Below are positions 1-64,000 of a stretch of 64,000 nt of DNA, piece after piece. The stretch spans positions 1 to 64,000 of the IMG/VR virus record IMGVR_UViG_3300006224_000008; one strand, written 5' to 3'. Below the pieces are notes generated by a model. The model searched no databases. It was not told where the DNA came from and worked only from the letters and a program-made list of their open reading frames with translations. Source of the stretch: a virus. The position numbers and the translations under genes were made by a program. Position 1 is the stretch's first letter, and every line of letters starts with the position of its first letter.

Positions 1-688
1 AGCCGGGACCAGCGGCACTAGCGGAGAAGCTGGAACCAGCGGTACCAGTGGTGCAGCCGGTACTAGCGGCACTTCAGGCGAGTCCGGAACATCTGGTACC
101 TCTGGCACTACCGGTACGTCTGGGACCAGCGGAACGACAGGAACTTCAGGAACATCAGGAACGACGGGGACTTCAGGTACCTCCGGTGAAAGTGGCACAA
201 GTGGTACTTCGGGTACGACGGGCACTTCGGGTACGAGTGGGACAACCGGGACCTCCGGAACCAGCGGAACGAGTGGCACTGCTTCCATGGCACTCACTGA
301 GGCTCCAGCCGACGAGGCTTATACGGGTCTCACGGTTGACCTGACTTGCGGTGAGGCAATCACCGCTGGATACGCGGTCTACTTCAAGTCGGATGGCAAG
401 ATCTGGCATAGCAACGCCGGGGCAATCGCCACGATGCCAGTTATCGGCATTGCGATGTCGGCGGGAACATCGGCTGGCAAAACCACAGTGCTGCTTCACG
501 GCATCTATCGCCATGATGACCTCTTTGCTTGGACGGTCGGAGGTTACATCTACGCTGCCGGAACGGCGGGATTGCTGAGCCAGACACAACCAGCCACCGC
601 AGACGGCGTGGTTCAAGTGGTAGGGATTGCCACGCACGCGGATAGGATGTACGTGAACCCCACGCTTTTGTACTTTACTCATGTCTGA
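1..688 (+). CDS. Collagen-like GTS-repeat tail fibre, 5' partial
   Basis: The reading frame is open from base 2 to the stop at 686-688, and the start lies outside the window. The first ~95 codons encode a Gly-X-Y repeat, mostly GTS with GES, GEA, GAA and GTT variants, rich in Ser and Thr as in phage collagen-like fibre stalks. The last ~133 residues form a different domain with alternating strands ([20 protein letters not shown] through [18 protein letters not shown]). This resembles a beta-rich head domain seen at the end of metagenomic phage fibres and is loosely similar to DUF2190-like barrels. An internal ATG at 287 would give only that domain, but the uninterrupted repeat upstream argues for one protein. 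It is likely a virion fibre or decoration protein. The hydroxylated repeat is a plausible acceptor for the glycosyltransferase encoded at 2346. Confidence 0.8.
2..283 (+). repeat. Collagen-like GTS tripeptide-repeat coding region
   Basis: About 94 consecutive Gly-X-Y triplets encoded in frame, dominated by GTS and broken periodically by GES, GEA or GTT. Thr and Ser codons vary (act, acc, aca, acg; agc, agt, tca, tcg, tcc), so the peptide repeats far more regularly than the DNA does. The repeat continues off the left edge. Confidence 0.85.
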
Positions 689-722
689 CAAACACAGAAC
701 CAAAAACTGAAAGGACAGAATT

Positions 723-1136
723 ATGACCTACGAAGAATTCATGGCGACCTTCGCCCAACGCGTTCAGGCGGCTTTGAACAATCTGGCGACGCAACTGCGC
801 GGGGCCGGTGTGATCAACATCACAGTCGAAGAAGTCACCACGGAAGGCGTGAACGATCTACGCTATCGCATTGTGGCGACAAAAGGCAACCGAACGTTCA
901 CGGCGTATCTTGAAGTGACGGCGGCGGGTTTGGACGCGAACGGGCAGATGCTGATCCTCATCACGTTCTGGGTGGACGGGAACGGCAGCCAGATCGCGAC
1001 GAGCTTCACTCCGGGACAGGCGCAAGTCTACAACTCGATCGAAGGATTGGACGCCCTGCTCACGAAGTTGACGGAGTGCGAAGACATCACTCGCGGCGAG
1101 TTGCTCAGTGCGGCTCGCGCTTTTCTGAGAGTCTGA
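723..1136 (+). CDS. Hypothetical virion-associated protein, 137 aa
   Basis: I do not recognise this family. The ATG at 723 is preceded by an SD-like aaagga about ten bases upstream. The N-terminal ~30 residues look amphipathic-helical (MTYEEFMATFAQRVQ), followed by an alternating strand pattern (RYRIVATKGNRTFTAYLEV; MLILITFWVDGNGSQIATS) and a helical C terminus. It lies between two fibre genes in one co-directional run, and the next start follows its stop by one base. A small accessory or chaperone role for a fibre is possible, but nothing in the sequence proves it. Confidence 0.6.
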   Translation: MTYEEFMATFAQRVQAALNNLATQLRGAGVINITVEEVTTEGVNDLRYRIVATKGNRTFTAYLEVTAAGLDANGQMLILITFWVDGNGSQIATSFTPGQAQVYNSIEGLDALLTKLTECEDITRGELLSAARAFLRV

Positions 1137-1137
1137 G

Positions 1138-2349
1138 ATGACGCCGGTTTTCTGTTGCGGGTTCGAGTGTGGACAGATCGGCAGTGTTGGCCAACATTGG
1201 GCAACGTATGCTGGGACACCGACATTTTCCACAAGTACGGTGCGTTCCGGAGCACGGTCGTTGCAACTCGAAGGCGGGGATGGGGTGACTACGGAACTCG
1301 CGTCGGTCACCACACGCGTATCACGATTCTACATCTATTTCTCAACTCTGCCCACCGCTGATTGTATTCTGTTCTATTCTGGTACCGGAACTCAAGGTGT
1401 TTATTTCAAAGCGTCCGATTCCAGCATATATGCCGGAAACAGTTCTGCTGGTTTCCAGTTCGGCGCAACTGGGGTTGCAGTCACGACAGGGCAGTGGTAT
1501 TTGATTGACGTGATAACCAGAGGGTCATCACCAAGAGTTACCTCAGTGAGCGTGAACGGCACCGAGTGCGGAGACAGTACGCACGCTGGGGGAGCGTCAG
1601 CTACGACTACCCTAGTTTGTTATATGAGCGCGGATGGGGTCGCCTACTACGACGATCTTATAACTAGCCACAATGGAGCAGACTACCCCATCGGTCCCGG
1701 TTTCGTGAACCATTTCGTGCCAGTCTCCGACGGTACTCACAATGTCGCCGGGTCAAACGATTTTGAGCGCGGCACAACGGGCGTGGACATCGTAAACGCA
1801 ACGACGGACGCCTACACGCTGGTTGACGACGTGCCTTTACCAAGCGGCACACCGGATGATGATTCGATTGGGATTATCGCGCCACCAAACTCAACTGATT
1901 ACGTGGAATTGCTCTGTGGTCCAGCCCCAGGAATAGCAACGCCAACTACTGGCCCAAGGCTTACGGAGTGGATAACGACCCATCATGAGGGGGGAACGGG
2001 GACCCCTGATTGTTCAGTGGTCATTCGTAAGGCTGGCACTGCTTCCGTCATTGAGATATTCCGTATTTCCAGCGCCGGGGCTACGAGTTACCGATACGCA
2101 AGAACTCCCGCTTCGGCTGAGCCTGGGGGTGTTCCGTGGACTGCCGCCTCATTTTTGGCTGTTCTGGTACGCATTACTTACTGCTCGGATGCTAACCCTG
2201 ACGTTTTTATTGATGCGGTCATGATCGAAGCCGAATTCGCCCCAACGACGAACATCAAGACGTTGCAAGGCGTGACGTGGCCAACCAATGTGAAAACTCT
2301 TAACGGCCTCGTTGTGGCTTCAGTGAAGACGATCCAAGGGACTGCGTGA
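1138..2349 (+). CDS. Fibre/adhesin with LamG-like lectin fold
   Basis: A 403-residue protein. Residues ~1-190 have the pattern of a concanavalin A/LamG-like jelly roll: CGFECGQIG at the start, SGARSLQLEGG, VSRFYIYFSTLP, WYLIDVITRG and YYDDLITS. This fold is common in phage and metagenomic surface-binding proteins. Residues ~200-370 form a second beta-rich domain of unknown family. The last ~33 residues contain three short similar motifs (IKTLQG, VKTLNG, VKTIQG), a tail seen on many environmental phage fibre proteins. It likely acts at the virion surface in carbohydrate binding. The stop overlaps the GTG start of the next gene, suggesting translational coupling to the glycosyltransferase fusion. 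Confidence 0.65.
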   Translation: MTPVFCCGFECGQIGSVGQHWATYAGTPTFSTSTVRSGARSLQLEGGDGVTTELASVTTRVSRFYIYFSTLPTADCILFYSGTGTQGVYFKASDSSIYAGNSSAGFQFGATGVAVTTGQWYLIDVITRGSSPRVTSVSVNGTECGDSTHAGGASATTTLVCYMSADGVAYYDDLITSHNGADYPIGPGFVNHFVPVSDGTHNVAGSNDFERGTTGVDIVNATTDAYTLVDDVPLPSGTPDDDSIGIIAPPNSTDYVELLCGPAPGIATPTTGPRLTEWITTHHEGGTGTPDCSVVIRKAGTASVIEIFRISSAGATSYRYARTPASAEPGGVPWTAASFLAVLVRITYCSDANPDVFIDAVMIEAEFAPTTNIKTLQGVTWPTNVKTLNGLVVASVKTIQGTA

Positions 2350-5300
2350 GCAATTGCATTCAACTCAGTTTCGTAGACGGCCCGAAGGTCGAAGTAACCG
2401 GCGATGTGCCTTCGTCCTACCGGGTCCAGTTCATCGACGACGACACGGGCATCCAACATTACGAAGCCCGGATTGCGACCAACAACTGGTGCGCGGCCAA
2501 TCTCCGATATTTCGTCAACTGGCGGATCAAGGTCGAGGAAAATGGCGCGGAGGTCGTCGAACACGTCTTTCGCCCAAAGCGGACGCGAGTATTCATTCAA
2601 CTGGGCAGCAAATCACTGGGCGACACGGTAGCGTGGATGCCCTTCGTGGACGAATTCCGCAAGCTGCACGAGTGCGAGGTTCACGTGGCCACGCACTGGA
2701 ACAGCATCTTCAATTATCCAGACTTGAAGTTCATCGAGCCCGGCCAGGAACAGCTTGCCGATTACTACGCGGCATACCGCGTCAACGCCTATGACAACGA
2801 TCTCCGTCGCAATAAAAACAACTGGCGGCTGGTGCCTTTGCAGCAAGTCGCCGCCGACTATCTGGACATCGAATGCCTTCCACATCCGGCACGGCTAAAA
2901 TGTTCAACGGATGGTAGGCCCATGCACGAGCGTTACGCTGTGCTTTCCGAGTTCAGCACTTTCTACGGGAAACAGTGGAATCATCCCGGGGGATGGGACC
3001 GTGTCGTCGATTGGCTGCGCGGCATCGGTTACACCGTCTGTTCGGTGAGCAAGGAACCTACGGCGCTGAAGGATGTCGTCGCCTGGAACAACCGGCCTAT
3101 AATCGAGACTCTTCGCAACATCCAACACGCTGACCTTTGCGTTACGGTGAGCAACGGAATTGCGTGGCTGGCGTGGTCCCTGGGCGTGCCGACGGTCGTC
3201 ATCAGCGGCATGACAGATCCCTTTGTCGAAATGCCCGACTGCATTCGTGTCCACAACCCGGACATCTGCCATGGTTGCTACGGCGACGTGCGGTATCCCA
3301 TCGACCGCGGCAACTGGCTTTGGTGTCCGCGCTCGAAAAAATTCGAATGCTCACGCGGCATCACGCCGGAACAGGTCATTGCGGCCATCGATCCGCACAT
3401 TGATCGGAGCCTGGATGCCATTGCTCTACGCTGCGGAACAGACAAGGCGAGTACCCACCACAACTACTGCTTCCGATATGAGGGATTGTTCGCGGCATTC
3501 AAGGACCGACCCATTCGGCTCCTGGAGATTGGTGTAGACAAAGGCGCTTCGATTCGCACATGGCTGGAGTACCTGCCGCAAGCTGAGGTTTGGGGACTCG
3601 ACGTTGACGACTGCCAGTTCACTCATCCGCGCTTTCACTTCGTTAAAGGCGACCAGACAAACCCCGAACTGCTGGAGAGCCTTGGCGTGTTTGATGTCGT
3701 CATTGACGATGGGTCTCATCGCGCCGACGCGATCAAAGCGACCCTGGATATTCTGTTCCCGAAAACGCGGGAATTGTACGTCATCGAAGACGCGTTCGCC
3801 GTCTGGCATCCCGCCTTTGCTGGAGACAGCCCATTCCCTGACCTCGTGCGCAACTCCGCCACGGGCGCTATCGGCTCCGTCGCGTTCCAGCACGGTCTCT
3901 GCCTCATTCGGCCGCAGACAACAAATGCTTCGCCGAGATTTTCGCTTATCATGCCAACCAAGGATCGACCGGAGATGATCCAGCGCGCCGTGGCCAGCGT
4001 GATTGGGCAGGACTTCGCTGACTGGGAACTAATCATCAAAGATGGCGGCGAGAGTGTCCAAGACCTGCTGCCGGACGATCCCCGAATCCGCTATGAACAT
4101 TGCGATGGAGGTCCGTTCGAACGTTTCAATCGCGGCATGGCCGAGGCTCGCGGCGAAATCCTGAATTTCTGCGCCGATGACGACATTCTTTTCCCCGGTG
4201 CCTTGCGTCAGGTGCATGACCATATTGGCGCCGCCATGTGGTGCTACGGCGTGATCCGGCGCACCGACACAAAAGCAATTCAAGGTGAGGCGTGGGACCC
4301 CAAGAAACATGCGACACTGAACATTGTGCCGACCCCGGGGTTCTTCTGGCGCAAAGCGGCCTATGAACGCATCGGAGGATGGGATCCAAAACTCGTCTGC
4401 GCCGATTGGGACTACTCGCATCGGCTGGCGGCGCGCTGGGAGCCGGTGTTCATCCCGTACATCATGGCGACCTACACGGTTCACGACGGCCAGGATACAT
4501 GGCATCGCCAGGAGGCCATGCAGCGCGATGTGGTCAAAATCGTGCGGCGCGCCCAGGAAGGTCACTATCGGTCAAACCGGGTTCTCTTCATTGCGCCGCA
4601 TCTCTCAACTGGCGGCATGCCGCAGTACCTCCTCCGCAGAATCGAGGACATGGGCGGAAAAGCCAAAGTCAAAGTCATCGAGTGGAACAATATCAGCGAC
4701 GAATACACCGTACAGAAGAAGGCGATCCGGTCCCTTTGCGACATTACCACGCTGAACGGCGACAAAGCGGCGTCACTCAGGAAGGAAGTTGAAGACTGGG
4801 GTCCCTCGGTTGTGCATCTGCAAGAGTTCCCGGAGCTTTTCATGGGCTATTTGCCAGTCGAATGGCTTTATCGCAAGGATCGTCCTTACCGAATCATCGA
4901 GACCGGGCACAGCACGCGACTGCGCGTAGACCAGAAGAAAACGAGACCGGACGAGTTTGAGTTTGTCGGCGACTGGCACGCAAAGGAGTTCCAGAGCTAC
5001 GGCGTGCCGTTCCACATCGCTCGATACCCGGTGAGGCAGCGCAAGCGGCCAGAGAGATCGCAAGCACTTGGCAGGCTCGGTCTCAAACCAACTATGGGTC
5101 ATGTGCTCCAGGTTGGTCTCTTCGCGCCGTGGAAGAACCAAGCGTTCACAGTCAGGGTAGCCGCGTTGCTTCCAGAAGTGGCATTCCACTTCGTTGGGAA
5201 TATGGCTGAGAACTTTGCGGATTACTGGCGACCTCTGACCGATAGCCTGCCCGCCAATTGCTGGGTCTGGGGCGAGCGCGCCGATGTTGACGCCTTCTAC

Positions 5301-5522
5301 GCAGCGCTTGACGTGCTTCTTTTTCCAAGCACAGAAGAGTGCAGTCCACTCGTTCCAAAGGAGGCGATGGAGTGGGGAATGCCAGTCGTCATGCGTGACC
5401 TAGATACTTATTGCGGTGAATTCGACGGCAAAGTACACTACGCGACCAGCGTAGAAGAAGCAGCGACGCGTATCGTGGGGCTGATCGGCACTCCGCCTGT
5501 GAGCGCGCCAACAAAAGGCTAG
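2346..5522 (+). CDS. Four-domain TibC-like heptosyltransferase/methyltransferase/GT2/GT4 fusion
   Basis: A 1,058-residue protein starting at a GTG that overlaps the upstream stop (GTGA). Residues ~1-350 match the autotransporter strand-loop-strand O-heptosyltransferase family (TibC/Aah): SLGDTVAWMPFVDEF, WNHPGGW, SNGIAWLAWSLGVPTVVISG, then the iron-site cysteines C308, C311, C327 and C335. Residues ~355-525 form a class I SAM methyltransferase (LLEIGVDKGASI, VVIDDGSH). Residues ~530-745 form a GT-A family 2 glycosyltransferase (SLIMPTKDRPEMIQRA, Asp triplet at 611-613, ERIGGWDP). Residues ~746-1050 form a GT-B family 4-like glycosyltransferase (IAPHLSTGGMPQYL, LFPSTEECSPLVPKEAMEWG). TibC enzymes put heptose on Ser in beta-helix repeats. 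The inferred role is to build and methylate a glycan on phage fibres in the host cytoplasm. The order of catalysis and the sugar donors are unknown. Confidence 0.85.
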   Translation: MSNCIQLSFVDGPKVEVTGDVPSSYRVQFIDDDTGIQHYEARIATNNWCAANLRYFVNWRIKVEENGAEVVEHVFRPKRTRVFIQLGSKSLGDTVAWMPFVDEFRKLHECEVHVATHWNSIFNYPDLKFIEPGQEQLADYYAAYRVNAYDNDLRRNKNNWRLVPLQQVAADYLDIECLPHPARLKCSTDGRPMHERYAVLSEFSTFYGKQWNHPGGWDRVVDWLRGIGYTVCSVSKEPTALKDVVAWNNRPIIETLRNIQHADLCVTVSNGIAWLAWSLGVPTVVISGMTDPFVEMPDCIRVHNPDICHGCYGDVRYPIDRGNWLWCPRSKKFECSRGITPEQVIAAIDPHIDRSLDAIALRCGTDKASTHHNYCFRYEGLFAAFKDRPIRLLEIGVDKGASIRTWLEYLPQAEVWGLDVDDCQFTHPRFHFVKGDQTNPELLESLGVFDVVIDDGSHRADAIKATLDILFPKTRELYVIEDAFAVWHPAFAGDSPFPDLVRNSATGAIGSVAFQHGLCLIRPQTTNASPRFSLIMPTKDRPEMIQRAVASVIGQDFADWELIIKDGGESVQDLLPDDPRIRYEHCDGGPFERFNRGMAEARGEILNFCADDDILFPGALRQVHDHIGAAMWCYGVIRRTDTKAIQGEAWDPKKHATLNIVPTPGFFWRKAAYERIGGWDPKLVCADWDYSHRLAARWEPVFIPYIMATYTVHDGQDTWHRQEAMQRDVVKIVRRAQEGHYRSNRVLFIAPHLSTGGMPQYLLRRIEDMGGKAKVKVIEWNNISDEYTVQKKAIRSLCDITTLNGDKAASLRKEVEDWGPSVVHLQEFPELFMGYLPVEWLYRKDRPYRIIETGHSTRLRVDQKKTRPDEFEFVGDWHAKEFQSYGVPFHIARYPVRQRKRPERSQALGRLGLKPTMGHVLQVGLFAPWKNQAFTVRVAALLPEVAFHFVGNMAENFADYWRPLTDSLPANCWVWGERADVDAFYAALDVLLFPSTEECSPLVPKEAMEWGMPVVMRDLDTYCGEFDGKVHYATSVEEAATRIVGLIGTPPVSAPTKG

Positions 5523-5525
5523 TCT

Positions 5526-6998
5526 ATGGCGATCAACTATCTGCCCTCACTCAATTACCCGGGATCATCTCGGTACGGCGTCACGCGGACATTTCCGCAA
5601 CGCCCGGAGCCCAACGTCCAGGACTACGGCGTCATCGACGCGGCCTCCGGCAAGGTGATCTCCCTGAAGACGGGACAGCCATGGACAGGTGTGGAACCGC
5701 GCACCGGCAAACAATACCTTGCGGGGTCCCCGGTACCTCAAACAGCCGTGCCAACCGTGGACCCGAACAATCCCAATGCCCGGTACAAGCCGGTGGACAT
5801 CGTCAAGTCGCCGACGATTGCCGCCGCCACAACCGATCTCCTTGACGCATTCAAGAAGTCGGCTGATGCCAGCCTCACAGATTTCAACGCGAACCTGAAA
5901 AACTTCACCGGCTCCTTGAACACGGCCATGGCCCGGGCCAATGCGGCAGCCGACATCGAGCCTTTCGCGGCGACTACGCGGGCAATGCAGAGTCGGTACG
6001 CTGGTGCCCTGGACACGAGCGCGGAAGAATACGCCCGGCTCAACGCCGAGAACGAAGCGCGGATGCGCGCCATCGAAGCGGAGGGGCGCGGTATCCTGCC
6101 CCAATATGACGCCGCCGCTGCCGCCATTGCCAACCGGCAGGAATCTGCACTGCGGAACCAGATCAACCGCTACAAAGCCGCGTCCGGCACGCCAACCAGC
6201 CTGGGAAGCGCTGAGGAGCGGATGCTGCTGCGTGGCGTGGCCGATATTCGGTTGCCGCTTGAGCAGGCCAAGATCGCCCGCCAGTATGACTTGCTCAGCA
6301 ACTTGTCGTTGCCGATCCAACGTGAATTGGCTGCACGCGAGACAGCGCGCATTTCGCAGTTCGAGCCATACGTGGCGGGCCAACAGTTCACAAGCGGCAC
6401 CGGGGTCGAGAACACGATCCAGAATCTCAAGATGCAGACGGCGAATATGAGCCTCATGCAGGCCGACGCGTACCTTCGGTCACTCGCGCTTCCGGAACAG
6501 ATTCGCCAGCAGATTCTCGGTGGACGCATCTCCGAACTTGGCGGCATCGCCGCGCTGGAGGAAGGGTCCAGGTATCGCGGCCTACAGGATGTCATCGGGG
6601 TAAACGTCTCGCAGCCGGAGTATTACTCTGTGGGAACTCCCGGGTATCCAACCACGCGCTATAACGTGCCAAACGTGATGGGCGGTGGTTTTCCAGTGAC
6701 CGCAAGCACGCCCTTGGCCAGCAATCCCGCCCGCGTTGTACGCCCAGCAACAGTCCCGGCGGGCGGGATCAACTACGACGCCAACGATTACGTTGAGAAC
6801 CCGGCTAACAACATAGCTGCGCCGACCGTGTACGCCGGGGGAGCGGACCAGGGATCGCGGTACGGCACGATGTCGTACGCCTATTACGACACTGTAACCG
6901 GCACGATACGCGACAACCGGACCGGCGAAGTGCTCCAGAACGTCGAAAACCCGGCACTCAACAATCCTGACTTCATCAATTCTCTGCGCTACACCTAA
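5526..6998 (+). CDS. Helical internal-virion-like protein, 490 aa
   Basis: No known family is evident. The start ATG follows the previous stop by three bases. Residues ~95-350 are Ala/Glu/Arg-rich and predicted helical (SAEEYARLNAENEARMRAIE), while the flanks are Gly/Pro/Tyr/Asn-rich and likely extended. Such proteins upstream of a giant internal-virion gene in podovirus-like phages often belong to the ejected internal core. That role is inferred from position and composition only. The gene is followed by two more helical or low-complexity genes and then the 4,210-residue gene, all in the same direction. Confidence 0.6.
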   Translation: MAINYLPSLNYPGSSRYGVTRTFPQRPEPNVQDYGVIDAASGKVISLKTGQPWTGVEPRTGKQYLAGSPVPQTAVPTVDPNNPNARYKPVDIVKSPTIAAATTDLLDAFKKSADASLTDFNANLKNFTGSLNTAMARANAAADIEPFAATTRAMQSRYAGALDTSAEEYARLNAENEARMRAIEAEGRGILPQYDAAAAAIANRQESALRNQINRYKAASGTPTSLGSAEERMLLRGVADIRLPLEQAKIARQYDLLSNLSLPIQRELAARETARISQFEPYVAGQQFTSGTGVENTIQNLKMQTANMSLMQADAYLRSLALPEQIRQQILGGRISELGGIAALEEGSRYRGLQDVIGVNVSQPEYYSVGTPGYPTTRYNVPNVMGGGFPVTASTPLASNPARVVRPATVPAGGINYDANDYVENPANNIAAPTVYAGGADQGSRYGTMSYAYYDTVTGTIRDNRTGEVLQNVENPALNNPDFINSLRYT

Positions 6999-7012
6999 TC
7001 CCGGAGGATACA

Positions 7013-8086
7013 ATGCCAAATCCAGCTTTCGAACCCATCATCGGCCGCGATTTTGGTGACATCGGCGCCCAACGGTTTGCCTGGGCGGGTTTCAACCGCG
7101 GCGTGGAAGCCGAAAACCTTGCCCGGCTGGCTGCGGCGGAGGCGGTGAGGAACAACTGGCTGCGCGAAATGAGCGATTTGCAGCGCAACGAAGCCTTGGG
7201 GCAAGCCACTCTCGAAGAGCGGGCACGCGATAGGGCGCTTCAGTTGGGTCTGTCCCGTGAAAGCACTGCGCTGGACCTCGGATTACGGAGAGAGGACGCA
7301 GCCAGACAGGAGAAACAGTTCGCACAAGACCTCGCTTTCAGGCGCGAAGCCCTCGCGGCACAGGGCGAACAGGCCGGTCAGAAGCTTGATTTGATGAAGG
7401 CGCAGCAAGAAGCTGCCATCGAGGAGGCTGGGAGGCATTTTGCGGAGAATTTCGGACTCGCAAAGAAGGCTGCTGATACGACAGAAGCCGCTTTGGAGGA
7501 TATTCAGCAGAGATTCGAAGAGCACAAGGCCGCAGTGGCGAAGATCACGGCCCAAAAGAAGCCTTCCCCAGAGGACACCGCGTTCCTGACAGATGCTCCA
7601 GCCGTTGAAACTGACCTCAAGAGACAACTGCGAGCTGCTCAGACAGCCGCAAATCGTGCCGGGGCGGCTTACGAGCGAATTCAGCAACAAATGGCAGCAT
7701 CGAATTTCAACCCGATTGAGGAACAGGGAATAATTCGCCATCGTTTGACGGGTAAAGAGTGGAATTTTAGCCAAGCCGTCAAAGAAGCTGTAGGAAATGC
7801 GCCCGGGGCACTCACACCAGCGCCTGTAGCGACCACGAGCGAGCCGGAAGTGCCGTTAGCGCCCACTACCAGCGCCCTTTTCGAGAAAAAACCGGGTTGG
7901 TCACCATTTTTTGGGCAACAACCGACCTATCCAACCAGTTTTGGGGGTCCCGAACCGATTTTCACGGGGACTGAGGTCAGTCCTAACCCAATTCCGGCGC
8001 CAGCACCTGCCCCAGAGCCCGTAAAGATACCAAATGCACGCTGGAAACGTGATGCCAGCGGAAAACTCGTCCTGGTGACGCAATAA
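7013..8086 (+). CDS. Coiled-coil internal-virion-like protein, 357 aa
   Basis: A strong SD (cggagga) lies six to seven bases before the ATG. Residues ~20-235 are highly charged and almost continuously helical, with heptad-like Leu/Ala spacing (QLGLSRESTALDLGLRRED and similar), suggesting a long coiled coil. Residues ~250-357 are Pro-rich and low in complexity, ending in a small basic segment. The family is not recognised. Its position next to other helical genes and before the giant polyvalent gene suggests a virion core or ejection protein. Confidence 0.6.
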   Translation: MPNPAFEPIIGRDFGDIGAQRFAWAGFNRGVEAENLARLAAAEAVRNNWLREMSDLQRNEALGQATLEERARDRALQLGLSRESTALDLGLRREDAARQEKQFAQDLAFRREALAAQGEQAGQKLDLMKAQQEAAIEEAGRHFAENFGLAKKAADTTEAALEDIQQRFEEHKAAVAKITAQKKPSPEDTAFLTDAPAVETDLKRQLRAAQTAANRAGAAYERIQQQMAASNFNPIEEQGIIRHRLTGKEWNFSQAVKEAVGNAPGALTPAPVATTSEPEVPLAPTTSALFEKKPGWSPFFGQQPTYPTSFGGPEPIFTGTEVSPNPIPAPAPAPEPVKIPNARWKRDASGKLVLVTQ

Positions 8087-8097
8087 TCGGAGGAAAT

Positions 8098-8946
8098 ATG
8101 GCGAAAATCGTCGATGCGGGAGCCCGGGGGGTCCACGAATTCCCCGATGACGCCACGCAAGAGGAAATTGATGCTGCAATCGCCTCTCTGAGTGCTCCGG
8201 CGAGCCCGGCAGCCCCTTTGCCGTCGCAAGTCGCGGAACCGAACCCGATTCGGCTCGATCCAAACGATGCCGCGAACTTTATACTGGCACCCGGACGTTA
8301 CGGAGCCCATTACGCGAGTGCGGTGGCTGGCAGCCCACTCGTTCGGGGTGCCGGTTACGTCGCTTCACTGCCTGCCAGGGCTGCATACGCCGCGGTAACA
8401 ACGCCGCCACGCCTCGCGATGCGGGCCGGGAACTATTTCGCGCAAAATCTCGTTGGCGCAACCCGTGCCGCTGCTCCTGTGGCCCGTGTGTTGGGCGAGT
8501 CCGGCAATTGGGTGACGCAAAACGCCCTTGCAGCCGCCCGCGACGTTGCCCCGGTGGCCCTTGAAGCCGCCCGGCATCTCCCCGGCACCAGCGATCTGAT
8601 GTCCGTGTACGACCGGCCAGAACCTTATCTCCGCGAAGCAAGGCGCGTGGCTGGCTGGGTTTCTGCGTTGCCTGCCAGGGTTCGCGAAAGCGCCCCAGTA
8701 CGTGCCTTGGTACGGGCCGGGAAAGCCACACGCGGCGCGATTGAAGACGCTATCACCCGGGAAGCCGATTACTGGCGTAACGTGCCCCCGGTTGAACCTC
8801 GCGGTGTCACGCCCCAAGTTGAACGCGCCCCGGCAGTAGAGACGGTGCCAGCGGACCGGCGGTTTTGGAAGACGAATCAAGTCTATCTGGTACCCGGCAA
8901 AGGACCAATGGTGTACATCGGGAATGACCAGTGGGTTGAACCATAG
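8098..8946 (+). CDS. Small phage virion protein with EFPDDATQEEI start motif
   Basis: The SD cggagga lies just before the ATG at 8098. The N terminus holds VHEFPDDATQEEIDAAI, a short motif common at the start of phage internal-virion and ejection proteins (consensus roughly EFPD...EEI). The body is Ala/Arg/Val-rich with amphipathic helices (ARAAYAAVTTPPRLAMRAG and similar) and could associate with membrane. The C terminus (YLVPGKGPMVYIGNDQWVEP) is a compact strand-like tail. The gene sits immediately before the 4,210-residue gene. An ejected virion protein is the best guess. Confidence 0.6.
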   Translation: MAKIVDAGARGVHEFPDDATQEEIDAAIASLSAPASPAAPLPSQVAEPNPIRLDPNDAANFILAPGRYGAHYASAVAGSPLVRGAGYVASLPARAAYAAVTTPPRLAMRAGNYFAQNLVGATRAAAPVARVLGESGNWVTQNALAAARDVAPVALEAARHLPGTSDLMSVYDRPEPYLREARRVAGWVSALPARVRESAPVRALVRAGKATRGAIEDAITREADYWRNVPPVEPRGVTPQVERAPAVETVPADRRFWKTNQVYLVPGKGPMVYIGNDQWVEP

Positions 8947-8954
8947 GCACGCGT

Positions 8955-11900
8955 ATGCCCCAGGTTTTCACGTCCGAGGAACTTGGACTTCAGCCGGAAG
9001 CCAAGGGACCGGCCGTCTTCACAAGCGCGCAGCTTGGACTTGACCAGGAACCCACCGCACAAGCTCCGGCAGTTCTTACGCCGCAGCCCGAGATCGACAT
9101 CGGCGCGCCGATCAACATTCCCCCGGCGCCTAGTGCGCTTGGCGCCGTCGGCGAGACACTGATGAGCTTTCCCAAAGGTCTTGGGATGGCCGCCTCTCTT
9201 GCTGGTCCTCCGCTCAAGGCAGCCGTTGCTGACGTAGCCGCGCTCGCCGGTGCCGGTCAAGGTGGCAATCTTGCCGCATGGTCGGAGGGTGAGCAGATGC
9301 CGATGCAAAGGCCGGAATCGCCGTGGGTGAAATCACTGCCGCTGCGCGTCGCCGGTTCGTTGGTCGAGACAGCCCCGAAGATCGTCGGTATGGCTCTCGG
9401 ACCAAAGGGACTTATTGGATCCAGCCTGACTGCCGCCGCCCTGTTTGGCACTGACGAAGAAGGTAATTTCCATCCCACCGAAGCGCTGATTGCCGCTGGC
9501 ATTCCCGGAGTCATGCATCTGGCGAAGATCGGGATCAGTAAAGGCATCCTGAAGGCAATCCCGTCGGCTGAGATCGCCAGCAATCCCGTAGTCCAGAAAG
9601 CTACAGAATTTGTGGGCGAGCAGGCCGCGCTGAACGCGTACATGACGGCAACGGCGTCGCCGGAACTGATGCGCTTGTGGCGCGAGAACCCGGAAGAGGC
9701 CAAACGGCAGATCGCGGATATTGTCGGGGTGAACCTGGGCTTCGCGCTTCTAGGCATAGGCAACTGGCGCAGGAGAGTGCCGAGTCACACGGAACGTTAC
9801 CTCGCGGCGAACCAGAAGAGGTACGCGGACCTTACCGACATGCTGATTACGCGGGCAGCGGTCGGCCCCGAAGCGCAGCGTGAGATTGAAGCCACGATAA
9901 AAGCCCGCATGCTGCACTGGACCGGCGACATTGGCATCGGCCCGAGAACGACTCCGCCACCGTTGGTGGACAGAACCATCGAGGAAGCACAGAACGCACT
10001 TCTGCCGCCCGCACTAAGGCCGCAGGCGTTGCCTCCGGCATTGCCTCGCCCAGCGGTGCCGCCACGATTACCAGGGAATGAACCCCTGTTGACGCCGGAA
10101 CAGCAAGATCGCGTCGAGGCACGAATGCGTGCCGATGATGCTGCACGACAACAAGAGAAAGGACCTTATGCCCCTCCAGTCAGGATCGAGCCGCCAAGTG
10201 GTGTCCAGCAATATCCGGGAACTCCACAGCGGGAAAACGTACCGCCATACCCTCCGGAAGTTCGGCCGGAAGCGGGCGAACAAGCAGGCCGTGGCTATAG
10301 CATTGAACGAGGCGGGGCTGTCCCGCCGGAAGCGCCGCCACCTGAGCCTCAAATCCTGACATCTGAAAGCGCCAGATCCATCGACGAGTTTCCACCTAGC
10401 CAGCAGGAACTAGACGCGTTGCGTGAGAAGATAATGGCCGGAAGGCCGGAGGGCCTCACACCAAGAGAAAAGGAAGTACTCGATTGGCAGAAGCGACAAT
10501 CTGAAAATCTGCGGCTACTCTCCCCGGAAAACGCGGCCAAGCTTTCCGAGAAAGATTTTGAGCGATGGGCATACCCTAGGTGGACCGAAGAGCCGATCAG
10601 CGTCTCCGACGCAAAGGATGTATTTGAAATCCTGAGCGCGCTACTGATGAGAGGGGCTGATCGGATGAACATTAGGAAAGTTGCATCGATCCTAGCCTAC
10701 AATGTCCAGCGCGAGACTGATCCGGCCATACTGCGGAAAATGTTTGAAAGAAGCGGAGATCCGTACACCGAGGAAGAGATACAGAAAACCGCAGAGGCCA
10801 ACGAGGAACACAATCGGGCCACTGCTTCATATGTCGAGGCTGGCCGGGCCGCGCTCGCCGAAAAAGGCAAAACGCCCGCGCCGCCACCTGAGCCTCAGAT
10901 AAGAGGTCCGAAACGACCCGAGGACCTCACACCAGAGGACGGGATTCCGTACCTACTTAACCGACTTGGCAACGTTGAACGGTTGGTCAGTTTTGGCCCC
11001 AAGGCCGACCGCGATCTATTCGAGAAAGAACGGCAGAATATCCTGTGGGAATTATACTCACTCGACCGGCTGCCAGAAACCTACGTCAAGCAGGGCAACA
11101 GGTGGGTACAGGCGCGACCTGAGCCTCAGATAAAAGCCCCAGAATCTCCCGGCTTGATGCCGGAGTCAGCCAAGCCAATCGACTGGAAAGTCGAACTCCA
11201 GGCGACCATCGCGGACATGCGGAGACGAATTGCCACGCGTGAGGAAGTGTCTGGCGCAATTGCCCAGGTACGCCAGCCGTTGGTAGATGAGGCGTTCCGA
11301 AAAACAATCGAAGCGTGGGATGCGGTTGAGAAGGAACCGGATCCTTTCAAGAAAGTACAGTTGCAGAGTCTCGCACGGAAGGCCGACGACGATGCAGTCA
11401 AGTTCTTCTCCAAAGAGCAGAAGGAAACTGTTTTTCGCCGCATGATCGACGGGGAAGAACGTGTACAAGCTGCATGGGAGAAGTTCAATCTGGACTCCGT
11501 GCCAGAGAACGTTCGGGGAATCAGAATGCGGCCAACTGACCCCGAAAAAAGGTGGTTCTATCTCATCACGCCGTCCACCTATCCCGACCAGAAGGGGAAA
11601 TGGCAGGCAACGAGAATCGATGAGAGGGGACCATTCGGGCATTTCAACGCAGATACGCCTCAGGATGCTGTTGCGTCCTTGAGTGGTAGAACCGTTAAGG
11701 GAATTGGACCCCCTTGGGGATCCGTTGGAGAATGGGTAGTTGAGCGCGCAGAGCGCATACCGAAAGGTGGTGAAGCGTATGCCAAAGAAGAAAGGGTGCA
11801 AGGGCCGCAAGAAGTAGGCCCACAACCAGTGTTGCCCCCGGTCGAACCCGGAGGTAAAGTATTGCCGAGTCCAGAAGCGGTCCAACCTATCACCGTCCGC

Positions 11901-14900
11901 ACTGCTACCGGTGGCGAGATCTCCCAACCGCGCAGCACCGAAGGGGAAAAAGCTCCTGAAATGACGGTGGGCGAGGCCCCAGGTCAAGCTGTTCCTCGCA
12001 CCGCTTCTGAACTCGCTGCTCTCATAGCTGTCGCCAAGAGGGTTGAAAGCCGCGACCGCCAGCTCTACGAACAGATCAAGTTCTCCGGCAACCCCAGAGC
12101 CGCAGCAAAAGCGCGTGCCGCATGGCGCCAGACCAAACTCAATGTACGCGAACTCCAGCGGGAACTGAAAGCCCTCAAAGGCCCGAAAGGCATAGACATC
12201 AGCAAGCGCATGACGGCGGACGTTGGCGGGGAACGGATGCCCGACATCATTGATGACATCCTTGCCAATGTCGGCACGAAACTGTCTCTCGACTCCGCCA
12301 AGCAATACATGGAGGACATTGAGGAGAGGCTGAAGCGCGGTGGGGCCGCAGCCAAGTTGTTCACGCGAAAAGGCGGTCTCGCAATCGACGACGCCTTGGC
12401 CATGCTGATCGAGGCGAATCCGAATTACCGGCGACTGGAGACCGAGTACGATTTGCTGGATGCCATATTCGGCGCAGCCGAGAAACGGAAAGGCGCTAGG
12501 AAGGGCGAAGTTCGGGAAGAGCAAGTTCTGTCTGACAGGGAACGCCAGACGATAGATTTTGAAGAGGCCGCATTGCGCCAACGTGCCGACACTGAAGGAG
12601 TAAAAGCGGATACCCTCCTCATCGGCACCAAGTTCAAGTTGAGGGATGTTGAGTTTGAAGTGCAGGATCTGATCTTCGATGACAACGAGAACCTGCTCTT
12701 TGTCGTAGTTGAAGATGGCAAACGGTTTGGCACGCAACGCGTCGGCGCCGACTGGTACATTTTCCCGGACAAAGGCTCCCTTGAAAGGAAGGAGGCAGAA
12801 GTTGAATTCGTCTCGCCAGAGGAAGCGGCGGCACCGGAGGGGCCAACCCCTGAGTGGCGACGCCTTTTTGATGAGGAAAAGATAACCGGAGCCCAGGCGA
12901 AGACATTGCGGGCCATCGAGGCGGATACAGAATCAATCCGCCAGATACCAGTCGGAGGAGAGACCGAAACTTATGTCCGATTCAAAAACGGTGTCATAAA
13001 GTGGGTCACGAAAACGGGGGAACTCGCGGAGACCAGCCGGGCAGATGAGGCGTTCCCATCGGAAGAAGGGGCAACGACCCCGCCCGTATCCGTTTCTAGG
13101 GCGAATCTGATCTGGAATGCTGTCGCGGCATATCTCGAATCGATTCGCGCAATCGGCGCGCCATCCGACGCTGTAATTCAAGGTGTCATGGAAATAACCG
13201 GACTGGACAGGGGTGAGGTCGAGCCCGCGTTGGAAACGTTGAAATATGAAGGCAAAATCGAATGGCAAAAGAGGTTGCCGCAGCAAATCAATCTCATCCA
13301 AAGACCCCCTCCCGCCCCTGCCGCCGAACAGCCCCCTGTGGAAGGTGTTCCAGAGAGAGGACCAGCTCCGCCAGTTGCGCCTCCATCCCCGCCTAAACCA
13401 GCAGGCCCGGCACTGGACCTGTTCGGTCAACCTATAGCCCCAGAGAAACCGGCCGCGCCCGAACCGCCGAAGGGTCCGCAAGAGATCCAAGGCGGACTTG
13501 AAATCGGAACGGTGCCCTCCGGGGAACCTGCGGTAAAAGAGCGCCCCCTGACAGCGGCAGAGAAAAAGGAATTTCGGGCTCTCAGTCTCAAGCTCAGGGC
13601 CAACCGCGAAGAAGGCGGTGAGGCGCTGACAACTGAAGAGGCCCAGCGCTATGAGTACCTCGGAGCATTGGCGGGACAGAAGACGCTTGGAATCGATGTC
13701 CAGGTTGGGCTAAAGGGCAAACTAAAAGCGCTTGTGGCCCAGCTTGCATCACTTGACCAGCGGAAGCCGCAGTCCAGAGGTAAACGTTATGACAAGTGGG
13801 CACTCGACCGCAGCGACATCGAACGCCAGATAAAGAAGATTCGCAGTCAACTCACCGAAGGCCAGGGCGAAGATCTGGGCACTTCCGGACCACCAGAAGA
13901 AATGCCCAACGGCATGTTCATGCAGAGGCGCCGACGCGTCCGACAGATGACCGACGAGGAAGTACGCGAACGCTGGCCTGACCCCGGAGAGCGCTTGGAC
14001 GTGTTTCGCCTCTATGGAGAGCGACCATGGGTGGCTGAGTCCAGAACGATGGAGTTCTCGGATGCGTTCGGAACGCAACTGGAGGAAACCGGTGACTGGT
14101 ACATTGCCGCCTGGGGTAAGAGTCGCGATGAAGCGATAACTGAGGCGCAGCGGCAGAAGCGGAAAGGTTGGGAGAATCTGCCGGAGAAGAAGCCGGAACC
14201 GCCGCCTGCCATCTGGGCTAAGGAGCTATGGCAACTGACACGAAAGGAACTTGGCGACAACCGCGAGTTGCTTAGGCCGAAACTGGGCGTTGTCAGCGAC
14301 ACGATGCACCGGGATGCTGTTGCGCAGGCCATTCGAGACGGCAAGCCGGTACCGCCCGAGGTCCTGGCTGATTTCCCTGAACTCGCGCCCAAGCCCGAGG
14401 CTCCGCCACCAGCTCCAGCAGCCCCGGCAAAACCCGAGTTCGCTGGTGGCGCCCCAGAAGGTGCCCGTGTGGGCAATTACCTCAAGAAAGATGGCCGCTG
14501 GTACCGTGTCGATGCCGAGGGGAACCTTGGCAAGATCCCGACCAACAAAAAGCAGCACGACCAGCTTGAGCAGGAGTTCGCCTCGCCAACCCCTGCGGAC
14601 ACGCGCACGCCGATTGAGATTCTCGCCCAGGCAAAGCGCGTCAGCGTGAAGTTGCCCGAGGGTGCCACTGTGTTGCGCGGGTATGACGCGAAGGGCCGGA
14701 AGTCGGACATTTTCATCGCCAACATCAACAAGGGCGACAACATTTTCCGTGACGCTGGCATCGTTCGCGTCGAAGCCGGGTTCATCAACAAGGACAAGCA
14801 GTTTAAGCCAATCAAGGGCGACATCAAAGTTTCCGAACGCAAGCCAGCGAGGGAGGGAATGCTGCCGGAGACTGAGCGGCAAGCGCTACCGGAGAAGCCC

Positions 14901-17900
14901 CCTGGCGCTCCTATCCAGATGAGCGGCAACGACGGGTTTCTGATCCCGCCGCTGGAGACTGGGCCGCGTGAGGGGCTGCCCGCGTTCCACGGCACACCGC
15001 ATGAGGTGGACAGATTTCAATTGAAGTACCTGGGTACCGGCGAAGGTGCGCAGGTCTTTGGATGGGGACTCTATTTTGCAGAGGCGAGAGAAGTTGCTGA
15101 GAGATACAAACAGTCTCTGAGCGGTGGGGAACCGAGGTCATCCTATCGGTTCAATGGAAGGGAGGCATGGGAATGGCAGCGTGATTTTGAAAAGGCGATG
15201 GAGTATGACAAAGCATCGGTGTGGGAGAGGATACAACTGCACCATCCAAAGAACGCAATACGTGTAGCTGCTAGGGCTATCATCACGGACGATGCTGAAA
15301 GCGCTGCCAAACTGCTAAAGTACATCGAGACACTCCCGGATAGTTTATTCGCCAAAGAACGGGGCAACATCTACACCGTTGACATCGCCGAGGATTCCAT
15401 ACTGCTCGACTGGGATAGGCCGCTTCGAGAGCAGCCGCAAGCCGTGCGCGCCGCGCTGGCAAGACTGGAAGAGCAGGGCGATCCACAGGGGACATTACAC
15501 GCTCTGAAAGCTGTTCTTGCAGAGCACCTGACTGGTTCAGACTTTTACCGCCGCCTCGAAGCTCTGCGCGGGGCCAAGTGGGCGAGCGAAGCGCTCCAGT
15601 CCGTAGGCATCAACGGCATTCGATACCTAGACCAGAAAAGCAGGGATTTTATAGTCCAACACAGACCATCAGACGGAAAATGGTACGTCCTTAGCGGCAA
15701 GCCGTCCCCCGGTTTCGCTACAGAACGCGAAGCGCGTGATTGGGGATATGAACAGAGTTCGCGCAACTACGTTATCTGGGACGAGTCGAAGATCCGCATC
15801 ACTGAAAAGAACGGCAAGCCAGTTTCCCTCGATGAGTTTCGACAGGCCATGCCCCCCCGCGAAGGCGAAGCGGTTCCTAGCCGCGACGTGATTCTCGCCC
15901 AGGCCGATTCTCCTGAGCAGTTGCTGGCGCACGTTGACCGCCCGGAGCTTCAGATTCCGGCCGAGATGAAAGCGCTGGTCAAAGCGCTTCTCAGTCATCC
16001 CGTCGCCAAGAAAATACAGGGATTACGCTGGGCGATTGCTGATGTGCTTGCCGGTGGATTCGAGGGCGACTTTGATCCTCATGGCCGTCTGGCGCGCTTC
16101 TCGCGCTGGGCTGAAGTTAAGGCGCCTGTTCACGAGTTTCTCCATGACCTCTGGTACTTTCTGCAACCGGGCGAGCGCGGCGAGTTCATGGCCATGCGCG
16201 TTGAAGAGATTCGCAAGGCCCTGAAAGACCTTCCGCGTAACGCAGCGGAGATCGCCGCTCTGGAAAAGCTGCTGGAAGCACCTGTGACATCCGAGGAGTT
16301 CCTCGCACTGAAAATGCCGCGGTCACTTTACTGGCTGGCAAACGAACGCGAGTTCTTCGTGAGTGCGATGCAGGAACCCCTCGTGAAACGTCTCACGACG
16401 CCGGAAGCGCAAGGTGCGATTGCCAAGGTCCGCGAGTACATCAAAGGCTTGTGGGATGCATTCAAGGATTGGACGAAACTATCCCCCAAAACCGAGAGAC
16501 TCTTCCGCCAGATTTTCGAAGGCAAATACGAGTTCACACCGGAACAAGGGGCGGCGGCAGAGGCACGGGAGGGGGCGTTGCCCACGAGTCCTGAGGAGTT
16601 CAGAAAACAGAAGCGCCTTCTGGAACCGAACGTTGCTGGCAGAACGCTGGCAGGTTTCGCTGAGCCAGCGAAGATGAAAATGGAGCTGGCCGACCAGTTC
16701 AACCTGTCACCGCGGGCGCGCCGGATGATACGGCTGCCGCGTGAGGCGGAGATGTACAGCATCGCGGCGGGCGAATTGACCGGTATCGAAAATTATGTCC
16801 AGGCCAGAGACGCAGTTCCGAAGGATAACCCACATCTGCGTTGGGGAGTGACGCATGATGCCATAACGGGTATTGATTTTCAGGAGCACCTTGGCAGGAC
16901 TCTTACGGCCACATACGAGCGGCAGTTAGCCAAGGTGGATTCACCAGCTTTCCAACAGAAGATCTTCCGCGAAGCACAGCTTGCACTCAGGTCCGACCTC
17001 GCCGCCGAGAAAGAGGAAACCTTCCGGAACATCATCGCTGGGAAGGCCGCTGCACTGGAAGCGCAAATCCGCAATGCCGCCGGTGACGACGCACGCATCG
17101 AGACGCTTCGGGAGGACCTACGATTGACGCGTCCGCTGATGGACTGGGCCATGGCTGTGTCCCAGCAGATGGACAACATCGTCAATCGCGTGTACCGCGA
17201 GTACACGGAGTTCGGTCGCGCAGGTTACTGGACGCGCTGGCGGGAGAATGCGACGGGGCCGAAAAACGCAGAAGAGTTCTTCCGCCTCTATCAGCGTGCA
17301 CGAGCGGCCGAAGGCAATCCCCTCGTCGAACGCCAGGAAGTGGCCCTTGCGCGTCTTGCATCCGAAATCCTGGGGATCAACTTCGGACTAGCGGACAGGT
17401 TGCTTTGGGCGGAACGGTGGCGCCGCGAGCCCGACTTTGCCAAGGCAGTGAACGAACTGGGGGAAAAGTTCGTAAAGGATCTGCGCACGGACCCGGCCAA
17501 AGCCATTCGGGGCATGATAACTCGCGAAGGCACGCTCGCCACAAGAGCGTGGCAGGCGAAGACAGCCTACCTCGCCATCAATCGGGACGTGATGCGGGAA
17601 CTGGAACTCCTTGGCGATCTGGAACAAGCCGCGACGGTGATGAAACGCCTCCGCGATTCGGATCAATGGAAGCAACTCGTCAACACCGTCATCACTGACG
17701 CGGAAGGCGAAGGCGTTCCTGCTGTGGTCGTCGATGCGATGCGCGCCGGAAAGTATTCCTCCGCTTTTAACGAAGGGACCGGTAAACAAGTCTGGGTCGA
17801 TCCGAAAGGTGGGTTCCACGAGGTTGATCTGAACTGGACCCCGGACAAGGCTGTTGAAGCGCAAAAGAAAATAGACGGCTTCCTGACAGCCGTGAACGAC

Positions 17901-20900
17901 TGGATCTACGACGATGCCAACGCGAACAGCCCCGAGCTGGCGTATTGGCGGCAACAAGCTGACTGGGTGCGCGCAGTCTACAAGACGGCCTCGGTATTCG
18001 CTCCGAGCGCGGTGAAAAGTTTGTTCGTCCAGCATTCGCTGACCATGCTTTCCCCGTTCTTCCGGCAAGCCAAACTACCAGCAGTGAAGGTCTTGCAGGA
18101 CATGGCGGAGAACTATGAGCGTGCGCAGAATATCGGCAAGCAATGGTCTGTTGGCTTCGACCAGGACAACATGGACAAGGCTAGGCGCGCCGCGGAGGCG
18201 CACGGTTTCCATCCTATCTCGGAACTCCCGCTGTATCGTTCAAACATTTTTGATTCGCTGGCGTGGCATTATCGGCACGGCATCGCCATCAAGCCCGGGC
18301 AGAAACTGTATGGCGTGACGGTGCTCAAGGAAGACATCGACCTGCTGAAACACCAGGGCGGTGGCCTGTTCAATCTGATAAAGCGGGCACTGCCGATTGG
18401 GCGCAAAGGCCGAGAAGCGAAGATGCAGGAGGCGCGCTTGGTTGACCAATACCTGAAGACCGCTTTCCTGATGCGTCCCCCTCAGGAGTTCGGCGCCGAG
18501 CCAGGAACAACCGTGATGCGCGACTTCAGCACGCGTGGTGGCGGATTTGCGGATGCCGTCGGGAAAAACGCGATAGACGTCAAGCAGGAGGTCAAAGGCG
18601 GAAAGACTGTCGAGACCAGGGAAGTCAATCTGGATAAGTTCATGCAACTAGCCAACCTGCCGCAGTACTTCGAGCCTGTGGTGTGGCGATGGATTTCCGA
18701 ACGATCGAGGCAGTATAACGATGACACCGGATTCGAACCGTTGCTGAACAAACTGCGTGATCGGATTCACGAAGGAACAAATCCACCGAGGAGTGTTGAA
18801 GACGTTCTCGATTACATCACACGCAATTCTGAGGCTTCCCCCGAAGAGGTCAAAAAGGCCATTGTCGGCAACATGGCCAAGGAAACGTTTTCGTATTACA
18901 GGAATTTCATCGAAAAGCCGAGTGGAAGATCACTGACCGTTCGCGCCCTTCGTGCCACGTCACAAGGACCATTCAACACCGCGTTCGACCACGACATTGG
19001 CAGTTCCTTTTTCTACGACTACGGCATGTTCAGCACTCAGGAGGTCCGGGCTGCCGCCGTGGATGCCACCATGTTTTACCTGGAACGCGTCGAGGCTGCC
19101 ATGCGCAGTACTCTCGATGTGTACGATGAGGCCCTCAGGCAATTTCGGGAAACGAGATCTGGCAGTCCAGAGCGCAAAGCTTTGATGCAGCAAAATCGGG
19201 CACTGTTCAGGTCCGGTGATGATTTCCGGGATTATTCGGCTTTACGCGGCCAGCGCGATGAACTCCAGTGGTTCATGGAAAATCTTCCCATCTGGTCTAA
19301 GCAAAATATCTCCCGAAACGAAGGGTTGAACACCCTGTACCGGGTCATCGGAGATTCGGTCGTCAGCAAGCTGGCTGGATGGAAAACTGTGTCTCGCGTG
19401 TTTACTGGGTCTGCGGTGAAACAGGGGTTCGTGTTCAGCGCGATTGACCGGTTATACGGCACGTCCTACCTGAAATCGGCACTGTCAATGGCATTGAGCG
19501 CATACGACATCGCACTCAAAGGCCCGGCCATGTATCTGGCACGCAGGGCTGGATTGGCTGAGAAGCGGAAAGAAAAGTTCAGCGGCGTTGCCGAAGAGAT
19601 CTTCCGGGAAGGTAAATTCTTCGATCCGCTCTACGACTTGGGCATGGGCACAAAAACGCCCTTGTTGAATACCATAAAGAACAACCTCGCCATGCCATAC
19701 ACGCATGGCCGTGGTTATGACCCCAAGTTCTCAACCAATGCTGGCATCGCCCTGCTTCAAAAGGGTGCCTATCGGCTGTTATCGGGGGCCGAAACACCAC
19801 TGGAAGTTTTGCGGACTATCTTCCCGACCCTCGGCTATTCAGTTGCATACGACTCCGTCGCACGTCAGGCGTTCAACGCAATCAGCGTTATAGAGCGTCA
19901 AGCCCGCAGGTCGTTCGAACTGCACGAAGAAGCTGGCACCCTGGGCCGGTTCGACCTCAACGACCCGCGCAATCCGAAAAATGTACTGCCCGCATCTGAC
20001 ATTCTACCTCGTGGCCTGTTTCCAAAGACGCAGACGCAGTTAGCGCAGGCTCGTGAATTGTTCAAGCGAGGTACTGACGGAGATCTGAACGATTTCGTGA
20101 TGGAATTTTGGGCCAAACTCGCCAGAACGCCAAAAGACCAACGGGGCGAGGTCCATCTTCTCAGCGCAGACGCAAAAACACCAGAGGAAGCCGCCCGCCT
20201 TCAAACCAACCGCAGTCTGGGGATTGCGGCAATTGGACTTCTGGACATCCACCATGCCGGTTTCACAAACCGCATGTGGGTGATGCGTGGGTCTTCGATG
20301 TGGCGCCTGATGCAGCCAATCGCTGGTTGGACGTTCCAATCTACGAGGCAGTTATTTGAGTTGTTTGGGAAAAGCGCCACTGATCCCGCTTTGCGCCCCG
20401 CTGTCGCTACCGCTCTTACGGCGATCATGGTTCTGGCTGGCCTCGCTGCCATGGGCATTGGCGGTGACCTTGAGAAGCGGCTGTTTGATGAACTGGAGTG
20501 GATCATCAACAAGCGAGTCGATCCAGTCCGCTATTTCGGCATGGGCCGAGACTGGAAGGAGAACACGATCATCGCCTTAACCGGCATCTTCACGTATATC
20601 ACGGTTCTCTCCGGGTACTTGGAACGGTTGATGAGCGAGAAGGGAAATCGAACCAGTGTAACGGACCAAATGTTCGTGCTTTCTCTGGCGAACTCCATGG
20701 TCAGGTACGTCAGCGGAGTTATTCACACGAAGGATCCGAACTACGGTCTGGCTGGATTCGTGACCCGGGAAATTCCATCCCTGAAGCCCCTAATCCGACG
20801 GACGAGCGCCAACGAAGGGCTGACCAATGTTGAAAATGCGATAACGGCGATACAACGTTTCGCGCCGAAAGACCTCATACGACAGACTACGGGCGGTTTC

Positions 20901-21587
20901 GGAATGCCCACTCCGACCGAACTGAGCGTTCCAAAGAACAAACTCAAAAACGCGATCTACGCGGGCGATTCTGAAGGTGTCATCAAGTACTTCGCCGAAC
21001 TGCGCAATAAGGCCGTCGAACTCAAGCGCACAGAACCGTTGCGACTCGCGGCTGACATCATGCGCAGCCTCAACCCGTACACGTTGGCACTCATCGGCCA
21101 TCCTACCGAAGTGCAACGTCAGGAATTGCTGGGCAGATTGAGCGACCGTGAGCGTCAGGTCATTCTGGATGCCGAAACCAACTATCTGGCTGCCGCGCAG
21201 TTGGTTGGTGTGCAGTCCCGAATGACCCGCCAGCCTCCTGGTGGCGGCGGTGAGGCCGTCTCAGCGGCCCCTGCGTTTGGCGGCGGTTACGCCGTTGGCG
21301 GCGGTGGTGGCGCCGGGTTGCGCGGTATTACGACCGGCTACGGCGGCGCCGGTGGATTCCCTTCGGTCAGGCGAATCTCGCTTGGCCGCGCTGGTGGAGT
21401 TCCAACCGCTTTCAGGCGTATCTCAACGCGCCGGGGTCCAACCACACGGTTGCGACTCGGTGGCCGCATTGGCAGGCCCCGCCGTTACACCACGGGAAGG
21501 ATAAAACTCCGGCCGCGAAGACTCGGAATGCGGCTTCGGCAGAGGGTTACGTTGCCTCGGACCCGGAGACTGACACTGAGAGTCTGA
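8955..21587 (+). CDS. Giant polyvalent internal-virion protein with ADP-ribosyltransferase and HExxH motifs
   Basis: A single 4,210-residue frame. It begins with two copies of a VFTSxxLGL motif. A hydrophobic, Gly/Ala-rich stretch follows near residues 55-200. Residues ~350-2000 hold many Pro-rich linkers, including three copies of PEPQI, between small globular units, one of which contains HRDAVAQAIRDGKPVPPEV, a segment typical of phage polyvalent proteins. Near residue 2011 FHGTPHEVDRF followed by FGWGLYFAE matches the ADP-ribosyltransferase domain of polyvalent proteins. Near residue 2391 VHEFLHDL gives an HExxH zinc-peptidase-like motif, with a possible third ligand in NEREFFVSAM. The remainder is helical, with two hydrophobic helices near 3815-3837 and 3872-3892. 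A Gly-rich then very Arg-rich tail follows (~4100-4210). Related proteins are carried in the capsid and injected with the DNA to act on the host. The function here is inferred. Confidence 0.8.
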   Translation: MPQVFTSEELGLQPEAKGPAVFTSAQLGLDQEPTAQAPAVLTPQPEIDIGAPINIPPAPSALGAVGETLMSFPKGLGMAASLAGPPLKAAVADVAALAGAGQGGNLAAWSEGEQMPMQRPESPWVKSLPLRVAGSLVETAPKIVGMALGPKGLIGSSLTAAALFGTDEEGNFHPTEALIAAGIPGVMHLAKIGISKGILKAIPSAEIASNPVVQKATEFVGEQAALNAYMTATASPELMRLWRENPEEAKRQIADIVGVNLGFALLGIGNWRRRVPSHTERYLAANQKRYADLTDMLITRAAVGPEAQREIEATIKARMLHWTGDIGIGPRTTPPPLVDRTIEEAQNALLPPALRPQALPPALPRPAVPPRLPGNEPLLTPEQQDRVEARMRADDAARQQEKGPYAPPVRIEPPSGVQQYPGTPQRENVPPYPPEVRPEAGEQAGRGYSIERGGAVPPEAPPPEPQILTSESARSIDEFPPSQQELDALREKIMAGRPEGLTPREKEVLDWQKRQSENLRLLSPENAAKLSEKDFERWAYPRWTEEPISVSDAKDVFEILSALLMRGADRMNIRKVASILAYNVQRETDPAILRKMFERSGDPYTEEEIQKTAEANEEHNRATASYVEAGRAALAEKGKTPAPPPEPQIRGPKRPEDLTPEDGIPYLLNRLGNVERLVSFGPKADRDLFEKERQNILWELYSLDRLPETYVKQGNRWVQARPEPQIKAPESPGLMPESAKPIDWKVELQATIADMRRRIATREEVSGAIAQVRQPLVDEAFRKTIEAWDAVEKEPDPFKKVQLQSLARKADDDAVKFFSKEQKETVFRRMIDGEERVQAAWEKFNLDSVPENVRGIRMRPTDPEKRWFYLITPSTYPDQKGKWQATRIDERGPFGHFNADTPQDAVASLSGRTVKGIGPPWGSVGEWVVERAERIPKGGEAYAKEERVQGPQEVGPQPVLPPVEPGGKVLPSPEAVQPITVRTATGGEISQPRSTEGEKAPEMTVGEAPGQAVPRTASELAALIAVAKRVESRDRQLYEQIKFSGNPRAAAKARAAWRQTKLNVRELQRELKALKGPKGIDISKRMTADVGGERMPDIIDDILANVGTKLSLDSAKQYMEDIEERLKRGGAAAKLFTRKGGLAIDDALAMLIEANPNYRRLETEYDLLDAIFGAAEKRKGARKGEVREEQVLSDRERQTIDFEEAALRQRADTEGVKADTLLIGTKFKLRDVEFEVQDLIFDDNENLLFVVVEDGKRFGTQRVGADWYIFPDKGSLERKEAEVEFVSPEEAAAPEGPTPEWRRLFDEEKITGAQAKTLRAIEADTESIRQIPVGGETETYVRFKNGVIKWVTKTGELAETSRADEAFPSEEGATTPPVSVSRANLIWNAVAAYLESIRAIGAPSDAVIQGVMEITGLDRGEVEPALETLKYEGKIEWQKRLPQQINLIQRPPPAPAAEQPPVEGVPERGPAPPVAPPSPPKPAGPALDLFGQPIAPEKPAAPEPPKGPQEIQGGLEIGTVPSGEPAVKERPLTAAEKKEFRALSLKLRANREEGGEALTTEEAQRYEYLGALAGQKTLGIDVQVGLKGKLKALVAQLASLDQRKPQSRGKRYDKWALDRSDIERQIKKIRSQLTEGQGEDLGTSGPPEEMPNGMFMQRRRRVRQMTDEEVRERWPDPGERLDVFRLYGERPWVAESRTMEFSDAFGTQLEETGDWYIAAWGKSRDEAITEAQRQKRKGWENLPEKKPEPPPAIWAKELWQLTRKELGDNRELLRPKLGVVSDTMHRDAVAQAIRDGKPVPPEVLADFPELAPKPEAPPPAPAAPAKPEFAGGAPEGARVGNYLKKDGRWYRVDAEGNLGKIPTNKKQHDQLEQEFASPTPADTRTPIEILAQAKRVSVKLPEGATVLRGYDAKGRKSDIFIANINKGDNIFRDAGIVRVEAGFINKDKQFKPIKGDIKVSERKPAREGMLPETERQALPEKPPGAPIQMSGNDGFLIPPLETGPREGLPAFHGTPHEVDRFQLKYLGTGEGAQVFGWGLYFAEAREVAERYKQSLSGGEPRSSYRFNGREAWEWQRDFEKAMEYDKASVWERIQLHHPKNAIRVAARAIITDDAESAAKLLKYIETLPDSLFAKERGNIYTVDIAEDSILLDWDRPLREQPQAVRAALARLEEQGDPQGTLHALKAVLAEHLTGSDFYRRLEALRGAKWASEALQSVGINGIRYLDQKSRDFIVQHRPSDGKWYVLSGKPSPGFATEREARDWGYEQSSRNYVIWDESKIRITEKNGKPVSLDEFRQAMPPREGEAVPSRDVILAQADSPEQLLAHVDRPELQIPAEMKALVKALLSHPVAKKIQGLRWAIADVLAGGFEGDFDPHGRLARFSRWAEVKAPVHEFLHDLWYFLQPGERGEFMAMRVEEIRKALKDLPRNAAEIAALEKLLEAPVTSEEFLALKMPRSLYWLANEREFFVSAMQEPLVKRLTTPEAQGAIAKVREYIKGLWDAFKDWTKLSPKTERLFRQIFEGKYEFTPEQGAAAEAREGALPTSPEEFRKQKRLLEPNVAGRTLAGFAEPAKMKMELADQFNLSPRARRMIRLPREAEMYSIAAGELTGIENYVQARDAVPKDNPHLRWGVTHDAITGIDFQEHLGRTLTATYERQLAKVDSPAFQQKIFREAQLALRSDLAAEKEETFRNIIAGKAAALEAQIRNAAGDDARIETLREDLRLTRPLMDWAMAVSQQMDNIVNRVYREYTEFGRAGYWTRWRENATGPKNAEEFFRLYQRARAAEGNPLVERQEVALARLASEILGINFGLADRLLWAERWRREPDFAKAVNELGEKFVKDLRTDPAKAIRGMITREGTLATRAWQAKTAYLAINRDVMRELELLGDLEQAATVMKRLRDSDQWKQLVNTVITDAEGEGVPAVVVDAMRAGKYSSAFNEGTGKQVWVDPKGGFHEVDLNWTPDKAVEAQKKIDGFLTAVNDWIYDDANANSPELAYWRQQADWVRAVYKTASVFAPSAVKSLFVQHSLTMLSPFFRQAKLPAVKVLQDMAENYERAQNIGKQWSVGFDQDNMDKARRAAEAHGFHPISELPLYRSNIFDSLAWHYRHGIAIKPGQKLYGVTVLKEDIDLLKHQGGGLFNLIKRALPIGRKGREAKMQEARLVDQYLKTAFLMRPPQEFGAEPGTTVMRDFSTRGGGFADAVGKNAIDVKQEVKGGKTVETREVNLDKFMQLANLPQYFEPVVWRWISERSRQYNDDTGFEPLLNKLRDRIHEGTNPPRSVEDVLDYITRNSEASPEEVKKAIVGNMAKETFSYYRNFIEKPSGRSLTVRALRATSQGPFNTAFDHDIGSSFFYDYGMFSTQEVRAAAVDATMFYLERVEAAMRSTLDVYDEALRQFRETRSGSPERKALMQQNRALFRSGDDFRDYSALRGQRDELQWFMENLPIWSKQNISRNEGLNTLYRVIGDSVVSKLAGWKTVSRVFTGSAVKQGFVFSAIDRLYGTSYLKSALSMALSAYDIALKGPAMYLARRAGLAEKRKEKFSGVAEEIFREGKFFDPLYDLGMGTKTPLLNTIKNNLAMPYTHGRGYDPKFSTNAGIALLQKGAYRLLSGAETPLEVLRTIFPTLGYSVAYDSVARQAFNAISVIERQARRSFELHEEAGTLGRFDLNDPRNPKNVLPASDILPRGLFPKTQTQLAQARELFKRGTDGDLNDFVMEFWAKLARTPKDQRGEVHLLSADAKTPEEAARLQTNRSLGIAAIGLLDIHHAGFTNRMWVMRGSSMWRLMQPIAGWTFQSTRQLFELFGKSATDPALRPAVATALTAIMVLAGLAAMGIGGDLEKRLFDELEWIINKRVDPVRYFGMGRDWKENTIIALTGIFTYITVLSGYLERLMSEKGNRTSVTDQMFVLSLANSMVRYVSGVIHTKDPNYGLAGFVTREIPSLKPLIRRTSANEGLTNVENAITAIQRFAPKDLIRQTTGGFGMPTPTELSVPKNKLKNAIYAGDSEGVIKYFAELRNKAVELKRTEPLRLAADIMRSLNPYTLALIGHPTEVQRQELLGRLSDRERQVILDAETNYLAAAQLVGVQSRMTRQPPGGGGEAVSAAPAFGGGYAVGGGGGAGLRGITTGYGGAGGFPSVRRISLGRAGGVPTAFRRISTRRGPTTRLRLGGRIGRPRRYTTGRIKLRPRRLGMRLRQRVTLPRTRRLTLRV

Positions 21588-21634
21588 CCTCCTCTGCTTC
21601 TACATGCCTGAATACTGAAAGCTTTTGACTCGCG

Positions 21635-21657
21635 GCCAGTTGTGGCTGCAAACTGGC
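21635..21657. promoter_or_regulatory. Hairpin before zinc-ribbon gene
   Basis: Seven-base inverted repeat GCCAGTT (21635-21641) and AACTGGC (21651-21657) with a nine-base loop, ending four bases before the ATG at 21662. No SD is visible in this 74-base gap. It could be an operator for the nearby HTH protein or a translational control hairpin. No poly-T tract follows, so a classical terminator is unlikely. Confidence 0.35.
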
Positions 21658-21661
21658 TGCC

Positions 21662-22081
21662 ATGAGCGGGCCAAGCCCTGAGTTCCTCCGTCACATGAAG
21701 GGGATGCTGCCGTCCTTCATCAAAGGCATCGCCGAAAAGGTGGCTATCGGCCGCGGCATCAAAGCACCCAAACGCTTATCACCAAAGAAGGTCTGCACAC
21801 TCTGTACCAAGCTGTTCGACAAGGTCGAAGTCGATGCTGGCAAGGAACCGCCCCTGGAGATGGGGAGATGTCCGGAGTGCGAGGAGAAACTCAAGGACGG
21901 TTTCGTCGCGGTGGTAGCGCCGAACAAACTCGCCTTCGTAAAATCGGAACGGCTAAAGGATCTTGCCGGTAACACCGTCCAGGTGTCAGCCGAGAATTTC
22001 CTCCGAATTCAACAGGAGTACCTCAACAACTGGGCACCCGAAAATGCACACGCCAACAAACCTGCTGGGCCTGCTCGATAA
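21662..22081 (+). CDS. Small zinc-ribbon protein
   Basis: A 139-residue protein with paired CxxC motifs at C45/C48 and C70/C73, the spacing of a zinc ribbon. The N terminus is basic and helical. The C-terminal half (VAVVAPNKLAFVKSERL) looks like a small mixed alpha/beta fold. The family is not recognised. A nucleic-acid or protein-binding role is inferred from the zinc ribbon only. The end overlaps the start of the next gene by 38 bases. Confidence 0.6.
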   Translation: MSGPSPEFLRHMKGMLPSFIKGIAEKVAIGRGIKAPKRLSPKKVCTLCTKLFDKVEVDAGKEPPLEMGRCPECEEKLKDGFVAVVAPNKLAFVKSERLKDLAGNTVQVSAENFLRIQQEYLNNWAPENAHANKPAGPAR

Positions 22082-22442
22082 GTGCCCGCCGTTCCTCGTT
22101 TTCGCACTGGCCAGACGTGGTACCGATAAACGACCGAAATTTGATGACATCGTGAAGGCATCCGGCCTGTCGGAGCGCACGTTCATCCGAATCGCATGTC
22201 GTTTTTCGTGGCGCGAGGTCAAGGTGAAGCACATTGACGGCTTTTGCCGGGCGTGCGGGGTAGACCCCTTCAATCTCGAACCGCACCTGGGGTTCCTGAG
22301 ACGGTCACTGACATCGGACAAACCTTTCGCCTACATGACCTCGCAGCAACTGGCGAGGTTCAATGACCATTGTAGTCGGATTGCCGATTTCGCGAGGGCT
22401 ACGGTTTCTGGAGCGCCATCGCGTCAAAGTCAATCTTCATGA
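22044..22442 (+). CDS. HTH DNA-binding protein, XRE/Cro-like
   Basis: The start was set at the ATG at 22044 (132 residues). A longer frame from 21963 exists but would overlap the zinc-ribbon gene by 119 bases. Residues ~33-75 (FDDIVKASGLSERTFIRIAC and GFCRACGVDP) fit a Cro/C1-type helix-turn-helix: a short helix, the turn SGLSE, a recognition helix, and the later CxxCGVDPF segment typical of XRE proteins. It is probably a regulator or DNA-binding accessory protein. Its 3' end overlaps the convergent gene on the other strand by 44 bases. Confidence 0.6.
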   Translation: MHTPTNLLGLLDKCPPFLVFALARRGTDKRPKFDDIVKASGLSERTFIRIACRFSWREVKVKHIDGFCRACGVDPFNLEPHLGFLRRSLTSDKPFAYMTSQQLARFNDHCSRIADFARATVSGAPSRQSQSS

Positions 22443-24234
22443 GGTAAGCACTCCCACCAACTGCCGCAGTCCCGGTCGAACTGGAAATCATGATCTCGAA
22501 ATAGATGTGCCGACCCTCCACGTACATCGGCCATTCGCACCCTTCCGACTGCCTTAACTTCTGGGATGTCAAATTTGTATTGGTGAATTCCTCCTCGCAG
22601 CGAAGGTCCTTGTTTTCGTAATCGTTCCACTGGGGAGAACACTTTGGAGCCGTGCTATTGGGGTCTGTCCTGTTCCATGAGTGCCCAAGGCGCAGCCGGA
22701 TCACTGGCGGCGTGGTTTCCTCGATGGTCTCACGGTCAACGTACACCTGTTGCACTCGTTTCTCCCGGTCGTAAAAGCCTAATGGCGCTTCCGCCCGGAG
22801 AATCGATACGTAACCATCGCTGCGGTACAGGGTACCGATTAGGGCGTCAACCGGCAGGTCCACCGTGACGTTCGACATATCGTCGATGATCAGGAACTCG
22901 CGGTAGTAGGAGCCCCCGATGTTTTTGATTGCGTAATCCACGCCGCTCGCACCAAAGAAATACTGGGTCTCGTTGCACACGCCCGCGGCCGTAGGCGTAT
23001 CCCGGAAGTTCGTAAAGGCCGTAAAACCGGTGTCAACCACGTCCGCCGTCTTTTGCTTAATGTTCGCAACCATCGTCCAGTTGTTGACGGAGAGAGTCCC
23101 GCTGGGCCAGCTAAACCAGATCTCATCCTTGCTGGGCAGGAGTGCTGCGACAGGTGCGTAGCAGTGCGTGCCACCCATGGCTGTTGCTTGGTCGGTAAAC
23201 ATCACGCCGGTTGACAGGTGCAGCCAATCGACGCGTTCCGGTTTTGGAATGTAGGGATCGAATCGGTACACGCCTTCCCGGCTGCAATACCAGTGCTCAG
23301 AGCCGGTGCTTACGAGTGTCTCCGGGTAGAAGAGGCAACCTACCTGATTCTGCGGCTCGCTATAGATCCGAGTGAACGTGAAAACCTCGTCAGCAGTGAG
23401 CGTGCTTGGCGTCATCTTCCAGATGCTGCGCCGCGTGTAGATGTAGACGTCTCGTAGAATGTGCGCGGCGCCAAGAATGTCGTCGCCGTAGGGCAAGTCC
23501 TGAGTCCCGCAAAGCGGCTCGACCTCCGGTGGATCGGCATCGGGATCGAAGTAAGGGTCCCACGCCATTCCGTCGTTAATGTCCGACCACGCGATACGTG
23601 TTGGCTGCGCCACCCCATCCTGCACCACGTTCATCAGGACGAGAAATCCGTTAAACTCGATGGCGATTTTCGCCGCTGTGATTTTGATCGTGGTTTTTAG
23701 CTCACTAACCTCGGTTGTGGTGCCTGCCGCGAGGTCGTGTGCCAGAATGTTGTTCACACCATTCGTGAAGTACAACACGTTCTGGAGTTGGGCGGCCTTC
23801 CATCGGCTTCCGTACGCACCGTAAGCAACATCAGGAAGTTGAATGTCGGTCCAATGTCCCGTTGTGGTGTTCAGCTTCGAAAGCCTGCTCTGCGTGCCGT
23901 CAAACAGGATGCGTTGCCCGCTGTCGGTCGTGCATTCGTGGAGAAACGTTATCGGTTCGCGTGTGGCACCCTGGGCATGATGGTCGTGATTGTGGTAATA
24001 CCACCCGCTGCGGTCATCACTTTGCTCAATCGGAACACCCCACTGGTCGTACAATTTCGAGGCAAATGGATGCTCAAAACCGGCACGTCGTTTCAACCTG
24101 CCGTCGCTGGTGGCCTCCATGTTGAGTTTCCAGCGCCACGCCCCCGGTTGAACCTCGGTGGGGTCCGACCGCACGTCCAGCGGGCCGGTCAGCGGATGGA
24201 GCGAGATCGTTGACCAAACATCTTTCTTAGCCAT
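22399..24234 (-). CDS. Tail-nozzle/stabilisation-like beta-propeller virion protein
   Basis: A 611-residue beta-rich protein. The N-terminal segment VQPGAWRWKLNMEATSDGRL followed by KRRAGFE is the characteristic opening of podovirus and crAss-like tail nozzle (P22 gp10-like) proteins. Repeating strand blocks follow, such as NVLYFTNGVNNILAHD, GFLVLMNVV, DVYIYTRRSIWKM and EHWYCSREGVYRFDPY, as expected of a propeller. The C terminus (~470-611) forms a further beta domain. The expected role is to close or extend the tail tube. It is the most distal gene of the leftward structural/glycan operon and converges on the HTH gene. Family assignment is by pattern, not search. Confidence 0.6.
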   Translation of the reverse strand: MAKKDVWSTISLHPLTGPLDVRSDPTEVQPGAWRWKLNMEATSDGRLKRRAGFEHPFASKLYDQWGVPIEQSDDRSGWYYHNHDHHAQGATREPITFLHECTTDSGQRILFDGTQSRLSKLNTTTGHWTDIQLPDVAYGAYGSRWKAAQLQNVLYFTNGVNNILAHDLAAGTTTEVSELKTTIKITAAKIAIEFNGFLVLMNVVQDGVAQPTRIAWSDINDGMAWDPYFDPDADPPEVEPLCGTQDLPYGDDILGAAHILRDVYIYTRRSIWKMTPSTLTADEVFTFTRIYSEPQNQVGCLFYPETLVSTGSEHWYCSREGVYRFDPYIPKPERVDWLHLSTGVMFTDQATAMGGTHCYAPVAALLPSKDEIWFSWPSGTLSVNNWTMVANIKQKTADVVDTGFTAFTNFRDTPTAAGVCNETQYFFGASGVDYAIKNIGGSYYREFLIIDDMSNVTVDLPVDALIGTLYRSDGYVSILRAEAPLGFYDREKRVQQVYVDRETIEETTPPVIRLRLGHSWNRTDPNSTAPKCSPQWNDYENKDLRCEEEFTNTNLTSQKLRQSEGCEWPMYVEGRHIYFEIMISSSTGTAAVGGSAYLMKIDFDAMALQKP

Positions 24235-24268
24235 AACGGGTCACCTGTCTTGCCGGAATACCCGGAGA

Positions 24269-25216
24269 CTACCCCTTATCGCCGGGCAGTGGAATATCAA
24301 AACGTCGGACGTACTCCATGAAATCAATCTGGAAAATCGACGCGTTGCGCGTTCGTTCATACTCAACCAGATACCAGTTCTCCTTGATCATCTCCGTTGC
24401 CCTGATGCACTCCGTATGGTCGTAGACCAGTCGCATTCGGGCAATCAAGGTCTCCGCCAGATCAGGCGCCAGCAGTGTGTGACAGGCGAACATCTTGTTG
24501 TACAACGTGTACCCGGCTCGCACCGTAAACCCCTGTTTTTCGCCGGGACTCCAGAACCGGTGCCCAATGGCGATGTCCTCAAGCATCTGGATTTTGCCAC
24601 CGGCGAGGTAAGTCTTGATGGAGATCATGGCTTCATCGCAGCCCCAGTACCGGAGGAAGCGCAGGGGGGAGATAAGGTCGAACCACGATTTTGCAATCAA
24701 GTAGCCTGCCCCCATCAGACACGGGACCGATCCGCCTTCGAATGTGGATGGCCTTTTGCTCCAGTTGACCTCGAACACCTGTTTCTGCTTTGGGTGTACA
24801 GGGTCTGGGCCATACAGGTTCAAGGTCGCGCCGTAGCGATACACCGCCTTGGCGCTGGCCAGGGTCGGATGGAACTTGTCCAGGGCAGCGCACGCGCAGC
24901 AGTAGACCGTCTCGTGCGGTTGGCCGCTGAGCATGGGCAGAAGTCGATCATACCATCCGGCCGGGAACCGCATGTGCCCGTCCACCAAGAGAATCCAGGG
25001 CCTTTTGGCGTAGAGAACGCCGATATTCCGCGACGGGCCGCAGCCGCACCGGAACCGATTGTGCACAACGCCGGTCGCGCCTTTTACATGGACTTTCGTC
25101 GAACTGCAATCGTCCACCACGATGATTTCAACATGGTCCCCGGCAGTCTCCCGAATCGAATCGACCGTATTCTGAAGGTCGGGCTCGTTGACGGCGGCAA
25201 TGATGATCGAGATCAT
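24269..25216 (-). CDS. Glycosyltransferase family 2, GalNAc-transferase-like
   Basis: A 315-residue GT-A enzyme. It opens with the nucleotide-binding strand MISIIIAAVN and has IIVVDDCSS. LLVDGHMRFPAGW places a DGH metal motif at D79-H81, as in the DxH of polypeptide GalNAc transferases rather than DxD. WGCDEAMISIKTYLAGGKI and a following IGHRFW resemble the acceptor and metal-His segment of that group. It starts by ATGA overlap with the gene to its right, within a glycan operon. The predicted reaction is transfer of a sugar from a nucleotide donor; the substrate is unknown. Confidence 0.8.
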   Translation of the reverse strand: MISIIIAAVNEPDLQNTVDSIRETAGDHVEIIVVDDCSSTKVHVKGATGVVHNRFRCGCGPSRNIGVLYAKRPWILLVDGHMRFPAGWYDRLLPMLSGQPHETVYCCACAALDKFHPTLASAKAVYRYGATLNLYGPDPVHPKQKQVFEVNWSKRPSTFEGGSVPCLMGAGYLIAKSWFDLISPLRFLRYWGCDEAMISIKTYLAGGKIQMLEDIAIGHRFWSPGEKQGFTVRAGYTLYNKMFACHTLLAPDLAETLIARMRLVYDHTECIRATEMIKENWYLVEYERTRNASIFQIDFMEYVRRFDIPLPGDKG

Positions 25217-26019
25217 AATTTGGTCACCATTGCGCGCTCATCTGCCCAATGGAAAAACGGCTGAAGCCTAGTCGGCCATGGCCCCTGGTATGCCTGTAAA
25301 CGTTCCCAGCGCTTCACAGCGTCCGCGTACCCGTAGTATTGTTCCTTCTGCTCCACTTGCCAGCGGAACGCATAGCTGTAGTGGTCGAACCCAATGCCCC
25401 ACTGCGCGCAGAAGTCTCTCTCCGCGCACTTCTCCTTCGGCCCGTTCGCGCCCGTCAGGAAAGGAGGTTCGTGTGACGTGAAGGTCATCCCTGGTTCGTA
25501 CCGCCATGCCCTGAGCCACTCCCCCGGATTTGCCCCGTAGCAGTTCCTGCCAACCGTGATCAGGCGCGGGCCAACGAAGAATCGGCAATGGAATCTGGCG
25601 CACGTGTAGCCTTCAGCCGGGTCGGAGAGCATCGCACAGACCGCCTCGATGTTGCCCGGCATCCAGATTTCGTCCGCGTCAATCTGCATCAGGATGCAGG
25701 GTTCCTTCAGGCGCCTCAGAACGCAATTATACATCGACACTTTGCCGGGCCAAAGCGCCTGGGTTGTGTGATGAACGCGCCGGTGGGATTTTGCTAGACC
25801 AGCCAGGAACTCAGTGGTGCCATCCACACTCAACCGCGGCTTTGGCTTCTGGCACCAAGCGGTGCACTTCACGTTATCAGCGGCGCCCTCAACGATCCAC
25901 CAGTGCCAATCGACCTCTGGCGGCAAAGCGTTGAAGCAAAACAACTGCGCCGGGAGAAACGGCATTGCATCGAGTGCAATCGTAATTATGTTCAAATTCA
26001 TACTCTGGTGGCCCAGCAT
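25213..26019 (-). CDS. GT-A type glycosyltransferase
   Basis: A 268-residue protein with the GT2-like core: NIITIALDAMPFLPAQL at the N terminus and LMQIDADEIWMPGNIEAV holding a DxD motif (D114-D116). Further conserved-looking parts are the aromatic FDHYSYAFRWQVEQKE. It may start at the second Met (26001), which leaves less overlap with the next gene to the right. The stop overlaps the start of the family 2 enzyme. Part of the glycan operon. Confidence 0.7.
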   Translation of the reverse strand: MLGHQSMNLNIITIALDAMPFLPAQLFCFNALPPEVDWHWWIVEGAADNVKCTAWCQKPKPRLSVDGTTEFLAGLAKSHRRVHHTTQALWPGKVSMYNCVLRRLKEPCILMQIDADEIWMPGNIEAVCAMLSDPAEGYTCARFHCRFFVGPRLITVGRNCYGANPGEWLRAWRYEPGMTFTSHEPPFLTGANGPKEKCAERDFCAQWGIGFDHYSYAFRWQVEQKEQYYGYADAVKRWERLQAYQGPWPTRLQPFFHWADERAMVTKL

Positions 26020-26534
26020 TGAAACGATGTCTTCTGCGCCTCCGGCAGCAGCTCATCGACAGCCTGTTTGACCCCTGGGTACGTGTCACCGTAATCGTGC
26101 CCCGCCAGGAACCCTCCGGGCCGGATCTTTGGCTTCCAACAGCGGATGTCATCCTTCACGGAAGCGTAATCATGGGCAGCGTCGATAAAAACAGCGCCCA
26201 GTCCATTCTGCACCAAACGTGCCGCTGTGACTGAGGAGCACCGCAGCGGAATGACAAGGTCATCCAGTTTCATCTCGTGGACGTTGGCTGAGAAGGTACC
26301 AAACGGATTTACCACCGTAAGGCCATCGTCGCGCTCATAAATGTCTGGCCACAGGTCAACACAGAGGAGTTTTATATCTTTGCCGGACGCACGGATTCTT
26401 TCACCAAGATAGCAGGCCGATTTTCCAAGGTAAGAACCGACCTCTACGATGTTGTCGCCGGGCGCGAGCAGTTCGACGAACTTATCGTACACGTCCGGGA
26501 AGTCGAAGAAGCCATCGATGTCTGCCCATGTCAT
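25998..26534 (-). CDS. Class I SAM-dependent methyltransferase
   Basis: A 178-residue protein with motif I IVEVGSYLGKSA, the acidic end of strand 2 (LLCVDLWPD), and AVFIDAAHDYASV, typical of the Methyltransf_24/CmcI-like group often found with glycosyltransferases. GGFLAGHDYGDTYPGVKQAV near the end is also characteristic. It is predicted to methylate a sugar of the glycan built by its neighbours. The acceptor is not known. Confidence 0.8.
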   Translation of the reverse strand: MTWADIDGFFDFPDVYDKFVELLAPGDNIVEVGSYLGKSACYLGERIRASGKDIKLLCVDLWPDIYERDDGLTVVNPFGTFSANVHEMKLDDLVIPLRCSSVTAARLVQNGLGAVFIDAAHDYASVKDDIRCWKPKIRPGGFLAGHDYGDTYPGVKQAVDELLPEAQKTSFQCWATRV

Positions 26535-26547
26535 ATTGCGATTTTGG

Positions 26548-27264
26548 TTAATGGTTCGAGAAGACCGCCACGTTGTTCGGCATCCCTTCGAGCGTGATCA
26601 GGTCGTGCGTCCTCAGGTCAATCAGTTCGGCGGGAGTGAGTTTTTGCAGATAGAACACTTCGTCCGTCAGTCGGTACGGCCGATCACGGTCATAACCAAA
26701 ACTGTATTCGGCATAGTCCTCCGGATTCATCGACATCATCCGCGCTATTTTCAGTTCGGGAACGCGACTGGGAACCGTCTCCGGCCCTTGCAGCAGGTAC
26801 GAGTAGACGAACTGGGGGATAAACTTATGGCGTACGAGAAAGATCGTGGTCGAACAATTGAATACCTTGTTCCGCCCGAAGATGGCGTTCTTGTTTCCCA
26901 TCTCGCGGTACATCCGATCCACAAAAGGTCCAAACACCAGCGCATCCTGCTCTACATAGAGAAAATCCATCTCGTTGGCATAGGCAATCCAAAGCCCAAT
27001 CATCCACATAGTCGCGCACCCAGACATAACGATCCCCGGTTTGCTGCCGTTCAGCAAGGAGCCCGATCCGCCAAGATTGCCGCTCAGGCAGATCCATTCG
27101 CCCTGACCGGCTGTTGCCACGCAATCGGCTGAAGCGATAATGAAGACGCGACGTGGTTGGGCATGACGCAGGTTTGTTCTCCACCACAGTCGGTGGAACC
27201 AGTCGGCACCCCTGCCGGTCTGCGAGTGATACCCAGAGACAATGATGTAGTGAGGGGTGGTCAT
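26548..27264 (-). CDS. Putative GT-A glycosyltransferase
   Basis: A 238-residue protein of uncertain family. MDFLYVEQDALVFGPFVDRM has the spacing of a DxD-type donor/metal site (E105-Q-D107) at the end of a hydrophobic strand, as in sugar transferases of the LPS/capsule type. NCSTTIFLVRHKFIPQFV and RLTDEVFYLQKL fit an acceptor-side region. It starts by ATGA overlap with the next gene to the right. Function is inferred mainly from the operon. Confidence 0.55.
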   Translation of the reverse strand: MTTPHYIIVSGYHSQTGRGADWFHRLWWRTNLRHAQPRRVFIIASADCVATAGQGEWICLSGNLGGSGSLLNGSKPGIVMSGCATMWMIGLWIAYANEMDFLYVEQDALVFGPFVDRMYREMGNKNAIFGRNKVFNCSTTIFLVRHKFIPQFVYSYLLQGPETVPSRVPELKIARMMSMNPEDYAEYSFGYDRDRPYRLTDEVFYLQKLTPAELIDLRTHDLITLEGMPNNVAVFSNH

Positions 27265-28040
27265 ACGAAAAACTCTCTCATCTGGCTGCGTTCAAGGAAC
27301 CAGTATTCGGCGTTCTTAAATGGTCCCCAGCAATGCAAGGTGTTGGCCTTGATCTTCTGCTTGGTATTGCGCAGCACGAAATGCGGGTACCCGGCAATCC
27401 ACTCAATTCGTTTGCCAAGGTCGCCCATGACGAAACGGCCATCGTGGATTAACAGGTGATGGTCGAAAACGGTCCCGTCCTTAACCTCGAAGGTGTTTCC
27501 GACATTAAACCCGTGCAGCCCGGCAAGCTGAGTCCAGAACGTCATGTCGCTTACGGTCTCAACCGGTTGGTTCGCGAGGTCTACGCCGAGCAGACTCTCG
27601 ACGAAGCCGCAGAACGCCGTCAAAGGTTCGCGCCGACTGATGTAGTAAGGTGCCGTGCGAGCCTCGCCCATGAACGAGACCGAGAAATCGAACTGTGCGA
27701 ACGGCTCGAATGCCTTTTCAAGATTGCCGAACACCATGAAATCCGTGTCGGCGGTGAAGATTGGAAAATCCAGGGAGGTTGCTTCAGCGTATTCGTAAAT
27801 CGCGAACCATCGTGCGAGCGCGGGAGCGTGCAGGGTGCGAAATGGATCATGTAACAATTGATGGGAAATCCGTTCCAAAACGGCATTGCTCTTTCGGAGT
27901 TCGGCGATGTGCGTAAAAGACCCTATGTTGTAATCGTGTTCGCCCAGGACGTGGATAGGACAGCCGCAGTGGGCTTGCGCACACTGCAAAGCAGAGAGCA
28001 GGCCGTCGTATTTTCCCCAACTCGTGAATATCAGGTGCAT
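27261..28040 (-). CDS. Putative GT-A glycosyltransferase with DTD motif
   Basis: The longest frame extends to 28253 but overlaps the next gene by 209 bases. The first Met clear of that gene is at 28040 and begins on a core strand (MHLIFTSWGKYDGLLSAL). Mets at 28055 and 28064 are alternatives, and no SD decides. The 259-residue product has FPIFTADTDFMVFGNLEKAF with a DxD motif at the end of a strand, then SVSFMGEARTAPYY. The family is not recognised with certainty. The ATGA-linked operon of sugar enzymes supports a glycosyltransferase role. Confidence 0.55.
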   Translation of the reverse strand: MHLIFTSWGKYDGLLSALQCAQAHCGCPIHVLGEHDYNIGSFTHIAELRKSNAVLERISHQLLHDPFRTLHAPALARWFAIYEYAEATSLDFPIFTADTDFMVFGNLEKAFEPFAQFDFSVSFMGEARTAPYYISRREPLTAFCGFVESLLGVDLANQPVETVSDMTFWTQLAGLHGFNVGNTFEVKDGTVFDHHLLIHDGRFVMGDLGKRIEWIAGYPHFVLRNTKQKIKANTLHCWGPFKNAEYWFLERSQMREFFV

Positions 28041-28044
28041 AAAG

Positions 28045-28755
28045 TCATGGGCCATGGATTCCATCAGCGCGCCGTTCAAGGTCAAGTTTCTCTTCCGGAG
28101 ACGCTTCACGGTAAATGTCGCAGTGCCGGTCCCAAAGGATGCAGTTGGACTGGTCGCCACGTCGGAAGATGTTGTCCGGTTTGCGCCATTTGGAAATACT
28201 GTAAAAGCCGTCCCAGGTAACCAGTTTGCACGTTCCACCGTGCGTCTCGACAAGCACCGAGAACGCCTGTTCGAACTCGGAGCAATCCAGGTGCGTATTG
28301 ACCTTCTTGGGCCATAAGGATAGCAACGCCGGTGAGCACGCGATGCAGGAGGTCCTCAGGTGCGGCGTGTTCTCGTAGGAAGCCATCGGGCCGTACAATC
28401 CGGGTCCGTACAATGCCCATGCCAGCGCCAGTCGTTCGAGCCACCCTTCCCGCCAGAAGTAAACTGGCGTCGCCATGAACACCGCCATGTCGCAGTCCAA
28501 CCATCTAGCGATTTTCTGGTAGGTGCCGCAGTCCCAACCTGCCCCTTCATTCTTGATCGTGGCATTGCCAAAATACGGCGGCAGGATGGAAACGCCAATA
28601 CCGCAATTGACCACGTAAAGTTCGTGCCTTATAGTCGGAAAGAACCGGCGGTAAGTCTCCATGAAGCGTAGTTCTAACGGATGATAGAACTCCGAGTCCG
28701 GAGCGTCCGGTGTCGCCTTGCCGATGACGTTCAGGTAAACAAGCGCGATTTTCAT
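28045..28755 (-). CDS. Putative glycosyltransferase, rhamnan-synthesis-like
   Basis: A 236-residue protein starting MKIALVYLNVIG. NEGAGWDCGTYQKIARWLD resembles the N.G.D.G.YQ segment of rhamnan synthesis F and related transferases. AVFMATPVYFWREGWLERLA follows at the position of the metal/donor site. The C terminus is charged. It shares the operon with two methyltransferases and the other transferases. Family assignment is tentative. Confidence 0.5.
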   Translation of the reverse strand: MKIALVYLNVIGKATPDAPDSEFYHPLELRFMETYRRFFPTIRHELYVVNCGIGVSILPPYFGNATIKNEGAGWDCGTYQKIARWLDCDMAVFMATPVYFWREGWLERLALAWALYGPGLYGPMASYENTPHLRTSCIACSPALLSLWPKKVNTHLDCSEFEQAFSVLVETHGGTCKLVTWDGFYSISKWRKPDNIFRRGDQSNCILWDRHCDIYREASPEEKLDLERRADGIHGP

Positions 28756-28759
28756 GCGG

Positions 28760-29263
28760 CTATGTTTTTTTGAAGGCTATCATTCCGTCGCGTTTCTCCG
28801 CGAGTTCATGGGGCAGGCCGTCGAAGAATGATTTTGGTTCCGGGTAATCCGAGTGATTGTAATCGTGAAACGCCAGGATTCCCCCAATGCTGACGTGAGG
28901 CCACATTACCTCGTAACACCTGACCGTGGTGTCAAGCCTGTGATTGTGATCGATAAATGCGAAAGCAATCGGACCATGGGGCCAAGTTTTGAGCGTATCC
29001 ATGATGTCACCCTTAACCGTATCCACCAACACTCCTTTCCCGATGAAAGGTGAGACGTTCTCCTTCCACTCGTCGAATGCATGGAAGAGGTCCAGGCAAT
29101 GCACTGCCTTCTGGGTAGTGTTCGCGGCCAGGATCGTCGCGGTGGACAGGCCAAGATGGCAACCGACCTCCAATAGGCATCCCGGGACTGTTAAAACCGA
29201 TTGTACCAGCCGCGTCAGCGACTGCGCATCGGCTTCACAGATGAGGCCGGGTATGTCTAACAT
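28760..29263 (-). CDS. Class I SAM-dependent methyltransferase
   Basis: The start was set at the ATG at 29263 because a strong SD (ggaaggag) lies five bases upstream; a longer frame to 29284 lacks this. The 167-residue product has LLEVGCHLGLSTATILAAN as motif I, VHCLDLFHAFDEW, then FAFIDHNHRLD and GGILAFHDYNHSDYPEPK, the pattern of small Methyltransf_24-type enzymes. It overlaps the end of the epimerase gene by seven bases. Likely methylates a sugar or a sugar precursor. Confidence 0.8.
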   Translation of the reverse strand: MLDIPGLICEADAQSLTRLVQSVLTVPGCLLEVGCHLGLSTATILAANTTQKAVHCLDLFHAFDEWKENVSPFIGKGVLVDTVKGDIMDTLKTWPHGPIAFAFIDHNHRLDTTVRCYEVMWPHVSIGGILAFHDYNHSDYPEPKSFFDGLPHELAEKRDGMIAFKKT

Positions 29264-30183
29264 CCGTACTCCTTCCGCATCCACGCCGCGGTCTTAGCCA
29301 TTCCCTCCTCCAGGCTCACAGTGACCTTGTGATCGAGATCCTGCACTGCAAGTGAAGTATCGGCCTGTTTGCGAGCTGCCGTCATGGCCTCCGGCAGGTC
29401 GCGGAAAAAGACCGGCACACTGACGCCCATGGCGACCTGGGCTGCTTCAGCCAGTTCCTCGATGTTGTGCTCCTTATCGCCCGCGATGTTGTAGACCGCC
29501 CAGGGCTTGAAATTGTCGATGATATTAGCCAGCGTCCGGACACAGTCCGAGACGTAGGTGGAGGTCCGCTTATGGCCTCTGTACACGGTCAATGGAAGTC
29601 CCGTCATTGCGCGGTACAGGAACTGGCAGTTGACTGACCGATAGGGACTGTAGTGTTCCCCCGGCCCATAGGTGTTAAAAAGCCTCACGACGACAATCTC
29701 GGAGCCATACATCCCCGCGTTCGCGCATTGCTGCTCATTGACCCACTTTGTCATGGCGTAGTCGTTGAGCAGGCGCGCCGGAACGAGATGCTCCTGAAGC
29801 GTTCCAGACGTGTCCCCGTAGACCTCCGATGAAGAAAAGTGAATCAACTGGAACGATTCGCGCTGTGCGAACCTGAGAATGTGCTTTGTCCCGATGCAGT
29901 TAGTCCGCCACAGATTCTCGTAGAAGTCTTCGCCGTTCCAGCGCCCGAATTCTGCGGCCAAGTGGTAAACAAAATCCGGTTTACTCCAGCCAACGACCCG
30001 CTCGACGTGACGGTAATCACCAACGTCGCACCGCATGTAATGCCCAGCCGTTGGGAAATGGTCGCCAGTTTCGTCTTCATTGTGGGAAATGTCGCAGCCA
30101 AAAACTTCGTGGCCGCGCTGCTCCAACTCGGGCACTAGGGCGCTCCCGATGGTTCCAAGTGATCCGGTAACGAGTATTCTCAT
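29257..30183 (-). CDS. NAD-dependent nucleotide-sugar epimerase/dehydratase (extended SDR)
   Basis: A 308-residue extended short-chain dehydrogenase/reductase. The Rossmann motif TGSLGTIG lies at residues 6-13, HLAAEFGRWNG follows, the catalytic Ser region SSSEVYG lies at 117-123, and the YxxxK pair is Y142/K146. VVRLFNTYGPGEHYSPY and a HKRTSTYVSDCV segment match nucleotide-sugar 4-epimerases and 4,6-dehydratases. It likely supplies or converts a UDP-, GDP- or dTDP-sugar for the transferases. Which sugar cannot be told. It begins by ATGA overlap with the next gene. Confidence 0.85.
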   Translation of the reverse strand: MRILVTGSLGTIGSALVPELEQRGHEVFGCDISHNEDETGDHFPTAGHYMRCDVGDYRHVERVVGWSKPDFVYHLAAEFGRWNGEDFYENLWRTNCIGTKHILRFAQRESFQLIHFSSSEVYGDTSGTLQEHLVPARLLNDYAMTKWVNEQQCANAGMYGSEIVVVRLFNTYGPGEHYSPYRSVNCQFLYRAMTGLPLTVYRGHKRTSTYVSDCVRTLANIIDNFKPWAVYNIAGDKEHNIEELAEAAQVAMGVSVPVFFRDLPEAMTAARKQADTSLAVQDLDHKVTVSLEEGMAKTAAWMRKEYGC

Positions 30184-30653
30184 GTGATAGTGACCTCCAG
30201 AACGTTGCTCAGGTAAGAAGTGTGCGGCAGCAAAGTGCGGAAGTGCCGCTGGTGCTTAACGCGTTTCAAAAGCGGCTGCCAGTAGTCCCTCTCCGTGTCG
30301 TGTGCGACGATGCAGCAAGGTTTGTTCAGAAACATCTCCGCGCAGGCCACGCGGTCTTGTCCGAGATAACAGTCAATGAAAACGACGTCCCAATCGTCTT
30401 TGACCATCGCTGCCGCCCCAGCGACCATGTTGGACACGAGCCGCAGCTTATTGCCCGCGACTGGCCAGAGTGTCTCAACCCATGACCTGTCGGTCTCCAG
30501 CGTTACCACTGATGGGGAAATCGCGTGGAGCAGAGGAGTCGAGTAACCACCGGCACCAAGTTCAAGTACGCGAGGCCCAAACTTCATTACGGCCAGAGCC
30601 AATGCTGGCATGTGCGACGCGCAGGCTTCGCAAATGGTGAGGGATGTGTTCAA
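30180..30653 (-). CDS. SAM-methyltransferase-like protein
   Basis: A 157-residue protein. RVLELGAGGYSTPLLHAI is a methyltransferase motif I, VVTLETDRSWVE is the acidic strand 2, and DVVFIDCYLGQDR stands at motif IV. The family resembles short Rossmann methyltransferases in sugar loci. It is shorter than many active enzymes, so a degenerate or accessory role is possible. Start and stop are ATGA-linked to both neighbours. Confidence 0.65.
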   Translation of the reverse strand: MNTSLTICEACASHMPALALAVMKFGPRVLELGAGGYSTPLLHAISPSVVTLETDRSWVETLWPVAGNKLRLVSNMVAGAAAMVKDDWDVVFIDCYLGQDRVACAEMFLNKPCCIVAHDTERDYWQPLLKRVKHQRHFRTLLPHTSYLSNVLEVTIT

Positions 30654-31345
30654 GGGACCTTCCTCCGGATTAAGGGCTGCATGCGTCTGACTTCATCGAC
30701 ACGCACCTGTAAAGGCAGGCTCGGCCAATGACAGACGAAATCGCCGGGCATCCACTGGCCCCGGTGACCGAAGTAGTCCAGTCCCTTTCGGGGCTCATTT
30801 CTGGTCGGATACATTTTAGCGAAGAAATGGTACTCATAGGAGTTGAGCATCCACTGGGGCAGGATTTTCACGGTGCCTTGGTAGTTCCCAAGCGTGTCAA
30901 TCATGGCGGCATTTTCGACCCATCTGTTGTCCTTGTACTTCGGATACAGGGCGAGCAGATCGTTCAGCCAGCCGATCCCCTGTGGCGTCGCCCGGACAAG
31001 AAACGAATCGGCCTGGATCGGCGCGCACCAATCGGCCGCCGCGACAACGTGGCAGTCGTCGTAGGTTCGGTCCTCCAGCCGAATGCCAAAGTTGGTAATG
31101 AGAACATCGGCCCCGGAGCACCACGCCCAATCCCACTCGCCGGAAACCAGGAGGTCCCGCAGAAACTTCAGCCGGTCCCAGGAAACCGGATGTGCAGCGG
31201 GCATCGCCCAGCCATCGGTCTTAACCTTCAGCGTGTATCCGTGCGCGGCGCAGTATTCCGCCCGATTCCCGTAAATCGTCAGCTTCGCCAACGCTGCGAA
31301 CGATGGCAGATGCGCTGCAACACAGACAATTCGTTGACTGGTCAT
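30650..31345 (-). CDS. GT34-like galactosyl/mannosyl transferase
   Basis: A 231-residue protein. LTIYGNRAEYCAAHGYTLKV, then SWDRLKFLRDLL and DWAWCSGADVLITNFGIRLE, match the order seen in the GMA12/MNN10 (GT34) family: the N..YC..HGY motif, an acceptor/lid helix and a metal-binding Asp segment. GHRGQWMPGDFVCHWPSLPL near the end is also typical. The usual DxD appears here as GAD (G78-D80), a deviation worth noting. Operon-linked by ATGA. Confidence 0.7.
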   Translation of the reverse strand: MTSQRIVCVAAHLPSFAALAKLTIYGNRAEYCAAHGYTLKVKTDGWAMPAAHPVSWDRLKFLRDLLVSGEWDWAWCSGADVLITNFGIRLEDRTYDDCHVVAAADWCAPIQADSFLVRATPQGIGWLNDLLALYPKYKDNRWVENAAMIDTLGNYQGTVKILPQWMLNSYEYHFFAKMYPTRNEPRKGLDYFGHRGQWMPGDFVCHWPSLPLQVRVDEVRRMQPLIRRKVP

Positions 31346-31866
31346 GTTGGGGTCGAGGTATTCTGAGTAACAGAGTCGGAGGGGGTCCCAACTACAGCCT
31401 CAACCCTAACAAAGTCGAGCGGGACCTCATAGAATTCTCGTTCGCGGTGTTTCGCGGTATCCAGTTTTCTCACGCGGACCCAGTGTTTGAAGGTCGAACA
31501 ATAGACCACGAATGCGACGGTCATCTCTCGATTGAGGATGATGTACGCGTAGGGTTTTGGTCTGGCCCGGTCATAGGCGTGACAGACGTCTACAATGAGG
31601 GTCCTAAAAGGAAAATCCTCCTTGCAGGTGAAGGTTAGACGGGGCCGGTGCTTTACCTCTACGCGTTGCATGATCTCCAGGTCGCCACTATCCCCATACT
31701 CCCCCATCTGAGCGACATCTGGCCGTTCGAAAGTTGGCCGGATGACCACCGGGTACCCGCGGTCGGAGAGCCATGCCGCAGCGACGCGAACTGCAATCTT
31801 GCTCGCTCGAAGGTCCGAAATAAAGTTTGGATCATCCGCGTAATTGCTTATCAGTGGTAACTGCAT
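31342..31866 (-). CDS. PD-(D/E)XK nuclease-fold-like phage protein
   Basis: A 174-residue protein. GDSGDLEIMQRVEVKHRP contains D62 and the ExK pair E70/K72 in the spacing of a PD-(D/E)XK core, followed by a strand (LTFTCKEDFPFRTLIVDV) and a helix. The last ~20 residues are disordered-looking. Whether it is an active nuclease, a resolvase or just the fold is unknown. It lies at the right of the sugar-transferase run, by ATGA overlap. Confidence 0.45.
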   Translation of the reverse strand: MQLPLISNYADDPNFISDLRASKIAVRVAAAWLSDRGYPVVIRPTFERPDVAQMGEYGDSGDLEIMQRVEVKHRPRLTFTCKEDFPFRTLIVDVCHAYDRARPKPYAYIILNREMTVAFVVYCSTFKHWVRVRKLDTAKHREREFYEVPLDFVRVEAVVGTPSDSVTQNTSTPT

Positions 31867-31903
31867 TAGTGGACCGCGTGGGATTGTCGAATGCGCAGAG
31901 GCT

Positions 31904-32140
31904 TCACGACTGGTTAGCGGAATTGGACGGAGTCGGTGGATTCAGGGCGTCGTTGATCAGCTTAGCGACCTCGTCTTTGCTGCCCTGGACAGTGCGTTCG
32001 GTTCCATCGCGCATGCCGATGAGACAACGGTCTCCGTAGGTGGTGTCATCATCATAGATGCTGCTGATTTGGGTGGGGTCAACCCAGATGGTCCGACCGC
32101 GATACACGTGGTCATTTGGCTGTGTGAATTTGAGTAGCAT
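31904..32140 (-). CDS. Small beta-barrel protein, FlbD-like
   Basis: A 78-residue protein with SD aaggaaa nine bases before the ATG. MLLKFTQPNDHVYRGRTIWV, then QISSIYDDD, CLIGMRDGTERTVQGS and a final helix match the shape of FlbD-like small phage proteins (strand, I..I, strand, DG, strand, helix). No function is known. A 37-base gap separates it from the nuclease-like gene. Confidence 0.55.
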   Translation of the reverse strand: MLLKFTQPNDHVYRGRTIWVDPTQISSIYDDDTTYGDRCLIGMRDGTERTVQGSKDEVAKLINDALNPPTPSNSANQS

Positions 32141-32152
32141 AGTTGTGTTTCC

Positions 32153-32404
32153 TTATTTCAGAAGTGCCAGCAGTTCCAAGAGTTGTGGTAATTCTGTGAC
32201 AGGTTTTATGTCCTTTGGATTGTCCGAAAATCCATCGCAGAAATCCAACCACACGGGGTCGAAATTTAACGGCCACATGAACCATCCATGCTCGATGCCG
32301 TGGCGACTGCCCGTCACGTTCGCCGCGTGATTGTTGCACCTTGAGTGAGCATCGCCAGGAATGTCTAAGCGGTGAACGCACCTATAGCAGATGATATCTT
32401 TCAT
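32153..32404 (-). CDS. Small Cys/Trp-rich phage protein
   Basis: An 83-residue protein with a strong SD (aaggag) three bases before the ATG, itself lying in the end of the upstream gene. CYRCVHRLDIPGDAHSRCNN and GWFMWPLNFDPVWLDFCDGF are typical of a small conserved phage protein with a C..C...H..C zinc-binding-like cluster. Function is unknown. Confidence 0.6.
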   Translation of the reverse strand: MKDIICYRCVHRLDIPGDAHSRCNNHAANVTGSRHGIEHGWFMWPLNFDPVWLDFCDGFSDNPKDIKPVTELPQLLELLALLK

Positions 32405-32976
32405 GTCTCCTTAACAAAAAGTAACTGGTATCCCTCCGCGACAAGCTTCCAGCCGCGTCCCAACAGGAACAACTTTGACAGGGCGGTCTTGCCGCCGTGA
32501 GGGGGGAAACAATCATCCATGAGGATCGCGCACGGCCTCCGCAGCAGGCAATAGACAGCCCCCACTTCCGCCAACTGATGCAACTGCGAGGGAAGCCAGT
32601 TGCCCTCTTCGTAGTCGTAAGAATCCAGGTAAACGAAATCGATATGGTCAAGGCATCTAACCGTTTCGACGCTGTCTCCGGGAACCAGCCAGACATCCTT
32701 GTCTCTCGCCAGTCCAAACTTCGCGAGATGCGTAACCGCCTGTTCAATGTGGTTCGGGTTCAATTCAAAGCTGCTGAACTTCGCGCCGATGTGCCGTGCC
32801 AGTTTCGCCAGGATGATCGTGCTTTGGCCATCCTGCGGAATGCCCCGGTAACAGCCGGTCTCGGCCAGATACTTGCATTCGTTGGCCATAATCCACTCAG
32901 CGGCAGCGCGGAAAGTCTTTGCCCGAAGCCCGCCCGCCAACTGCTCGATCTCTTTCAGCAAGGGTTCGTCGATCAT
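32401..32976 (-). CDS. SAM-methyltransferase-like protein
   Basis: The start was set at the ATG at 32976 (ATGA overlap with the next gene), although the frame is open to 33216. The 191-residue product has YLAETGCYRGIPQDGQSTI as a glycine-rich motif I, FSSFELNPNHIEQAVTHLAK as strand 2, and HIDFVYLDSYDYEEGNW at motif IV. It resembles Rossmann methyltransferases but the glycine-rich loop is unusual. The end contains DDCFPPHGGKTALSKLFLLG. A role in glycan modification is inferred from the operon. Confidence 0.6.
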   Translation of the reverse strand: MIDEPLLKEIEQLAGGLRAKTFRAAAEWIMANECKYLAETGCYRGIPQDGQSTIILAKLARHIGAKFSSFELNPNHIEQAVTHLAKFGLARDKDVWLVPGDSVETVRCLDHIDFVYLDSYDYEEGNWLPSQLHQLAEVGAVYCLLRRPCAILMDDCFPPHGGKTALSKLFLLGRGWKLVAEGYQLLFVKET

Positions 32977-35306
32977 ATCGTTAAGATTGGGGTGAATTTG
33001 AGGCTGGGCAGATGTTTCTGAGCCCATTCGTAGAAGAGTTTCCGGTTGTGTTTCTGGCTGGGCGCGCTGTCGGTGTTCTCCGGCCTGTTCCAAAACGGCA
33101 TGTGGAATTGATGCGAAACGAAACCCTTCGGAAGCTCGCACGGCCAGAGTACTTCGCCCAGGTTTAGCCGGTCTGACTGGATGCCTTTTTCGACGCGGAT
33201 CATGGCGGCAAGGCACAGGTCGAACTCGGATGCGCCCAGGATAAAATCAGGGATGTCCCCCCAGTGATGCAGCAACCATGCTTTCGTGAAGGCAAAGAGG
33301 TCTCGGCCTATGTGTTTTAGGCTGGATGCAGCGGCAATTACGTGCGGATCGGATGCCTGTGATGGGACCGGACAGTTCTGGAACTCGCATCGATGCGAAC
33401 TGACGGCGTCGTAAATGGAGACGTAGAACCTGAGCAGTTCCGGCAGCAAGGCATGGAGATGGTTGTCGTCATTCGTCCACATGATGATGTCCGAGGGTTC
33501 CGCCTTTAGCATGGCCGCCCAGAGGACGTCTTTCAGGTAAGGCAGTCTGCGCCGGTCGCCAATGCGCCTCGCGTCACGGGGGTATTGTGAGAAGTGGCAA
33601 GGAACGACGGCCTTATCGTAGAGCACTTTCCAGGTCTGCTGGGCTGCGGCTTTCCGCTTGCGTTCGGCGTCGTTGCCAGCCTCGTGGCGTTCTACTGCAT
33701 GGAAAATTCTCCGAGTTGGCGGGGATGCCAGCGGCGGATGCGGGATTTGCCGTCTCGCGACTGCGCGGTCCATCAGTAGCTTAAGGCCGGGTCGTAATTC
33801 CCGCGCAATATCCTTGCCCACTGAGTCATAGTCGGTGATGGCAGCGTACGGAGCACACGGGCGCGGCGCCGTTCCCAACCAGGGTTTCGAGTTTCGAATC
33901 ACGATGGTCGGCACGCCGCAGGCTGTCGCAAAATGGATGGGCGCCGTGTCGATTGACACCACTCCGGCGGCGCGGTCCATCAGACCCAGCAAATCGTAGA
34001 TGCGATGCAGTTTCAACGCGGAGATGTCGAGAACGCCCAACCGCCCGGATACTTCTTGCCGAATCCATTGGAGAACTTTTGCACCATGAGGCCACGGCGA
34101 CGAGTGGCTCGTCATGACGTTGACGAGTAGTGTGTTCGGCCCGACGCGCAGCTTGGCGGCTGCCGTCTGCTCGCGCTCAGTGTTACGCTGGTCGAATATC
34201 GGTGCCCAGGTCGGATCGTCAAACTTGTGCAGGAACCCAAGCAAGCGCCAGCTCTCACGATTGAAAGCATCACACTGTCGCGGCATTTCGAACCGAGTGC
34301 CCCACACCTGCCCTTGAAGGACAAAACCGAAGTTCTGCCGCCCGATGGCGAGCGCATCGTTAATCTGGTCATGCGTCAGGTCCACCGGGTAAGGTTCGAC
34401 GTAGGAGACACCATCCAGAATGTCGGCGAACTGCTTGCTAACCACGAGATAAGGTTTTGCGTAGCGTTCGCAGACGTGCCTGCAAATCGGGAGGATGTTG
34501 ACGATGTCGCCATAACGGCCAAGCTCCACGATGCATACCGAAGTCTTGAGTGGCGCATCCGGAAGCGTTGATGTGAACTGCTTGGATTTGTTCGCCCAGT
34601 TGACATCGAAGTGCGGCTTCAGCACGTTCACGCCGGTCTTCACCAGACGCGCATTGATGCGGCGCTGCAAGTCCTTCGCAATCCGCTCGTGGCTGGTCTC
34701 CCTGCCCGGTTTGTCGTCTCCTTCGCCGCTCATGTGGTACACGCCATTGGCCCACCGGTAAACAAATGAGATTCGGTCACGCGGAATGTTGATACGCTCG
34801 CCCTTGCATTGCTCCGTTACTTTCGCGATGAAGGCGCGGTCCTCTCCACAACCCATGTGCGGGTATCCGCCAACTTTCACCCAGGCGCTCTTCTTGAAGC
34901 TGAACAACGGGCAGGATCCGGGCGAGATTTCCACGATGTCAGTGCCCCGGGCGGAGAACTGTTTGTCGATCCAAATCCATTCGTTGTCCTTAAAGACGTT
35001 CCCGATGTTTTCCAGATGATGCGGCAGGTAAACGTCGTCGTCATCCCAAGTGACGATCACTGAATCCGGTAAAGCCTGAGTAATGGCGTAGTTCCGCGCT
35101 TCGCCAAGGGATGCAGGCCGCGTCTTGCAGTTGATGATCCGGACGTTCTGAAACTCGCCTTGCAGGATCTGCCCGGGGAATGTGTTGTAGACGATGAGTT
35201 CATGCGCAGCCGGGTACTGCTGCGTGTTGAAACAGGCGAGGGCGACCTCCAACTGTTTGACTCGCCCAAATGTGCAGCAGATCGCGGTTATGCGCGGCAA
35301 TGTCAT
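32973..35306 (-). CDS. Three-domain glycosyltransferase fusion: GT2, GT9-like, third GT-like
   Basis: A 777-residue protein. Residues ~1-205 form a GT2 domain (AICCTFGRVKQLEVALACF; VTWDDDDVYLP with the Asp run at 88-91; GCGEDRAFIAKV). Residues ~255-510 resemble a GT9/heptosyltransferase GT-B fold (CIVELGRYGDIVNILP; VVSIDTAPIHFATACGVPTI). Residues ~530-777 form another transferase-like region with DIIMWTNDDNHLHALLPELL, a possible DxD site. It is the first gene of the leftward sugar operon and lies just downstream of the structured stretch at 35.3-35.7 kb. It may build part of the glycan processively. Donors and acceptor are unknown. Confidence 0.75.
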   Translation of the reverse strand: MTLPRITAICCTFGRVKQLEVALACFNTQQYPAAHELIVYNTFPGQILQGEFQNVRIINCKTRPASLGEARNYAITQALPDSVIVTWDDDDVYLPHHLENIGNVFKDNEWIWIDKQFSARGTDIVEISPGSCPLFSFKKSAWVKVGGYPHMGCGEDRAFIAKVTEQCKGERINIPRDRISFVYRWANGVYHMSGEGDDKPGRETSHERIAKDLQRRINARLVKTGVNVLKPHFDVNWANKSKQFTSTLPDAPLKTSVCIVELGRYGDIVNILPICRHVCERYAKPYLVVSKQFADILDGVSYVEPYPVDLTHDQINDALAIGRQNFGFVLQGQVWGTRFEMPRQCDAFNRESWRLLGFLHKFDDPTWAPIFDQRNTEREQTAAAKLRVGPNTLLVNVMTSHSSPWPHGAKVLQWIRQEVSGRLGVLDISALKLHRIYDLLGLMDRAAGVVSIDTAPIHFATACGVPTIVIRNSKPWLGTAPRPCAPYAAITDYDSVGKDIARELRPGLKLLMDRAVARRQIPHPPLASPPTRRIFHAVERHEAGNDAERKRKAAAQQTWKVLYDKAVVPCHFSQYPRDARRIGDRRRLPYLKDVLWAAMLKAEPSDIIMWTNDDNHLHALLPELLRFYVSIYDAVSSHRCEFQNCPVPSQASDPHVIAAASSLKHIGRDLFAFTKAWLLHHWGDIPDFILGASEFDLCLAAMIRVEKGIQSDRLNLGEVLWPCELPKGFVSHQFHMPFWNRPENTDSAPSQKHNRKLFYEWAQKHLPSLKFTPILTI

Positions 35307-35762
35307 CGCTCAAAGGATTTCTGCTGGTGATTCATGAATGGTACAACAGTTTGAAGACCACCTTCCGGCACATCTCCGGACAGTACGCCCCGCAGAAACA
35401 TTTAAGGGAGCGCGGACAGGGCTATCCTCACGCAGCGTTGACGTGGTTACCGAACCTAAACACGCCCAAAGCGGTTTACTTTTACCCCGTCCTTTCGGCG
35501 GGTTCAGACCGCCGCCGCTCCCCAAAGGATTGCCGTCCGCCGCGAGAGTCCGCTGTAAGGTTCGGCTTGCAGCCCTCCCAAGGGCGTGTCGCTCAGTAGT
35601 GCCCCCTCGCGCTTCTCCGTCCAACCGTTCCACGTTTTGGTGCGGATAGTCCGGCACAGGAACGGACGGCAACGATACTTTCCCCCCGCCGTTCTGCCAC
35701 ACGGCAGACGGAAAACCGGTGTTCATCCTGAGCATTGGATTCTGAAACATAAGCTCTCCGGC
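35307..35762. other. Gene-poor stretch with weak coding potential
   Basis: This 456-base stretch separates the winged-helix gene from the sugar operon. Overlapping frames are open on both strands (for example 35310-35750 on - and 35338-35649 on +), but none looks like a protein and each conflicts with the others. An SD-like ggagag precedes the - strand ATG at 35750, so a small gene cannot be excluded. The dominant signal is RNA secondary structure (see the RNA entry). Confidence 0.5.
35364..35711 (-). ncRNA. Candidate structured noncoding RNA or long leader
   Basis: Inverted repeats nest in order. A 9-bp hairpin with one bulge and a four-base loop spans 35689-35711. A 7-bp perfect stem pairs 35625-35631 with 35659-35665 and encloses a 7-bp hairpin (35640-35657). 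A 5-bp hairpin lies at 35572-35585. An 8-bp stem pairs 35450-35457 with 35558-35565 and encloses a 5-bp stem (35470-35474 with 35550-35554), which in turn encloses a 6+6-bp stem at 35490-35529. A 5-bp hairpin lies at 35364-35380. A 7-bp pairing of 35461-35467 with 35582-35588 would form a pseudoknot or compete with the 35572 hairpin. The - strand is chosen because all neighbours run that way. I do not recognise the RNA class. Confidence 0.4.
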
Positions 35763-36038
35763 TTAACAGGGGGAAATTGATTCGTATAACACGGGTTTTC
35801 GTCCGGAGCGCTTAGCCAGTCCAAAAACGACCAATTCTTGCAAACGCCCGTTCCAAGCCGTGATCGATACTTTGCGGTCGCTCCGCAACCAAAGTTCCGG
35901 CGCCGTGACCTTGCCTTTCGCGTGCTGCAAGGCCACCAGGGCTTGAAACTGTGGCGGGCTGAGTGTTTGCTTGCCCGAACCGCCGCACTTCGAGCAGTTG
36001 ACCTCCGGAATGGCATTGTGACGGCTCACGGTTCTCAT
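35763..36038 (-). CDS. Small zinc-finger/winged-helix protein
   Basis: A 91-residue protein. A CxxCGGSG knuckle (C15, C18) is followed by a winged-helix-like run: LSPPQFQALVALQHA, KVTAPELWLRSD, VSITAWNGRLQELVVFGLA and a basic wing. It looks like a small DNA-binding regulator of the leftward operon. It lies immediately upstream of the structured stretch and the sugar operon. Function is inferred. Confidence 0.6.
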   Translation of the reverse strand: MRTVSRHNAIPEVNCSKCGGSGKQTLSPPQFQALVALQHAKGKVTAPELWLRSDRKVSITAWNGRLQELVVFGLAKRSGRKPVLYESISPC

Positions 36039-36073
36039 CTAAGCAGGAAAGGTGAGAACTGTCCAGAACTATT

Positions 36074-39000
36074 TTACACGCTGATCGTGACCTGTGAGCC
36101 CGCAATCACGTTCCCGTTGGTCCCGACAAAGCAGATGGACAGTGAGGACTCCGTGAGAATCAGCCGCAGCAGCGCGTTGTTGCTGACGGCGTACTCGACG
36201 GCTGGAGTGTACGCGCCGTTTATCGCGTAAAGATTGGAGGAGCCGCCGCCGCAGATGATCTGAGTGCAGCCGGTGACATCCGGCGTCCCGTCGCCAGCCC
36301 TTGCAGTATGGATTTGACTCGTGTGTTCATGGCCGCTGATCCACGCGATGGCCCCCTGGCTAACGGCTAACTGCCAAAGTGAGTCAAACGTGGCATCATC
36401 GCCGTGAGTGGTCCCCGCCGACCAGCGCGGCATGTGGCCGACAAGCACGTACTGGTAACCGACTTCGGTGAGTTCGCTTGCGATCCAGTCGTACGCGGTG
36501 CCCCCGGGCTCGAACGTGTTTGGTTCGGAGTCAGTCTCCGCCGAGTTGAACACGATGAATTTCCAGATGCCGAACTTGGCAGTGTATCGGAAGTCCACGG
36601 GGTCAGTTACCAACACAGTAGCAGGGAAAGCACCACCATAGACCGCTGCGTATGAACCATCCCAAAAGGACCGGGTCGCAGCTTGTTCGGCAGCACTTTC
36701 CCCAAGCCAATCGTGGTTTCCAGGTGCGTACAGAGTCTCTGCAACCAGCGCTGAAAACCCGAAATCCCAGAAGTTTTGCCAGTCTTCCTCGGGGTCCAGC
36801 AGAGCGGGGGTGCCCATGATGTCGCCCGGACAGATGAAACCATTCGCGACCGCTGGAACATGCGTGAGCATGAGTTCAACAAGCGCTTCGTCAACCGTGC
36901 GCGCAGTGTCCGAGAAACCGTACAGGAGGTAGGGTTCTGCGGTTTCGGTTGTAAGGGTCAGGTCCCAACTGTCGATTGTCCCCGTGTTGAGCGTTGCGCG
37001 GTCAATGACCCATAGGGACCAAGCGCCATTCGGATCCAGCGGAGTGCCGACACATGCCGCTGCAAGATTTGGCAGGTAAGGCCCGGCTTCGAGTGGCGCC
37101 GGGAAATCCATCGCAACGCCGAAGTGCGTTGGGGCATAGGTGCCGGACGAGATCTCGGTCGCATCAGGAAGCGAGGCCCCGGCTTCATCGTCAAACACGA
37201 GGTCAACTCCGCTAACGGCGACGGCGCCGCCGCAGGATCGCATGAGTTCAACACGGCGCCCGTCAGGCGTGCGCAAGACGACCAGAACGTCATCCGGATA
37301 GGTGTGGGTGAAGCCGTTGATGGAGACGACAATCTTCGTGACGACCCCGGTCTCATCCTCAACGTATTTCGTGGTTGGGTAAGGCGTAGCTGCGGAGGCG
37401 GCGCCCGTCACGGCGTCATTGATCGTAATCTTCTGCGTGTTCGTGCTGAGTGTGCAGTCGAGGGCGGCTTGTGCTAGGGCCGTGGCTGCCGCCAATGCTG
37501 CATCATCGGCCTCCTGCTGAGAATTGTAACTTGTCGCAGTGGCGGAACGCGTCACGTTGGCGCCTGACTCGCCAATTGGACACTTTGCCGTATAGGACTG
37601 GGTTGATGTGTATACGAACTCGCAGTGTAGCAGCGCGTGCGCGGCAGCGAGAGCGGCATCGTAAGCTTTCGTATCCGCATCCGCCTGTGAAATGGTGCTG
37701 GTCGCAGTAGCGGTTGCAGTTGCCGTTTCCGTGACCGCGCCGGTCTCGGTCGATCCGAACAAGGCGATATTCGAGAGCGTGAAGAAAATTCCCGTCGTGG
37801 TGACGTCGTAATTCGTGCCCTTCGTGAACCGAAACCGATAGTACAGATACGCCGTCGCGTTGATGAATTCGAAACGCTTTGTTCCGGCGTCCGACCATGG
37901 AAGGATGTTCGCACGCGAATCGAGTTGGGTGAAATTCGTCCCGTCGTTCGAACCTTCAAAGATCCACGATTGAGGTACCGTCAACCGCGATCCGCAAGTG
38001 ATTTCGTACGCATCAATGGTTTTCGCCGCTGCGAATTGGTATTTGACCCATGGATTGGCAGCGCCGTAAACCGATGTCCCCCACTGGTAATCCAGGCTCT
38101 TGGTGCCCTTGAACGCATAGAATGCCGCCAAGGAAGCGGGCATTCCGGCAATGTAGGTCTGTTCCCACAGACTGATTGCCGTCACGTCCGGGGAAGCGCT
38201 GACAACACCTGACGGGGCCGTGTTGCTCGTCATGGCGGGCACGAGATTCGTGGTATTCGGATTGGTGCTCCCGGTCGGGCAAGAGGCCGTCGCTGATTTC
38301 GTGCTCGTGTACGTTATTGTCGGCGGAGGCGGAGTAGTCCCGGATTCGATGTCGGGCAGTGGGCTGGGGTCCTCCGCCTGGATCGGCGGGGGCGTATCGA
38401 GGCAATCACCCCCATAGCAGTACGTGCCGATGATGTATCCGTAACCCGCAACCTCTGAAATCCAGACCGAAATGGTTCCCGTACCACACTTCGGCGGCAC
38501 GTAGGTCAGATTCTCCGTGTCGAAATCGTCATCGATCAACGTGGTGAGGTTCGTGATGTCCTCAAATTTAACCGAGTTCAGCAACAGGCCGACGCGGAGA
38601 TCCGCGTCATCGGGAATGTCGAGTTGTTCGACCGACACATACACGTCATGGGCGCCCGCGGCTGTGAAACTGTAAGCGAAATTCTGGAAATCCTGAGTGT
38701 AGTCATCAATGGTGACCGTCTGGCTGAGGAGGTAAATCGGCGTGTGCTCGGAGTCGTCATTCAAGTAGAAGACTCGGATGCGAGCCGTGTACGGAGTTGC
38801 ATCGATGATTTGGTTACCAGCCAGTCCGACCGTGACACGGTACACGTGTCCCGCCGTCAGCGTGAATGCCGTTTTGGATTCGAGGCGCCCCTTGTTGTCG
38901 AGTGCCGGATCCTGTGTTCCGCTCACGAGGTCAACGTACAGACCGTTACCCGGGAGATAGTCAAAGAACCCATTGCCCTGGAGATCCACCGCCCCATTGA

Positions 39001-40030
39001 CAACATCCCAGTTAGCGAAGGCCGTATAGTTCAGAACACCCTTGTACTGGTACTCGTCACCGTCAGGCCGACAATTCCCAGCGCAGAGGTAGCCTTTGAT
39101 GCCAGCAAAGTAGTCGAGGGCGTCTGACGCGTTGGTTGCGTAGGCGTTTATGAAGAAACCGCCCGTCGCAAGGGAACTGAGCAGCCGGTACCCCTTCCCG
39201 GCTGCTCTCGTACCTAGACACATCACGATGCCACCACCGTTCCTGAAATCAGTAGCCAACGCGATTGGGTTGTTCGCGTCGTTGTAGCTCGGGGTCAGAT
39301 CTTCACCGTCCGAAATAATCGCCAAAACCTTCTGGTCAGCCGACACTGAGGCAAGTTGCGCGATGGCGTCGTTCAGCGCATCGTAGAACGCCGTCAACTG
39401 TGCAGTCTGCGTTATGCCCGCCACCAGGGTCTCCACCGCTGCGGTATCTGATGTTGGCGTAGCCAGCGCGACGGTTTCAGCCGCATTGAACGTCATCAAT
39501 CCGATGAGGTCCTTTGTGCCATCAACCTCTCCGGAGAATCGAACGCCAGCCGCTTTGGCAAAGGCAAGGCGTGACGCGTAATCCGCGTTGAAGAGCTGCG
39601 ACATGGATTTGGATGTATCGATGAGCAGCAGCATCGCGACGGTTTGCTGCGAGCAGCAATTGTCCCCGGCAATAACCGTGACCTCAGAGTAAGCGGTTGT
39701 GCCTTCGTACGTGGCGGAAATCGACGCGGAACCGACCCCGGTGCCTGTGGCGTTTCCCGACATCGCGCCAATCATGGCGACATCGAGATTCGAACTCGCA
39801 AAAACGGCTTCGCCGGTGACATCGGTCTCAACCCCGTTGTTGACTGAGTACGCCTTGAATTGGATCGAGCCGAAAGGGCAGGTAAGCGCCATGCCGGGCT
39901 TGATGAGCAGAGTGGTCGGAGTTGGGCAAAGCGTTGGATTGGCCAGTGCAAACGCCGGATCGGAACACCGAGGGTCGGTTGGTGCCACAGTGTTGACGCA
40001 ATCGGCAGTGAATATATTTCCGAAGCGCAT
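36074..40030 (-). CDS. Multidomain virion fibre: Big2-like, VWA, F5/8C, P-domain, metallophosphoesterase
   Basis: A 1,318-residue protein. Residues ~40-120 form a Big2-like Ig domain. Residues ~130-310 form a von Willebrand A domain with the MIDAS DTSKS at 138-142 and a VLAIISDGEDLTP strand. Residues ~340-530 form a carbohydrate-binding-like jelly roll. F5/8-type C (discoidin) signature lies near 622-738. DUF5977-like Cys repeats (SATASCPTGS, SYTAKCPIGESG) occur near 570 and 760-865. A P/proprotein-convertase domain lies at ~870-1025 (YPDDVLVVLRTPDGRRVELM). A calcineurin-like phosphoesterase follows at ~1035-1270, with CPGD, GNHD (~1105), GHMPRWS and GHEH (~1232). The usual DxH before GD appears as SDTA, so a ligand may be missing. 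It is probably a host-binding or host-acting appendage. Confidence 0.8.
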   Translation of the reverse strand: MRFGNIFTADCVNTVAPTDPRCSDPAFALANPTLCPTPTTLLIKPGMALTCPFGSIQFKAYSVNNGVETDVTGEAVFASSNLDVAMIGAMSGNATGTGVGSASISATYEGTTAYSEVTVIAGDNCCSQQTVAMLLLIDTSKSMSQLFNADYASRLAFAKAAGVRFSGEVDGTKDLIGLMTFNAAETVALATPTSDTAAVETLVAGITQTAQLTAFYDALNDAIAQLASVSADQKVLAIISDGEDLTPSYNDANNPIALATDFRNGGGIVMCLGTRAAGKGYRLLSSLATGGFFINAYATNASDALDYFAGIKGYLCAGNCRPDGDEYQYKGVLNYTAFANWDVVNGAVDLQGNGFFDYLPGNGLYVDLVSGTQDPALDNKGRLESKTAFTLTAGHVYRVTVGLAGNQIIDATPYTARIRVFYLNDDSEHTPIYLLSQTVTIDDYTQDFQNFAYSFTAAGAHDVYVSVEQLDIPDDADLRVGLLLNSVKFEDITNLTTLIDDDFDTENLTYVPPKCGTGTISVWISEVAGYGYIIGTYCYGGDCLDTPPPIQAEDPSPLPDIESGTTPPPPTITYTSTKSATASCPTGSTNPNTTNLVPAMTSNTAPSGVVSASPDVTAISLWEQTYIAGMPASLAAFYAFKGTKSLDYQWGTSVYGAANPWVKYQFAAAKTIDAYEITCGSRLTVPQSWIFEGSNDGTNFTQLDSRANILPWSDAGTKRFEFINATAYLYYRFRFTKGTNYDVTTTGIFFTLSNIALFGSTETGAVTETATATATATSTISQADADTKAYDAALAAAHALLHCEFVYTSTQSYTAKCPIGESGANVTRSATATSYNSQQEADDAALAAATALAQAALDCTLSTNTQKITINDAVTGAASAATPYPTTKYVEDETGVVTKIVVSINGFTHTYPDDVLVVLRTPDGRRVELMRSCGGAVAVSGVDLVFDDEAGASLPDATEISSGTYAPTHFGVAMDFPAPLEAGPYLPNLAAACVGTPLDPNGAWSLWVIDRATLNTGTIDSWDLTLTTETAEPYLLYGFSDTARTVDEALVELMLTHVPAVANGFICPGDIMGTPALLDPEEDWQNFWDFGFSALVAETLYAPGNHDWLGESAAEQAATRSFWDGSYAAVYGGAFPATVLVTDPVDFRYTAKFGIWKFIVFNSAETDSEPNTFEPGGTAYDWIASELTEVGYQYVLVGHMPRWSAGTTHGDDATFDSLWQLAVSQGAIAWISGHEHTSQIHTARAGDGTPDVTGCTQIICGGGSSNLYAINGAYTPAVEYAVSNNALLRLILTESSLSICFVGTNGNVIAGSQVTISV

Positions 40031-40036
40031 AGGCGA

Positions 40037-41719
40037 TTATGGTTGGCCCCAGACGTAGCTGAAGATTCCGCACTGCCGTTCAGCCACCAGGACTTCGAGC
40101 CGCATGGTAGCCAGTTGATACCCCATCGAATCTGCCATTTGGTTGGCAAGCGACTGAGACGTGGCTGAGACTTCGTGTGCTTCGACCGTGACATTGACGA
40201 TGCACTGGCAGCTAAATGGCCAGACAGTCAACGGCACAATCGATTGCCGTGTGATGGTCCGTGCCTCATTCCAATAGACCTGCACATCGGGACACGTTCC
40301 AGCGTCGATCAGCGCTTGGTTTGCCAGATTCTGAGCCTGCGTAGCGGCTTCGGCATCCGCCTCAGCCTGGGAATGAGTGGACGAATACTCGTGTTCGGCC
40401 ACAGTCGCCTCTTCCGAGATTCCCGGGTCAGTCGCGCAAACTGCCGACCGACTGACTGTGCGATTCCAGTAGACACACGTGAGTTGGGCACCCGCCTGCT
40501 GCAACGCCAAAGCCATTGCCTGCTCGTTTGCGTCCGCCTTAGAGATAGTTGACGTGACCGTTCCGGCCGGGATTGTCACCGTGACAGGGTCACCTTCGGG
40601 AACCGGAGCGCCTGCTGAATGTTCGCAAGCCGCCGTTGCGGTCTGGGCGTCATTAAAATAAGTGACTGCCTCCACCGTGCAAACTAACTGAGCCTGAGCC
40701 TGCCGTTCGGCTTCGTCTTGAGCTTTTTGATTCGCGTCGGCGACGGAGATGGAGGAACCAACCGTCCCCGCCGGGATCGTAACCGTGACAGGGTTGCCAG
40801 TGTACCCGTCCGGACAATGCGCAGTGGCTGTCTGTGCGGAATTGTGGTAGAGCGTGACAAGGCTCTGAGGGCTGCCGCGTGCCCGAGACGGCTCACATTC
40901 CCTGAGTCTATTCTCTTCCGTGCATTGATGCATGAGCATCGCTCTGGCTTCGTTGTAACCCGCGAGCGCCCTCGCCGCTTCGTCCGCATCATGCCCGTAC
41001 TTGTCTTGATGATCCCACCGCACCCACGCTTCGACGGCCCTCGTAAGTAGCGGATCTTCATCCACCAAGTCGGCGTCTGTCCAGATGCGCTTGATACCAT
41101 CCCATTTGATGACCACGGACTCTGTGCTCTGAATCCAGGGGGCGATGTAGAGTTTTCCGCGCTCGATAGCCCACCGACCGGCCAGCGCACGGCTGATGGT
41201 CGAATCCGTTGACGTTTGCGGATAGTGGTACCCAAGGGGCAACAGCGGCAGGCCAGCGGGCACGCCTTCATCCGTCGGTACCGGGTAACACGCCTTTGTG
41301 CAGGCGTCGCCACTGAGGGCAAAATAGGCGGGAATACTAAGGCAACATCCCGCGGCGGAACTTTGGTACAGGAACCGTTTCACCGAGCAAAAATCGACTG
41401 GGGTATAGACGATCTCCGAGCACCAATCGTCTTCGGCATCGGCATCTTCCAGCCCGGTTTCTGGATCGATCTTGTCGATGACGGATACGGATTGGATGTT
41501 CCCCCTGGGCGCGTCGAGTACGGTGAGCCCGCAGTTGTAGAATGTGGCGCAGTGGGGGATGACGTCCGTATTATCCTGTTGAAGGCAGTCCACCCAGGTC
41601 TGAAGGTCAATCAGGGCGTCTACGAAGGCTTTGTTGTGGGCCGCGACAAGACTGCTTGCTTCACCGCCAGGAAAGACTCGCTGGCGAACATCGGTCTTTA
41701 ACTGGCCGAAAGTGTACAC
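40037..41719 (-). CDS. Neck/ring (tail-tube adaptor-like) protein fused to DUF5977-like repeats
   Basis: A 560-residue protein. The N-terminal ~265 residues resemble head-tail adaptor/ring proteins (LKTDVRQRVFPGG and NKAFVDALIDLQTWVDCLQ; then DPLLTRAVEAWVRWDHQD and an Ala-rich helix). The C-terminal ~270 residues hold about four Cys repeats with the shape AxTATAxC, VTVTIPAGTV, then ADANxxA...A, as in DUF5977-type repeats. The same repeats occur in the fibre gene that follows, suggesting one assembly. It is likely at the portal/tail interface with outward-facing repeats. Confidence 0.6.
   Translation of the reverse strand: MYTFGQLKTDVRQRVFPGGEASSLVAAHNKAFVDALIDLQTWVDCLQQDNTDVIPHCATFYNCGLTVLDAPRGNIQSVSVIDKIDPETGLEDADAEDDWCSEIVYTPVDFCSVKRFLYQSSAAGCCLSIPAYFALSGDACTKACYPVPTDEGVPAGLPLLPLGYHYPQTSTDSTISRALAGRWAIERGKLYIAPWIQSTESVVIKWDGIKRIWTDADLVDEDPLLTRAVEAWVRWDHQDKYGHDADEAARALAGYNEARAMLMHQCTEENRLRECEPSRARGSPQSLVTLYHNSAQTATAHCPDGYTGNPVTVTIPAGTVGSSISVADANQKAQDEAERQAQAQLVCTVEAVTYFNDAQTATAACEHSAGAPVPEGDPVTVTIPAGTVTSTISKADANEQAMALALQQAGAQLTCVYWNRTVSRSAVCATDPGISEEATVAEHEYSSTHSQAEADAEAATQAQNLANQALIDAGTCPDVQVYWNEARTITRQSIVPLTVWPFSCQCIVNVTVEAHEVSATSQSLANQMADSMGYQLATMRLEVLVAERQCGIFSYVWGQP
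40070..40880 (-). repeat. Tandem DUF5977-like repeats within the neck protein
   Basis: About four imperfect copies, each with an aromatic-N/T-A start, a Cys, the strand VTVTIPAGTV and an Ala-rich ADAN helix. Two copies share near-identical DNA in the strand segment (around 40570 and 40775), indicating recent duplication; the last two are more diverged. Related copies lie in the adjacent fibre gene. Confidence 0.6.
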
Positions 41720-41722
41720 AGG

Positions 41723-42211
41723 TTAGTCGCCTTCTCCGACTGCTTCCCGGCGACTGATACGCCGCGTAGTCGGGCGAAACTTGGGCGGTTCCTGGTTCAG
41801 TGCGATCTGGGCCTCTCCATTCTGGGGAGCTGGTGCTGTCTGTTGCACTGGCGGGGTTGGCTTAGCCGCAAGAGGGGTTGGCCGGTTACCCGCAACTGCG
41901 GCAACCGGATTGAACACGGCTGGCCTGATGGAAGGCGGCAAGGCGCGCAGCATGTCTTTTTTCAAGCGCGGCGCGGATGGATTGAACGGATGGAGCGCTT
42001 TTTTTTTCCGGTACTCGTCGGCAGTGATCTTGATGATGCCTCCCCGGTGCTTCGCCGCAGCGGCATTCAACCCGGCGACAAGGTCAGGTTGGTGTTCCGG
42101 GTCAATTTCGAGCACGCCGCGATTCCCGTCCAGGGTCTCCCATTCCACCACCTTGCCAGCAATCATGATGGGGTTTGAGATGAGTTCCTTTGAAAAGTAT
42201 TGGAGGTCCAT
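41723..42211 (-). CDS. Hypothetical structural protein, 162 aa
   Basis: The family is not recognised. The N terminus (MDLQYFSKELISNPIMIAGK and LEIDPEHQPDLVAGLNAAAA) is a compact alpha/beta module. The C-terminal two thirds is Pro/Ala-rich and basic, likely disordered. Its start codon is preceded, three bases away, by an 8-bp hairpin that overlaps the only SD-like bases (ggcgga). This gene is therefore probably under translational control. It lies between the capsid and neck genes in one operon and may be a head-completion or connector protein. Confidence 0.55.
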   Translation of the reverse strand: MDLQYFSKELISNPIMIAGKVVEWETLDGNRGVLEIDPEHQPDLVAGLNAAAAKHRGGIIKITADEYRKKKALHPFNPSAPRLKKDMLRALPPSIRPAVFNPVAAVAGNRPTPLAAKPTPPVQQTAPAPQNGEAQIALNQEPPKFRPTTRRISRREAVGEGD

Positions 42212-42214
42212 AAT

Positions 42215-42265
42215 ATCCGCCGCTAATCAGAACGGCGGATCGACTTTGGGGTCAACCCGCCGTTC
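42215..42265 (-). promoter_or_regulatory. Mutually exclusive hairpin pair (RNA switch-like) after capsid gene
   Basis: On the - strand, a 9-bp perfect stem (42265-42257 with 42238-42230) can form. Alternatively the segment 42240-42233 can pair with 42222-42215 as an 8-bp perfect stem, with a ten-base loop, whose end stands three bases before the ATG at 42211. The two stems share bases 42233-42238 and so cannot coexist. The second would bury the SD-like region of the next gene. No U-tract follows, so termination is unlikely. A translational switch, processing site or capsid-level control is proposed. Confidence 0.5.
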
Positions 42266-42291
42266 ATGTCAAATCAAACCGTTCGCACGGC

Positions 42292-44010
42292 TTACTGTGG
42301 AGCCGTGGTGGTTGTGGTCGTCGTCAGGGTGCCAGGATACGTACCCACCAACGTCGCGTGTTCGGGAATTTCGCTGCTGAAATTCTCGATGATGAGATTG
42401 GCCGACGGGCATTCCACGATCATCGTCCAGGTAACGCTGGTAAGCGTCTGCTGCTGCGTGTTCACCGCCATGACGCAGGCATAGTCGGCGTTGATCTTGG
42501 CCAGTGTTTCCAGGTCGCCGGTGCGGTGCACCTTGCGATTGGAGGCGAGGATACCCGGGTAGATTCCGGCAAAATCCAATATCCAGAGCACCCTCGCCGT
42601 GTCCGCCTGACCGGCAGCCGTTGCCGCCGTCAGGTAATCGTCGAAATAGTAGTGGGTCACGACGTTGAATTCCACGCCTTGCGGCCAGAATAACGGGTAG
42701 GTGCGGAAGCTGAACCCGAAGTTCGCTCTCTTGGCTTTGCCGAACGTCTCCACCGGGACCATCAGCCGGGCCATGCCATCGGATTTGCTGTTGTAGTACT
42801 TGATCATGGCCTGATTGATGAGTTCGGCCGTGACCCCGTCCGTGAAGACGTCGAAAACCTTTGGATTCGGGTGATTGCGGCCCTCGCGGACACGCATCAT
42901 GTTGTAGAACGCCTGGAACAGCGCTGGGAGGTTGAGCTGGGTGCCCTGGGAATCATGAACCCGACCGCACTCGGCCATCAGTTCGTAGATCCCGATGGCG
43001 TTCGCTCGCTTGCCAACACAGGTGCCGCCATCCACGCCCAGGAGTGTCGAGGCAATATCGAATGCGGGGATGTCCTCCAGATCGGCGTAATCAGTCGCAT
43101 TCTGGTTCGCCAGGGCTTTGCCCCAGAACATCTGATCCACAAACCGGCGCTGCCAGTCGTTCGCGATCTGTTTGTTCTTCTCGATCTCGTCGAGATCGAA
43201 GAACTCCTTGTACAGGGCGTTGTCGGCCATGACCAGTTCTCGCCACTTGTCGTACTGGTCGCTCTTGCACATGCTGTTGCGGACGGTTTCCACCCAGAAC
43301 GGAACGTTCTTCCAGTTCAGGTAGGCGGGCATTTCGGCGCACCATTTCTCGAAATCGTTCACGTTGGGCGTGCCGCGCCGGGCGAGGCCGGTCACTGGAC
43401 TGCCCAGTTTATCGGCGTCGAGGAATGACCCCGTGTTCTCCTGCGTCAAATTGAGCGTGAGCGTGTCATCGCCGTTATCGGTCACCGCGGCGACTTTCCA
43501 TGCTGTCTTCGTGGAGCTTCCGCCCTCCGAAACGCCATCGATGAAAATACGCAACCCAACGGGGAAGGAACGGACGTCGGCTGGAATGTTCGTGCTGGAT
43601 GCGACGATGATCTGCCAGTCAATGCCTTCGAGAGCGGGATCGTTGCCGCCGGTAACCAGCCAATACGCGTTGTTGATTGGGGAATACTGGCGGGCGAGAA
43701 TGAATGGCGCGATTTCCAGGAGGCCACCGGGCAGCCGCCGGGTCTGCATCGTTTTATGAACGGCGACCTTGTTCGCCATGAAGAAGTCGTACAAACCGTT
43801 CTGGACGGCCTCGCACATCTTGATCTCCATGTCGTGATGGAAAAGCGCTTCCATCACGCGGAACTCACCGGTTTTCATATAGGCGCTGGTGAGATCGCCT
43901 TCGGTCATCGGTTTGGCGCTACAAATCGTTACCGATCCGCACTGCTTGATGTTGGTCGAGATCGCGGGAGCGCACTTCGCGAATGCATTGGCATTGAGAG
44001 CAAAACTCAT
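42292..44010 (-). CDS. Major capsid protein (probable)
   Basis: A 572-residue protein placed between the scaffold-like gene and small head genes, downstream of the portal, where the major capsid protein is expected. It has a long N-terminal helix region and a core with alternating alpha/beta segments (IGIYELMAECGRVHDSQGTQ, FDVFTDGVTAELINQAMIKYY, VLWILDFAGIYPGIL). The C terminus ends in an eight-Thr run. No SD lies before the ATG at 44010; an 18-bp hairpin ends three bases upstream. Family membership is inferred from order and size, not from a search. Confidence 0.65.
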   Translation of the reverse strand: MSFALNANAFAKCAPAISTNIKQCGSVTICSAKPMTEGDLTSAYMKTGEFRVMEALFHHDMEIKMCEAVQNGLYDFFMANKVAVHKTMQTRRLPGGLLEIAPFILARQYSPINNAYWLVTGGNDPALEGIDWQIIVASSTNIPADVRSFPVGLRIFIDGVSEGGSSTKTAWKVAAVTDNGDDTLTLNLTQENTGSFLDADKLGSPVTGLARRGTPNVNDFEKWCAEMPAYLNWKNVPFWVETVRNSMCKSDQYDKWRELVMADNALYKEFFDLDEIEKNKQIANDWQRRFVDQMFWGKALANQNATDYADLEDIPAFDIASTLLGVDGGTCVGKRANAIGIYELMAECGRVHDSQGTQLNLPALFQAFYNMMRVREGRNHPNPKVFDVFTDGVTAELINQAMIKYYNSKSDGMARLMVPVETFGKAKRANFGFSFRTYPLFWPQGVEFNVVTHYYFDDYLTAATAAGQADTARVLWILDFAGIYPGILASNRKVHRTGDLETLAKINADYACVMAVNTQQQTLTSVTWTMIVECPSANLIIENFSSEIPEHATLVGTYPGTLTTTTTTTAPQ

Positions 44011-44013
44011 ATT

Positions 44014-44058
44014 CGTTAGTTGGTTGTGCGGCTACTGCCGCGTTACACCCAACTAACG
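44014..44058 (-). promoter_or_regulatory. Eighteen-bp hairpin immediately before capsid start
   Basis: A 10-bp perfect outer stem (44014-44023 with 44049-44058), then 3 bp, then a 5-bp GCGGC/GCCGC stem with the loop TACT. It ends three bases before the capsid ATG, and its other side overlaps the stop codon of the scaffold-like gene (44053-44055). It could set a processed 5' end for a stable capsid mRNA or control initiation. There is no poly-U, so it is not a classical terminator. Confidence 0.5.
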
Positions 44059-45525
44059 TTTACCAAGAAAGCGCTCGCCAAAAGCTCTAAGTGGATTTGG
44101 GTCGTTGTTCGCAGCGGCCTTTGCTGTCGCAGCCACAATTGACTCCGCGCCGACGGTCGGTGAAAGCGGTTTCCCATCGGTTTCATCGAGTTCTCCTGCA
44201 CCTTCGCCAGATTCGCCGGGACCCTTATCTGCGCTGTTTTCGGCAAGTTTGATCCCCCGCGCTTCAGCCCACCGCCGGTGTTTTGCCTCCTCTTTTTCGA
44301 TATTTTCCTTGGCAGTTTTCACTCTATCCGCTGCCCGAAGAGCCGCGAGGTCGGCCACGGACAGCGTCCAGTAGTAGCGTTCCCGCTCGGCTTTGGGGAC
44401 TTTATAGTAGTCAGCGGCCGGTAAAAATGCCCTTCCTTTGGCGTCGAGTTTTTCCTGGTCCGGCAAGGCCGCGATGCGCATTTCCTCTTTTTCAGCAAAC
44501 TGGCCAAGCTCAACGTGCATCTCATTCTTGGGGTCGTATTCCGTCAAGCCGTTGAGAAGTTTGTACAGTTCTGCGGTCTCGTTTTCGAGAGCCACAGCGC
44601 TCTGAACCTGTAATTCGAACCCAGTTGGATCGGCCTTTTGCAGCGCCTCCAGCTTAGCCTGATCCACAACACCCCGTTCATTCACGAGGTCTTTATATGC
44701 ATCGCCCAGGCGAGACCAGAATTGCCGGGCTGCTGACACTTGCTCCTGATTTATGATTGGTGTCGCTTCACGCAGTCGTTCTTTGGTCTCCAGCTTCGAG
44801 AGCTTTTCAGAGAGTGGTTTACGTTCAGCCTCCAGGCGCTTGTCGGTCCGGATGTCTGCCAGAGCTTCCGTGTAATCGTCGTCATCCCATTCGATGTCGT
44901 TCTCAGCGAAAAACTCCTCGTGTTCCTCGGCGGATTCATCGAATTCTTTCCCTGGATTTTCCTTCTCCCAGTTCGCGGCGTACTCGCGCAGTTTACGGAC
45001 GGAGGTTCGATATTTGTCGGCCAGACCGGTGTACTTCTCCGCATAGAGCTTCTCCATCCTCGTAAGGACTGCCACCTTACGTTCCTCTTGCGGTGTGGGC
45101 TCGTCTGGCTTCGGTCCCGATTCGGGTCCGGTCTGTCTACCCAGGGCTTTCGCTACTCCCGCTGCGGCCGCTTCGGCGATCTTTTCGCCTGTCAGGGGTT
45201 CGGCTTCACGTTTGGGCGGGACAACGGGGGTTACCTTGGGGCGCGACTGGGCTTTGGGTTTTCCCGTTGCTGCACCAGCCTCAGGCTTCCCCAATTTTTT
45301 TTCGTCTTTCTTGGACGGCTCGATCTTGATGCCCAAATGCCGGGACATAAACGCCTCAACTCCGGAGAGATCAGCGGGTTTTTTGTCGGCCGGTTCCTTT
45401 GGTGCGGCTGGTGCCCCTTCGCCACCTGCTGGCGGCGCCGGTGCTGCCGCGGCCGGGGGAGTTGCCACCGCAGCCCCTGCCCCTGGATCATCCGGGCTAA
45501 GTAAGATGTTGGATTTGAGCAACAT
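44053..45525 (-). CDS. Scaffolding-protein-like gene
   Basis: A 490-residue protein encoded between the portal and capsid genes. It is Pro/Ala/Lys-rich and low in complexity for the first ~150 residues, then highly charged and helical (LREYAANWEKENPGKEFDES, ETKERLREATPIINQEQVSA), as in phage scaffold proteins. The C terminus is basic (LRAFGERFLGKR). No protease motif was seen. Role inferred from position and composition. Confidence 0.6.
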   Translation of the reverse strand: MLLKSNILLSPDDPGAGAAVATPPAAAAPAPPAGGEGAPAAPKEPADKKPADLSGVEAFMSRHLGIKIEPSKKDEKKLGKPEAGAATGKPKAQSRPKVTPVVPPKREAEPLTGEKIAEAAAAGVAKALGRQTGPESGPKPDEPTPQEERKVAVLTRMEKLYAEKYTGLADKYRTSVRKLREYAANWEKENPGKEFDESAEEHEEFFAENDIEWDDDDYTEALADIRTDKRLEAERKPLSEKLSKLETKERLREATPIINQEQVSAARQFWSRLGDAYKDLVNERGVVDQAKLEALQKADPTGFELQVQSAVALENETAELYKLLNGLTEYDPKNEMHVELGQFAEKEEMRIAALPDQEKLDAKGRAFLPAADYYKVPKAERERYYWTLSVADLAALRAADRVKTAKENIEKEEAKHRRWAEARGIKLAENSADKGPGESGEGAGELDETDGKPLSPTVGAESIVAATAKAAANNDPNPLRAFGERFLGKR

Positions 45526-45533
45526 AGTCGGGT

Positions 45534-45818
45534 CTAGGTCAATTTAACGGTCTGGAATATCTCCCGCTGTTCCAACATTTCGTTGAGGACGTCGAGGCAG
45601 ATCTGGTAGCGCTGGGCCACACGTAACTTCGCATTCGCGGCATCGAGTTTCGCTCCATATTCCTTGGAATCAACGGCATCGTGTAGTGCTTCAGCCTGGA
45701 AACGTTTGACCTGGGAGGCAACGACGCGGGCAAAAACCTCGCGGGCAGGTTGCCGCAGCCATGCTCGGAGGGCTCGATCAGCCTCGGCTGACAACGGTTC
45801 TAGCTGGCAGTCGATCAT
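45534..45818 (-). CDS. Small helical protein between scaffold and portal genes
   Basis: A 94-residue protein, almost wholly helical (RALRAWLRQPAREVFARVVA, AKLRVAQRYQICLDVLNEML). The family is not recognised. Its position between portal and scaffold suggests a head-assembly accessory. Confidence 0.55.
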   Translation of the reverse strand: MIDCQLEPLSAEADRALRAWLRQPAREVFARVVASQVKRFQAEALHDAVDSKEYGAKLDAANAKLRVAQRYQICLDVLNEMLEQREIFQTVKLT

Positions 45819-45875
45819 GTGGACGTTAAACCTGTCACCGCCACATTTGGCAAGTATAATCGTCCAACGGGTAGG

Positions 45876-48338
45876 TTAGTCGGCTTTGGGAGATTTCGCC
45901 GCAATGGCCTGTTTTGTGGCGGCTTCCTCTTTCGCAATCGCCTGATCTGTTCGGCTTTCGACTGTTTTGATCTGCATGTCGAGTGCCGCTTCCTCGGACT
46001 TGAGCTGCATGTCGAGGGCGTGTTTTTCCTGCTTGCGCCGCGCTTCGGCCTGGGCTTCGCTCTCGCGGATCTGTTCCTTGGTGGCAGCTTCCCGGGCGGC
46101 GATGGCGTTCTTATCCTGCGTCTGCGCCGCGACTTCGTAAATCTTCATGAGCTGCTTAACAGCCGCTTCCAACTCCGCGATCTTCTGCTTGTCTTCGGCA
46201 ACCGCTTCCGCTGCCGGTTGGCCGACCTTCTCCTGAACGGCCTGAAGGGTCGCTTGCTGGGCCTGTTGTATGGCTTGTGTGATCATCGGTGTAAGACCGC
46301 CACCTTGCCCTTCGCCCTGCTGCATCGTTTGAAGTTTGAAGTCTTTCGGCGCGCCGCCCATGATGGCCGCTTGTTCGAGCAGAGAGATAAGCGCTTTCGG
46401 ACCAATCTCCTGCACGAGCAACGGCTGCCCGGCAATGGCGCCGACCACCTGGAAAATGATCTGCGCTACCTCGGCGCTCTTATTGCGCTCAGGCCCCTGG
46501 TTGCTGGCGGCAAAACCTTCGAGTCGGAGGCCGCTTTTCTTGCCGTGCACAAGGAGTTTTTCTTCTCCGGGCCGATGGTTGAAGTCGAAGCCAAGCTCTT
46601 CAAGTATCTGATGGACATTCGGTATTGTCGTGGAGACCTGGGCCATGAAATTCGGATCTGCATAGGCCATTCCAGCGTCATAGAGCTGAGCTTTCCACGC
46701 GTCGATTCCTTCATCGACATAAGAGCACGTGAACGCAACGCGGTTGGTACCGGCGTTACCGGTTTGGAGCACTTCCGCTTTGCTTTGCTGGTGTGACGCC
46801 GCGGCGCCTGCCTCTTGCGCGCTGATTTGAAGAACGCGCTCCATCATGTTCAGTACGATCGGCAGCGCCTGGAGTAGTTCGACGATGCTCTGCTTGGCCA
46901 GATCGAGCGGCGCAAAGGCGTCTTTCGGGTTCAGTCCCTGGCGCGCCCATTTCATCGAGTCGAAAGGGAGGTATTGGCGAGAGCGATACCGCAGTTCACC
47001 GAGATTTTTCATTTTCTCGATCTCGGTCGAGGCGATCATGTTGGTATCGTAGAACGTGACGTTTTCGAGGTTTTGTTTCGCTGTCAGGATGATCTGCGAG
47101 AGGATGTTGCCGATGTGATCCTGCCACGGGATCAATTCCAGAGCCATCGACGACGTGCGCGCCGTCATTTCATCGTAGTCGTACCCCATGAACCAGAGCG
47201 GACTGTAAGCGCACGGCGCACACCACATGACTGTGTCATCGCCAGCAATGGTGAACCTGTGCCAGACCGGATGGCTGTACTCCGCAAGACCCCACTGCGA
47301 CGGCACGAGCTTCATGAAATAGTCAGTCACGAACACGGCTTTGTCTCGGTCGCCGGTGCCATAGAGAACACGGTCCTCGCGCTTGCCAACCGTCGGGCCG
47401 ATCTCGGGATACGACATCGCGCACGGATAGATCTCCTTGAAGTAATTACCAGCGAGCGGATGGTCGAACCAGTTGGTGCCGGACACGATCTTCTTACGGT
47501 TCCACAGGTCCCGGTTGTCCAGAACATCGCCGTAGGAGAGGACGTGCCAGTTCAAAGCCCATTCGCAACCGGTATTTGAATTGAGGCTCGTCAGCGGGTA
47601 CCGGAGGTCGAATCCCATGCGAGTCGGGTGCGGATGGGTGTAGCGGATGCCTTCGCGCATCGTGACCTTTTCGACTGTCCCATTGGCATTTTCGACTTCC
47701 TGGCGTTCGCAATACCATTCCTCGCGTGGGAACGCGACCGAGATCCCATACTTGAGCATCTGCTGGATGCTCTGCCGAAGGACGGCCGGGTACCCCATCC
47801 ACATCGAGATCGTGTTGACGAACTCCGTGATGAGTTCGCACAGAACACGGTTCCGCTGGGTGTTGATCCGGGGGTTGTAGGTCAGCAAGGGGGAAAGGTT
47901 CCGTTCGTTGAAGATCTTGGCCAACCGAACAGTGCAGTACGCCTTCGTGATCGGAATGAAGATCTGGTAGAAGACGGGAGGGTTAATCTGTAACATTTCC
48001 CTCCCGTCAGGCAGGGCTACACTAAGGAACAACTCCTCCTTCTTGAGCCCAAGCGCCTCCAATTCCTTTAGAGTTTCTTCAGCGGTCAGGTGCCTGGACA
48101 GCAGGTGATTGATGAACGTCGGTGTGGTCTGGGAGAACGGCGTCTCGTAGGCGATGTCGATGGCATGGAAGGCGCGATGATCGCGCAGACACAGTGCGTA
48201 CGTGTCTTTCATCCGCGCCGAAATCAGGTTGATGAGGTCCCGTATCCGCCGGGGATACTCCGCGGGTTCAAGCGTGAAAATCTTCTTGTAGGGGCCTGAG
48301 TGGACCCCTCTCTTTTTGAGGTACTTGGGATCGATCAT
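45876..48338 (-). CDS. Portal protein (probable)
   Basis: An 820-residue protein. The gene precedes scaffold and capsid genes and follows a small gene at the divergent terminase end, where the portal is expected. It has a long mixed N-terminal core (INPPVFYQIFIPITKAYCTV, MWMGYPAVLRQSIQQMLKYG, SSMALELIPWQDHIGNILSQ) and a ~180-residue helical C terminus rich in Gln, Ala and Glu (AAREAATKEQIRESEAQAEA), as in several large podovirus-like portals. It is predicted to form the dodecameric DNA gate. Identity rests on position, size and architecture. Confidence 0.65.
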   Translation of the reverse strand: MIDPKYLKKRGVHSGPYKKIFTLEPAEYPRRIRDLINLISARMKDTYALCLRDHRAFHAIDIAYETPFSQTTPTFINHLLSRHLTAEETLKELEALGLKKEELFLSVALPDGREMLQINPPVFYQIFIPITKAYCTVRLAKIFNERNLSPLLTYNPRINTQRNRVLCELITEFVNTISMWMGYPAVLRQSIQQMLKYGISVAFPREEWYCERQEVENANGTVEKVTMREGIRYTHPHPTRMGFDLRYPLTSLNSNTGCEWALNWHVLSYGDVLDNRDLWNRKKIVSGTNWFDHPLAGNYFKEIYPCAMSYPEIGPTVGKREDRVLYGTGDRDKAVFVTDYFMKLVPSQWGLAEYSHPVWHRFTIAGDDTVMWCAPCAYSPLWFMGYDYDEMTARTSSMALELIPWQDHIGNILSQIILTAKQNLENVTFYDTNMIASTEIEKMKNLGELRYRSRQYLPFDSMKWARQGLNPKDAFAPLDLAKQSIVELLQALPIVLNMMERVLQISAQEAGAAASHQQSKAEVLQTGNAGTNRVAFTCSYVDEGIDAWKAQLYDAGMAYADPNFMAQVSTTIPNVHQILEELGFDFNHRPGEEKLLVHGKKSGLRLEGFAASNQGPERNKSAEVAQIIFQVVGAIAGQPLLVQEIGPKALISLLEQAAIMGGAPKDFKLQTMQQGEGQGGGLTPMITQAIQQAQQATLQAVQEKVGQPAAEAVAEDKQKIAELEAAVKQLMKIYEVAAQTQDKNAIAAREAATKEQIRESEAQAEARRKQEKHALDMQLKSEEAALDMQIKTVESRTDQAIAKEEAATKQAIAAKSPKAD

Positions 48339-48347
48339 AAGCGACCC

Positions 48348-48656
48348 CTAGCGCTTCCTCATGAGCCGTTCTATCGCGGGGTTCGGGTAGTTCCCGGCAA
48401 CTTCCTGTTCGGGCGCCACAGCTTCCGAGTCGCCAACTTCCCCTTCTTCCTGCCCGCCTTCGGCTTCGGCCGTCGGGCCTTCACCGGGGGTTGCACTCAA
48501 AACCTCGAATTCGCCGGGGCTAACTTGACGAACGGTGACCTCGGAGAAGGTGTACTTCTTGCCGTCCTCCCAGTCCTCCACACCGAACTGCGAAGGAACA
48601 AGACTCAGCCGGTTATCGGCAGCGCCAGCCTCATTTTCCATTGCCATTCCATCCAT
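48348..48656 (-). CDS. Hypothetical small protein upstream of portal
   Basis: The frame is open to 48956 but overlaps the terminase on the other strand; the first Met in the gap is at 48656 (102 residues), with Mets at 48647 and 48641 as alternatives. No SD decides. The middle (SQFGVEDWEDGKKYTFSEV and TVRQVSPGEFEVLSATP) is a short beta segment, and the rest is acidic and disordered-looking. Function unknown; it is the first gene of the leftward head operon. Confidence 0.5.
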   Translation of the reverse strand: MDGMAMENEAGAADNRLSLVPSQFGVEDWEDGKKYTFSEVTVRQVSPGEFEVLSATPGEGPTAEAEGGQEEGEVGDSEAVAPEQEVAGNYPNPAIERLMRKR

Positions 48657-48749
48657 ACGATTGTCAGGTTGAATGTTCTTTTCGGCCTGCCGGGGTACCG
48701 TTACAGTGCCACGTAAGACTTGTTCGCGTGAAACTTCAAGCGAAATCGT
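48657..48749. promoter_or_regulatory. Divergent intergenic control region
   Basis: The 93 bases between the leftward head operon and the rightward terminase operon must carry divergent promoters or one upstream read-through. I do not see a convincing sigma-70 pair. A 10-base palindrome, tgaaacttca, lies near the terminase start. Promoter identity stays open. Confidence 0.3.
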
Positions 48750-50273
48750 ATGCCCGTTGACGCTGAGGGCAGATGGGCACCCGGGCTTTTCCCAAAGCAG
48801 TGGGAGACCATGCGAGCGTGCCAGCCATCCTTCCAAAACCTCATTCTCTTGAGTGGACCTCGGTGGAGTGGAAAGACCCTTGCAGCGTTGAATACGATAG
48901 CCCAGCACGCATGGAACACGGACCGGGGAAACATCGTGGTACTGACCCTTACGCAATCCGTCGGCCTGGACTCAGGGGTCTGGATCGATCTGATTGAGAC
49001 GATTTTACCGGAATGGATCGACGGAAATTTTGGCATGGAGTGGGTCAAAAAGCCCTATGTCCAGAACGTCACCAAGAAGCCTGCCTGTTCAGTGCTCAAC
49101 AAGTTCGGTAACGAGAGCCGCATCCAGTTGGATTCGCTGAAGAACGAAGACGAGGTCGAAGGCCGCTACAAAGGCAAGCGGTATTCCATGATCTTCATCA
49201 ACGAACTGTCGAAGTTCAAATCCCGGAACACGTTCGACGCGATGAAACAGTGCCTCCGGATGCTGCATCTCAGGGAAGAAGACCATCTGCTCCTGTGCGA
49301 CACGAATCCATCCGATGAGGGAACAGAATCCTGGATCTACGAATTGTGGTACGAGTTCCGGACGGCACGCGATGTGGATGCGTCGCTCTTGCCCCTGCAA
49401 AAGGCCCTGAAGCTGATTGAGTACACCGTTGATGACAATTTCGCGATGTCGCCCGATAAAAAGGCCAGCTTGATGGCGGATTTCTCACACGATGAGGATC
49501 TCCTGGCCCGCTATTTCTATGGGAAGTGGGTAACAGCCTCGGCCGACGCGATCTTTCATCGCGTCTTCAGACCGGCTTACCACGTTGTCGGTGAAGAAGA
49601 GACCCCAACCAACACGGATCCAGAGATGATGTTTCCGGAGGCGGATTGCATCGAACTTTACACCGGGTGGGACCCTGGCGGGACAAACTCGGCCGCGGTC
49701 ATCATGGAGAAATTCTTCCCCAGGCTGCCGGAATACAACGGCTTACCGGCGTTCAAGGTGCTCGATGAGTTGGCTGTAATCGGGGAAGATGTTGACCTTA
49801 AAGAGTTTGTCAACGCAATGCTGCGGAAGATGGATTTTTGGGAGGGAATGGTGGGGAAGCATGTTGGCTGGAAGCACTGGAGCGACCGCAGTGTGTTCGA
49901 CATGAAGGATTTGGAATCGCACAAGTACTACGTCCAACTCATTCACGAGATGAGCGACGGCCGGATACGGCTTGAAGGCGCTGAACGTTCGCCCGGCAGC
50001 GTCAGGGCCGGTGTGGATTTGATGCGGAGGTTGCTATGGGAGGATCGTCTGTTCCTAAACCGAGCCCGATGCCCGATCTGCATCAACGCCATCAAGAGCG
50101 TGAAACGCGGTAAATCGGAGTTGGCAGTGATTCAGAAGGGTAGCCCGCACAAGCACCCTATCGATGCGATGCGGTACGTGCTCCAGTCAGAGTGCTATTT
50201 TGAACTCAACAAACAGGTCTTCATGAACGTGCGAAAGAAACGTGAAAGCGCGATTGTCTCAGTGCCGTATTAA
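48750..50273 (+). CDS. terL: Terminase large subunit
   Basis: A 507-residue protein. Walker A GPRWSGKT lies at residues 36-43, and a Walker B-like YSMIFINELSKF (acidic end at E152) follows. LLLCDTNPSD is the expected coupling segment. The C-terminal RNase-H-like nuclease has YTGWDPGGTNSAAVIM and, near the end, HKHPIDAMRYVLQ with its final metal Asp. It packages DNA into the prohead with ATP hydrolysis and cuts concatemers. Divergent orientation from portal and capsid is unusual but clear. Confidence 0.9.
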   Translation: MPVDAEGRWAPGLFPKQWETMRACQPSFQNLILLSGPRWSGKTLAALNTIAQHAWNTDRGNIVVLTLTQSVGLDSGVWIDLIETILPEWIDGNFGMEWVKKPYVQNVTKKPACSVLNKFGNESRIQLDSLKNEDEVEGRYKGKRYSMIFINELSKFKSRNTFDAMKQCLRMLHLREEDHLLLCDTNPSDEGTESWIYELWYEFRTARDVDASLLPLQKALKLIEYTVDDNFAMSPDKKASLMADFSHDEDLLARYFYGKWVTASADAIFHRVFRPAYHVVGEEETPTNTDPEMMFPEADCIELYTGWDPGGTNSAAVIMEKFFPRLPEYNGLPAFKVLDELAVIGEDVDLKEFVNAMLRKMDFWEGMVGKHVGWKHWSDRSVFDMKDLESHKYYVQLIHEMSDGRIRLEGAERSPGSVRAGVDLMRRLLWEDRLFLNRARCPICINAIKSVKRGKSELAVIQKGSPHKHPIDAMRYVLQSECYFELNKQVFMNVRKKRESAIVSVPY

Positions 50274-50646
50274 GGTGGCCGAATGGAGCGGCCTGTTCGT
50301 CGCGCTGGTCGTGGCGGCGGCGTTCTCGGACGTCACGTCAAACGCGGCCTGGAAACGCATCTGGCGGGCCTTTACCCTGTGGTTGGACATCTGGCGTACA
50401 CCAGACCCGACAGTCCCTGCCGATGTACGGGAAGCCCGCCTTGAGGCGTGCCGGGCCTGTCCCGTGTACTACGCGAAGCTCCGCACCTGTGGCACGCCGA
50501 TGGTAAAGGAATTGCGCGACATGGGATGCTGGTGCTTTTTGCCTTCCAAAAGCCGCTATAGTGCGGCAACTTGCTGGTTAGAAGACGAACTTGGCGAAGA
50601 GGCGCCACACGGATGGAAGAAGATACTACAGCACAGCCAGAAGTGA
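50242..50646 (+). CDS. Cys-rich small protein with N-terminal hydrophobic helix
   Basis: A 134-residue protein starting at a GTG inside the terminase end (overlap 32 bases); an in-frame GTG at 50275, just past the terminase stop, is the main alternative. Residues ~15-28 are hydrophobic (SGLFVALVVAAAF). The second half has a Cys cluster: LEACRACPVYYAKLRTCG, GCWCFLPSK and ATCWL, typical of a small phage zinc-binding protein. Function is unknown. Confidence 0.5.
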   Translation: MKARLSQCRIKVAEWSGLFVALVVAAAFSDVTSNAAWKRIWRAFTLWLDIWRTPDPTVPADVREARLEACRACPVYYAKLRTCGTPMVKELRDMGCWCFLPSKSRYSAATCWLEDELGEEAPHGWKKILQHSQK

Positions 50647-51278
50647 CTGCCCCGGTTCCAGGCGAGCCCGATGCGCCGGAAGAGTTCGTGGGCAAACCAA
50701 TCCCGCTTGCGAAACGGGTTCAGCAACTGGAAGCAAAATATCGGGCATCAACGCAAGGTCCGCCGATCACATTCGGCGATGTTGACATCCTCGACGCGTC
50801 TGCCACCGACCCCGTGGAGGCACCGAGCCGCATCGTTACCCGGGCCATTAAGACTCTCGGTTTGCGAAAAGAAGGCTGGAGCTTGGCAAAGCTGCGAGCG
50901 GCCCAGGAATTCGGGCGATTCCTGAACATGAGAATCACCGGCCGCATCCTGCTGGTGCGGAGTTTCAACTGCATCGAACAAGTTGAAAAGGCGATGGAAG
51001 TTGTCGGCAAGATTGCGGAGGACGAGAAGGTACCCGCTGAAGATCGCGTCTCGGCTGTCGGCATGATGGCCAAAGCGGCCGAAGCTTACGCGAAGCTGTC
51101 CGATCAGATGATGACGCTGGCGGAGAAGACGGCGCCGAAGATTTCGACGGAAAAGCCTCGGAATTTACCGCCGACGCTCGCCGTCCAGGTGAATGTCGCG
51201 GGACCCCAGACGACACCGGGGTCACCAGCCACTTCTGGCGGTGAGGTCCAGGTTACCGCTTCGCCAGAAGGGAGTTGA
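50613..51278 (+). CDS. Hypothetical phage protein downstream of terminase
   Basis: The start was set at ATG 50613 (221 residues), with aagagg 11 bases before; a longer frame begins at 50571. The core is helical (WSLAKLRAAQEFGRFLNMRI, CIEQVEKAMEVVGKIAEDEK, VSAVGMMAKAAEAYAKLSDQ), and both ends are Pro/Ser-rich. A terminase small subunit or similar DNA-packaging role is possible by position. Not recognised. Confidence 0.5.
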   Translation: MEEDTTAQPEVTAPVPGEPDAPEEFVGKPIPLAKRVQQLEAKYRASTQGPPITFGDVDILDASATDPVEAPSRIVTRAIKTLGLRKEGWSLAKLRAAQEFGRFLNMRITGRILLVRSFNCIEQVEKAMEVVGKIAEDEKVPAEDRVSAVGMMAKAAEAYAKLSDQMMTLAEKTAPKISTEKPRNLPPTLAVQVNVAGPQTTPGSPATSGGEVQVTASPEGS

Positions 51279-51325
51279 CGTGTTTGCTCTCAGTGCGGCT
51301 TCGTTCGCGTGCTACGCTTGCGACC

Positions 51326-51505
51326 GTGAGCGGACGTTACTGGATCAAATCGGCAATCAAACACCCGGGCGCCCTGCGAGCGTCGATGCACGTCAAGAAA
51401 GGCAAGCGCATCCCCGGGGACCGGCTACGGGCGGCAGCGCGCAAAGGCGGAGTGACTGGGCGCCGAGCGCGTTTGGCATTGACTTTGCGCGGGTTCCGCC
51501 ACTGA
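51326..51505 (+). CDS. Tiny basic conserved phage protein
   Basis: A GTG at 51326 begins a 59-residue basic protein, GRYWIKSAIKHPGALRASM then KKGKRIPGDRLRAAARKGG, a very common phage microprotein (KWIKGAIKHPGALR... family). A longer frame starts at 51275 (TTG), but the family starts close to the YWIK segment. No SD is visible, so the start is uncertain. Probably DNA or RNA binding by charge; function unknown. Confidence 0.65.
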   Translation: MSGRYWIKSAIKHPGALRASMHVKKGKRIPGDRLRAAARKGGVTGRRARLALTLRGFRH

Positions 51506-51524
51506 TTCAAAGAAAGGCCACGAT

Positions 51525-51818
51525 ATGTTAATTGGCAAGGCATCACCTATCGCAACCAGCGTCGGCCAACTGGGCGCCGACTTCATCAACGACATCGCCG
51601 CCCACGAAGGGTCCTGGGGTGTCATCTATTGTATTACCACGTGCAGTTTCACGGTATTGACGGCTGGTAACCGCCTGAGCCCGACGGGCGTTGATACGGG
51701 AGTGCCCATGATGAGTGGCACCCTCAATGGGATCACGATGCTGCCGGGCATGAGCATCTACGGATACTTTACGGCGATCACTTTGGCGAGTGGGTCGGTT
51801 GTCGCTTACGTGGTATGA
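51525..51818 (+). CDS. Hypothetical virion-like protein, 97 aa
   Basis: The ATG follows a weak SD (gaaagg). The N terminus is mixed (TSVGQLGADFINDIAAHEGS), and the rest is strand-like (VIYCITTCSFTVL, MSIYGYFTAITLASGSVVAY). It resembles small phage head or fibre decoration proteins but no family can be assigned. Its stop overlaps the next start (ATGA). Confidence 0.55.
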   Translation: MLIGKASPIATSVGQLGADFINDIAAHEGSWGVIYCITTCSFTVLTAGNRLSPTGVDTGVPMMSGTLNGITMLPGMSIYGYFTAITLASGSVVAYVV

Positions 51819-53533
51819 GGATTGCCCTCGGCTACGCGCTGGATTTGATCCACCTGGAGAATCCCAGGTCTGGCGAGGCAGACGTCACCACCATGAGTCT
51901 GGAGGGCGGATGCTCCACTTGTGCGGATGAGCCGTACGAGAGCGTTGTTAATGTGACCGGAACGGCACCACCCTACATGGTCATCTGGGAGGCAGGAGTG
52001 ATGCCGCCTGGGTTGACCTTGTCTGGGAACGTCATCAGTGGAACGCCGACGACCCCAGGGCGTTACGCGCCGGTTTTCCGGGTTATTGATGCGACTGGCG
52101 CCTACCTTCTGATTCCTTTCTACATCAACGTCGTTGGCATCACGACAGAAGCGCTCGACCCATTTGTCGTTGGAACGCCGTATTCGTTCCAAATGGAAGC
52201 CGAAGGGGGAATGGGAACCTACGCATGGACGATGCCGGGCGGAACACTGCCTCTTGGGCTGTCAATGAGTGAAAGCGGACTCATTAGCGGAACGCCCAGC
52301 GAAGGCGGTGAAAGAGAACTCACCTTTCGAGTGACTGACACCGCATGCGGAGCTGTTATTCCAGAAGGCAACCCGCGGGCGGAAAGCCTCACGTGCGTTT
52401 CGACCACGCGCCTCGCCACGCGACATGGTCTTCCCGGGTTCTTAGACACGAACCGGCTGTTTCGCGAGGTCACGTACGAGGGGACGGCCGAACAGCGCCT
52501 TTTCGTGCGATTCCCCGACAGTGACGCCTACTATTACTGGAAGCCAGATTGGCCACCGCTGACACGCTGGTACGAAGGCCGCGACATTCCGACGTACGCC
52601 ACCGATAATTTCTGCACGGCTGTCCGATGCGCCCAAGCAAAGTACATCTGGTCAGGCACGACCATCATTGATGACGACGGCAACGTCACCCAGATGCATG
52701 CGAAGAACCTGTACGGTTTGTGTCCGAGCGACCTGAATGACCCAGCCTTCTACACGTACCAAGGCTATTGGAACGATGAGGGGGAACCGGTATTCATGCT
52801 CAGCAATTACAGTCTGATTGGGTACTGCTGGGAGCTGGACCCACTCAGTTGCACGCCTTGCATGGACGACAACGGCGGCAATCCGGCGCTGAATCTGATT
52901 CGAGACGAGGCGGTGGTGACGAACCTTGATTGGCCATCCAAGTTCGTGCCGTGGGGCCTGCAATCCGTGGCCACAACGGACACAACGCAGCACATCACTG
53001 GAACACCCGACCCGCTTGAGGAGCCATGGTCCGCCTATCGGAGACTCTACGACGCCGTCACCCATGAATTGATACGCGACACTCAACTGCCCAGGTCACC
53101 TTACCTATGGTATGACTGGGACGACCTTGCCTTGGCGGTAATTGAAGTAGCTGGAGAACAGGATTTCACGGTGACGTTGGCCAATGAGTACACCTACGCT
53201 CAGGCACTCGCCAACGCGGTCGAGTTCGTATCGAACAGCGACACGGCTGTTACGCTCACGGACAATCTTACCTGGGGGGCTGCGGCGAACGGGTTAAAGC
53301 ACGTACAAAGCCGCTATACCAGTGTCGATTTCACAATTCACGTCATCGACTTATTGGTTGGTTTTGATTACATCGTGAGTTACGACCTGCTTGACACGCT
53401 TACATCTGTGACGACGGTCGTGGACGTTCCGCTGACGGCGACTGACACAGAGATGGACGTACTCGGGAGCGTTCCTACTCCGGCTGAGGGCCATTCAATC
53501 AAAGTCCGCAACGCACGAGTCCGATTTGCGTAG
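51815..53533 (+). CDS. Fibre-like protein with putative Ig (He_PIG) domains
   Basis: A 572-residue protein. Two He_PIG-type Ig domains are seen near 50-105 and 115-190: VMPPGLTLSGNVISGTPTTP and LGLSMSESGLISGTPSEGG are their hallmarks. The remainder has several Trp/Tyr/Cys-rich beta segments (YYYWKPDWPPLTRWYEG, CTPCMDDNG). Likely a surface fibre or receptor-binding protein. Begins by ATGA overlap. Confidence 0.65.
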   Translation: MRIALGYALDLIHLENPRSGEADVTTMSLEGGCSTCADEPYESVVNVTGTAPPYMVIWEAGVMPPGLTLSGNVISGTPTTPGRYAPVFRVIDATGAYLLIPFYINVVGITTEALDPFVVGTPYSFQMEAEGGMGTYAWTMPGGTLPLGLSMSESGLISGTPSEGGERELTFRVTDTACGAVIPEGNPRAESLTCVSTTRLATRHGLPGFLDTNRLFREVTYEGTAEQRLFVRFPDSDAYYYWKPDWPPLTRWYEGRDIPTYATDNFCTAVRCAQAKYIWSGTTIIDDDGNVTQMHAKNLYGLCPSDLNDPAFYTYQGYWNDEGEPVFMLSNYSLIGYCWELDPLSCTPCMDDNGGNPALNLIRDEAVVTNLDWPSKFVPWGLQSVATTDTTQHITGTPDPLEEPWSAYRRLYDAVTHELIRDTQLPRSPYLWYDWDDLALAVIEVAGEQDFTVTLANEYTYAQALANAVEFVSNSDTAVTLTDNLTWGAAANGLKHVQSRYTSVDFTIHVIDLLVGFDYIVSYDLLDTLTSVTTVVDVPLTATDTEMDVLGSVPTPAEGHSIKVRNARVRFA

Positions 53534-53538
53534 AACCT

Positions 53539-54540
53539 ATGGGCTGCCAAAAGACATTTACTCTCACACAGGGCGAGGCCGTGGGTTTCACTCCTCTCCA
53601 TACGGCGGTTTACGTGGCGTCCAGCGATAAGATCCTGGGAACATCAATGGATCACATCATCGAGTTCAACGCCAGCACCGGCGCGTACATCCGTGACGTC
53701 CAGACCCCGTGGCCAATGGTTGGATCTATGCATCTTGGGCTAGTTGACGCGCTGCCTTACGCCGCCGGACACAACAACCCTGCGGCACGCGATCCTGAAG
53801 ATAGTAATTATCACGAGGGGTACGACATTTACCCCATAGACCCAACGACGCTGGACTTAGGAGCTGGATTGGAGGTCTACAAAACGAACCTTGGCGGATA
53901 CCCAATGCTCAACCAGAACGGGCCGTACCAGTTCATCCAGGTGGCCAACAAAGTGTTCTATGTGCTGCCCGGAGATGGCGAGGGCGTCAACATTGTTTGG
54001 GTCAAGAAAACCGGGTTTGGCGCTGGAGTTTATGGGACAGACTGGAGATACGCGTCGGCAACCAGTGGAATATGGGTGGAACAGATTTCCTCGGATGGCA
54101 CTTCCATTTTCGTCGCCGATAATTACTATCCTCGCGTTAGAAGTAGAAACCTCACAACTATGGCTTCGACTGGTTACGGGGCTGCCACTTACTTTTCCTC
54201 TTCGACTGAATATGCGGCGAACGCAGCCAAGGTTTTCGCGGTTGGAGACAGCAAATGGCTGGAGCGCATCGACGACTTTGCTGCCCACACATCCACAGGC
54301 TTCGATTTGGACGCGTTGGTTTCTCAGACCGGTCTAAAGCCGATTCGGTTGCGCTATCGTTCTTCCGACGGCAAACTCTATATTCCCTGCCAGAATAAGG
54401 ATGGCATCGTGGTGTTTGATCCAATCGCTGAGACTGCGGTCTGGAAAAGCGGATTTGACTCTCCCGTTGATATTGTGTTTACCGCGTCGAAGGCGTTTGC
54501 AGTTCAATCCAGCCTTGTTGGGCTGAAGGAGATCGTCTAA
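53539..54540 (+). CDS. Beta-propeller-like virion protein, copy 1
   Basis: A 333-residue protein with repeating strand units: MDHIIEFNASTGAYIRDV, VANKVFYVLPG, GTSIFVADNYYPRVRS, DGKLYIPCQNKDGIVVFDP and a closing FTASKAFAVQS. Its C terminus is closely similar to that of the next gene. A propeller of the NHL/YVTN sort is the likely fold. It is probably a fibre or adhesion protein. The stop and the next start share TAATG. Confidence 0.55.
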   Translation: MGCQKTFTLTQGEAVGFTPLHTAVYVASSDKILGTSMDHIIEFNASTGAYIRDVQTPWPMVGSMHLGLVDALPYAAGHNNPAARDPEDSNYHEGYDIYPIDPTTLDLGAGLEVYKTNLGGYPMLNQNGPYQFIQVANKVFYVLPGDGEGVNIVWVKKTGFGAGVYGTDWRYASATSGIWVEQISSDGTSIFVADNYYPRVRSRNLTTMASTGYGAATYFSSSTEYAANAAKVFAVGDSKWLERIDDFAAHTSTGFDLDALVSQTGLKPIRLRYRSSDGKLYIPCQNKDGIVVFDPIAETAVWKSGFDSPVDIVFTASKAFAVQSSLVGLKEIV

Positions 54541-55538
54541 TGGGAATGAATCAAGCATGTTACCTGCCCGACCCCATCGATAAGATCTTTGGCACCATCG
54601 AAAATTACATCGTCCGATTCAACGCGACGACTGGAGCCAAGGAAGCCCACGGCAAGATTGCTGCTCCCCTTTACGGTCCTTGCACCTGTTGTGCTGGCAA
54701 TGGAGTTGTCTACGTTGGATTGATCCACGATTACTCTTGGTGCAGCGATTACGATCCCGGAGTAGCGAACAAGTTCATCTGGACCGTAGACCCAGATACG
54801 CTTGTGGCCACAGACGCTTTCGCTCTGAATGCGTTCTTTGAGGATTATTGGAGTACCGCTTCGGACGGTTATGCGCATGAGGGAGTTGGTCACATGAAGG
54901 TCTACGGTGATTATCTCTACTTCGAGGGCGCACGGGGGGGCGGCAGCACTCCTGGTCGAGTGAAGTTGACAGACCCAACGGATAATACCCTTGACGACTT
55001 TGGAGACCCCTGGGGTGATTCCGGATTTCGTCCAGAATCAGTTGAAGTTGCCAACTTTGATGGCAACGACAATATGTTCCACATAGATATGGGTGGCCAA
55101 GCCTTCGATTCTAGGATTATCACACCCGGCCCACTTGACCCCACTGTTTCTCCATGGGACCTTTCCATTACCGACTACGAGGTTACTCCTGATTTTCCCG
55201 CCGCTTTAGTATTCAATCCCACGGACACATCAGTTTACATCGTGTGCGGCAATGGAAATCTCCACAAGCGCGATGCCATAACAGGGGGCGCCATTGACGT
55301 GTTCAACTTGGAGATTGTTTACGCTGATGTGAAACCATTCCGTATCACACTGAGTCCGCTTGACGGAAAGCTCTACATTCCTTGCCAGCACAAAAATGCA
55401 GTTATCGTCTGGAATCCTTCCACGGATACTGGAGTCGCTGTCGAGGGATTCAACTCGCCCATCGACATCGTATTTACCGACGCGAAGGCGTTTGCTGTGC
55501 AGTCCGGAGTTACCCCGTTGAAGGAAATCGAACTATGA
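54540..55538 (+). CDS. Beta-propeller-like virion protein, copy 2
   Basis: A 332-residue paralogue of the preceding gene. Shared units include ENYIVRFNATTG, DGKLYIPCQHKNAVIVWNP and FTDAKAFAVQS, against the matching segments of copy 1. The N-terminal third is more divergent and has a CTCC cluster. Tandem duplication followed by divergence is likely, perhaps to widen receptor range. The stop overlaps the next ATG. Confidence 0.55.
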   Translation: MGMNQACYLPDPIDKIFGTIENYIVRFNATTGAKEAHGKIAAPLYGPCTCCAGNGVVYVGLIHDYSWCSDYDPGVANKFIWTVDPDTLVATDAFALNAFFEDYWSTASDGYAHEGVGHMKVYGDYLYFEGARGGGSTPGRVKLTDPTDNTLDDFGDPWGDSGFRPESVEVANFDGNDNMFHIDMGGQAFDSRIITPGPLDPTVSPWDLSITDYEVTPDFPAALVFNPTDTSVYIVCGNGNLHKRDAITGGAIDVFNLEIVYADVKPFRITLSPLDGKLYIPCQHKNAVIVWNPSTDTGVAVEGFNSPIDIVFTDAKAFAVQSGVTPLKEIEL

Positions 55539-55729
55539 GGCATATCACTCACGAAGATAGCGTGGTCCTGGACGGTATCCTGGATGAATTGCACCAGGAA
55601 TTTCGCAAAGATAAACTTTACCTTAAATCTCTGTTCTTCGGACTGGCGCATCAATCTGACGCCGAGACCAAAACCAGGATGGATGCCCTGGTTGAGAAAC
55701 ATCGCAAACTGAACTCAAAGCCGAAATAA
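55535..55729 (+). CDS. Small helical protein, 64 aa
   Basis: The start was set at ATG 55535 (ATGA overlap); a longer frame at 55382 lies inside the upstream gene. The product is a charged helix pair (VLDGILDELHQEFRKDK, ETKTRMDALVEKHRKLN). Not recognised. Confidence 0.5.
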   Translation: MRHITHEDSVVLDGILDELHQEFRKDKLYLKSLFFGLAHQSDAETKTRMDALVEKHRKLNSKPK

Positions 55730-55738
55730 GAAAACGTC

Positions 55739-56110
55739 ATGAAAACAATAAAAAAACTACTCGCAATCGCAGTCCTCGCGGTCGTCTGCCTTGTGGCATT
55801 CTCGGTGAATGCCGCTGGCACAGTGCCAATCACAGTCGGCTGGTCGTGCGCGCAAGCCGACGGTCCGACGAATTACGTGTTCAAGGTGTACACGAGCCCT
55901 GACGCAACGCCGCCCGGCACTGTCCTCACGACCGTAACCGGAGTCACGAATGCCACCTTGACCGTCAATCGACCCTCGGATCAGTACCTCTACGTGACGG
56001 TCACTGACCCGCGCAGCAATCCCACGAACTACATCGCGGAAAGCGAACCGTCGAATATCATCAGGGTCCGCGTGCTCGGCAACGGGCAACTCAAAGTGAC
56101 TTCGCCGTGA
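55739..56110 (+). CDS. Secreted Fn3-like protein
   Basis: A 123-residue protein. MKTIKKLLAIAVLAVVCLVA and a following AFSVNAAG form a typical signal peptide. The rest is one Fn3-like beta sandwich (ITVGWSCAQADGPTNYVFKV, YLYVTVTDPRSNPTNY). It is likely exported from the infected cell or bound to the envelope. Its stop overlaps the GTG of the next gene. Confidence 0.55.
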   Translation: MKTIKKLLAIAVLAVVCLVAFSVNAAGTVPITVGWSCAQADGPTNYVFKVYTSPDATPPGTVLTTVTGVTNATLTVNRPSDQYLYVTVTDPRSNPTNYIAESEPSNIIRVRVLGNGQLKVTSP

Positions 56111-56940
56111 CCCGATGGCTGACATTACCCTTCGCGCTAATCGCGTTTGCCGTTGTCGCCCAGCAGGGCACCAATAGCGTGACGTTGGCATGGGACCCGT
56201 CGCCTGGACCGGACATTGCGGGATACAGTATCTATTACGGAACAGCGAGTGGCTCTTACGGAGCGGGCAAGGTCACAGTTGGCAACGTCACGAATGCTGT
56301 GGTTACCGGGCTAACAAATGGCGTCACGTACTACTTCGTCGCCACTGCAACTGACACTTCCGGTCTCGAATCTGATCTGTCCAATGAAGTCAGCTACACA
56401 GTGCCCGGTGAACCGCCGCCACCTGTGCCTTGCACGCAGACGAATTGGATTACGAGTTTCATCCCGGGGACGCTCCGCACGAATTACAGCGGCTGGGTTG
56501 GATTGAAGTTCCGGGTTGGCGCAAGGCCGTTGGACGTGCGTGGCCTTGGTAGGGTCCACATTGATGGGAACACGAATCCACATACGCTCCGGCTCGTGCG
56601 AGTCTCGGATGGAGTAATCATCGCTGATGCCGCCTGGGTGCCTGCCGGAGAAACGAATCAGATTTCCTACGCCCAGGTGGATTCCGTCATTCTCCAGCCG
56701 AACACGGAATACATTCTAGCCTCGCAGGAAGTCACCGGGGGCGATGCGTGGTACAGCTATGAGACGGCAATTACCACGACTGACAAAGCCGCTGCCGTCT
56801 CACCAGTTTATAGCAACACGGGGACCGCTTGGGTGAACTACGGCACTCCGGGGAACTTTACTTACGGCCCAGTCGGTCTACTCTATTGCCTTTCGGGTGC
56901 GCCGCCAGGACCACGCAATTTGCGGGTGCTGACGCAATGA
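56107..56940 (+). CDS. Secreted Fn3 plus C-terminal beta-domain protein
   Basis: A 277-residue protein starting at GTG 56107 (GTGA overlap). A hydrophobic N terminus (WLTLPFALIAFAVVAQ) acts as a likely signal. Residues ~22-98 are an Fn3 domain (SVTLAWDPSPGPDIAGYSIY, LTNGVTYYFVATATDTSGL). Residues ~110-270 form a second beta domain of unknown family. It is closely linked to the preceding gene, and its stop overlaps the next start. An envelope or surface role is inferred. Confidence 0.55.
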   Translation: MTRWLTLPFALIAFAVVAQQGTNSVTLAWDPSPGPDIAGYSIYYGTASGSYGAGKVTVGNVTNAVVTGLTNGVTYYFVATATDTSGLESDLSNEVSYTVPGEPPPPVPCTQTNWITSFIPGTLRTNYSGWVGLKFRVGARPLDVRGLGRVHIDGNTNPHTLRLVRVSDGVIIADAAWVPAGETNQISYAQVDSVILQPNTEYILASQEVTGGDAWYSYETAITTTDKAAAVSPVYSNTGTAWVNYGTPGNFTYGPVGLLYCLSGAPPGPRNLRVLTQ

Positions 56941-57305
56941 AATCAGAACCGGACAATTGCATGAATGATGTAACCCTGAAGGAATACGTTGAATCAGTGG
57001 TGGGCCAAGAGCGCGAATTGCGCTTGCTTCAGTTCAAAGATACTGAAAGAGCACTCGATCTGGCGCGGCGTACTATGGAATCGCGCTTGGACTCAATGAA
57101 TGAGTTGCGGGCTCAAATAAATTCTGAGAGAGGCATGTTTCCCAGCCGCGACCTGTGTGACCGAATGATGAACACGATGGAAGCACGAGTGCGTGCGTTG
57201 GAAAACTTCAAATCCAACATCGAGGGGCGCATCTTGGTTATTGGCGGCTCGTTGTTGCTGCTGCAAATCATCATTGCCGCCGCCACTCTCTTGCTAAAGA
57301 AGTAG
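56937..57305 (+). CDS. Coiled-coil protein with C-terminal membrane helix
   Basis: The start was set at ATG 56937 (ATGA overlap); the longer frame from 56829 is not needed. The 122-residue product has a long heptad-rich helix (LLQFKDTERALDLARRTMES) and a C-terminal hydrophobic helix (ILVIGGSLLLLQIIIAAATL) ending in KK. This architecture is common in lysis cassettes of environmental phages. A holin-linked or spanin-like role is possible. Confidence 0.55.
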   Translation: MKSEPDNCMNDVTLKEYVESVVGQERELRLLQFKDTERALDLARRTMESRLDSMNELRAQINSERGMFPSRDLCDRMMNTMEARVRALENFKSNIEGRILVIGGSLLLLQIIIAAATLLLKK

Positions 57306-57325
57306 AACTAAGTGAAAGGAATCAA

Positions 57326-57574
57326 ATGAAAAAGTCGCTTGTGGACATGATAAGCTCAGCGGATGGCAGCATCAGCCTTATGCGCGTGTGCACTCTGCTC
57401 GTGGTACTGGCGGTCCTGTTCAACTGGTGCTGGCTCACTGTCAAAACCGGTGTGAAACAACCGCTGGATTGGGATGAAGTCGTAATGGTCATCGGCGCTC
57501 TCACAGCCAAGGCGATCCAACGCCCCTTCGAAACCAAGCCAACCGCACCGGTGGTTACCGGAACAACGCCGTGA
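57326..57574 (+). CDS. Putative holin
   Basis: An 82-residue protein with SD aaagga before the ATG. Residues ~19-38 are a membrane helix (LMRVCTLLVVLAVLFNWCWL) and a weaker one may lie near 50-65. Size and position in a membrane/lipoprotein cluster suit a holin; no endolysin is seen in the window. The stop overlaps the next GTG. Confidence 0.5.
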   Translation: MKKSLVDMISSADGSISLMRVCTLLVVLAVLFNWCWLTVKTGVKQPLDWDEVVMVIGALTAKAIQRPFETKPTAPVVTGTTP

Positions 57575-57882
57575 AAACGCTATTCTCACTTCTGGTAGCG
57601 TTCGCCCTCTGTGGGTGCGCTCGCTTCAGCACGAAACAAACGGACGTCAGCTATGACAACGGCAATACGAACAACCCGTCTCGGGAGATTACCACGAAAG
57701 CAGCGGCTTGGACGTTCTTCTCGGGCAAGTCGGCCCTCACGAACTGGAAGGCAACCCAGACCGACAAGACCCAAGGCGCAACCGTAGGGTCGCTTGTACA
57801 GGAGGGCGGGCAGACGAATCAGGTGTCGGACATTGTGGCTGCTGCGGTCGGCGCTGCCGTCAAGGCGACGATGAAGCCGTAG
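57571..57882 (+). CDS. Small lipoprotein
   Basis: A 103-residue protein starting at GTG 57571 (GTGA overlap). LFSLLVAFALCGCARF is a signal peptide ending in a lipobox (LCGC), so it is likely a lipoprotein. The mature part is polar and Ser/Thr-rich, with a terminal Ala/Val helix. An outer-membrane spanin-like function is possible but unproven. The 3' end overlaps the convergent nuclease gene by 23 bases. Confidence 0.55.
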   Translation: MKTLFSLLVAFALCGCARFSTKQTDVSYDNGNTNNPSREITTKAAAWTFFSGKSALTNWKATQTDKTQGATVGSLVQEGGQTNQVSDIVAAAVGAAVKATMKP

Positions 57883-58246
57883 GATGCGCGAGGGCGAGGT
57901 ACTCGGTCTTGCTGCGGATGCAGTGGACTGTGTGGCCCTTCAATTCGAGCTGGATTGAGAATCCAAGTTGAGCCGGGCGCAGCTTCCCGGTGCGCGACTT
58001 GCATTCAATCACGAGGACCCGGCCGCGGTCCGCAAAAATAATGAAGTCTGCGGCGCCCTCGTTGATCGTGGATTTCTTGTCCATCCTGGAATGGATATAC
58101 CCCCAGCCGTTAGCGCGGCAATCGGCCATGATGAACTCGTGCAGGTCGCTTTCCTCTTCAACACCATCATCTGGAATGTTCTCAGGCCGGGCGTTGCCCT
58201 TTAAGCGGGCAAGCATCCTCAGGTATTCTGCTTCGGTGATGATCAT
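57860..58246 (-). CDS. VRR-NUC-type nuclease
   Basis: The start was set at ATG 58246 (ATGA overlap) although the frame is open to 58510. The 128-residue product fits VRR-NUC/PD-(D/E)XK: ESDLHEFIMADCRANGW, EGAADFII (D67), VLVIECKSRTGKL (E81, K83) and a later RPAQ (Q93). Such small nucleases in phages are thought to process recombination or replication intermediates. It is the last gene in the leftward DNA-metabolism operon. Confidence 0.8.
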   Translation of the reverse strand: MIITEAEYLRMLARLKGNARPENIPDDGVEEESDLHEFIMADCRANGWGYIHSRMDKKSTINEGAADFIIFADRGRVLVIECKSRTGKLRPAQLGFSIQLELKGHTVHCIRSKTEYLALAHPTASSSP

Positions 58247-58470
58247 TGTTCCACGTGGAACTCCCGGGCACGTTTGAGCGCGTATATTGCACGAAAGATT
58301 TCGTCCAAGTCCAAAGGCCCAACCGGTAGTGGCCCACAGTTGTCTAGCATCCACAGAATGCCTCTGTTTGACCTGACCCAACCATTGGGCGCCGCTGGAA
58401 GAAAGATTCCCCCGGTGGACAGCACCAGCGAAGCGCCGAGGATTTGTCTCAGGAAATACCGTCTCTTCAT
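58243..58470 (-). CDS. Small protein with Tat-like signal
   Basis: A 75-residue protein. MKRRYFLRQILGASLVLSTG resembles a twin-arginine signal (RRxFL) with a hydrophobic stretch after it. The remaining ~45 residues are short and helical. Similar small phage proteins exist. It may be exported or simply membrane-anchored. The function is unknown. Confidence 0.5.
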   Translation of the reverse strand: MKRRYFLRQILGASLVLSTGGIFLPAAPNGWVRSNRGILWMLDNCGPLPVGPLDLDEIFRAIYALKRAREFHVEQ

Positions 58471-58757
58471 CAGCCCCTTTCCAGTCCGCCGAACACCATG
58501 CCCTTTTCATTGGCGTAGCTCACGTAGATAGTGACCCCGTTGAAGAAGAGAACGCCGGGCTTGCATCGTGCCATGGCTCCCGCCTGCATGGCGTTTGGTG
58601 TCGGAGCTAGTGAATACATCGCCTCCAGACAGCCGCAGAAAGCTTCAAAGTCCTGGTGTCCCATGATACAGACGCACGGGAGAGGTTGACCAGAGGCCCG
58701 CTGTTCAGCGTATTGCCCCTGCTGAAACTCGGTAATGAGGTCACGCGCTTCGCTCAT
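58470..58757 (-). CDS. Hypothetical protein, 95 aa
   Basis: Not recognised. A possible N-terminal helix and then short strands (GVLFFNGVTIYVSYANEKGM). It overlaps the upstream gene's end by 17 bases within the same operon. Confidence 0.5.
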   Translation of the reverse strand: MSEARDLITEFQQGQYAEQRASGQPLPCVCIMGHQDFEAFCGCLEAMYSLAPTPNAMQAGAMARCKPGVLFFNGVTIYVSYANEKGMVFGGLERG

Positions 58758-58959
58758 GAGGTTTGGACTTCACCTTCAACTGAACCGGTTGGCCGTCGAT
58801 GGAGAATGTGACGGTGCTAACGTCGTCTTTAACGACGCGCAATAATCTGACCCACTGCGACAGGCCGAGGTGCACCACGTTACCGTCCCGTCGAACGCGT
58901 CTGAACGGCATCTGAAGCGCCTGCCCGTTTCCCAAATTAACGAGAATTGTGGTCGTCAC
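58741..58959 (-). CDS. Hypothetical small beta protein, 72 aa
   Basis: Not recognised. The GTG start overlaps the upstream stop (GTGA). Strand pairs (ILVNLGNGQALQMPFRRVRR, STVTFSIDGQPVQLKVKSKP) suggest a small beta-barrel. Operon-linked to the nuclease genes. Confidence 0.5.
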   Translation of the reverse strand: MTTTILVNLGNGQALQMPFRRVRRDGNVVHLGLSQWVRLLRVVKDDVSTVTFSIDGQPVQLKVKSKPHERSA

Positions 58960-60107
58960 AACTCCTCGATGCTCCCCGCACTTTCTTTGGGCTCAATGAA
59001 TCCATCCAGCGCCTTCCGAACCCATTCCTTCGCTGCCTTCTCTGATGACAGGTTCTTCTGCACTCGCACGAACTTCGCCAGATCCTCTTTGCCCATGGAC
59101 AGACAGGCCCAAAGACCGTCCTCCTCGAATCCGTCGCCTTTCAGGAATTCGAATGCTTCCTTGACCAGCACGATTGGATCCAGTGCCCGGCCCTTTCCGA
59201 CTTTGAGTCCAAGGGCGGCGAGTTCTTCTGGTGGCATCTTCTTCAAGCGCGAGACAACGGCGTCCAGAATCTTTTCCACGATGCTCTTGGATTGCCAGAG
59301 GCGCTTCAGGTCTGCGCCAACCATCCTGTCAACAGCCGCTTCGATGTCGGCCTTCTTCACTGCGCCATCGGCAATGACCGACGGCAGAAGCGAGTACGCG
59401 CCCGCGCTCCGGCAGTAGCTTTTGCCTGGGCAATAGTTGCAGTGCGGCCCGGGGATCAGCGGCGCGTCCTCCTGCTCCATCTGCCACAGGTGGTACATGA
59501 TATGCCGGTCTGCGTTCTCCAGGTCGTTCAGAGTGTAATCGCAATAGTCCCCTGCGCCGACCTTCAACCGGGCCTTGCAGTGCGCCACACGGAGGCGCCG
59601 AATCTCGGGACGTTCTTTCCAGAGGCAAACGCCCTGCACGCGCAGTTGTGTCGAGCGCGGCGAAGGCACGAGTTTCTTCACCCAACCGCTCTTCAGATCC
59701 ACGATCAACGCCGCATCCTGAGAACAGAAATGCCGGTCCAGTTTGGCACTGGTCAGCGGTTCGAGTGTGTCAGGGTGCCGGTACCATAGCCTTTCTTCGC
59801 GTGGCCCTTCCTCGCAATCGGGCAGGTTGTAATCCCGCATCCAGCCCTGGACGAGTTGGTCGAGGAACTTAAGACCCTGGTTGTAGACCTCCAGTTGTTC
59901 CTCGGACAACGGCAGCGTGTTACCGGTCTCGAAGGCTTGGTGGATCAGCGTGCCTTCGTCAGCGTCCGGCCCGGCCGGGGAAGACAATACCTCGGCGGGG
60001 AGGGTCGCACACAGCTTTTTCTTGCCGGGACAGGACCAGCCTGCGTTATCGCTGGCAGAGATTAGTCCCAGGCGTTCGTCGTCTTGGTCGAGGGGCTGTC
60101 GGTTCAT
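58956..60107 (-). CDS. DUF2800-like PD-(D/E)XK nuclease with Fe-S cysteines
   Basis: A 383-residue protein. LISASDNAGWSCPGKKKLC is typical of the DUF2800/PDDEXK_1 group. GTLIHQAFE holds the core His, LIVDLKSGW gives D137 and K139, and Gln residues near 154-158 follow. Cysteines C26, C223, C226 and C232 suggest an AddB/Cas4-type iron-sulphur cluster. This family acts as 5'-3' exonuclease or RecB-like nuclease in phage recombination. The C-terminal third is helical. A role with the possible annealing protein at 61619 is inferred. Confidence 0.8.
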   Translation of the reverse strand: MNRQPLDQDDERLGLISASDNAGWSCPGKKKLCATLPAEVLSSPAGPDADEGTLIHQAFETGNTLPLSEEQLEVYNQGLKFLDQLVQGWMRDYNLPDCEEGPREERLWYRHPDTLEPLTSAKLDRHFCSQDAALIVDLKSGWVKKLVPSPRSTQLRVQGVCLWKERPEIRRLRVAHCKARLKVGAGDYCDYTLNDLENADRHIMYHLWQMEQEDAPLIPGPHCNYCPGKSYCRSAGAYSLLPSVIADGAVKKADIEAAVDRMVGADLKRLWQSKSIVEKILDAVVSRLKKMPPEELAALGLKVGKGRALDPIVLVKEAFEFLKGDGFEEDGLWACLSMGKEDLAKFVRVQKNLSSEKAAKEWVRKALDGFIEPKESAGSIEEL

Positions 60108-60108
60108 T

Positions 60109-60327
60109 TTAGATCTCGTATTCAGGTTCTTGGGCTACAAGGTCGTATGCCCTGTGGATGGCGCGGACGAGTTCATCAAGGGTAGCGCCTGAGTCCCGGA
60201 GGGAGACGTGCTCCCGGATCAGTCGTCGCTGCGTTTGAAAGGGCAGTCGGACGTGCAGATCGGCATGCGCCTGCAACGCATCGGTGATGCGCGCAGTGTC
60301 CGGATCCCGATAGGCCAGCAGATTCAT
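60109..60327 (-). CDS. Hypothetical helical protein, 72 aa
   Basis: Not recognised. Mostly helical (RITDALQAHADLHVRLPF, ATLDELVRAIHRAYDLVAQE). It ends directly beside the start of the Fe-S nuclease gene. Confidence 0.5.
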   Translation of the reverse strand: MNLLAYRDPDTARITDALQAHADLHVRLPFQTQRRLIREHVSLRDSGATLDELVRAIHRAYDLVAQEPEYEI

Positions 60328-60345
60328 GGTTTGGTTTCGGGCGGT

Positions 60346-61257
60346 TCACGTTGACCCAAGCAGTATGCGATTCGCTGGCGGGAGCCAGAATGGATACAAA
60401 GCCTGAAAACCGCACGCGCCCCTATGCCCGCCTCCACCGTACTTCACTGCAATGGCGGACAGGTCCAGATCGGTGCGGTGGCGGGCATGGTAGAGACTCA
60501 CAATCCATTCCTTGCCGTTGAAGAAGAAACCCATCAGCGCGTCATGCCCAGTCTCCGGCACATCCCTTGCCGCGAACGCCAGAGAGTTGCAACGTGCCGT
60601 GTTCAGGGCCAGGAACTTTAGCCCTTCAAACTCGATGATAAACGAACGCGTTGTGACAATGGAAGCGTCAACGTTCTGCGCGTAACGCTGGGCAATCTCA
60701 CCTTCTTTAACGAGGGCATCCGTGTACCCGGTGTTCTGTGACAGCAGCATATCCCATGCGATGTCCTTTTGAATGCGCAATCCATACTGGAACGTTTCTG
60801 CCCGCGGGTCGCTCCGGTCCCACACGTCGTACTCCCCGGCGAGTTGCACCGCGAGGGGTTCATCGACTTCGCATGCAAGATATTTCTCCTTGCGCGGCAA
60901 TTCCTGGTCCTGTGGAACCGAATTTATTGTGAACCACTGCCACGCCAGACGGCACGCGGCCACGCCGTCGATGCGATAGCCAACAAGGTCCGGTGGGTGC
61001 GACTTGATAGCGCTGGCGTGGTGATCGATCCACACCAGCCGCCGATGGTTCAGTAAGTAGATCAATGGCATGGGCCAGCCAAAAGGTTTGTCAGTTGGCA
61101 GGTCCATAACGTAAACGTCACCCTCGGTCGGGATTGGAATTGGAGGATCTCCATAGTTCCACCCAATGAACGTGGTGTCCTCTGGCAAAAACTTGCGGGC
61201 AATCTCACGGCAGAAAATGCCGTCGTAATCGGCGCTGTGGAAAATCACGGTTGTCAT
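60346..61257 (-). CDS. DHH-family phosphoesterase
   Basis: The start was set at ATG 61257 because the other candidate (61290) lies within a stable hairpin; this gives 303 residues. The DHH signature is complete: SADYDGIF (D10, D12), VWIDHHASA (D78-H80) and the C-terminal DHHA1 motif KYGGGGHRGACGF (274-284). It resembles oligoribonuclease/NrnB-like enzymes that degrade short RNA or signalling nucleotides. It may recycle nucleotides or remove host signals. No SD is obvious. Confidence 0.8.
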   Translation of the reverse strand: MTTVIFHSADYDGIFCREIARKFLPEDTTFIGWNYGDPPIPIPTEGDVYVMDLPTDKPFGWPMPLIYLLNHRRLVWIDHHASAIKSHPPDLVGYRIDGVAACRLAWQWFTINSVPQDQELPRKEKYLACEVDEPLAVQLAGEYDVWDRSDPRAETFQYGLRIQKDIAWDMLLSQNTGYTDALVKEGEIAQRYAQNVDASIVTTRSFIIEFEGLKFLALNTARCNSLAFAARDVPETGHDALMGFFFNGKEWIVSLYHARHRTDLDLSAIAVKYGGGGHRGACGFQALYPFWLPPANRILLGST

Positions 61258-61275
61258 GGTGAGAGAAGGAGAATT

Positions 61276-61311
61276 GGGAAGCCCGGCCATTCCTAGGAGA
61301 CCGGGCTCCCC
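61276..61311 (-). promoter_or_regulatory. Leader hairpin before DHH gene
   Basis: AGCCCGG (61280-61286) pairs with CCGGGCT (61301-61307), extended by GGG/CCC across a bulged A (61276-61279, 61308-61310). It lies in the leader of the DHH gene and overlaps an 8-codon frame. There is no U-run. An attenuator or mRNA stabiliser is possible. Confidence 0.45.
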
Positions 61312-61318
61312 TTGTTCA
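61292..61318 (-). CDS. Possible 8-codon leader peptide
   Basis: ATG at 61318, MNKGSPVS and a TAG at 61292-61294, overlapping the hairpin before the DHH gene. Such a frame could couple translation to the hairpin as in attenuators. There is no clear SD, and it may be chance. Confidence 0.2.
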
Positions 61319-61321
61319 TAG

Positions 61322-61340
61322 TACGCGAAAGGGTCAGAAC
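61322..61340. repeat. Intercistronic 19-base repeat, copy 1
   Basis: The 19-mer TACGCGAAAGGGTCAGAAC lies directly after the 61341 gene's stop (- strand). It matches copy 2 at 18 of 19 bases. Confidence 0.5.
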
Positions 61341-61601
61341 TCAGTTGTTGGAGTCGATGTGCCTGATGCTGGCGATGCTGGTGATCATCGTTTCCTTGGG
61401 TTGTTCATTCCAAGGGTTTGTCTTCGGCTTAAGTTCAGCGAAAGTCCAGTTGGGTTTGATGTCCGCCCACGACCACGCTTCTTTCCCGTCCACATGAAGA
61501 TGGAATAGCGGTTTCTCTTTAGGCATTTCCGGGTGATCGAGTGATAATAGTAGCTTCTCGATTTCTGCCGCAATGCGCTGTTTTTCTGTTAGACTGAACA
61601 T
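61341..61601 (-). CDS. Small hypothetical protein, 86 aa
   Basis: The start was set at ATG 61601 (frame open to 61664). A helical N terminus (LTEKQRIAAEIEKLLLSL) and then strand-like KPLFHLHVDGKEAWSWADI. Not recognised. A copy of a 19-base repeat lies on each side of the gene. Confidence 0.5.
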   Translation of the reverse strand: MFSLTEKQRIAAEIEKLLLSLDHPEMPKEKPLFHLHVDGKEAWSWADIKPNWTFAELKPKTNPWNEQPKETMITSIASIRHIDSNN

Positions 61602-61606
61602 AAAGA

Positions 61607-61625
61607 TACGCGAAAGGGTTAGAAC
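61607..61625. repeat. Intercistronic 19-base repeat, copy 2
   Basis: Copy 2 overlaps the stop of the 61619 gene and ends six bases from the next ATG. The conserved position between genes suggests a shared regulatory or processing signal. Confidence 0.5.
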
Positions 61626-62905
61626 GCTGGTTGTTCCTTGATTTTCGGCAGGATATTCGGCCACGTCTTCAGCATCTGGTTGTACTTCGCCGTGCTTAGT
61701 TCAGTCAGCTTCCGCTGTTCCGGCTTGGCCAGCTTCACTTCATGCGCCCAGTTCATGACCTGGGGTTCGCTTACGCCGTTCTTGTGCATCATCAAGCGGA
61801 CGTTTTGCAGCTCATCACTCTCGTTCGAGTTCGGCACGAATGGCGCAGCCGGTTCTGACTGTGTGGCAGGTTCAGCCGGTGCCGGTGTCGGGACTTGCAT
61901 TGTTATTGTTGTCGTAGTTGTGGTCTGCGTTTGCGATGCTGGCGCAAGACCCGCGGCGGCTTCAGCTTCCTCGTCGGAGGGTTCGACCTTCTCTTTAGCG
62001 CTATTGTCCTGTGGCGCATTGGTGGATGGCTGCTGTGCTGGTGGTGTTGTGGATGTCACGACAGCGGGCGCCGTTTTTTTCGTCTCCTGAGTCGGCGGCT
62101 TCGGTTGTCCGGGAATCTCCGGGGCTTTGGTTGCGGGCCTCACGGGCGCAAAAATCTCCTCGATGGAACACCCTTCCTGCCCGTCCTTGATGGCCGTAAA
62201 CAGGCCAAAAAGAACCTCAAGATCCGAGAGTTCAATCTCTTCCACTGTTTTCTTCTCCACCTTAGCGAGTAGTTGTTCGGTGGTGACCCCGATCTTGCTG
62301 AACTTTTCGATGGCCCGGGCACGCCGTTGCACAAGAGATTTGGCCGTTCCGATGGCCACAGCTTTGGCCTGTTCGAACACAGGCTTGATTAGGGCCAGCG
62401 GGACGATCTTGTAAATAGCGTCGCGAAAGGCGATTGCACTGCAAGCGTTGGTAGCAAGATTGATGTCGTCCTCGTCGATGGCGAGTTTGCTCTTCTTTTT
62501 TGTGATACGGCGCCGTTTCTCCATGCTGACCGTGATGTTGTTCTCAAGGTCGGTAGCGATTGCCTGGACAACCACGTGCGGGTTCTCACCGTTGACCACG
62601 GATTGAATGATACGCGAACCTGCCCGGAGATTGCCGTAGCACGATGCCGCAATCTCAGCCAGCCGGACGCTTGGTCCCTGGATTAACTTCCCGCCTCTGG
62701 GCAGAGAGTAGAAGCAGGACTCTGCGGTCTCTTCATCCAAAGTGGCGAAGCTCATCATCTTGGCCTTTACTCGGGCCAGTTCGCGGGGGTATTTGCGTGC
62801 GGTAGCGATGGAAATGTCTACCTCTGCGCGGGTGACTGCCTCAACCGCTGATGGGGCGAGGACTTCGAGGGGCGCCTCACTACTGCCCATGCTTTGGTCG
62901 TTCAT
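61619..62905 (-). CDS. Phage recombination-associated protein (possible annealing protein)
   Basis: A 428-residue protein of a widespread phage family lacking a clear name. The conserved core covers residues ~30-165: RKYPRELARVKAKMMSFATL, SCFYSLPRGGKLIQGPSVRL, AEIAASCYGNLRAGSRI and MEKRRRITKKKSKLAI. A helical region follows, then a long Pro/Thr-rich linker (~260-350) and a small C-terminal helical domain (~365-428). The Fe-S exonuclease in the same operon suggests an exonuclease/annealing pair. That is an inference and no annealase motif is proven. Confidence 0.6.
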   Translation of the reverse strand: MNDQSMGSSEAPLEVLAPSAVEAVTRAEVDISIATARKYPRELARVKAKMMSFATLDEETAESCFYSLPRGGKLIQGPSVRLAEIAASCYGNLRAGSRIIQSVVNGENPHVVVQAIATDLENNITVSMEKRRRITKKKSKLAIDEDDINLATNACSAIAFRDAIYKIVPLALIKPVFEQAKAVAIGTAKSLVQRRARAIEKFSKIGVTTEQLLAKVEKKTVEEIELSDLEVLFGLFTAIKDGQEGCSIEEIFAPVRPATKAPEIPGQPKPPTQETKKTAPAVVTSTTPPAQQPSTNAPQDNSAKEKVEPSDEEAEAAAGLAPASQTQTTTTTTITMQVPTPAPAEPATQSEPAAPFVPNSNESDELQNVRLMMHKNGVSEPQVMNWAHEVKLAKPEQRKLTELSTAKYNQMLKTWPNILPKIKEQPAF

Positions 62906-63147
62906 GCCGGATTATTGTTGGATGTTGTTACTGGTGTTGATGTTGTTGCTTGTGTATTTCTGTCGTTTGGTGCTGATTCGGGGGGTGGCAGAAAAACTCC
63001 TGCTTTTTCGGCCAGCTTTTTGTGCATGGCGCGAATGCCTGCTTTGCCTGCTTTAGATTTCTGTTCTCGGGTGCCGCGTTTGCCGCCTTTGCGGCCCCAC
63101 TGGACGAAATAAGCGCGGACTTCAGGTGGAAGATTGGATTTGTTCAT
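62902..63147 (-). CDS. Small basic phage protein
   Basis: An 81-residue protein. SNLPPEVRAYFVQWGRKGGK is a common phage microprotein motif; the rest is basic then Ser/Thr/Asn-rich. Begins by ATGA overlap and ends by ATGA overlap with the next gene. Function is unknown. Confidence 0.6.
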   Translation of the reverse strand: MNKSNLPPEVRAYFVQWGRKGGKRGTREQKSKAGKAGIRAMHKKLAEKAGVFLPPPESAPNDRNTQATTSTPVTTSNNNPA

Positions 63148-63467
63148 TTAGTCCCTTGTTGGGTACGGAGGGTCGCGAGGGCGTCTCTACCTCTACTCCG
63201 TATGGCTTCTCTCTGAGACGCACTAAGATTTGCCCATCTGCGCTGCGCAGCAGCTTCATTTGGGGTTAATCCGAGGAGTGGCAAAGCGTCTGCGTACTGG
63301 GATCCGATTCTGGCCCGTATCGTTTTTGCCAAGGTGCATTTTTGTTCTTTGTCGCCCGTATCGGCCAATCGTTCACCTTGCCTGGGATCCAGCGGGCAAT
63401 GATTCACGGAGCAATGGTCCCAACGCGGGCATTCTTTGTAGGGTGTGACGTCAAGAACTGTGGCCAC
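63144..63467 (-). CDS. Cys-rich small protein
   Basis: The start is uncertain: GTG at 63467 (107 residues) was chosen, and a TTG at 63491 extends the frame. CPRWDHCSVNHCPLDP and a further Cys (QKCTLAKTIRARIG) form a zinc-binding-like cluster seen in small phage proteins. The C terminus is helical and basic. Function is unknown. Confidence 0.5.
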   Translation of the reverse strand: MATVLDVTPYKECPRWDHCSVNHCPLDPRQGERLADTGDKEQKCTLAKTIRARIGSQYADALPLLGLTPNEAAAQRRWANLSASQREAIRSRGRDALATLRTQQGTK

Positions 63468-63491
63468 GACCGCGATGCTACCAGAACCCAA

Positions 63492-63611
63492 CAGCCTGTC
63501 AATACATCAATCTGGTTGAGAGATTGCAGGACACCCAGCCAGGATCCCCGGGGGAAACCAAAGCCCCGGTGGCGGGTACCAGCCGCCAAGAGCCGGGTGC
63601 CCTGCACAAAG
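63492..63611. other. Short gap without a recognisable gene
   Basis: About 120-145 bases between two small genes, depending on the start used for the neighbour. The frames here are open on both strands but look like shadows. No repeat, RNA or terminator was identified. Confidence 0.4.
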
Positions 63612-63806
63612 TTACTTCTGTTTTTCCCAGATCGCTTTGCTGTCCTCGGTCCGAACCCAACGGTAACCTTGGCAGATGGCTTTTTCGAGGAGTCTAGCCG
63701 GTTGGTCGCTGGCAAGGTAAGCATCCGGGTTTTCTTCTGCGTCATGCGCAAACATGGCGTAACAAATCTCTGCGTCGATGACGATGTAGTCGTAGTGAGG
63801 CGTCAT
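63612..63806 (-). CDS. Small hypothetical protein, 64 aa
   Basis: Not recognised. MTPHYDYIVIDAEICYAMFA and later KAICQGYRWVRTEDSKAIWE suggest one small alpha/beta domain. It starts by ATGA overlap with the gene that runs off the right edge. Confidence 0.5.
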   Translation of the reverse strand: MTPHYDYIVIDAEICYAMFAHDAEENPDAYLASDQPARLLEKAICQGYRWVRTEDSKAIWEKQK

Positions 63807-64000
63807 ATCGGCCTCTGTTTTGATTTGCCTACAGTCACACTGCCGTCGTTGACCAGCCGTTCAGTGAACCCAAACGGGAAACGGTATGCCGGATCCGAAA
63901 CACACCAGAGCCAATACTGGTTGCTTGAGTCCACCAACCGGGACTCCGCCGGGTACAACTGCACTGCTTCGCACTCCGGCCCGACCAGTTGATTCTTGAT
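63803..64000 (-). CDS. KNQLVGPECEAV-type phage protein, 5' partial
   Basis: The frame is open from the right edge to the stop at 63803-63805, so the N terminus is outside the window. KNQLVGPECEAVQLYPAESR and NQYWLWCVSDPAYRFPFGF belong to a small, widely conserved phage protein of unknown function. The stop overlaps the next ATG (ATGA). Confidence 0.75.
   Translation of the reverse strand: MKNQLVGPECEAVQLYPAESRLVDSSNQYWLWCVSDPAYRFPFGFTERLVNDGSVTVGKSKQRPI

What the first reader, a model, noticed from the sequence alone, without database searches (positions are those of the whole stretch)
2346..5522. Four enzymes fused in one phage protein
Heptosyltransferase, SAM methyltransferase, GT2 and GT4 domains lie in one 1,058-residue frame without stops. 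Fusing two or more sugar enzymes is known, but this order with TibC at the front is not one I recognise and could act as an assembly line for a capped glycan.
Basis: partly seen in the sequence, partly recalled or inferred. Interest (0 to 1): 0.75.

Follow-up and report, generated by a model that had tools for sequence, protein, structure and literature searches.

The report
Phage four-enzyme fusion beside threonine-serine fibre
A bacteriophage carries one protein made of four sugar-handling enzymes, and comparisons across many environmental phages suggest that enzymes of this set exist to decorate an unusual collagen-like tail fibre built of Gly-Thr-Ser repeats that is encoded close by.

Summary
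The ORF is real: 2346-5522 (+), 1,058 aa, GTG start overlapping the stop of the gene before. Its domains are TibC/Aah-family O-heptosyltransferase (TIGR04414, above cutoff), macrocin-type O-methyltransferase (MycE/TylE-like), GT2 and GT4. Catalytic motifs of all four are intact. A second IMG/VR contig carries the same ORF, which argues against an assembly join.

The exact order is unique among 109 clusters of phage TibC proteins sampled here. TibC fusions as such are common, however, and the same enzyme types recur in permuted orders.

The larger finding lies just upstream and off the window's edge: a tail-fibre-like protein with 177 Gly-Thr-Ser triplets, whose C-terminal end is window 2-688. 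Gly-Thr-Ser collagen is specifically linked to TibC: 41/79 TibC loci hold such a protein versus 1/79 and 1/80 control loci. Conversely, 25/65 records with the repeat encode TibC versus 1/59 with other collagen repeats. The same GT4 family has TibC nearby in 75/80 loci.

Best reading: TibC starts an O-glycan on Thr/Ser of the fibre, GT2 and GT4 extend it, the methyltransferase caps it. Enzyme identity is shown; the acceptor is inferred from linkage. Heptose is uncertain: TibC's adenine-contacting Arg286 is Thr here.

The parts
2346..5522 (+). 1,058-aa four-enzyme fusion TibC-MT-GT2-GT4 (GTG start)
   Evidence: identical in a second contig
2355..3389 (+). TibC/Aah-family protein O-heptosyltransferase domain (residues 4-348); D93=TibC D110, T205, K209, W274, four Fe-finger Cys 308/311/327/335 kept; R286 equivalent is T255
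   Evidence: TIGR04414 9e-73; PDB 4rap 2e-41; model matches 4rap/4rb4 E 1e-27, TMt 0.83-0.85; residue counts in 82 sequences
3411..3881 (+). macrocin-type (MycE/TylE-like) O-methyltransferase domain (residues 356-512), DDGSH 454-458 and IED 480-482
   Evidence: PDB 8ia9, 3ssm; phrog_21658; motifs
3933..4550 (+). GT2 glycosyltransferase domain (about residues 530-735), DDD at 611-613
   Evidence: PF00535 1.3e-11
4572..5495 (+). GT4 glycosyltransferase domain of the 'PHLSTGG' phage family (about residues 743-1050), EX7E at 998-1006
   Evidence: PF13692 2.2e-11; A2 family
2..688 (+). C-terminal 228 aa of the Gly-Thr-Ser collagen-like tail fibre (proposed acceptor); the full 1,168-aa gene is L001:837-4343 in contig IMGVR_UViG_3300033414_000076
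   Evidence: 177 of 271 Gly-X-Y triplets are GTS with all synonymous codons used; N-terminus matches tail-fibre families
723..1136 (+). 137-aa protein of unknown function between fibre and fusion
   Evidence: no family
1138..2349 (+). 403-aa protein, looks like a virion or lectin-like protein by eye; its stop overlaps the GTG start of the fusion (GTGA), suggesting translational coupling
   Evidence: no Pfam/PHROG/NCBIfam match
24269..35306 (-). second glycan gene cluster: two GT2, TylF/Methyltransf_24 methyltransferase, NAD-dependent epimerase/dehydratase, GT34-like, methyltransferase-like ORF, and a 777-aa GT2-GT9 fusion; may supply or extend sugars (inference)

Best explanation
The protein is a phage-encoded, fused protein-O-glycosylation line for the phage's own tail fibre. 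Proposed steps: (1) the TibC domain, of a protein O-glycosyltransferase family, puts the first sugar on Thr or Ser of Gly-Thr-Ser triplets in the collagen-like fibre encoded just upstream; (2) the GT4 and GT2 domains add further sugars; (3) the macrocin-type methyltransferase O-methylates a sugar and so caps the glycan. Fusion keeps intermediates on one enzyme and fixes the enzyme ratio. Shown here: the four domains with intact catalytic motifs, the adjacent Thr/Ser-rich fibre, and a strong, specific linkage of TibC with Gly-Thr-Ser collagen and with this GT4 across phages. Inferred: the acceptor, the order of steps, the sugars, and the use (fibre stiffness or protease resistance, host adsorption, masking). 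The donor is a heptose only by family analogy.
For: Domains. D110, K230, W305 and all four iron-finger cysteines of TibC invariant in 82/82 phage TibC domains (residue roles from PMC4358343). Upstream protein: 177 GTS triplets, 45% Thr+Ser, all 4/4/6 synonymous Gly/Thr/Ser codons used, so the peptide and not the DNA is conserved, with a tail-fibre N-terminus. Linkage: a GTSG-repeat ORF in 41/79 TibC loci vs 1/79 control loci (p=2e-14) and 1/80 loci of a phage methyltransferase family, that one also holding TibC (p=8e-15). Reciprocal: TibC in 17/37 and 8/28 GTS-repeat records vs 1/45 (32 of them with other collagen repeats) and 0/27 other-collagen records (pooled 25/65 vs 1/59, p=1e-7; in contigs of 60 kb or more 16/20 vs 0/15). 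Microcystis phage Mel-JY01: a GT4-x-MT-TibC fusion flanked on both sides by GTSG proteins. GT4 family: 75/80 loci hold TibC. L369: GTSG ORF directly followed by a TibC-GT4 fusion. In bacteria, TibC-family genes likewise sit beside their acceptor, the AIDA-I gene.
Against: No biochemical or mass-spectrometric data. TibC Arg286, which contacts adenine of ADP-heptose, is Thr here and varies in the phage family, so donor and sugar are open. About half of TibC loci show no GTSG ORF; many are truncated, but some with full 10-kb flanks also lack it. The one TibC-bearing record among controls (G077) has no GTS collagen in the 15 kb examined. TibC itself acts on a beta-helical autotransporter, not on collagen. 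Domains MT and GT2 were not modelled with confidence.
Confidence: 0.62

Rival explanations
1. The fusion modifies a host surface glycan (LPS, O-chain or capsule) to block superinfection, the role usually given to glycosyltransferases in phage host-recognition regions.
For: Published reading for pelagimyophage glycosyltransferases (PMC7029224); GT9 fold is shared with LPS heptosyltransferases; a second glycan cluster with an epimerase exists.
Against: The first domain belongs to the protein-O-glycosyltransferase family with its iron finger, not to WaaC/WaaF; the link is specific to GTS-collagen records, not to collagen fibres or glycan enzymes in general.
Confidence: 0.15
2. The fusion glycosylates another virion protein, for instance the 403-aa protein whose stop overlaps its start, or the capsid, as reported for mycobacteriophage Che8 capsids.
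For: GTGA overlap of the two genes; phage virion glycosylation is reported (PMC11256854 citing Freeman 2023); many TibC loci show no GTSG ORF.
Against: The 403-aa protein has no family match; the feature that co-occurs with TibC across phages is the GTS repeat.
Confidence: 0.13
3. TibC and GTS fibres merely share the hypervariable host-recognition region of related phages; linkage reflects shared ancestry and gene location, not function.
For: Loci were not corrected for phylogeny; some are near-identical contigs.
Against: Other collagen-like fibres and another phage sugar-enzyme family do not show the link; fusion orders and TibC domains are diverse (109 clusters); phages range from 73-kb to 735-kb records.
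Confidence: 0.1

Closest known systems
TibC / Aah bacterial autotransporter heptosyltransferases (BAHT, TIGR04414; PDB 4rap, 4rb4)
   Same: Whole domain, catalytic Asp, Lys, Trp and four iron-binding Cys; gene placed close to its (proposed) acceptor gene
   Different: Encoded by phage, fused to MT, GT2 and GT4; no autotransporter or strand-loop-strand match in the proteins scanned; Arg286 replaced; proposed acceptor is collagen-like
MycE / TylE macrocin-type O-methyltransferases (PDB 3ssm, 8ia9)
   Same: Matched region with DDGSH and ED motifs (the type that methylates deoxysugars on a macrolide)
   Different: Only about 155 residues matched, inside a glycosyltransferase fusion; substrate unknown
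Chlorovirus PBCV-1 A111/114R (three glycosyltransferase functions in one protein)
   Same: Virus-encoded multi-domain protein for glycan synthesis (cited in PMC9614988)
   Different: Eukaryotic virus, N-glycan, other enzyme set
Mimivirus L230 with collagen-like proteins; Bacillus BclA collagen-like glycoprotein
   Same: Glycosylated collagen-like surface proteins (PMC9614988)
   Different: L230 acts on hydroxylysine; no TibC enzyme
Mycobacteriophage Che8-type virion glycosylation
   Same: Phage-encoded glycosyltransferases thought to modify the phage's own virion (PMC11256854)
   Different: Capsid target, no GTS collagen; TibC not reported

Membership tests
BAHT / TIGR04414 O-heptosyltransferase | Curated model above cutoff over the full length | tested here: met
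   245.4 bits vs cutoff 200, residues 4-348
BAHT / TIGR04414 O-heptosyltransferase | Catalytic Asp110, sugar/phosphate residues Thr226, Lys230, Trp305 | tested here: met
   D93, T205, K209, W274 (roles from PMC4358343)
BAHT / TIGR04414 O-heptosyltransferase | Iron finger of four cysteines | tested here: met
   C308, C311, C327, C335; 82/82 phage sequences
BAHT / TIGR04414 O-heptosyltransferase | Arg286 contacting adenine of ADP-heptose | tested here: not met
   T255; R in 33 of 82 phage domains. Membership in the sequence family stands; the heptose claim does not follow
BAHT / TIGR04414 O-heptosyltransferase | Autotransporter strand-loop-strand acceptor nearby | tested here: not met
   No autotransporter match among about 27 other proteins of this phage scanned with Pfam, 10 of them also with NCBIfam; GTS collagen fibre instead. 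The rest of the genome was not scanned
BAHT / TIGR04414 O-heptosyltransferase | Dodecameric ring | not testable with these tools
   needs biochemistry or a complex structure
Macrocin-type O-methyltransferase | Sequence match with DDGSH and ED metal/catalytic motifs | tested here: met
   the role of the motifs is recalled for MycE, not tested
GT2 | Family match and DXD-type motif | tested here: met
GT4 | Family match and EX7E motif | tested here: met
Virion glycosylation system of a phage | Glycan on a virion protein | not testable with these tools
   needs mass spectrometry

The most novel reading that the evidence does not exclude
Many environmental phages, from about 70 kb to over 700 kb, carry a dedicated O-glycosylation module (TibC-family enzyme plus a 'PHLSTGG' GT4, often fused, often with methyltransferases) whose substrate is a class of collagen-like tail fibres made of Gly-Thr-Ser triplets; the triplet is the recognition code, and the four-enzyme protein of this window is its most condensed form.
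Probability: 0.55. Interest if true: 0.85.

Novelty: new variant of a known kind. Interest (0 to 1): 0.72.

Why it matters
Glycosyltransferase genes are frequent in environmental phage genomes and are usually read as DNA- or LPS-modifying genes. If TibC modules glycosylate Gly-Thr-Ser fibres, a large class of phage 'auxiliary' genes gets a defined substrate, phage collagen-like fibres become glycoproteins, and a cultured phage (Microcystis phage Mel-JY01) offers a direct test. Single-chain multi-enzyme glycosylation would also be a useful tool for making defined glycopeptides.

Tried and rejected
Assembly join or frameshift: rejected. DNA-modifying glycosyltransferase: no support; the TibC family acts on protein. 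General linkage of sugar enzymes or of any collagen fibre: not supported by controls. A second GTS-pattern scan with AGY serine codons and a fixed spacing returned nothing, so the replicate used loci left over from the first scans. A bacterial genome scan with the whole protein found only a GT2 relative. The model is good for TibC and GT4 only. Literature searches for GTSGTSG, TibC or strand-loop-strand in phages found no paper on this link in the open-access library.

Full report
Observation. The frame at 2346-5522 is open for 1,058 codons and its GTG start overlaps the stop of the preceding gene. Family and sequence searches place four enzymes in it: TibC/Aah O-heptosyltransferase at 4-348 (TIGR04414, 9e-73, above cutoff), a macrocin-type O-methyltransferase at 356-512, a GT2 at about 530-735 and a GT4 at about 743-1050. 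Motifs expected for activity are present in each. An IMG/VR contig with different ends repeats the region at 100% identity, so a join is unlikely, though independence of the samples is unknown. The AlphaFold model is confident for the TibC and GT4 parts and its TibC part matches 4rap/4rb4 (TMt 0.83-0.85); MT and GT2 had no alignment depth.

Relatives. A TibC alignment finds at least 546 relatives in viral contigs, the best 80 kept. In 109 clusters of TibC domains, 62 carry an extension of more than 120 aa, and only the window's phage has TibC-MT-GT2-GT4. Others hold overlapping sets in other orders: GT4-MT-x-TibC (L011, L014, L019), MT-GT4-MT-x-TibC (L012, L025), FkbM-GT4-GT2-x-TibC (L021), FkbM-GT2-x-TibC-GT4 (L374), MT-GT4-TibC-FkbM (L457), GT4-TibC-MT (L523), TibC-GT4 (L369), and in the cultured Microcystis phage Mel-JY01 GT4-x-MT-TibC. 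Not all these GT4 and MT domains are of the window's own subfamilies. The window's protein can be read as a TibC-GT4 fusion with MT and GT2 set between; this is inference. The window's GT4 family taken on its own has TibC within about 10 kb in 75 of 80 loci.

The neighbour. The second contig runs on upstream of the window's first base. There lies a 1,168-aa gene with a tail-fibre N-terminal domain and 271 Gly-X-Y triplets, 177 of them Gly-Thr-Ser, written with all synonymous codons in near-equal use. The window's record begins inside this repeat; bases 2-688 of the window encode its end. Mel-JY01 has such proteins on both sides of its fusion, and L369 has one immediately before its TibC-GT4 gene.

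Test of linkage. An ORF with at least five GTSG occurs in 41 of 79 TibC loci, in 1 of 79 control loci fetched with the flipped codon pattern GSTGSTG, and in 1 of 80 loci of a phage methyltransferase family, that one also with TibC. Control loci are somewhat shorter on average (8.3 and 10.8 kb). In the other direction, whole records with at least 15 GTSG were searched for TibC: 17 of 37, against 1 of 45 controls, 32 of which do encode collagen-like repeats with GPT, GAT or GST triplets. A second batch gave 8 of 28 against 0 of 27 collagen-like controls. Pooled, 25/65 against 1/59 (p=1e-7); in contigs of 60 kb or more, 16/20 against 0/15. Records were not corrected for relatedness, and the p-values treat them as independent.

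Mechanism. In TibC, Asp110 is the candidate base, Thr226 and Lys230 hold the phosphate, Trp305 the heptose, Arg286 the adenine, and four cysteines an iron (PMC4358343). In 82 phage domains Asp110, Lys230, Trp305 and the cysteines never vary; Arg286 is Arg in 33 and Thr in 23, the window included. So the enzyme class (protein O-glycosyltransferase) is well supported and the sugar is not. The best reading is initiation on Thr/Ser of the GTS repeats, extension by GT4/GT2 and capping by O-methylation. The recurrence of methyltransferases in TibC fusions supports a methylated product.

Comparison. In bacteria the family modifies AIDA-I-type autotransporters encoded next door (one search shows the pair on plasmids). 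No autotransporter match was found in the phage proteins scanned. Phage virion glycosylation and virus collagen glycosylation are each known in other settings, and pelagimyophage glycosyltransferases have been read as LPS-modifying. No paper in the searched library connects TibC, phages and Gly-Thr-Ser collagen; most subscription journals and preprints were not covered, so novelty of the link is provisional.

Verdict. The single protein is an unusual arrangement of known enzyme families. Its main interest is the lead it gives to a widespread TibC plus GTS-fibre module in phages, which is directly testable in a cultured phage.

Noticed in passing
window 24269-35306 (-): Second glycan cluster of about a dozen genes including GT2s, a TylF-like methyltransferase, an epimerase/dehydratase, a GT34-like protein and a 777-aa GT2-GT9 fusion.
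   Followed up: partly
window 8955-21587 (+): Single 4,210-aa ORF; no PHROG match; contains by eye an ADP-ribosyltransferase-like stretch and Pro-rich linkers; looks like a giant internal virion protein.
   Followed up: no
window 36074-40030 (-): 1,318-aa protein combining VWA, F5/8 type C, P-domain and a C-terminal calcineurin-like phosphoesterase; next gene (40037-41719) carries DUF5977 repeats.
   Followed up: no
L001:456-836 and L001:837-4343: Two consecutive collagen-like genes with different repeat types (GPAGPAGP then GTSGTSG) upstream of the window.
   Followed up: partly
L005:635-3052: In the GenBank record of Microcystis phage Mel-JY01 the GTSG-repeat gene seems to be annotated on the wrong strand (CDS 739-2298 minus) and only its end is called on the plus strand.
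   Followed up: no
L457:2775-3704, L523:1135-2088, L070:6414-7382, L050 and L059 ORFs: Many TibC loci hold further weak TibC-like ORFs or domains beside the main one, perhaps diverged sister glycosyltransferases.
   Followed up: no
L059, L386, L395: Some TibC/GT4 loci without GTSG carry other Gly-X-Y repeats such as GTN/GSS or GAQ/GAK, possible alternative acceptors.
   Followed up: no
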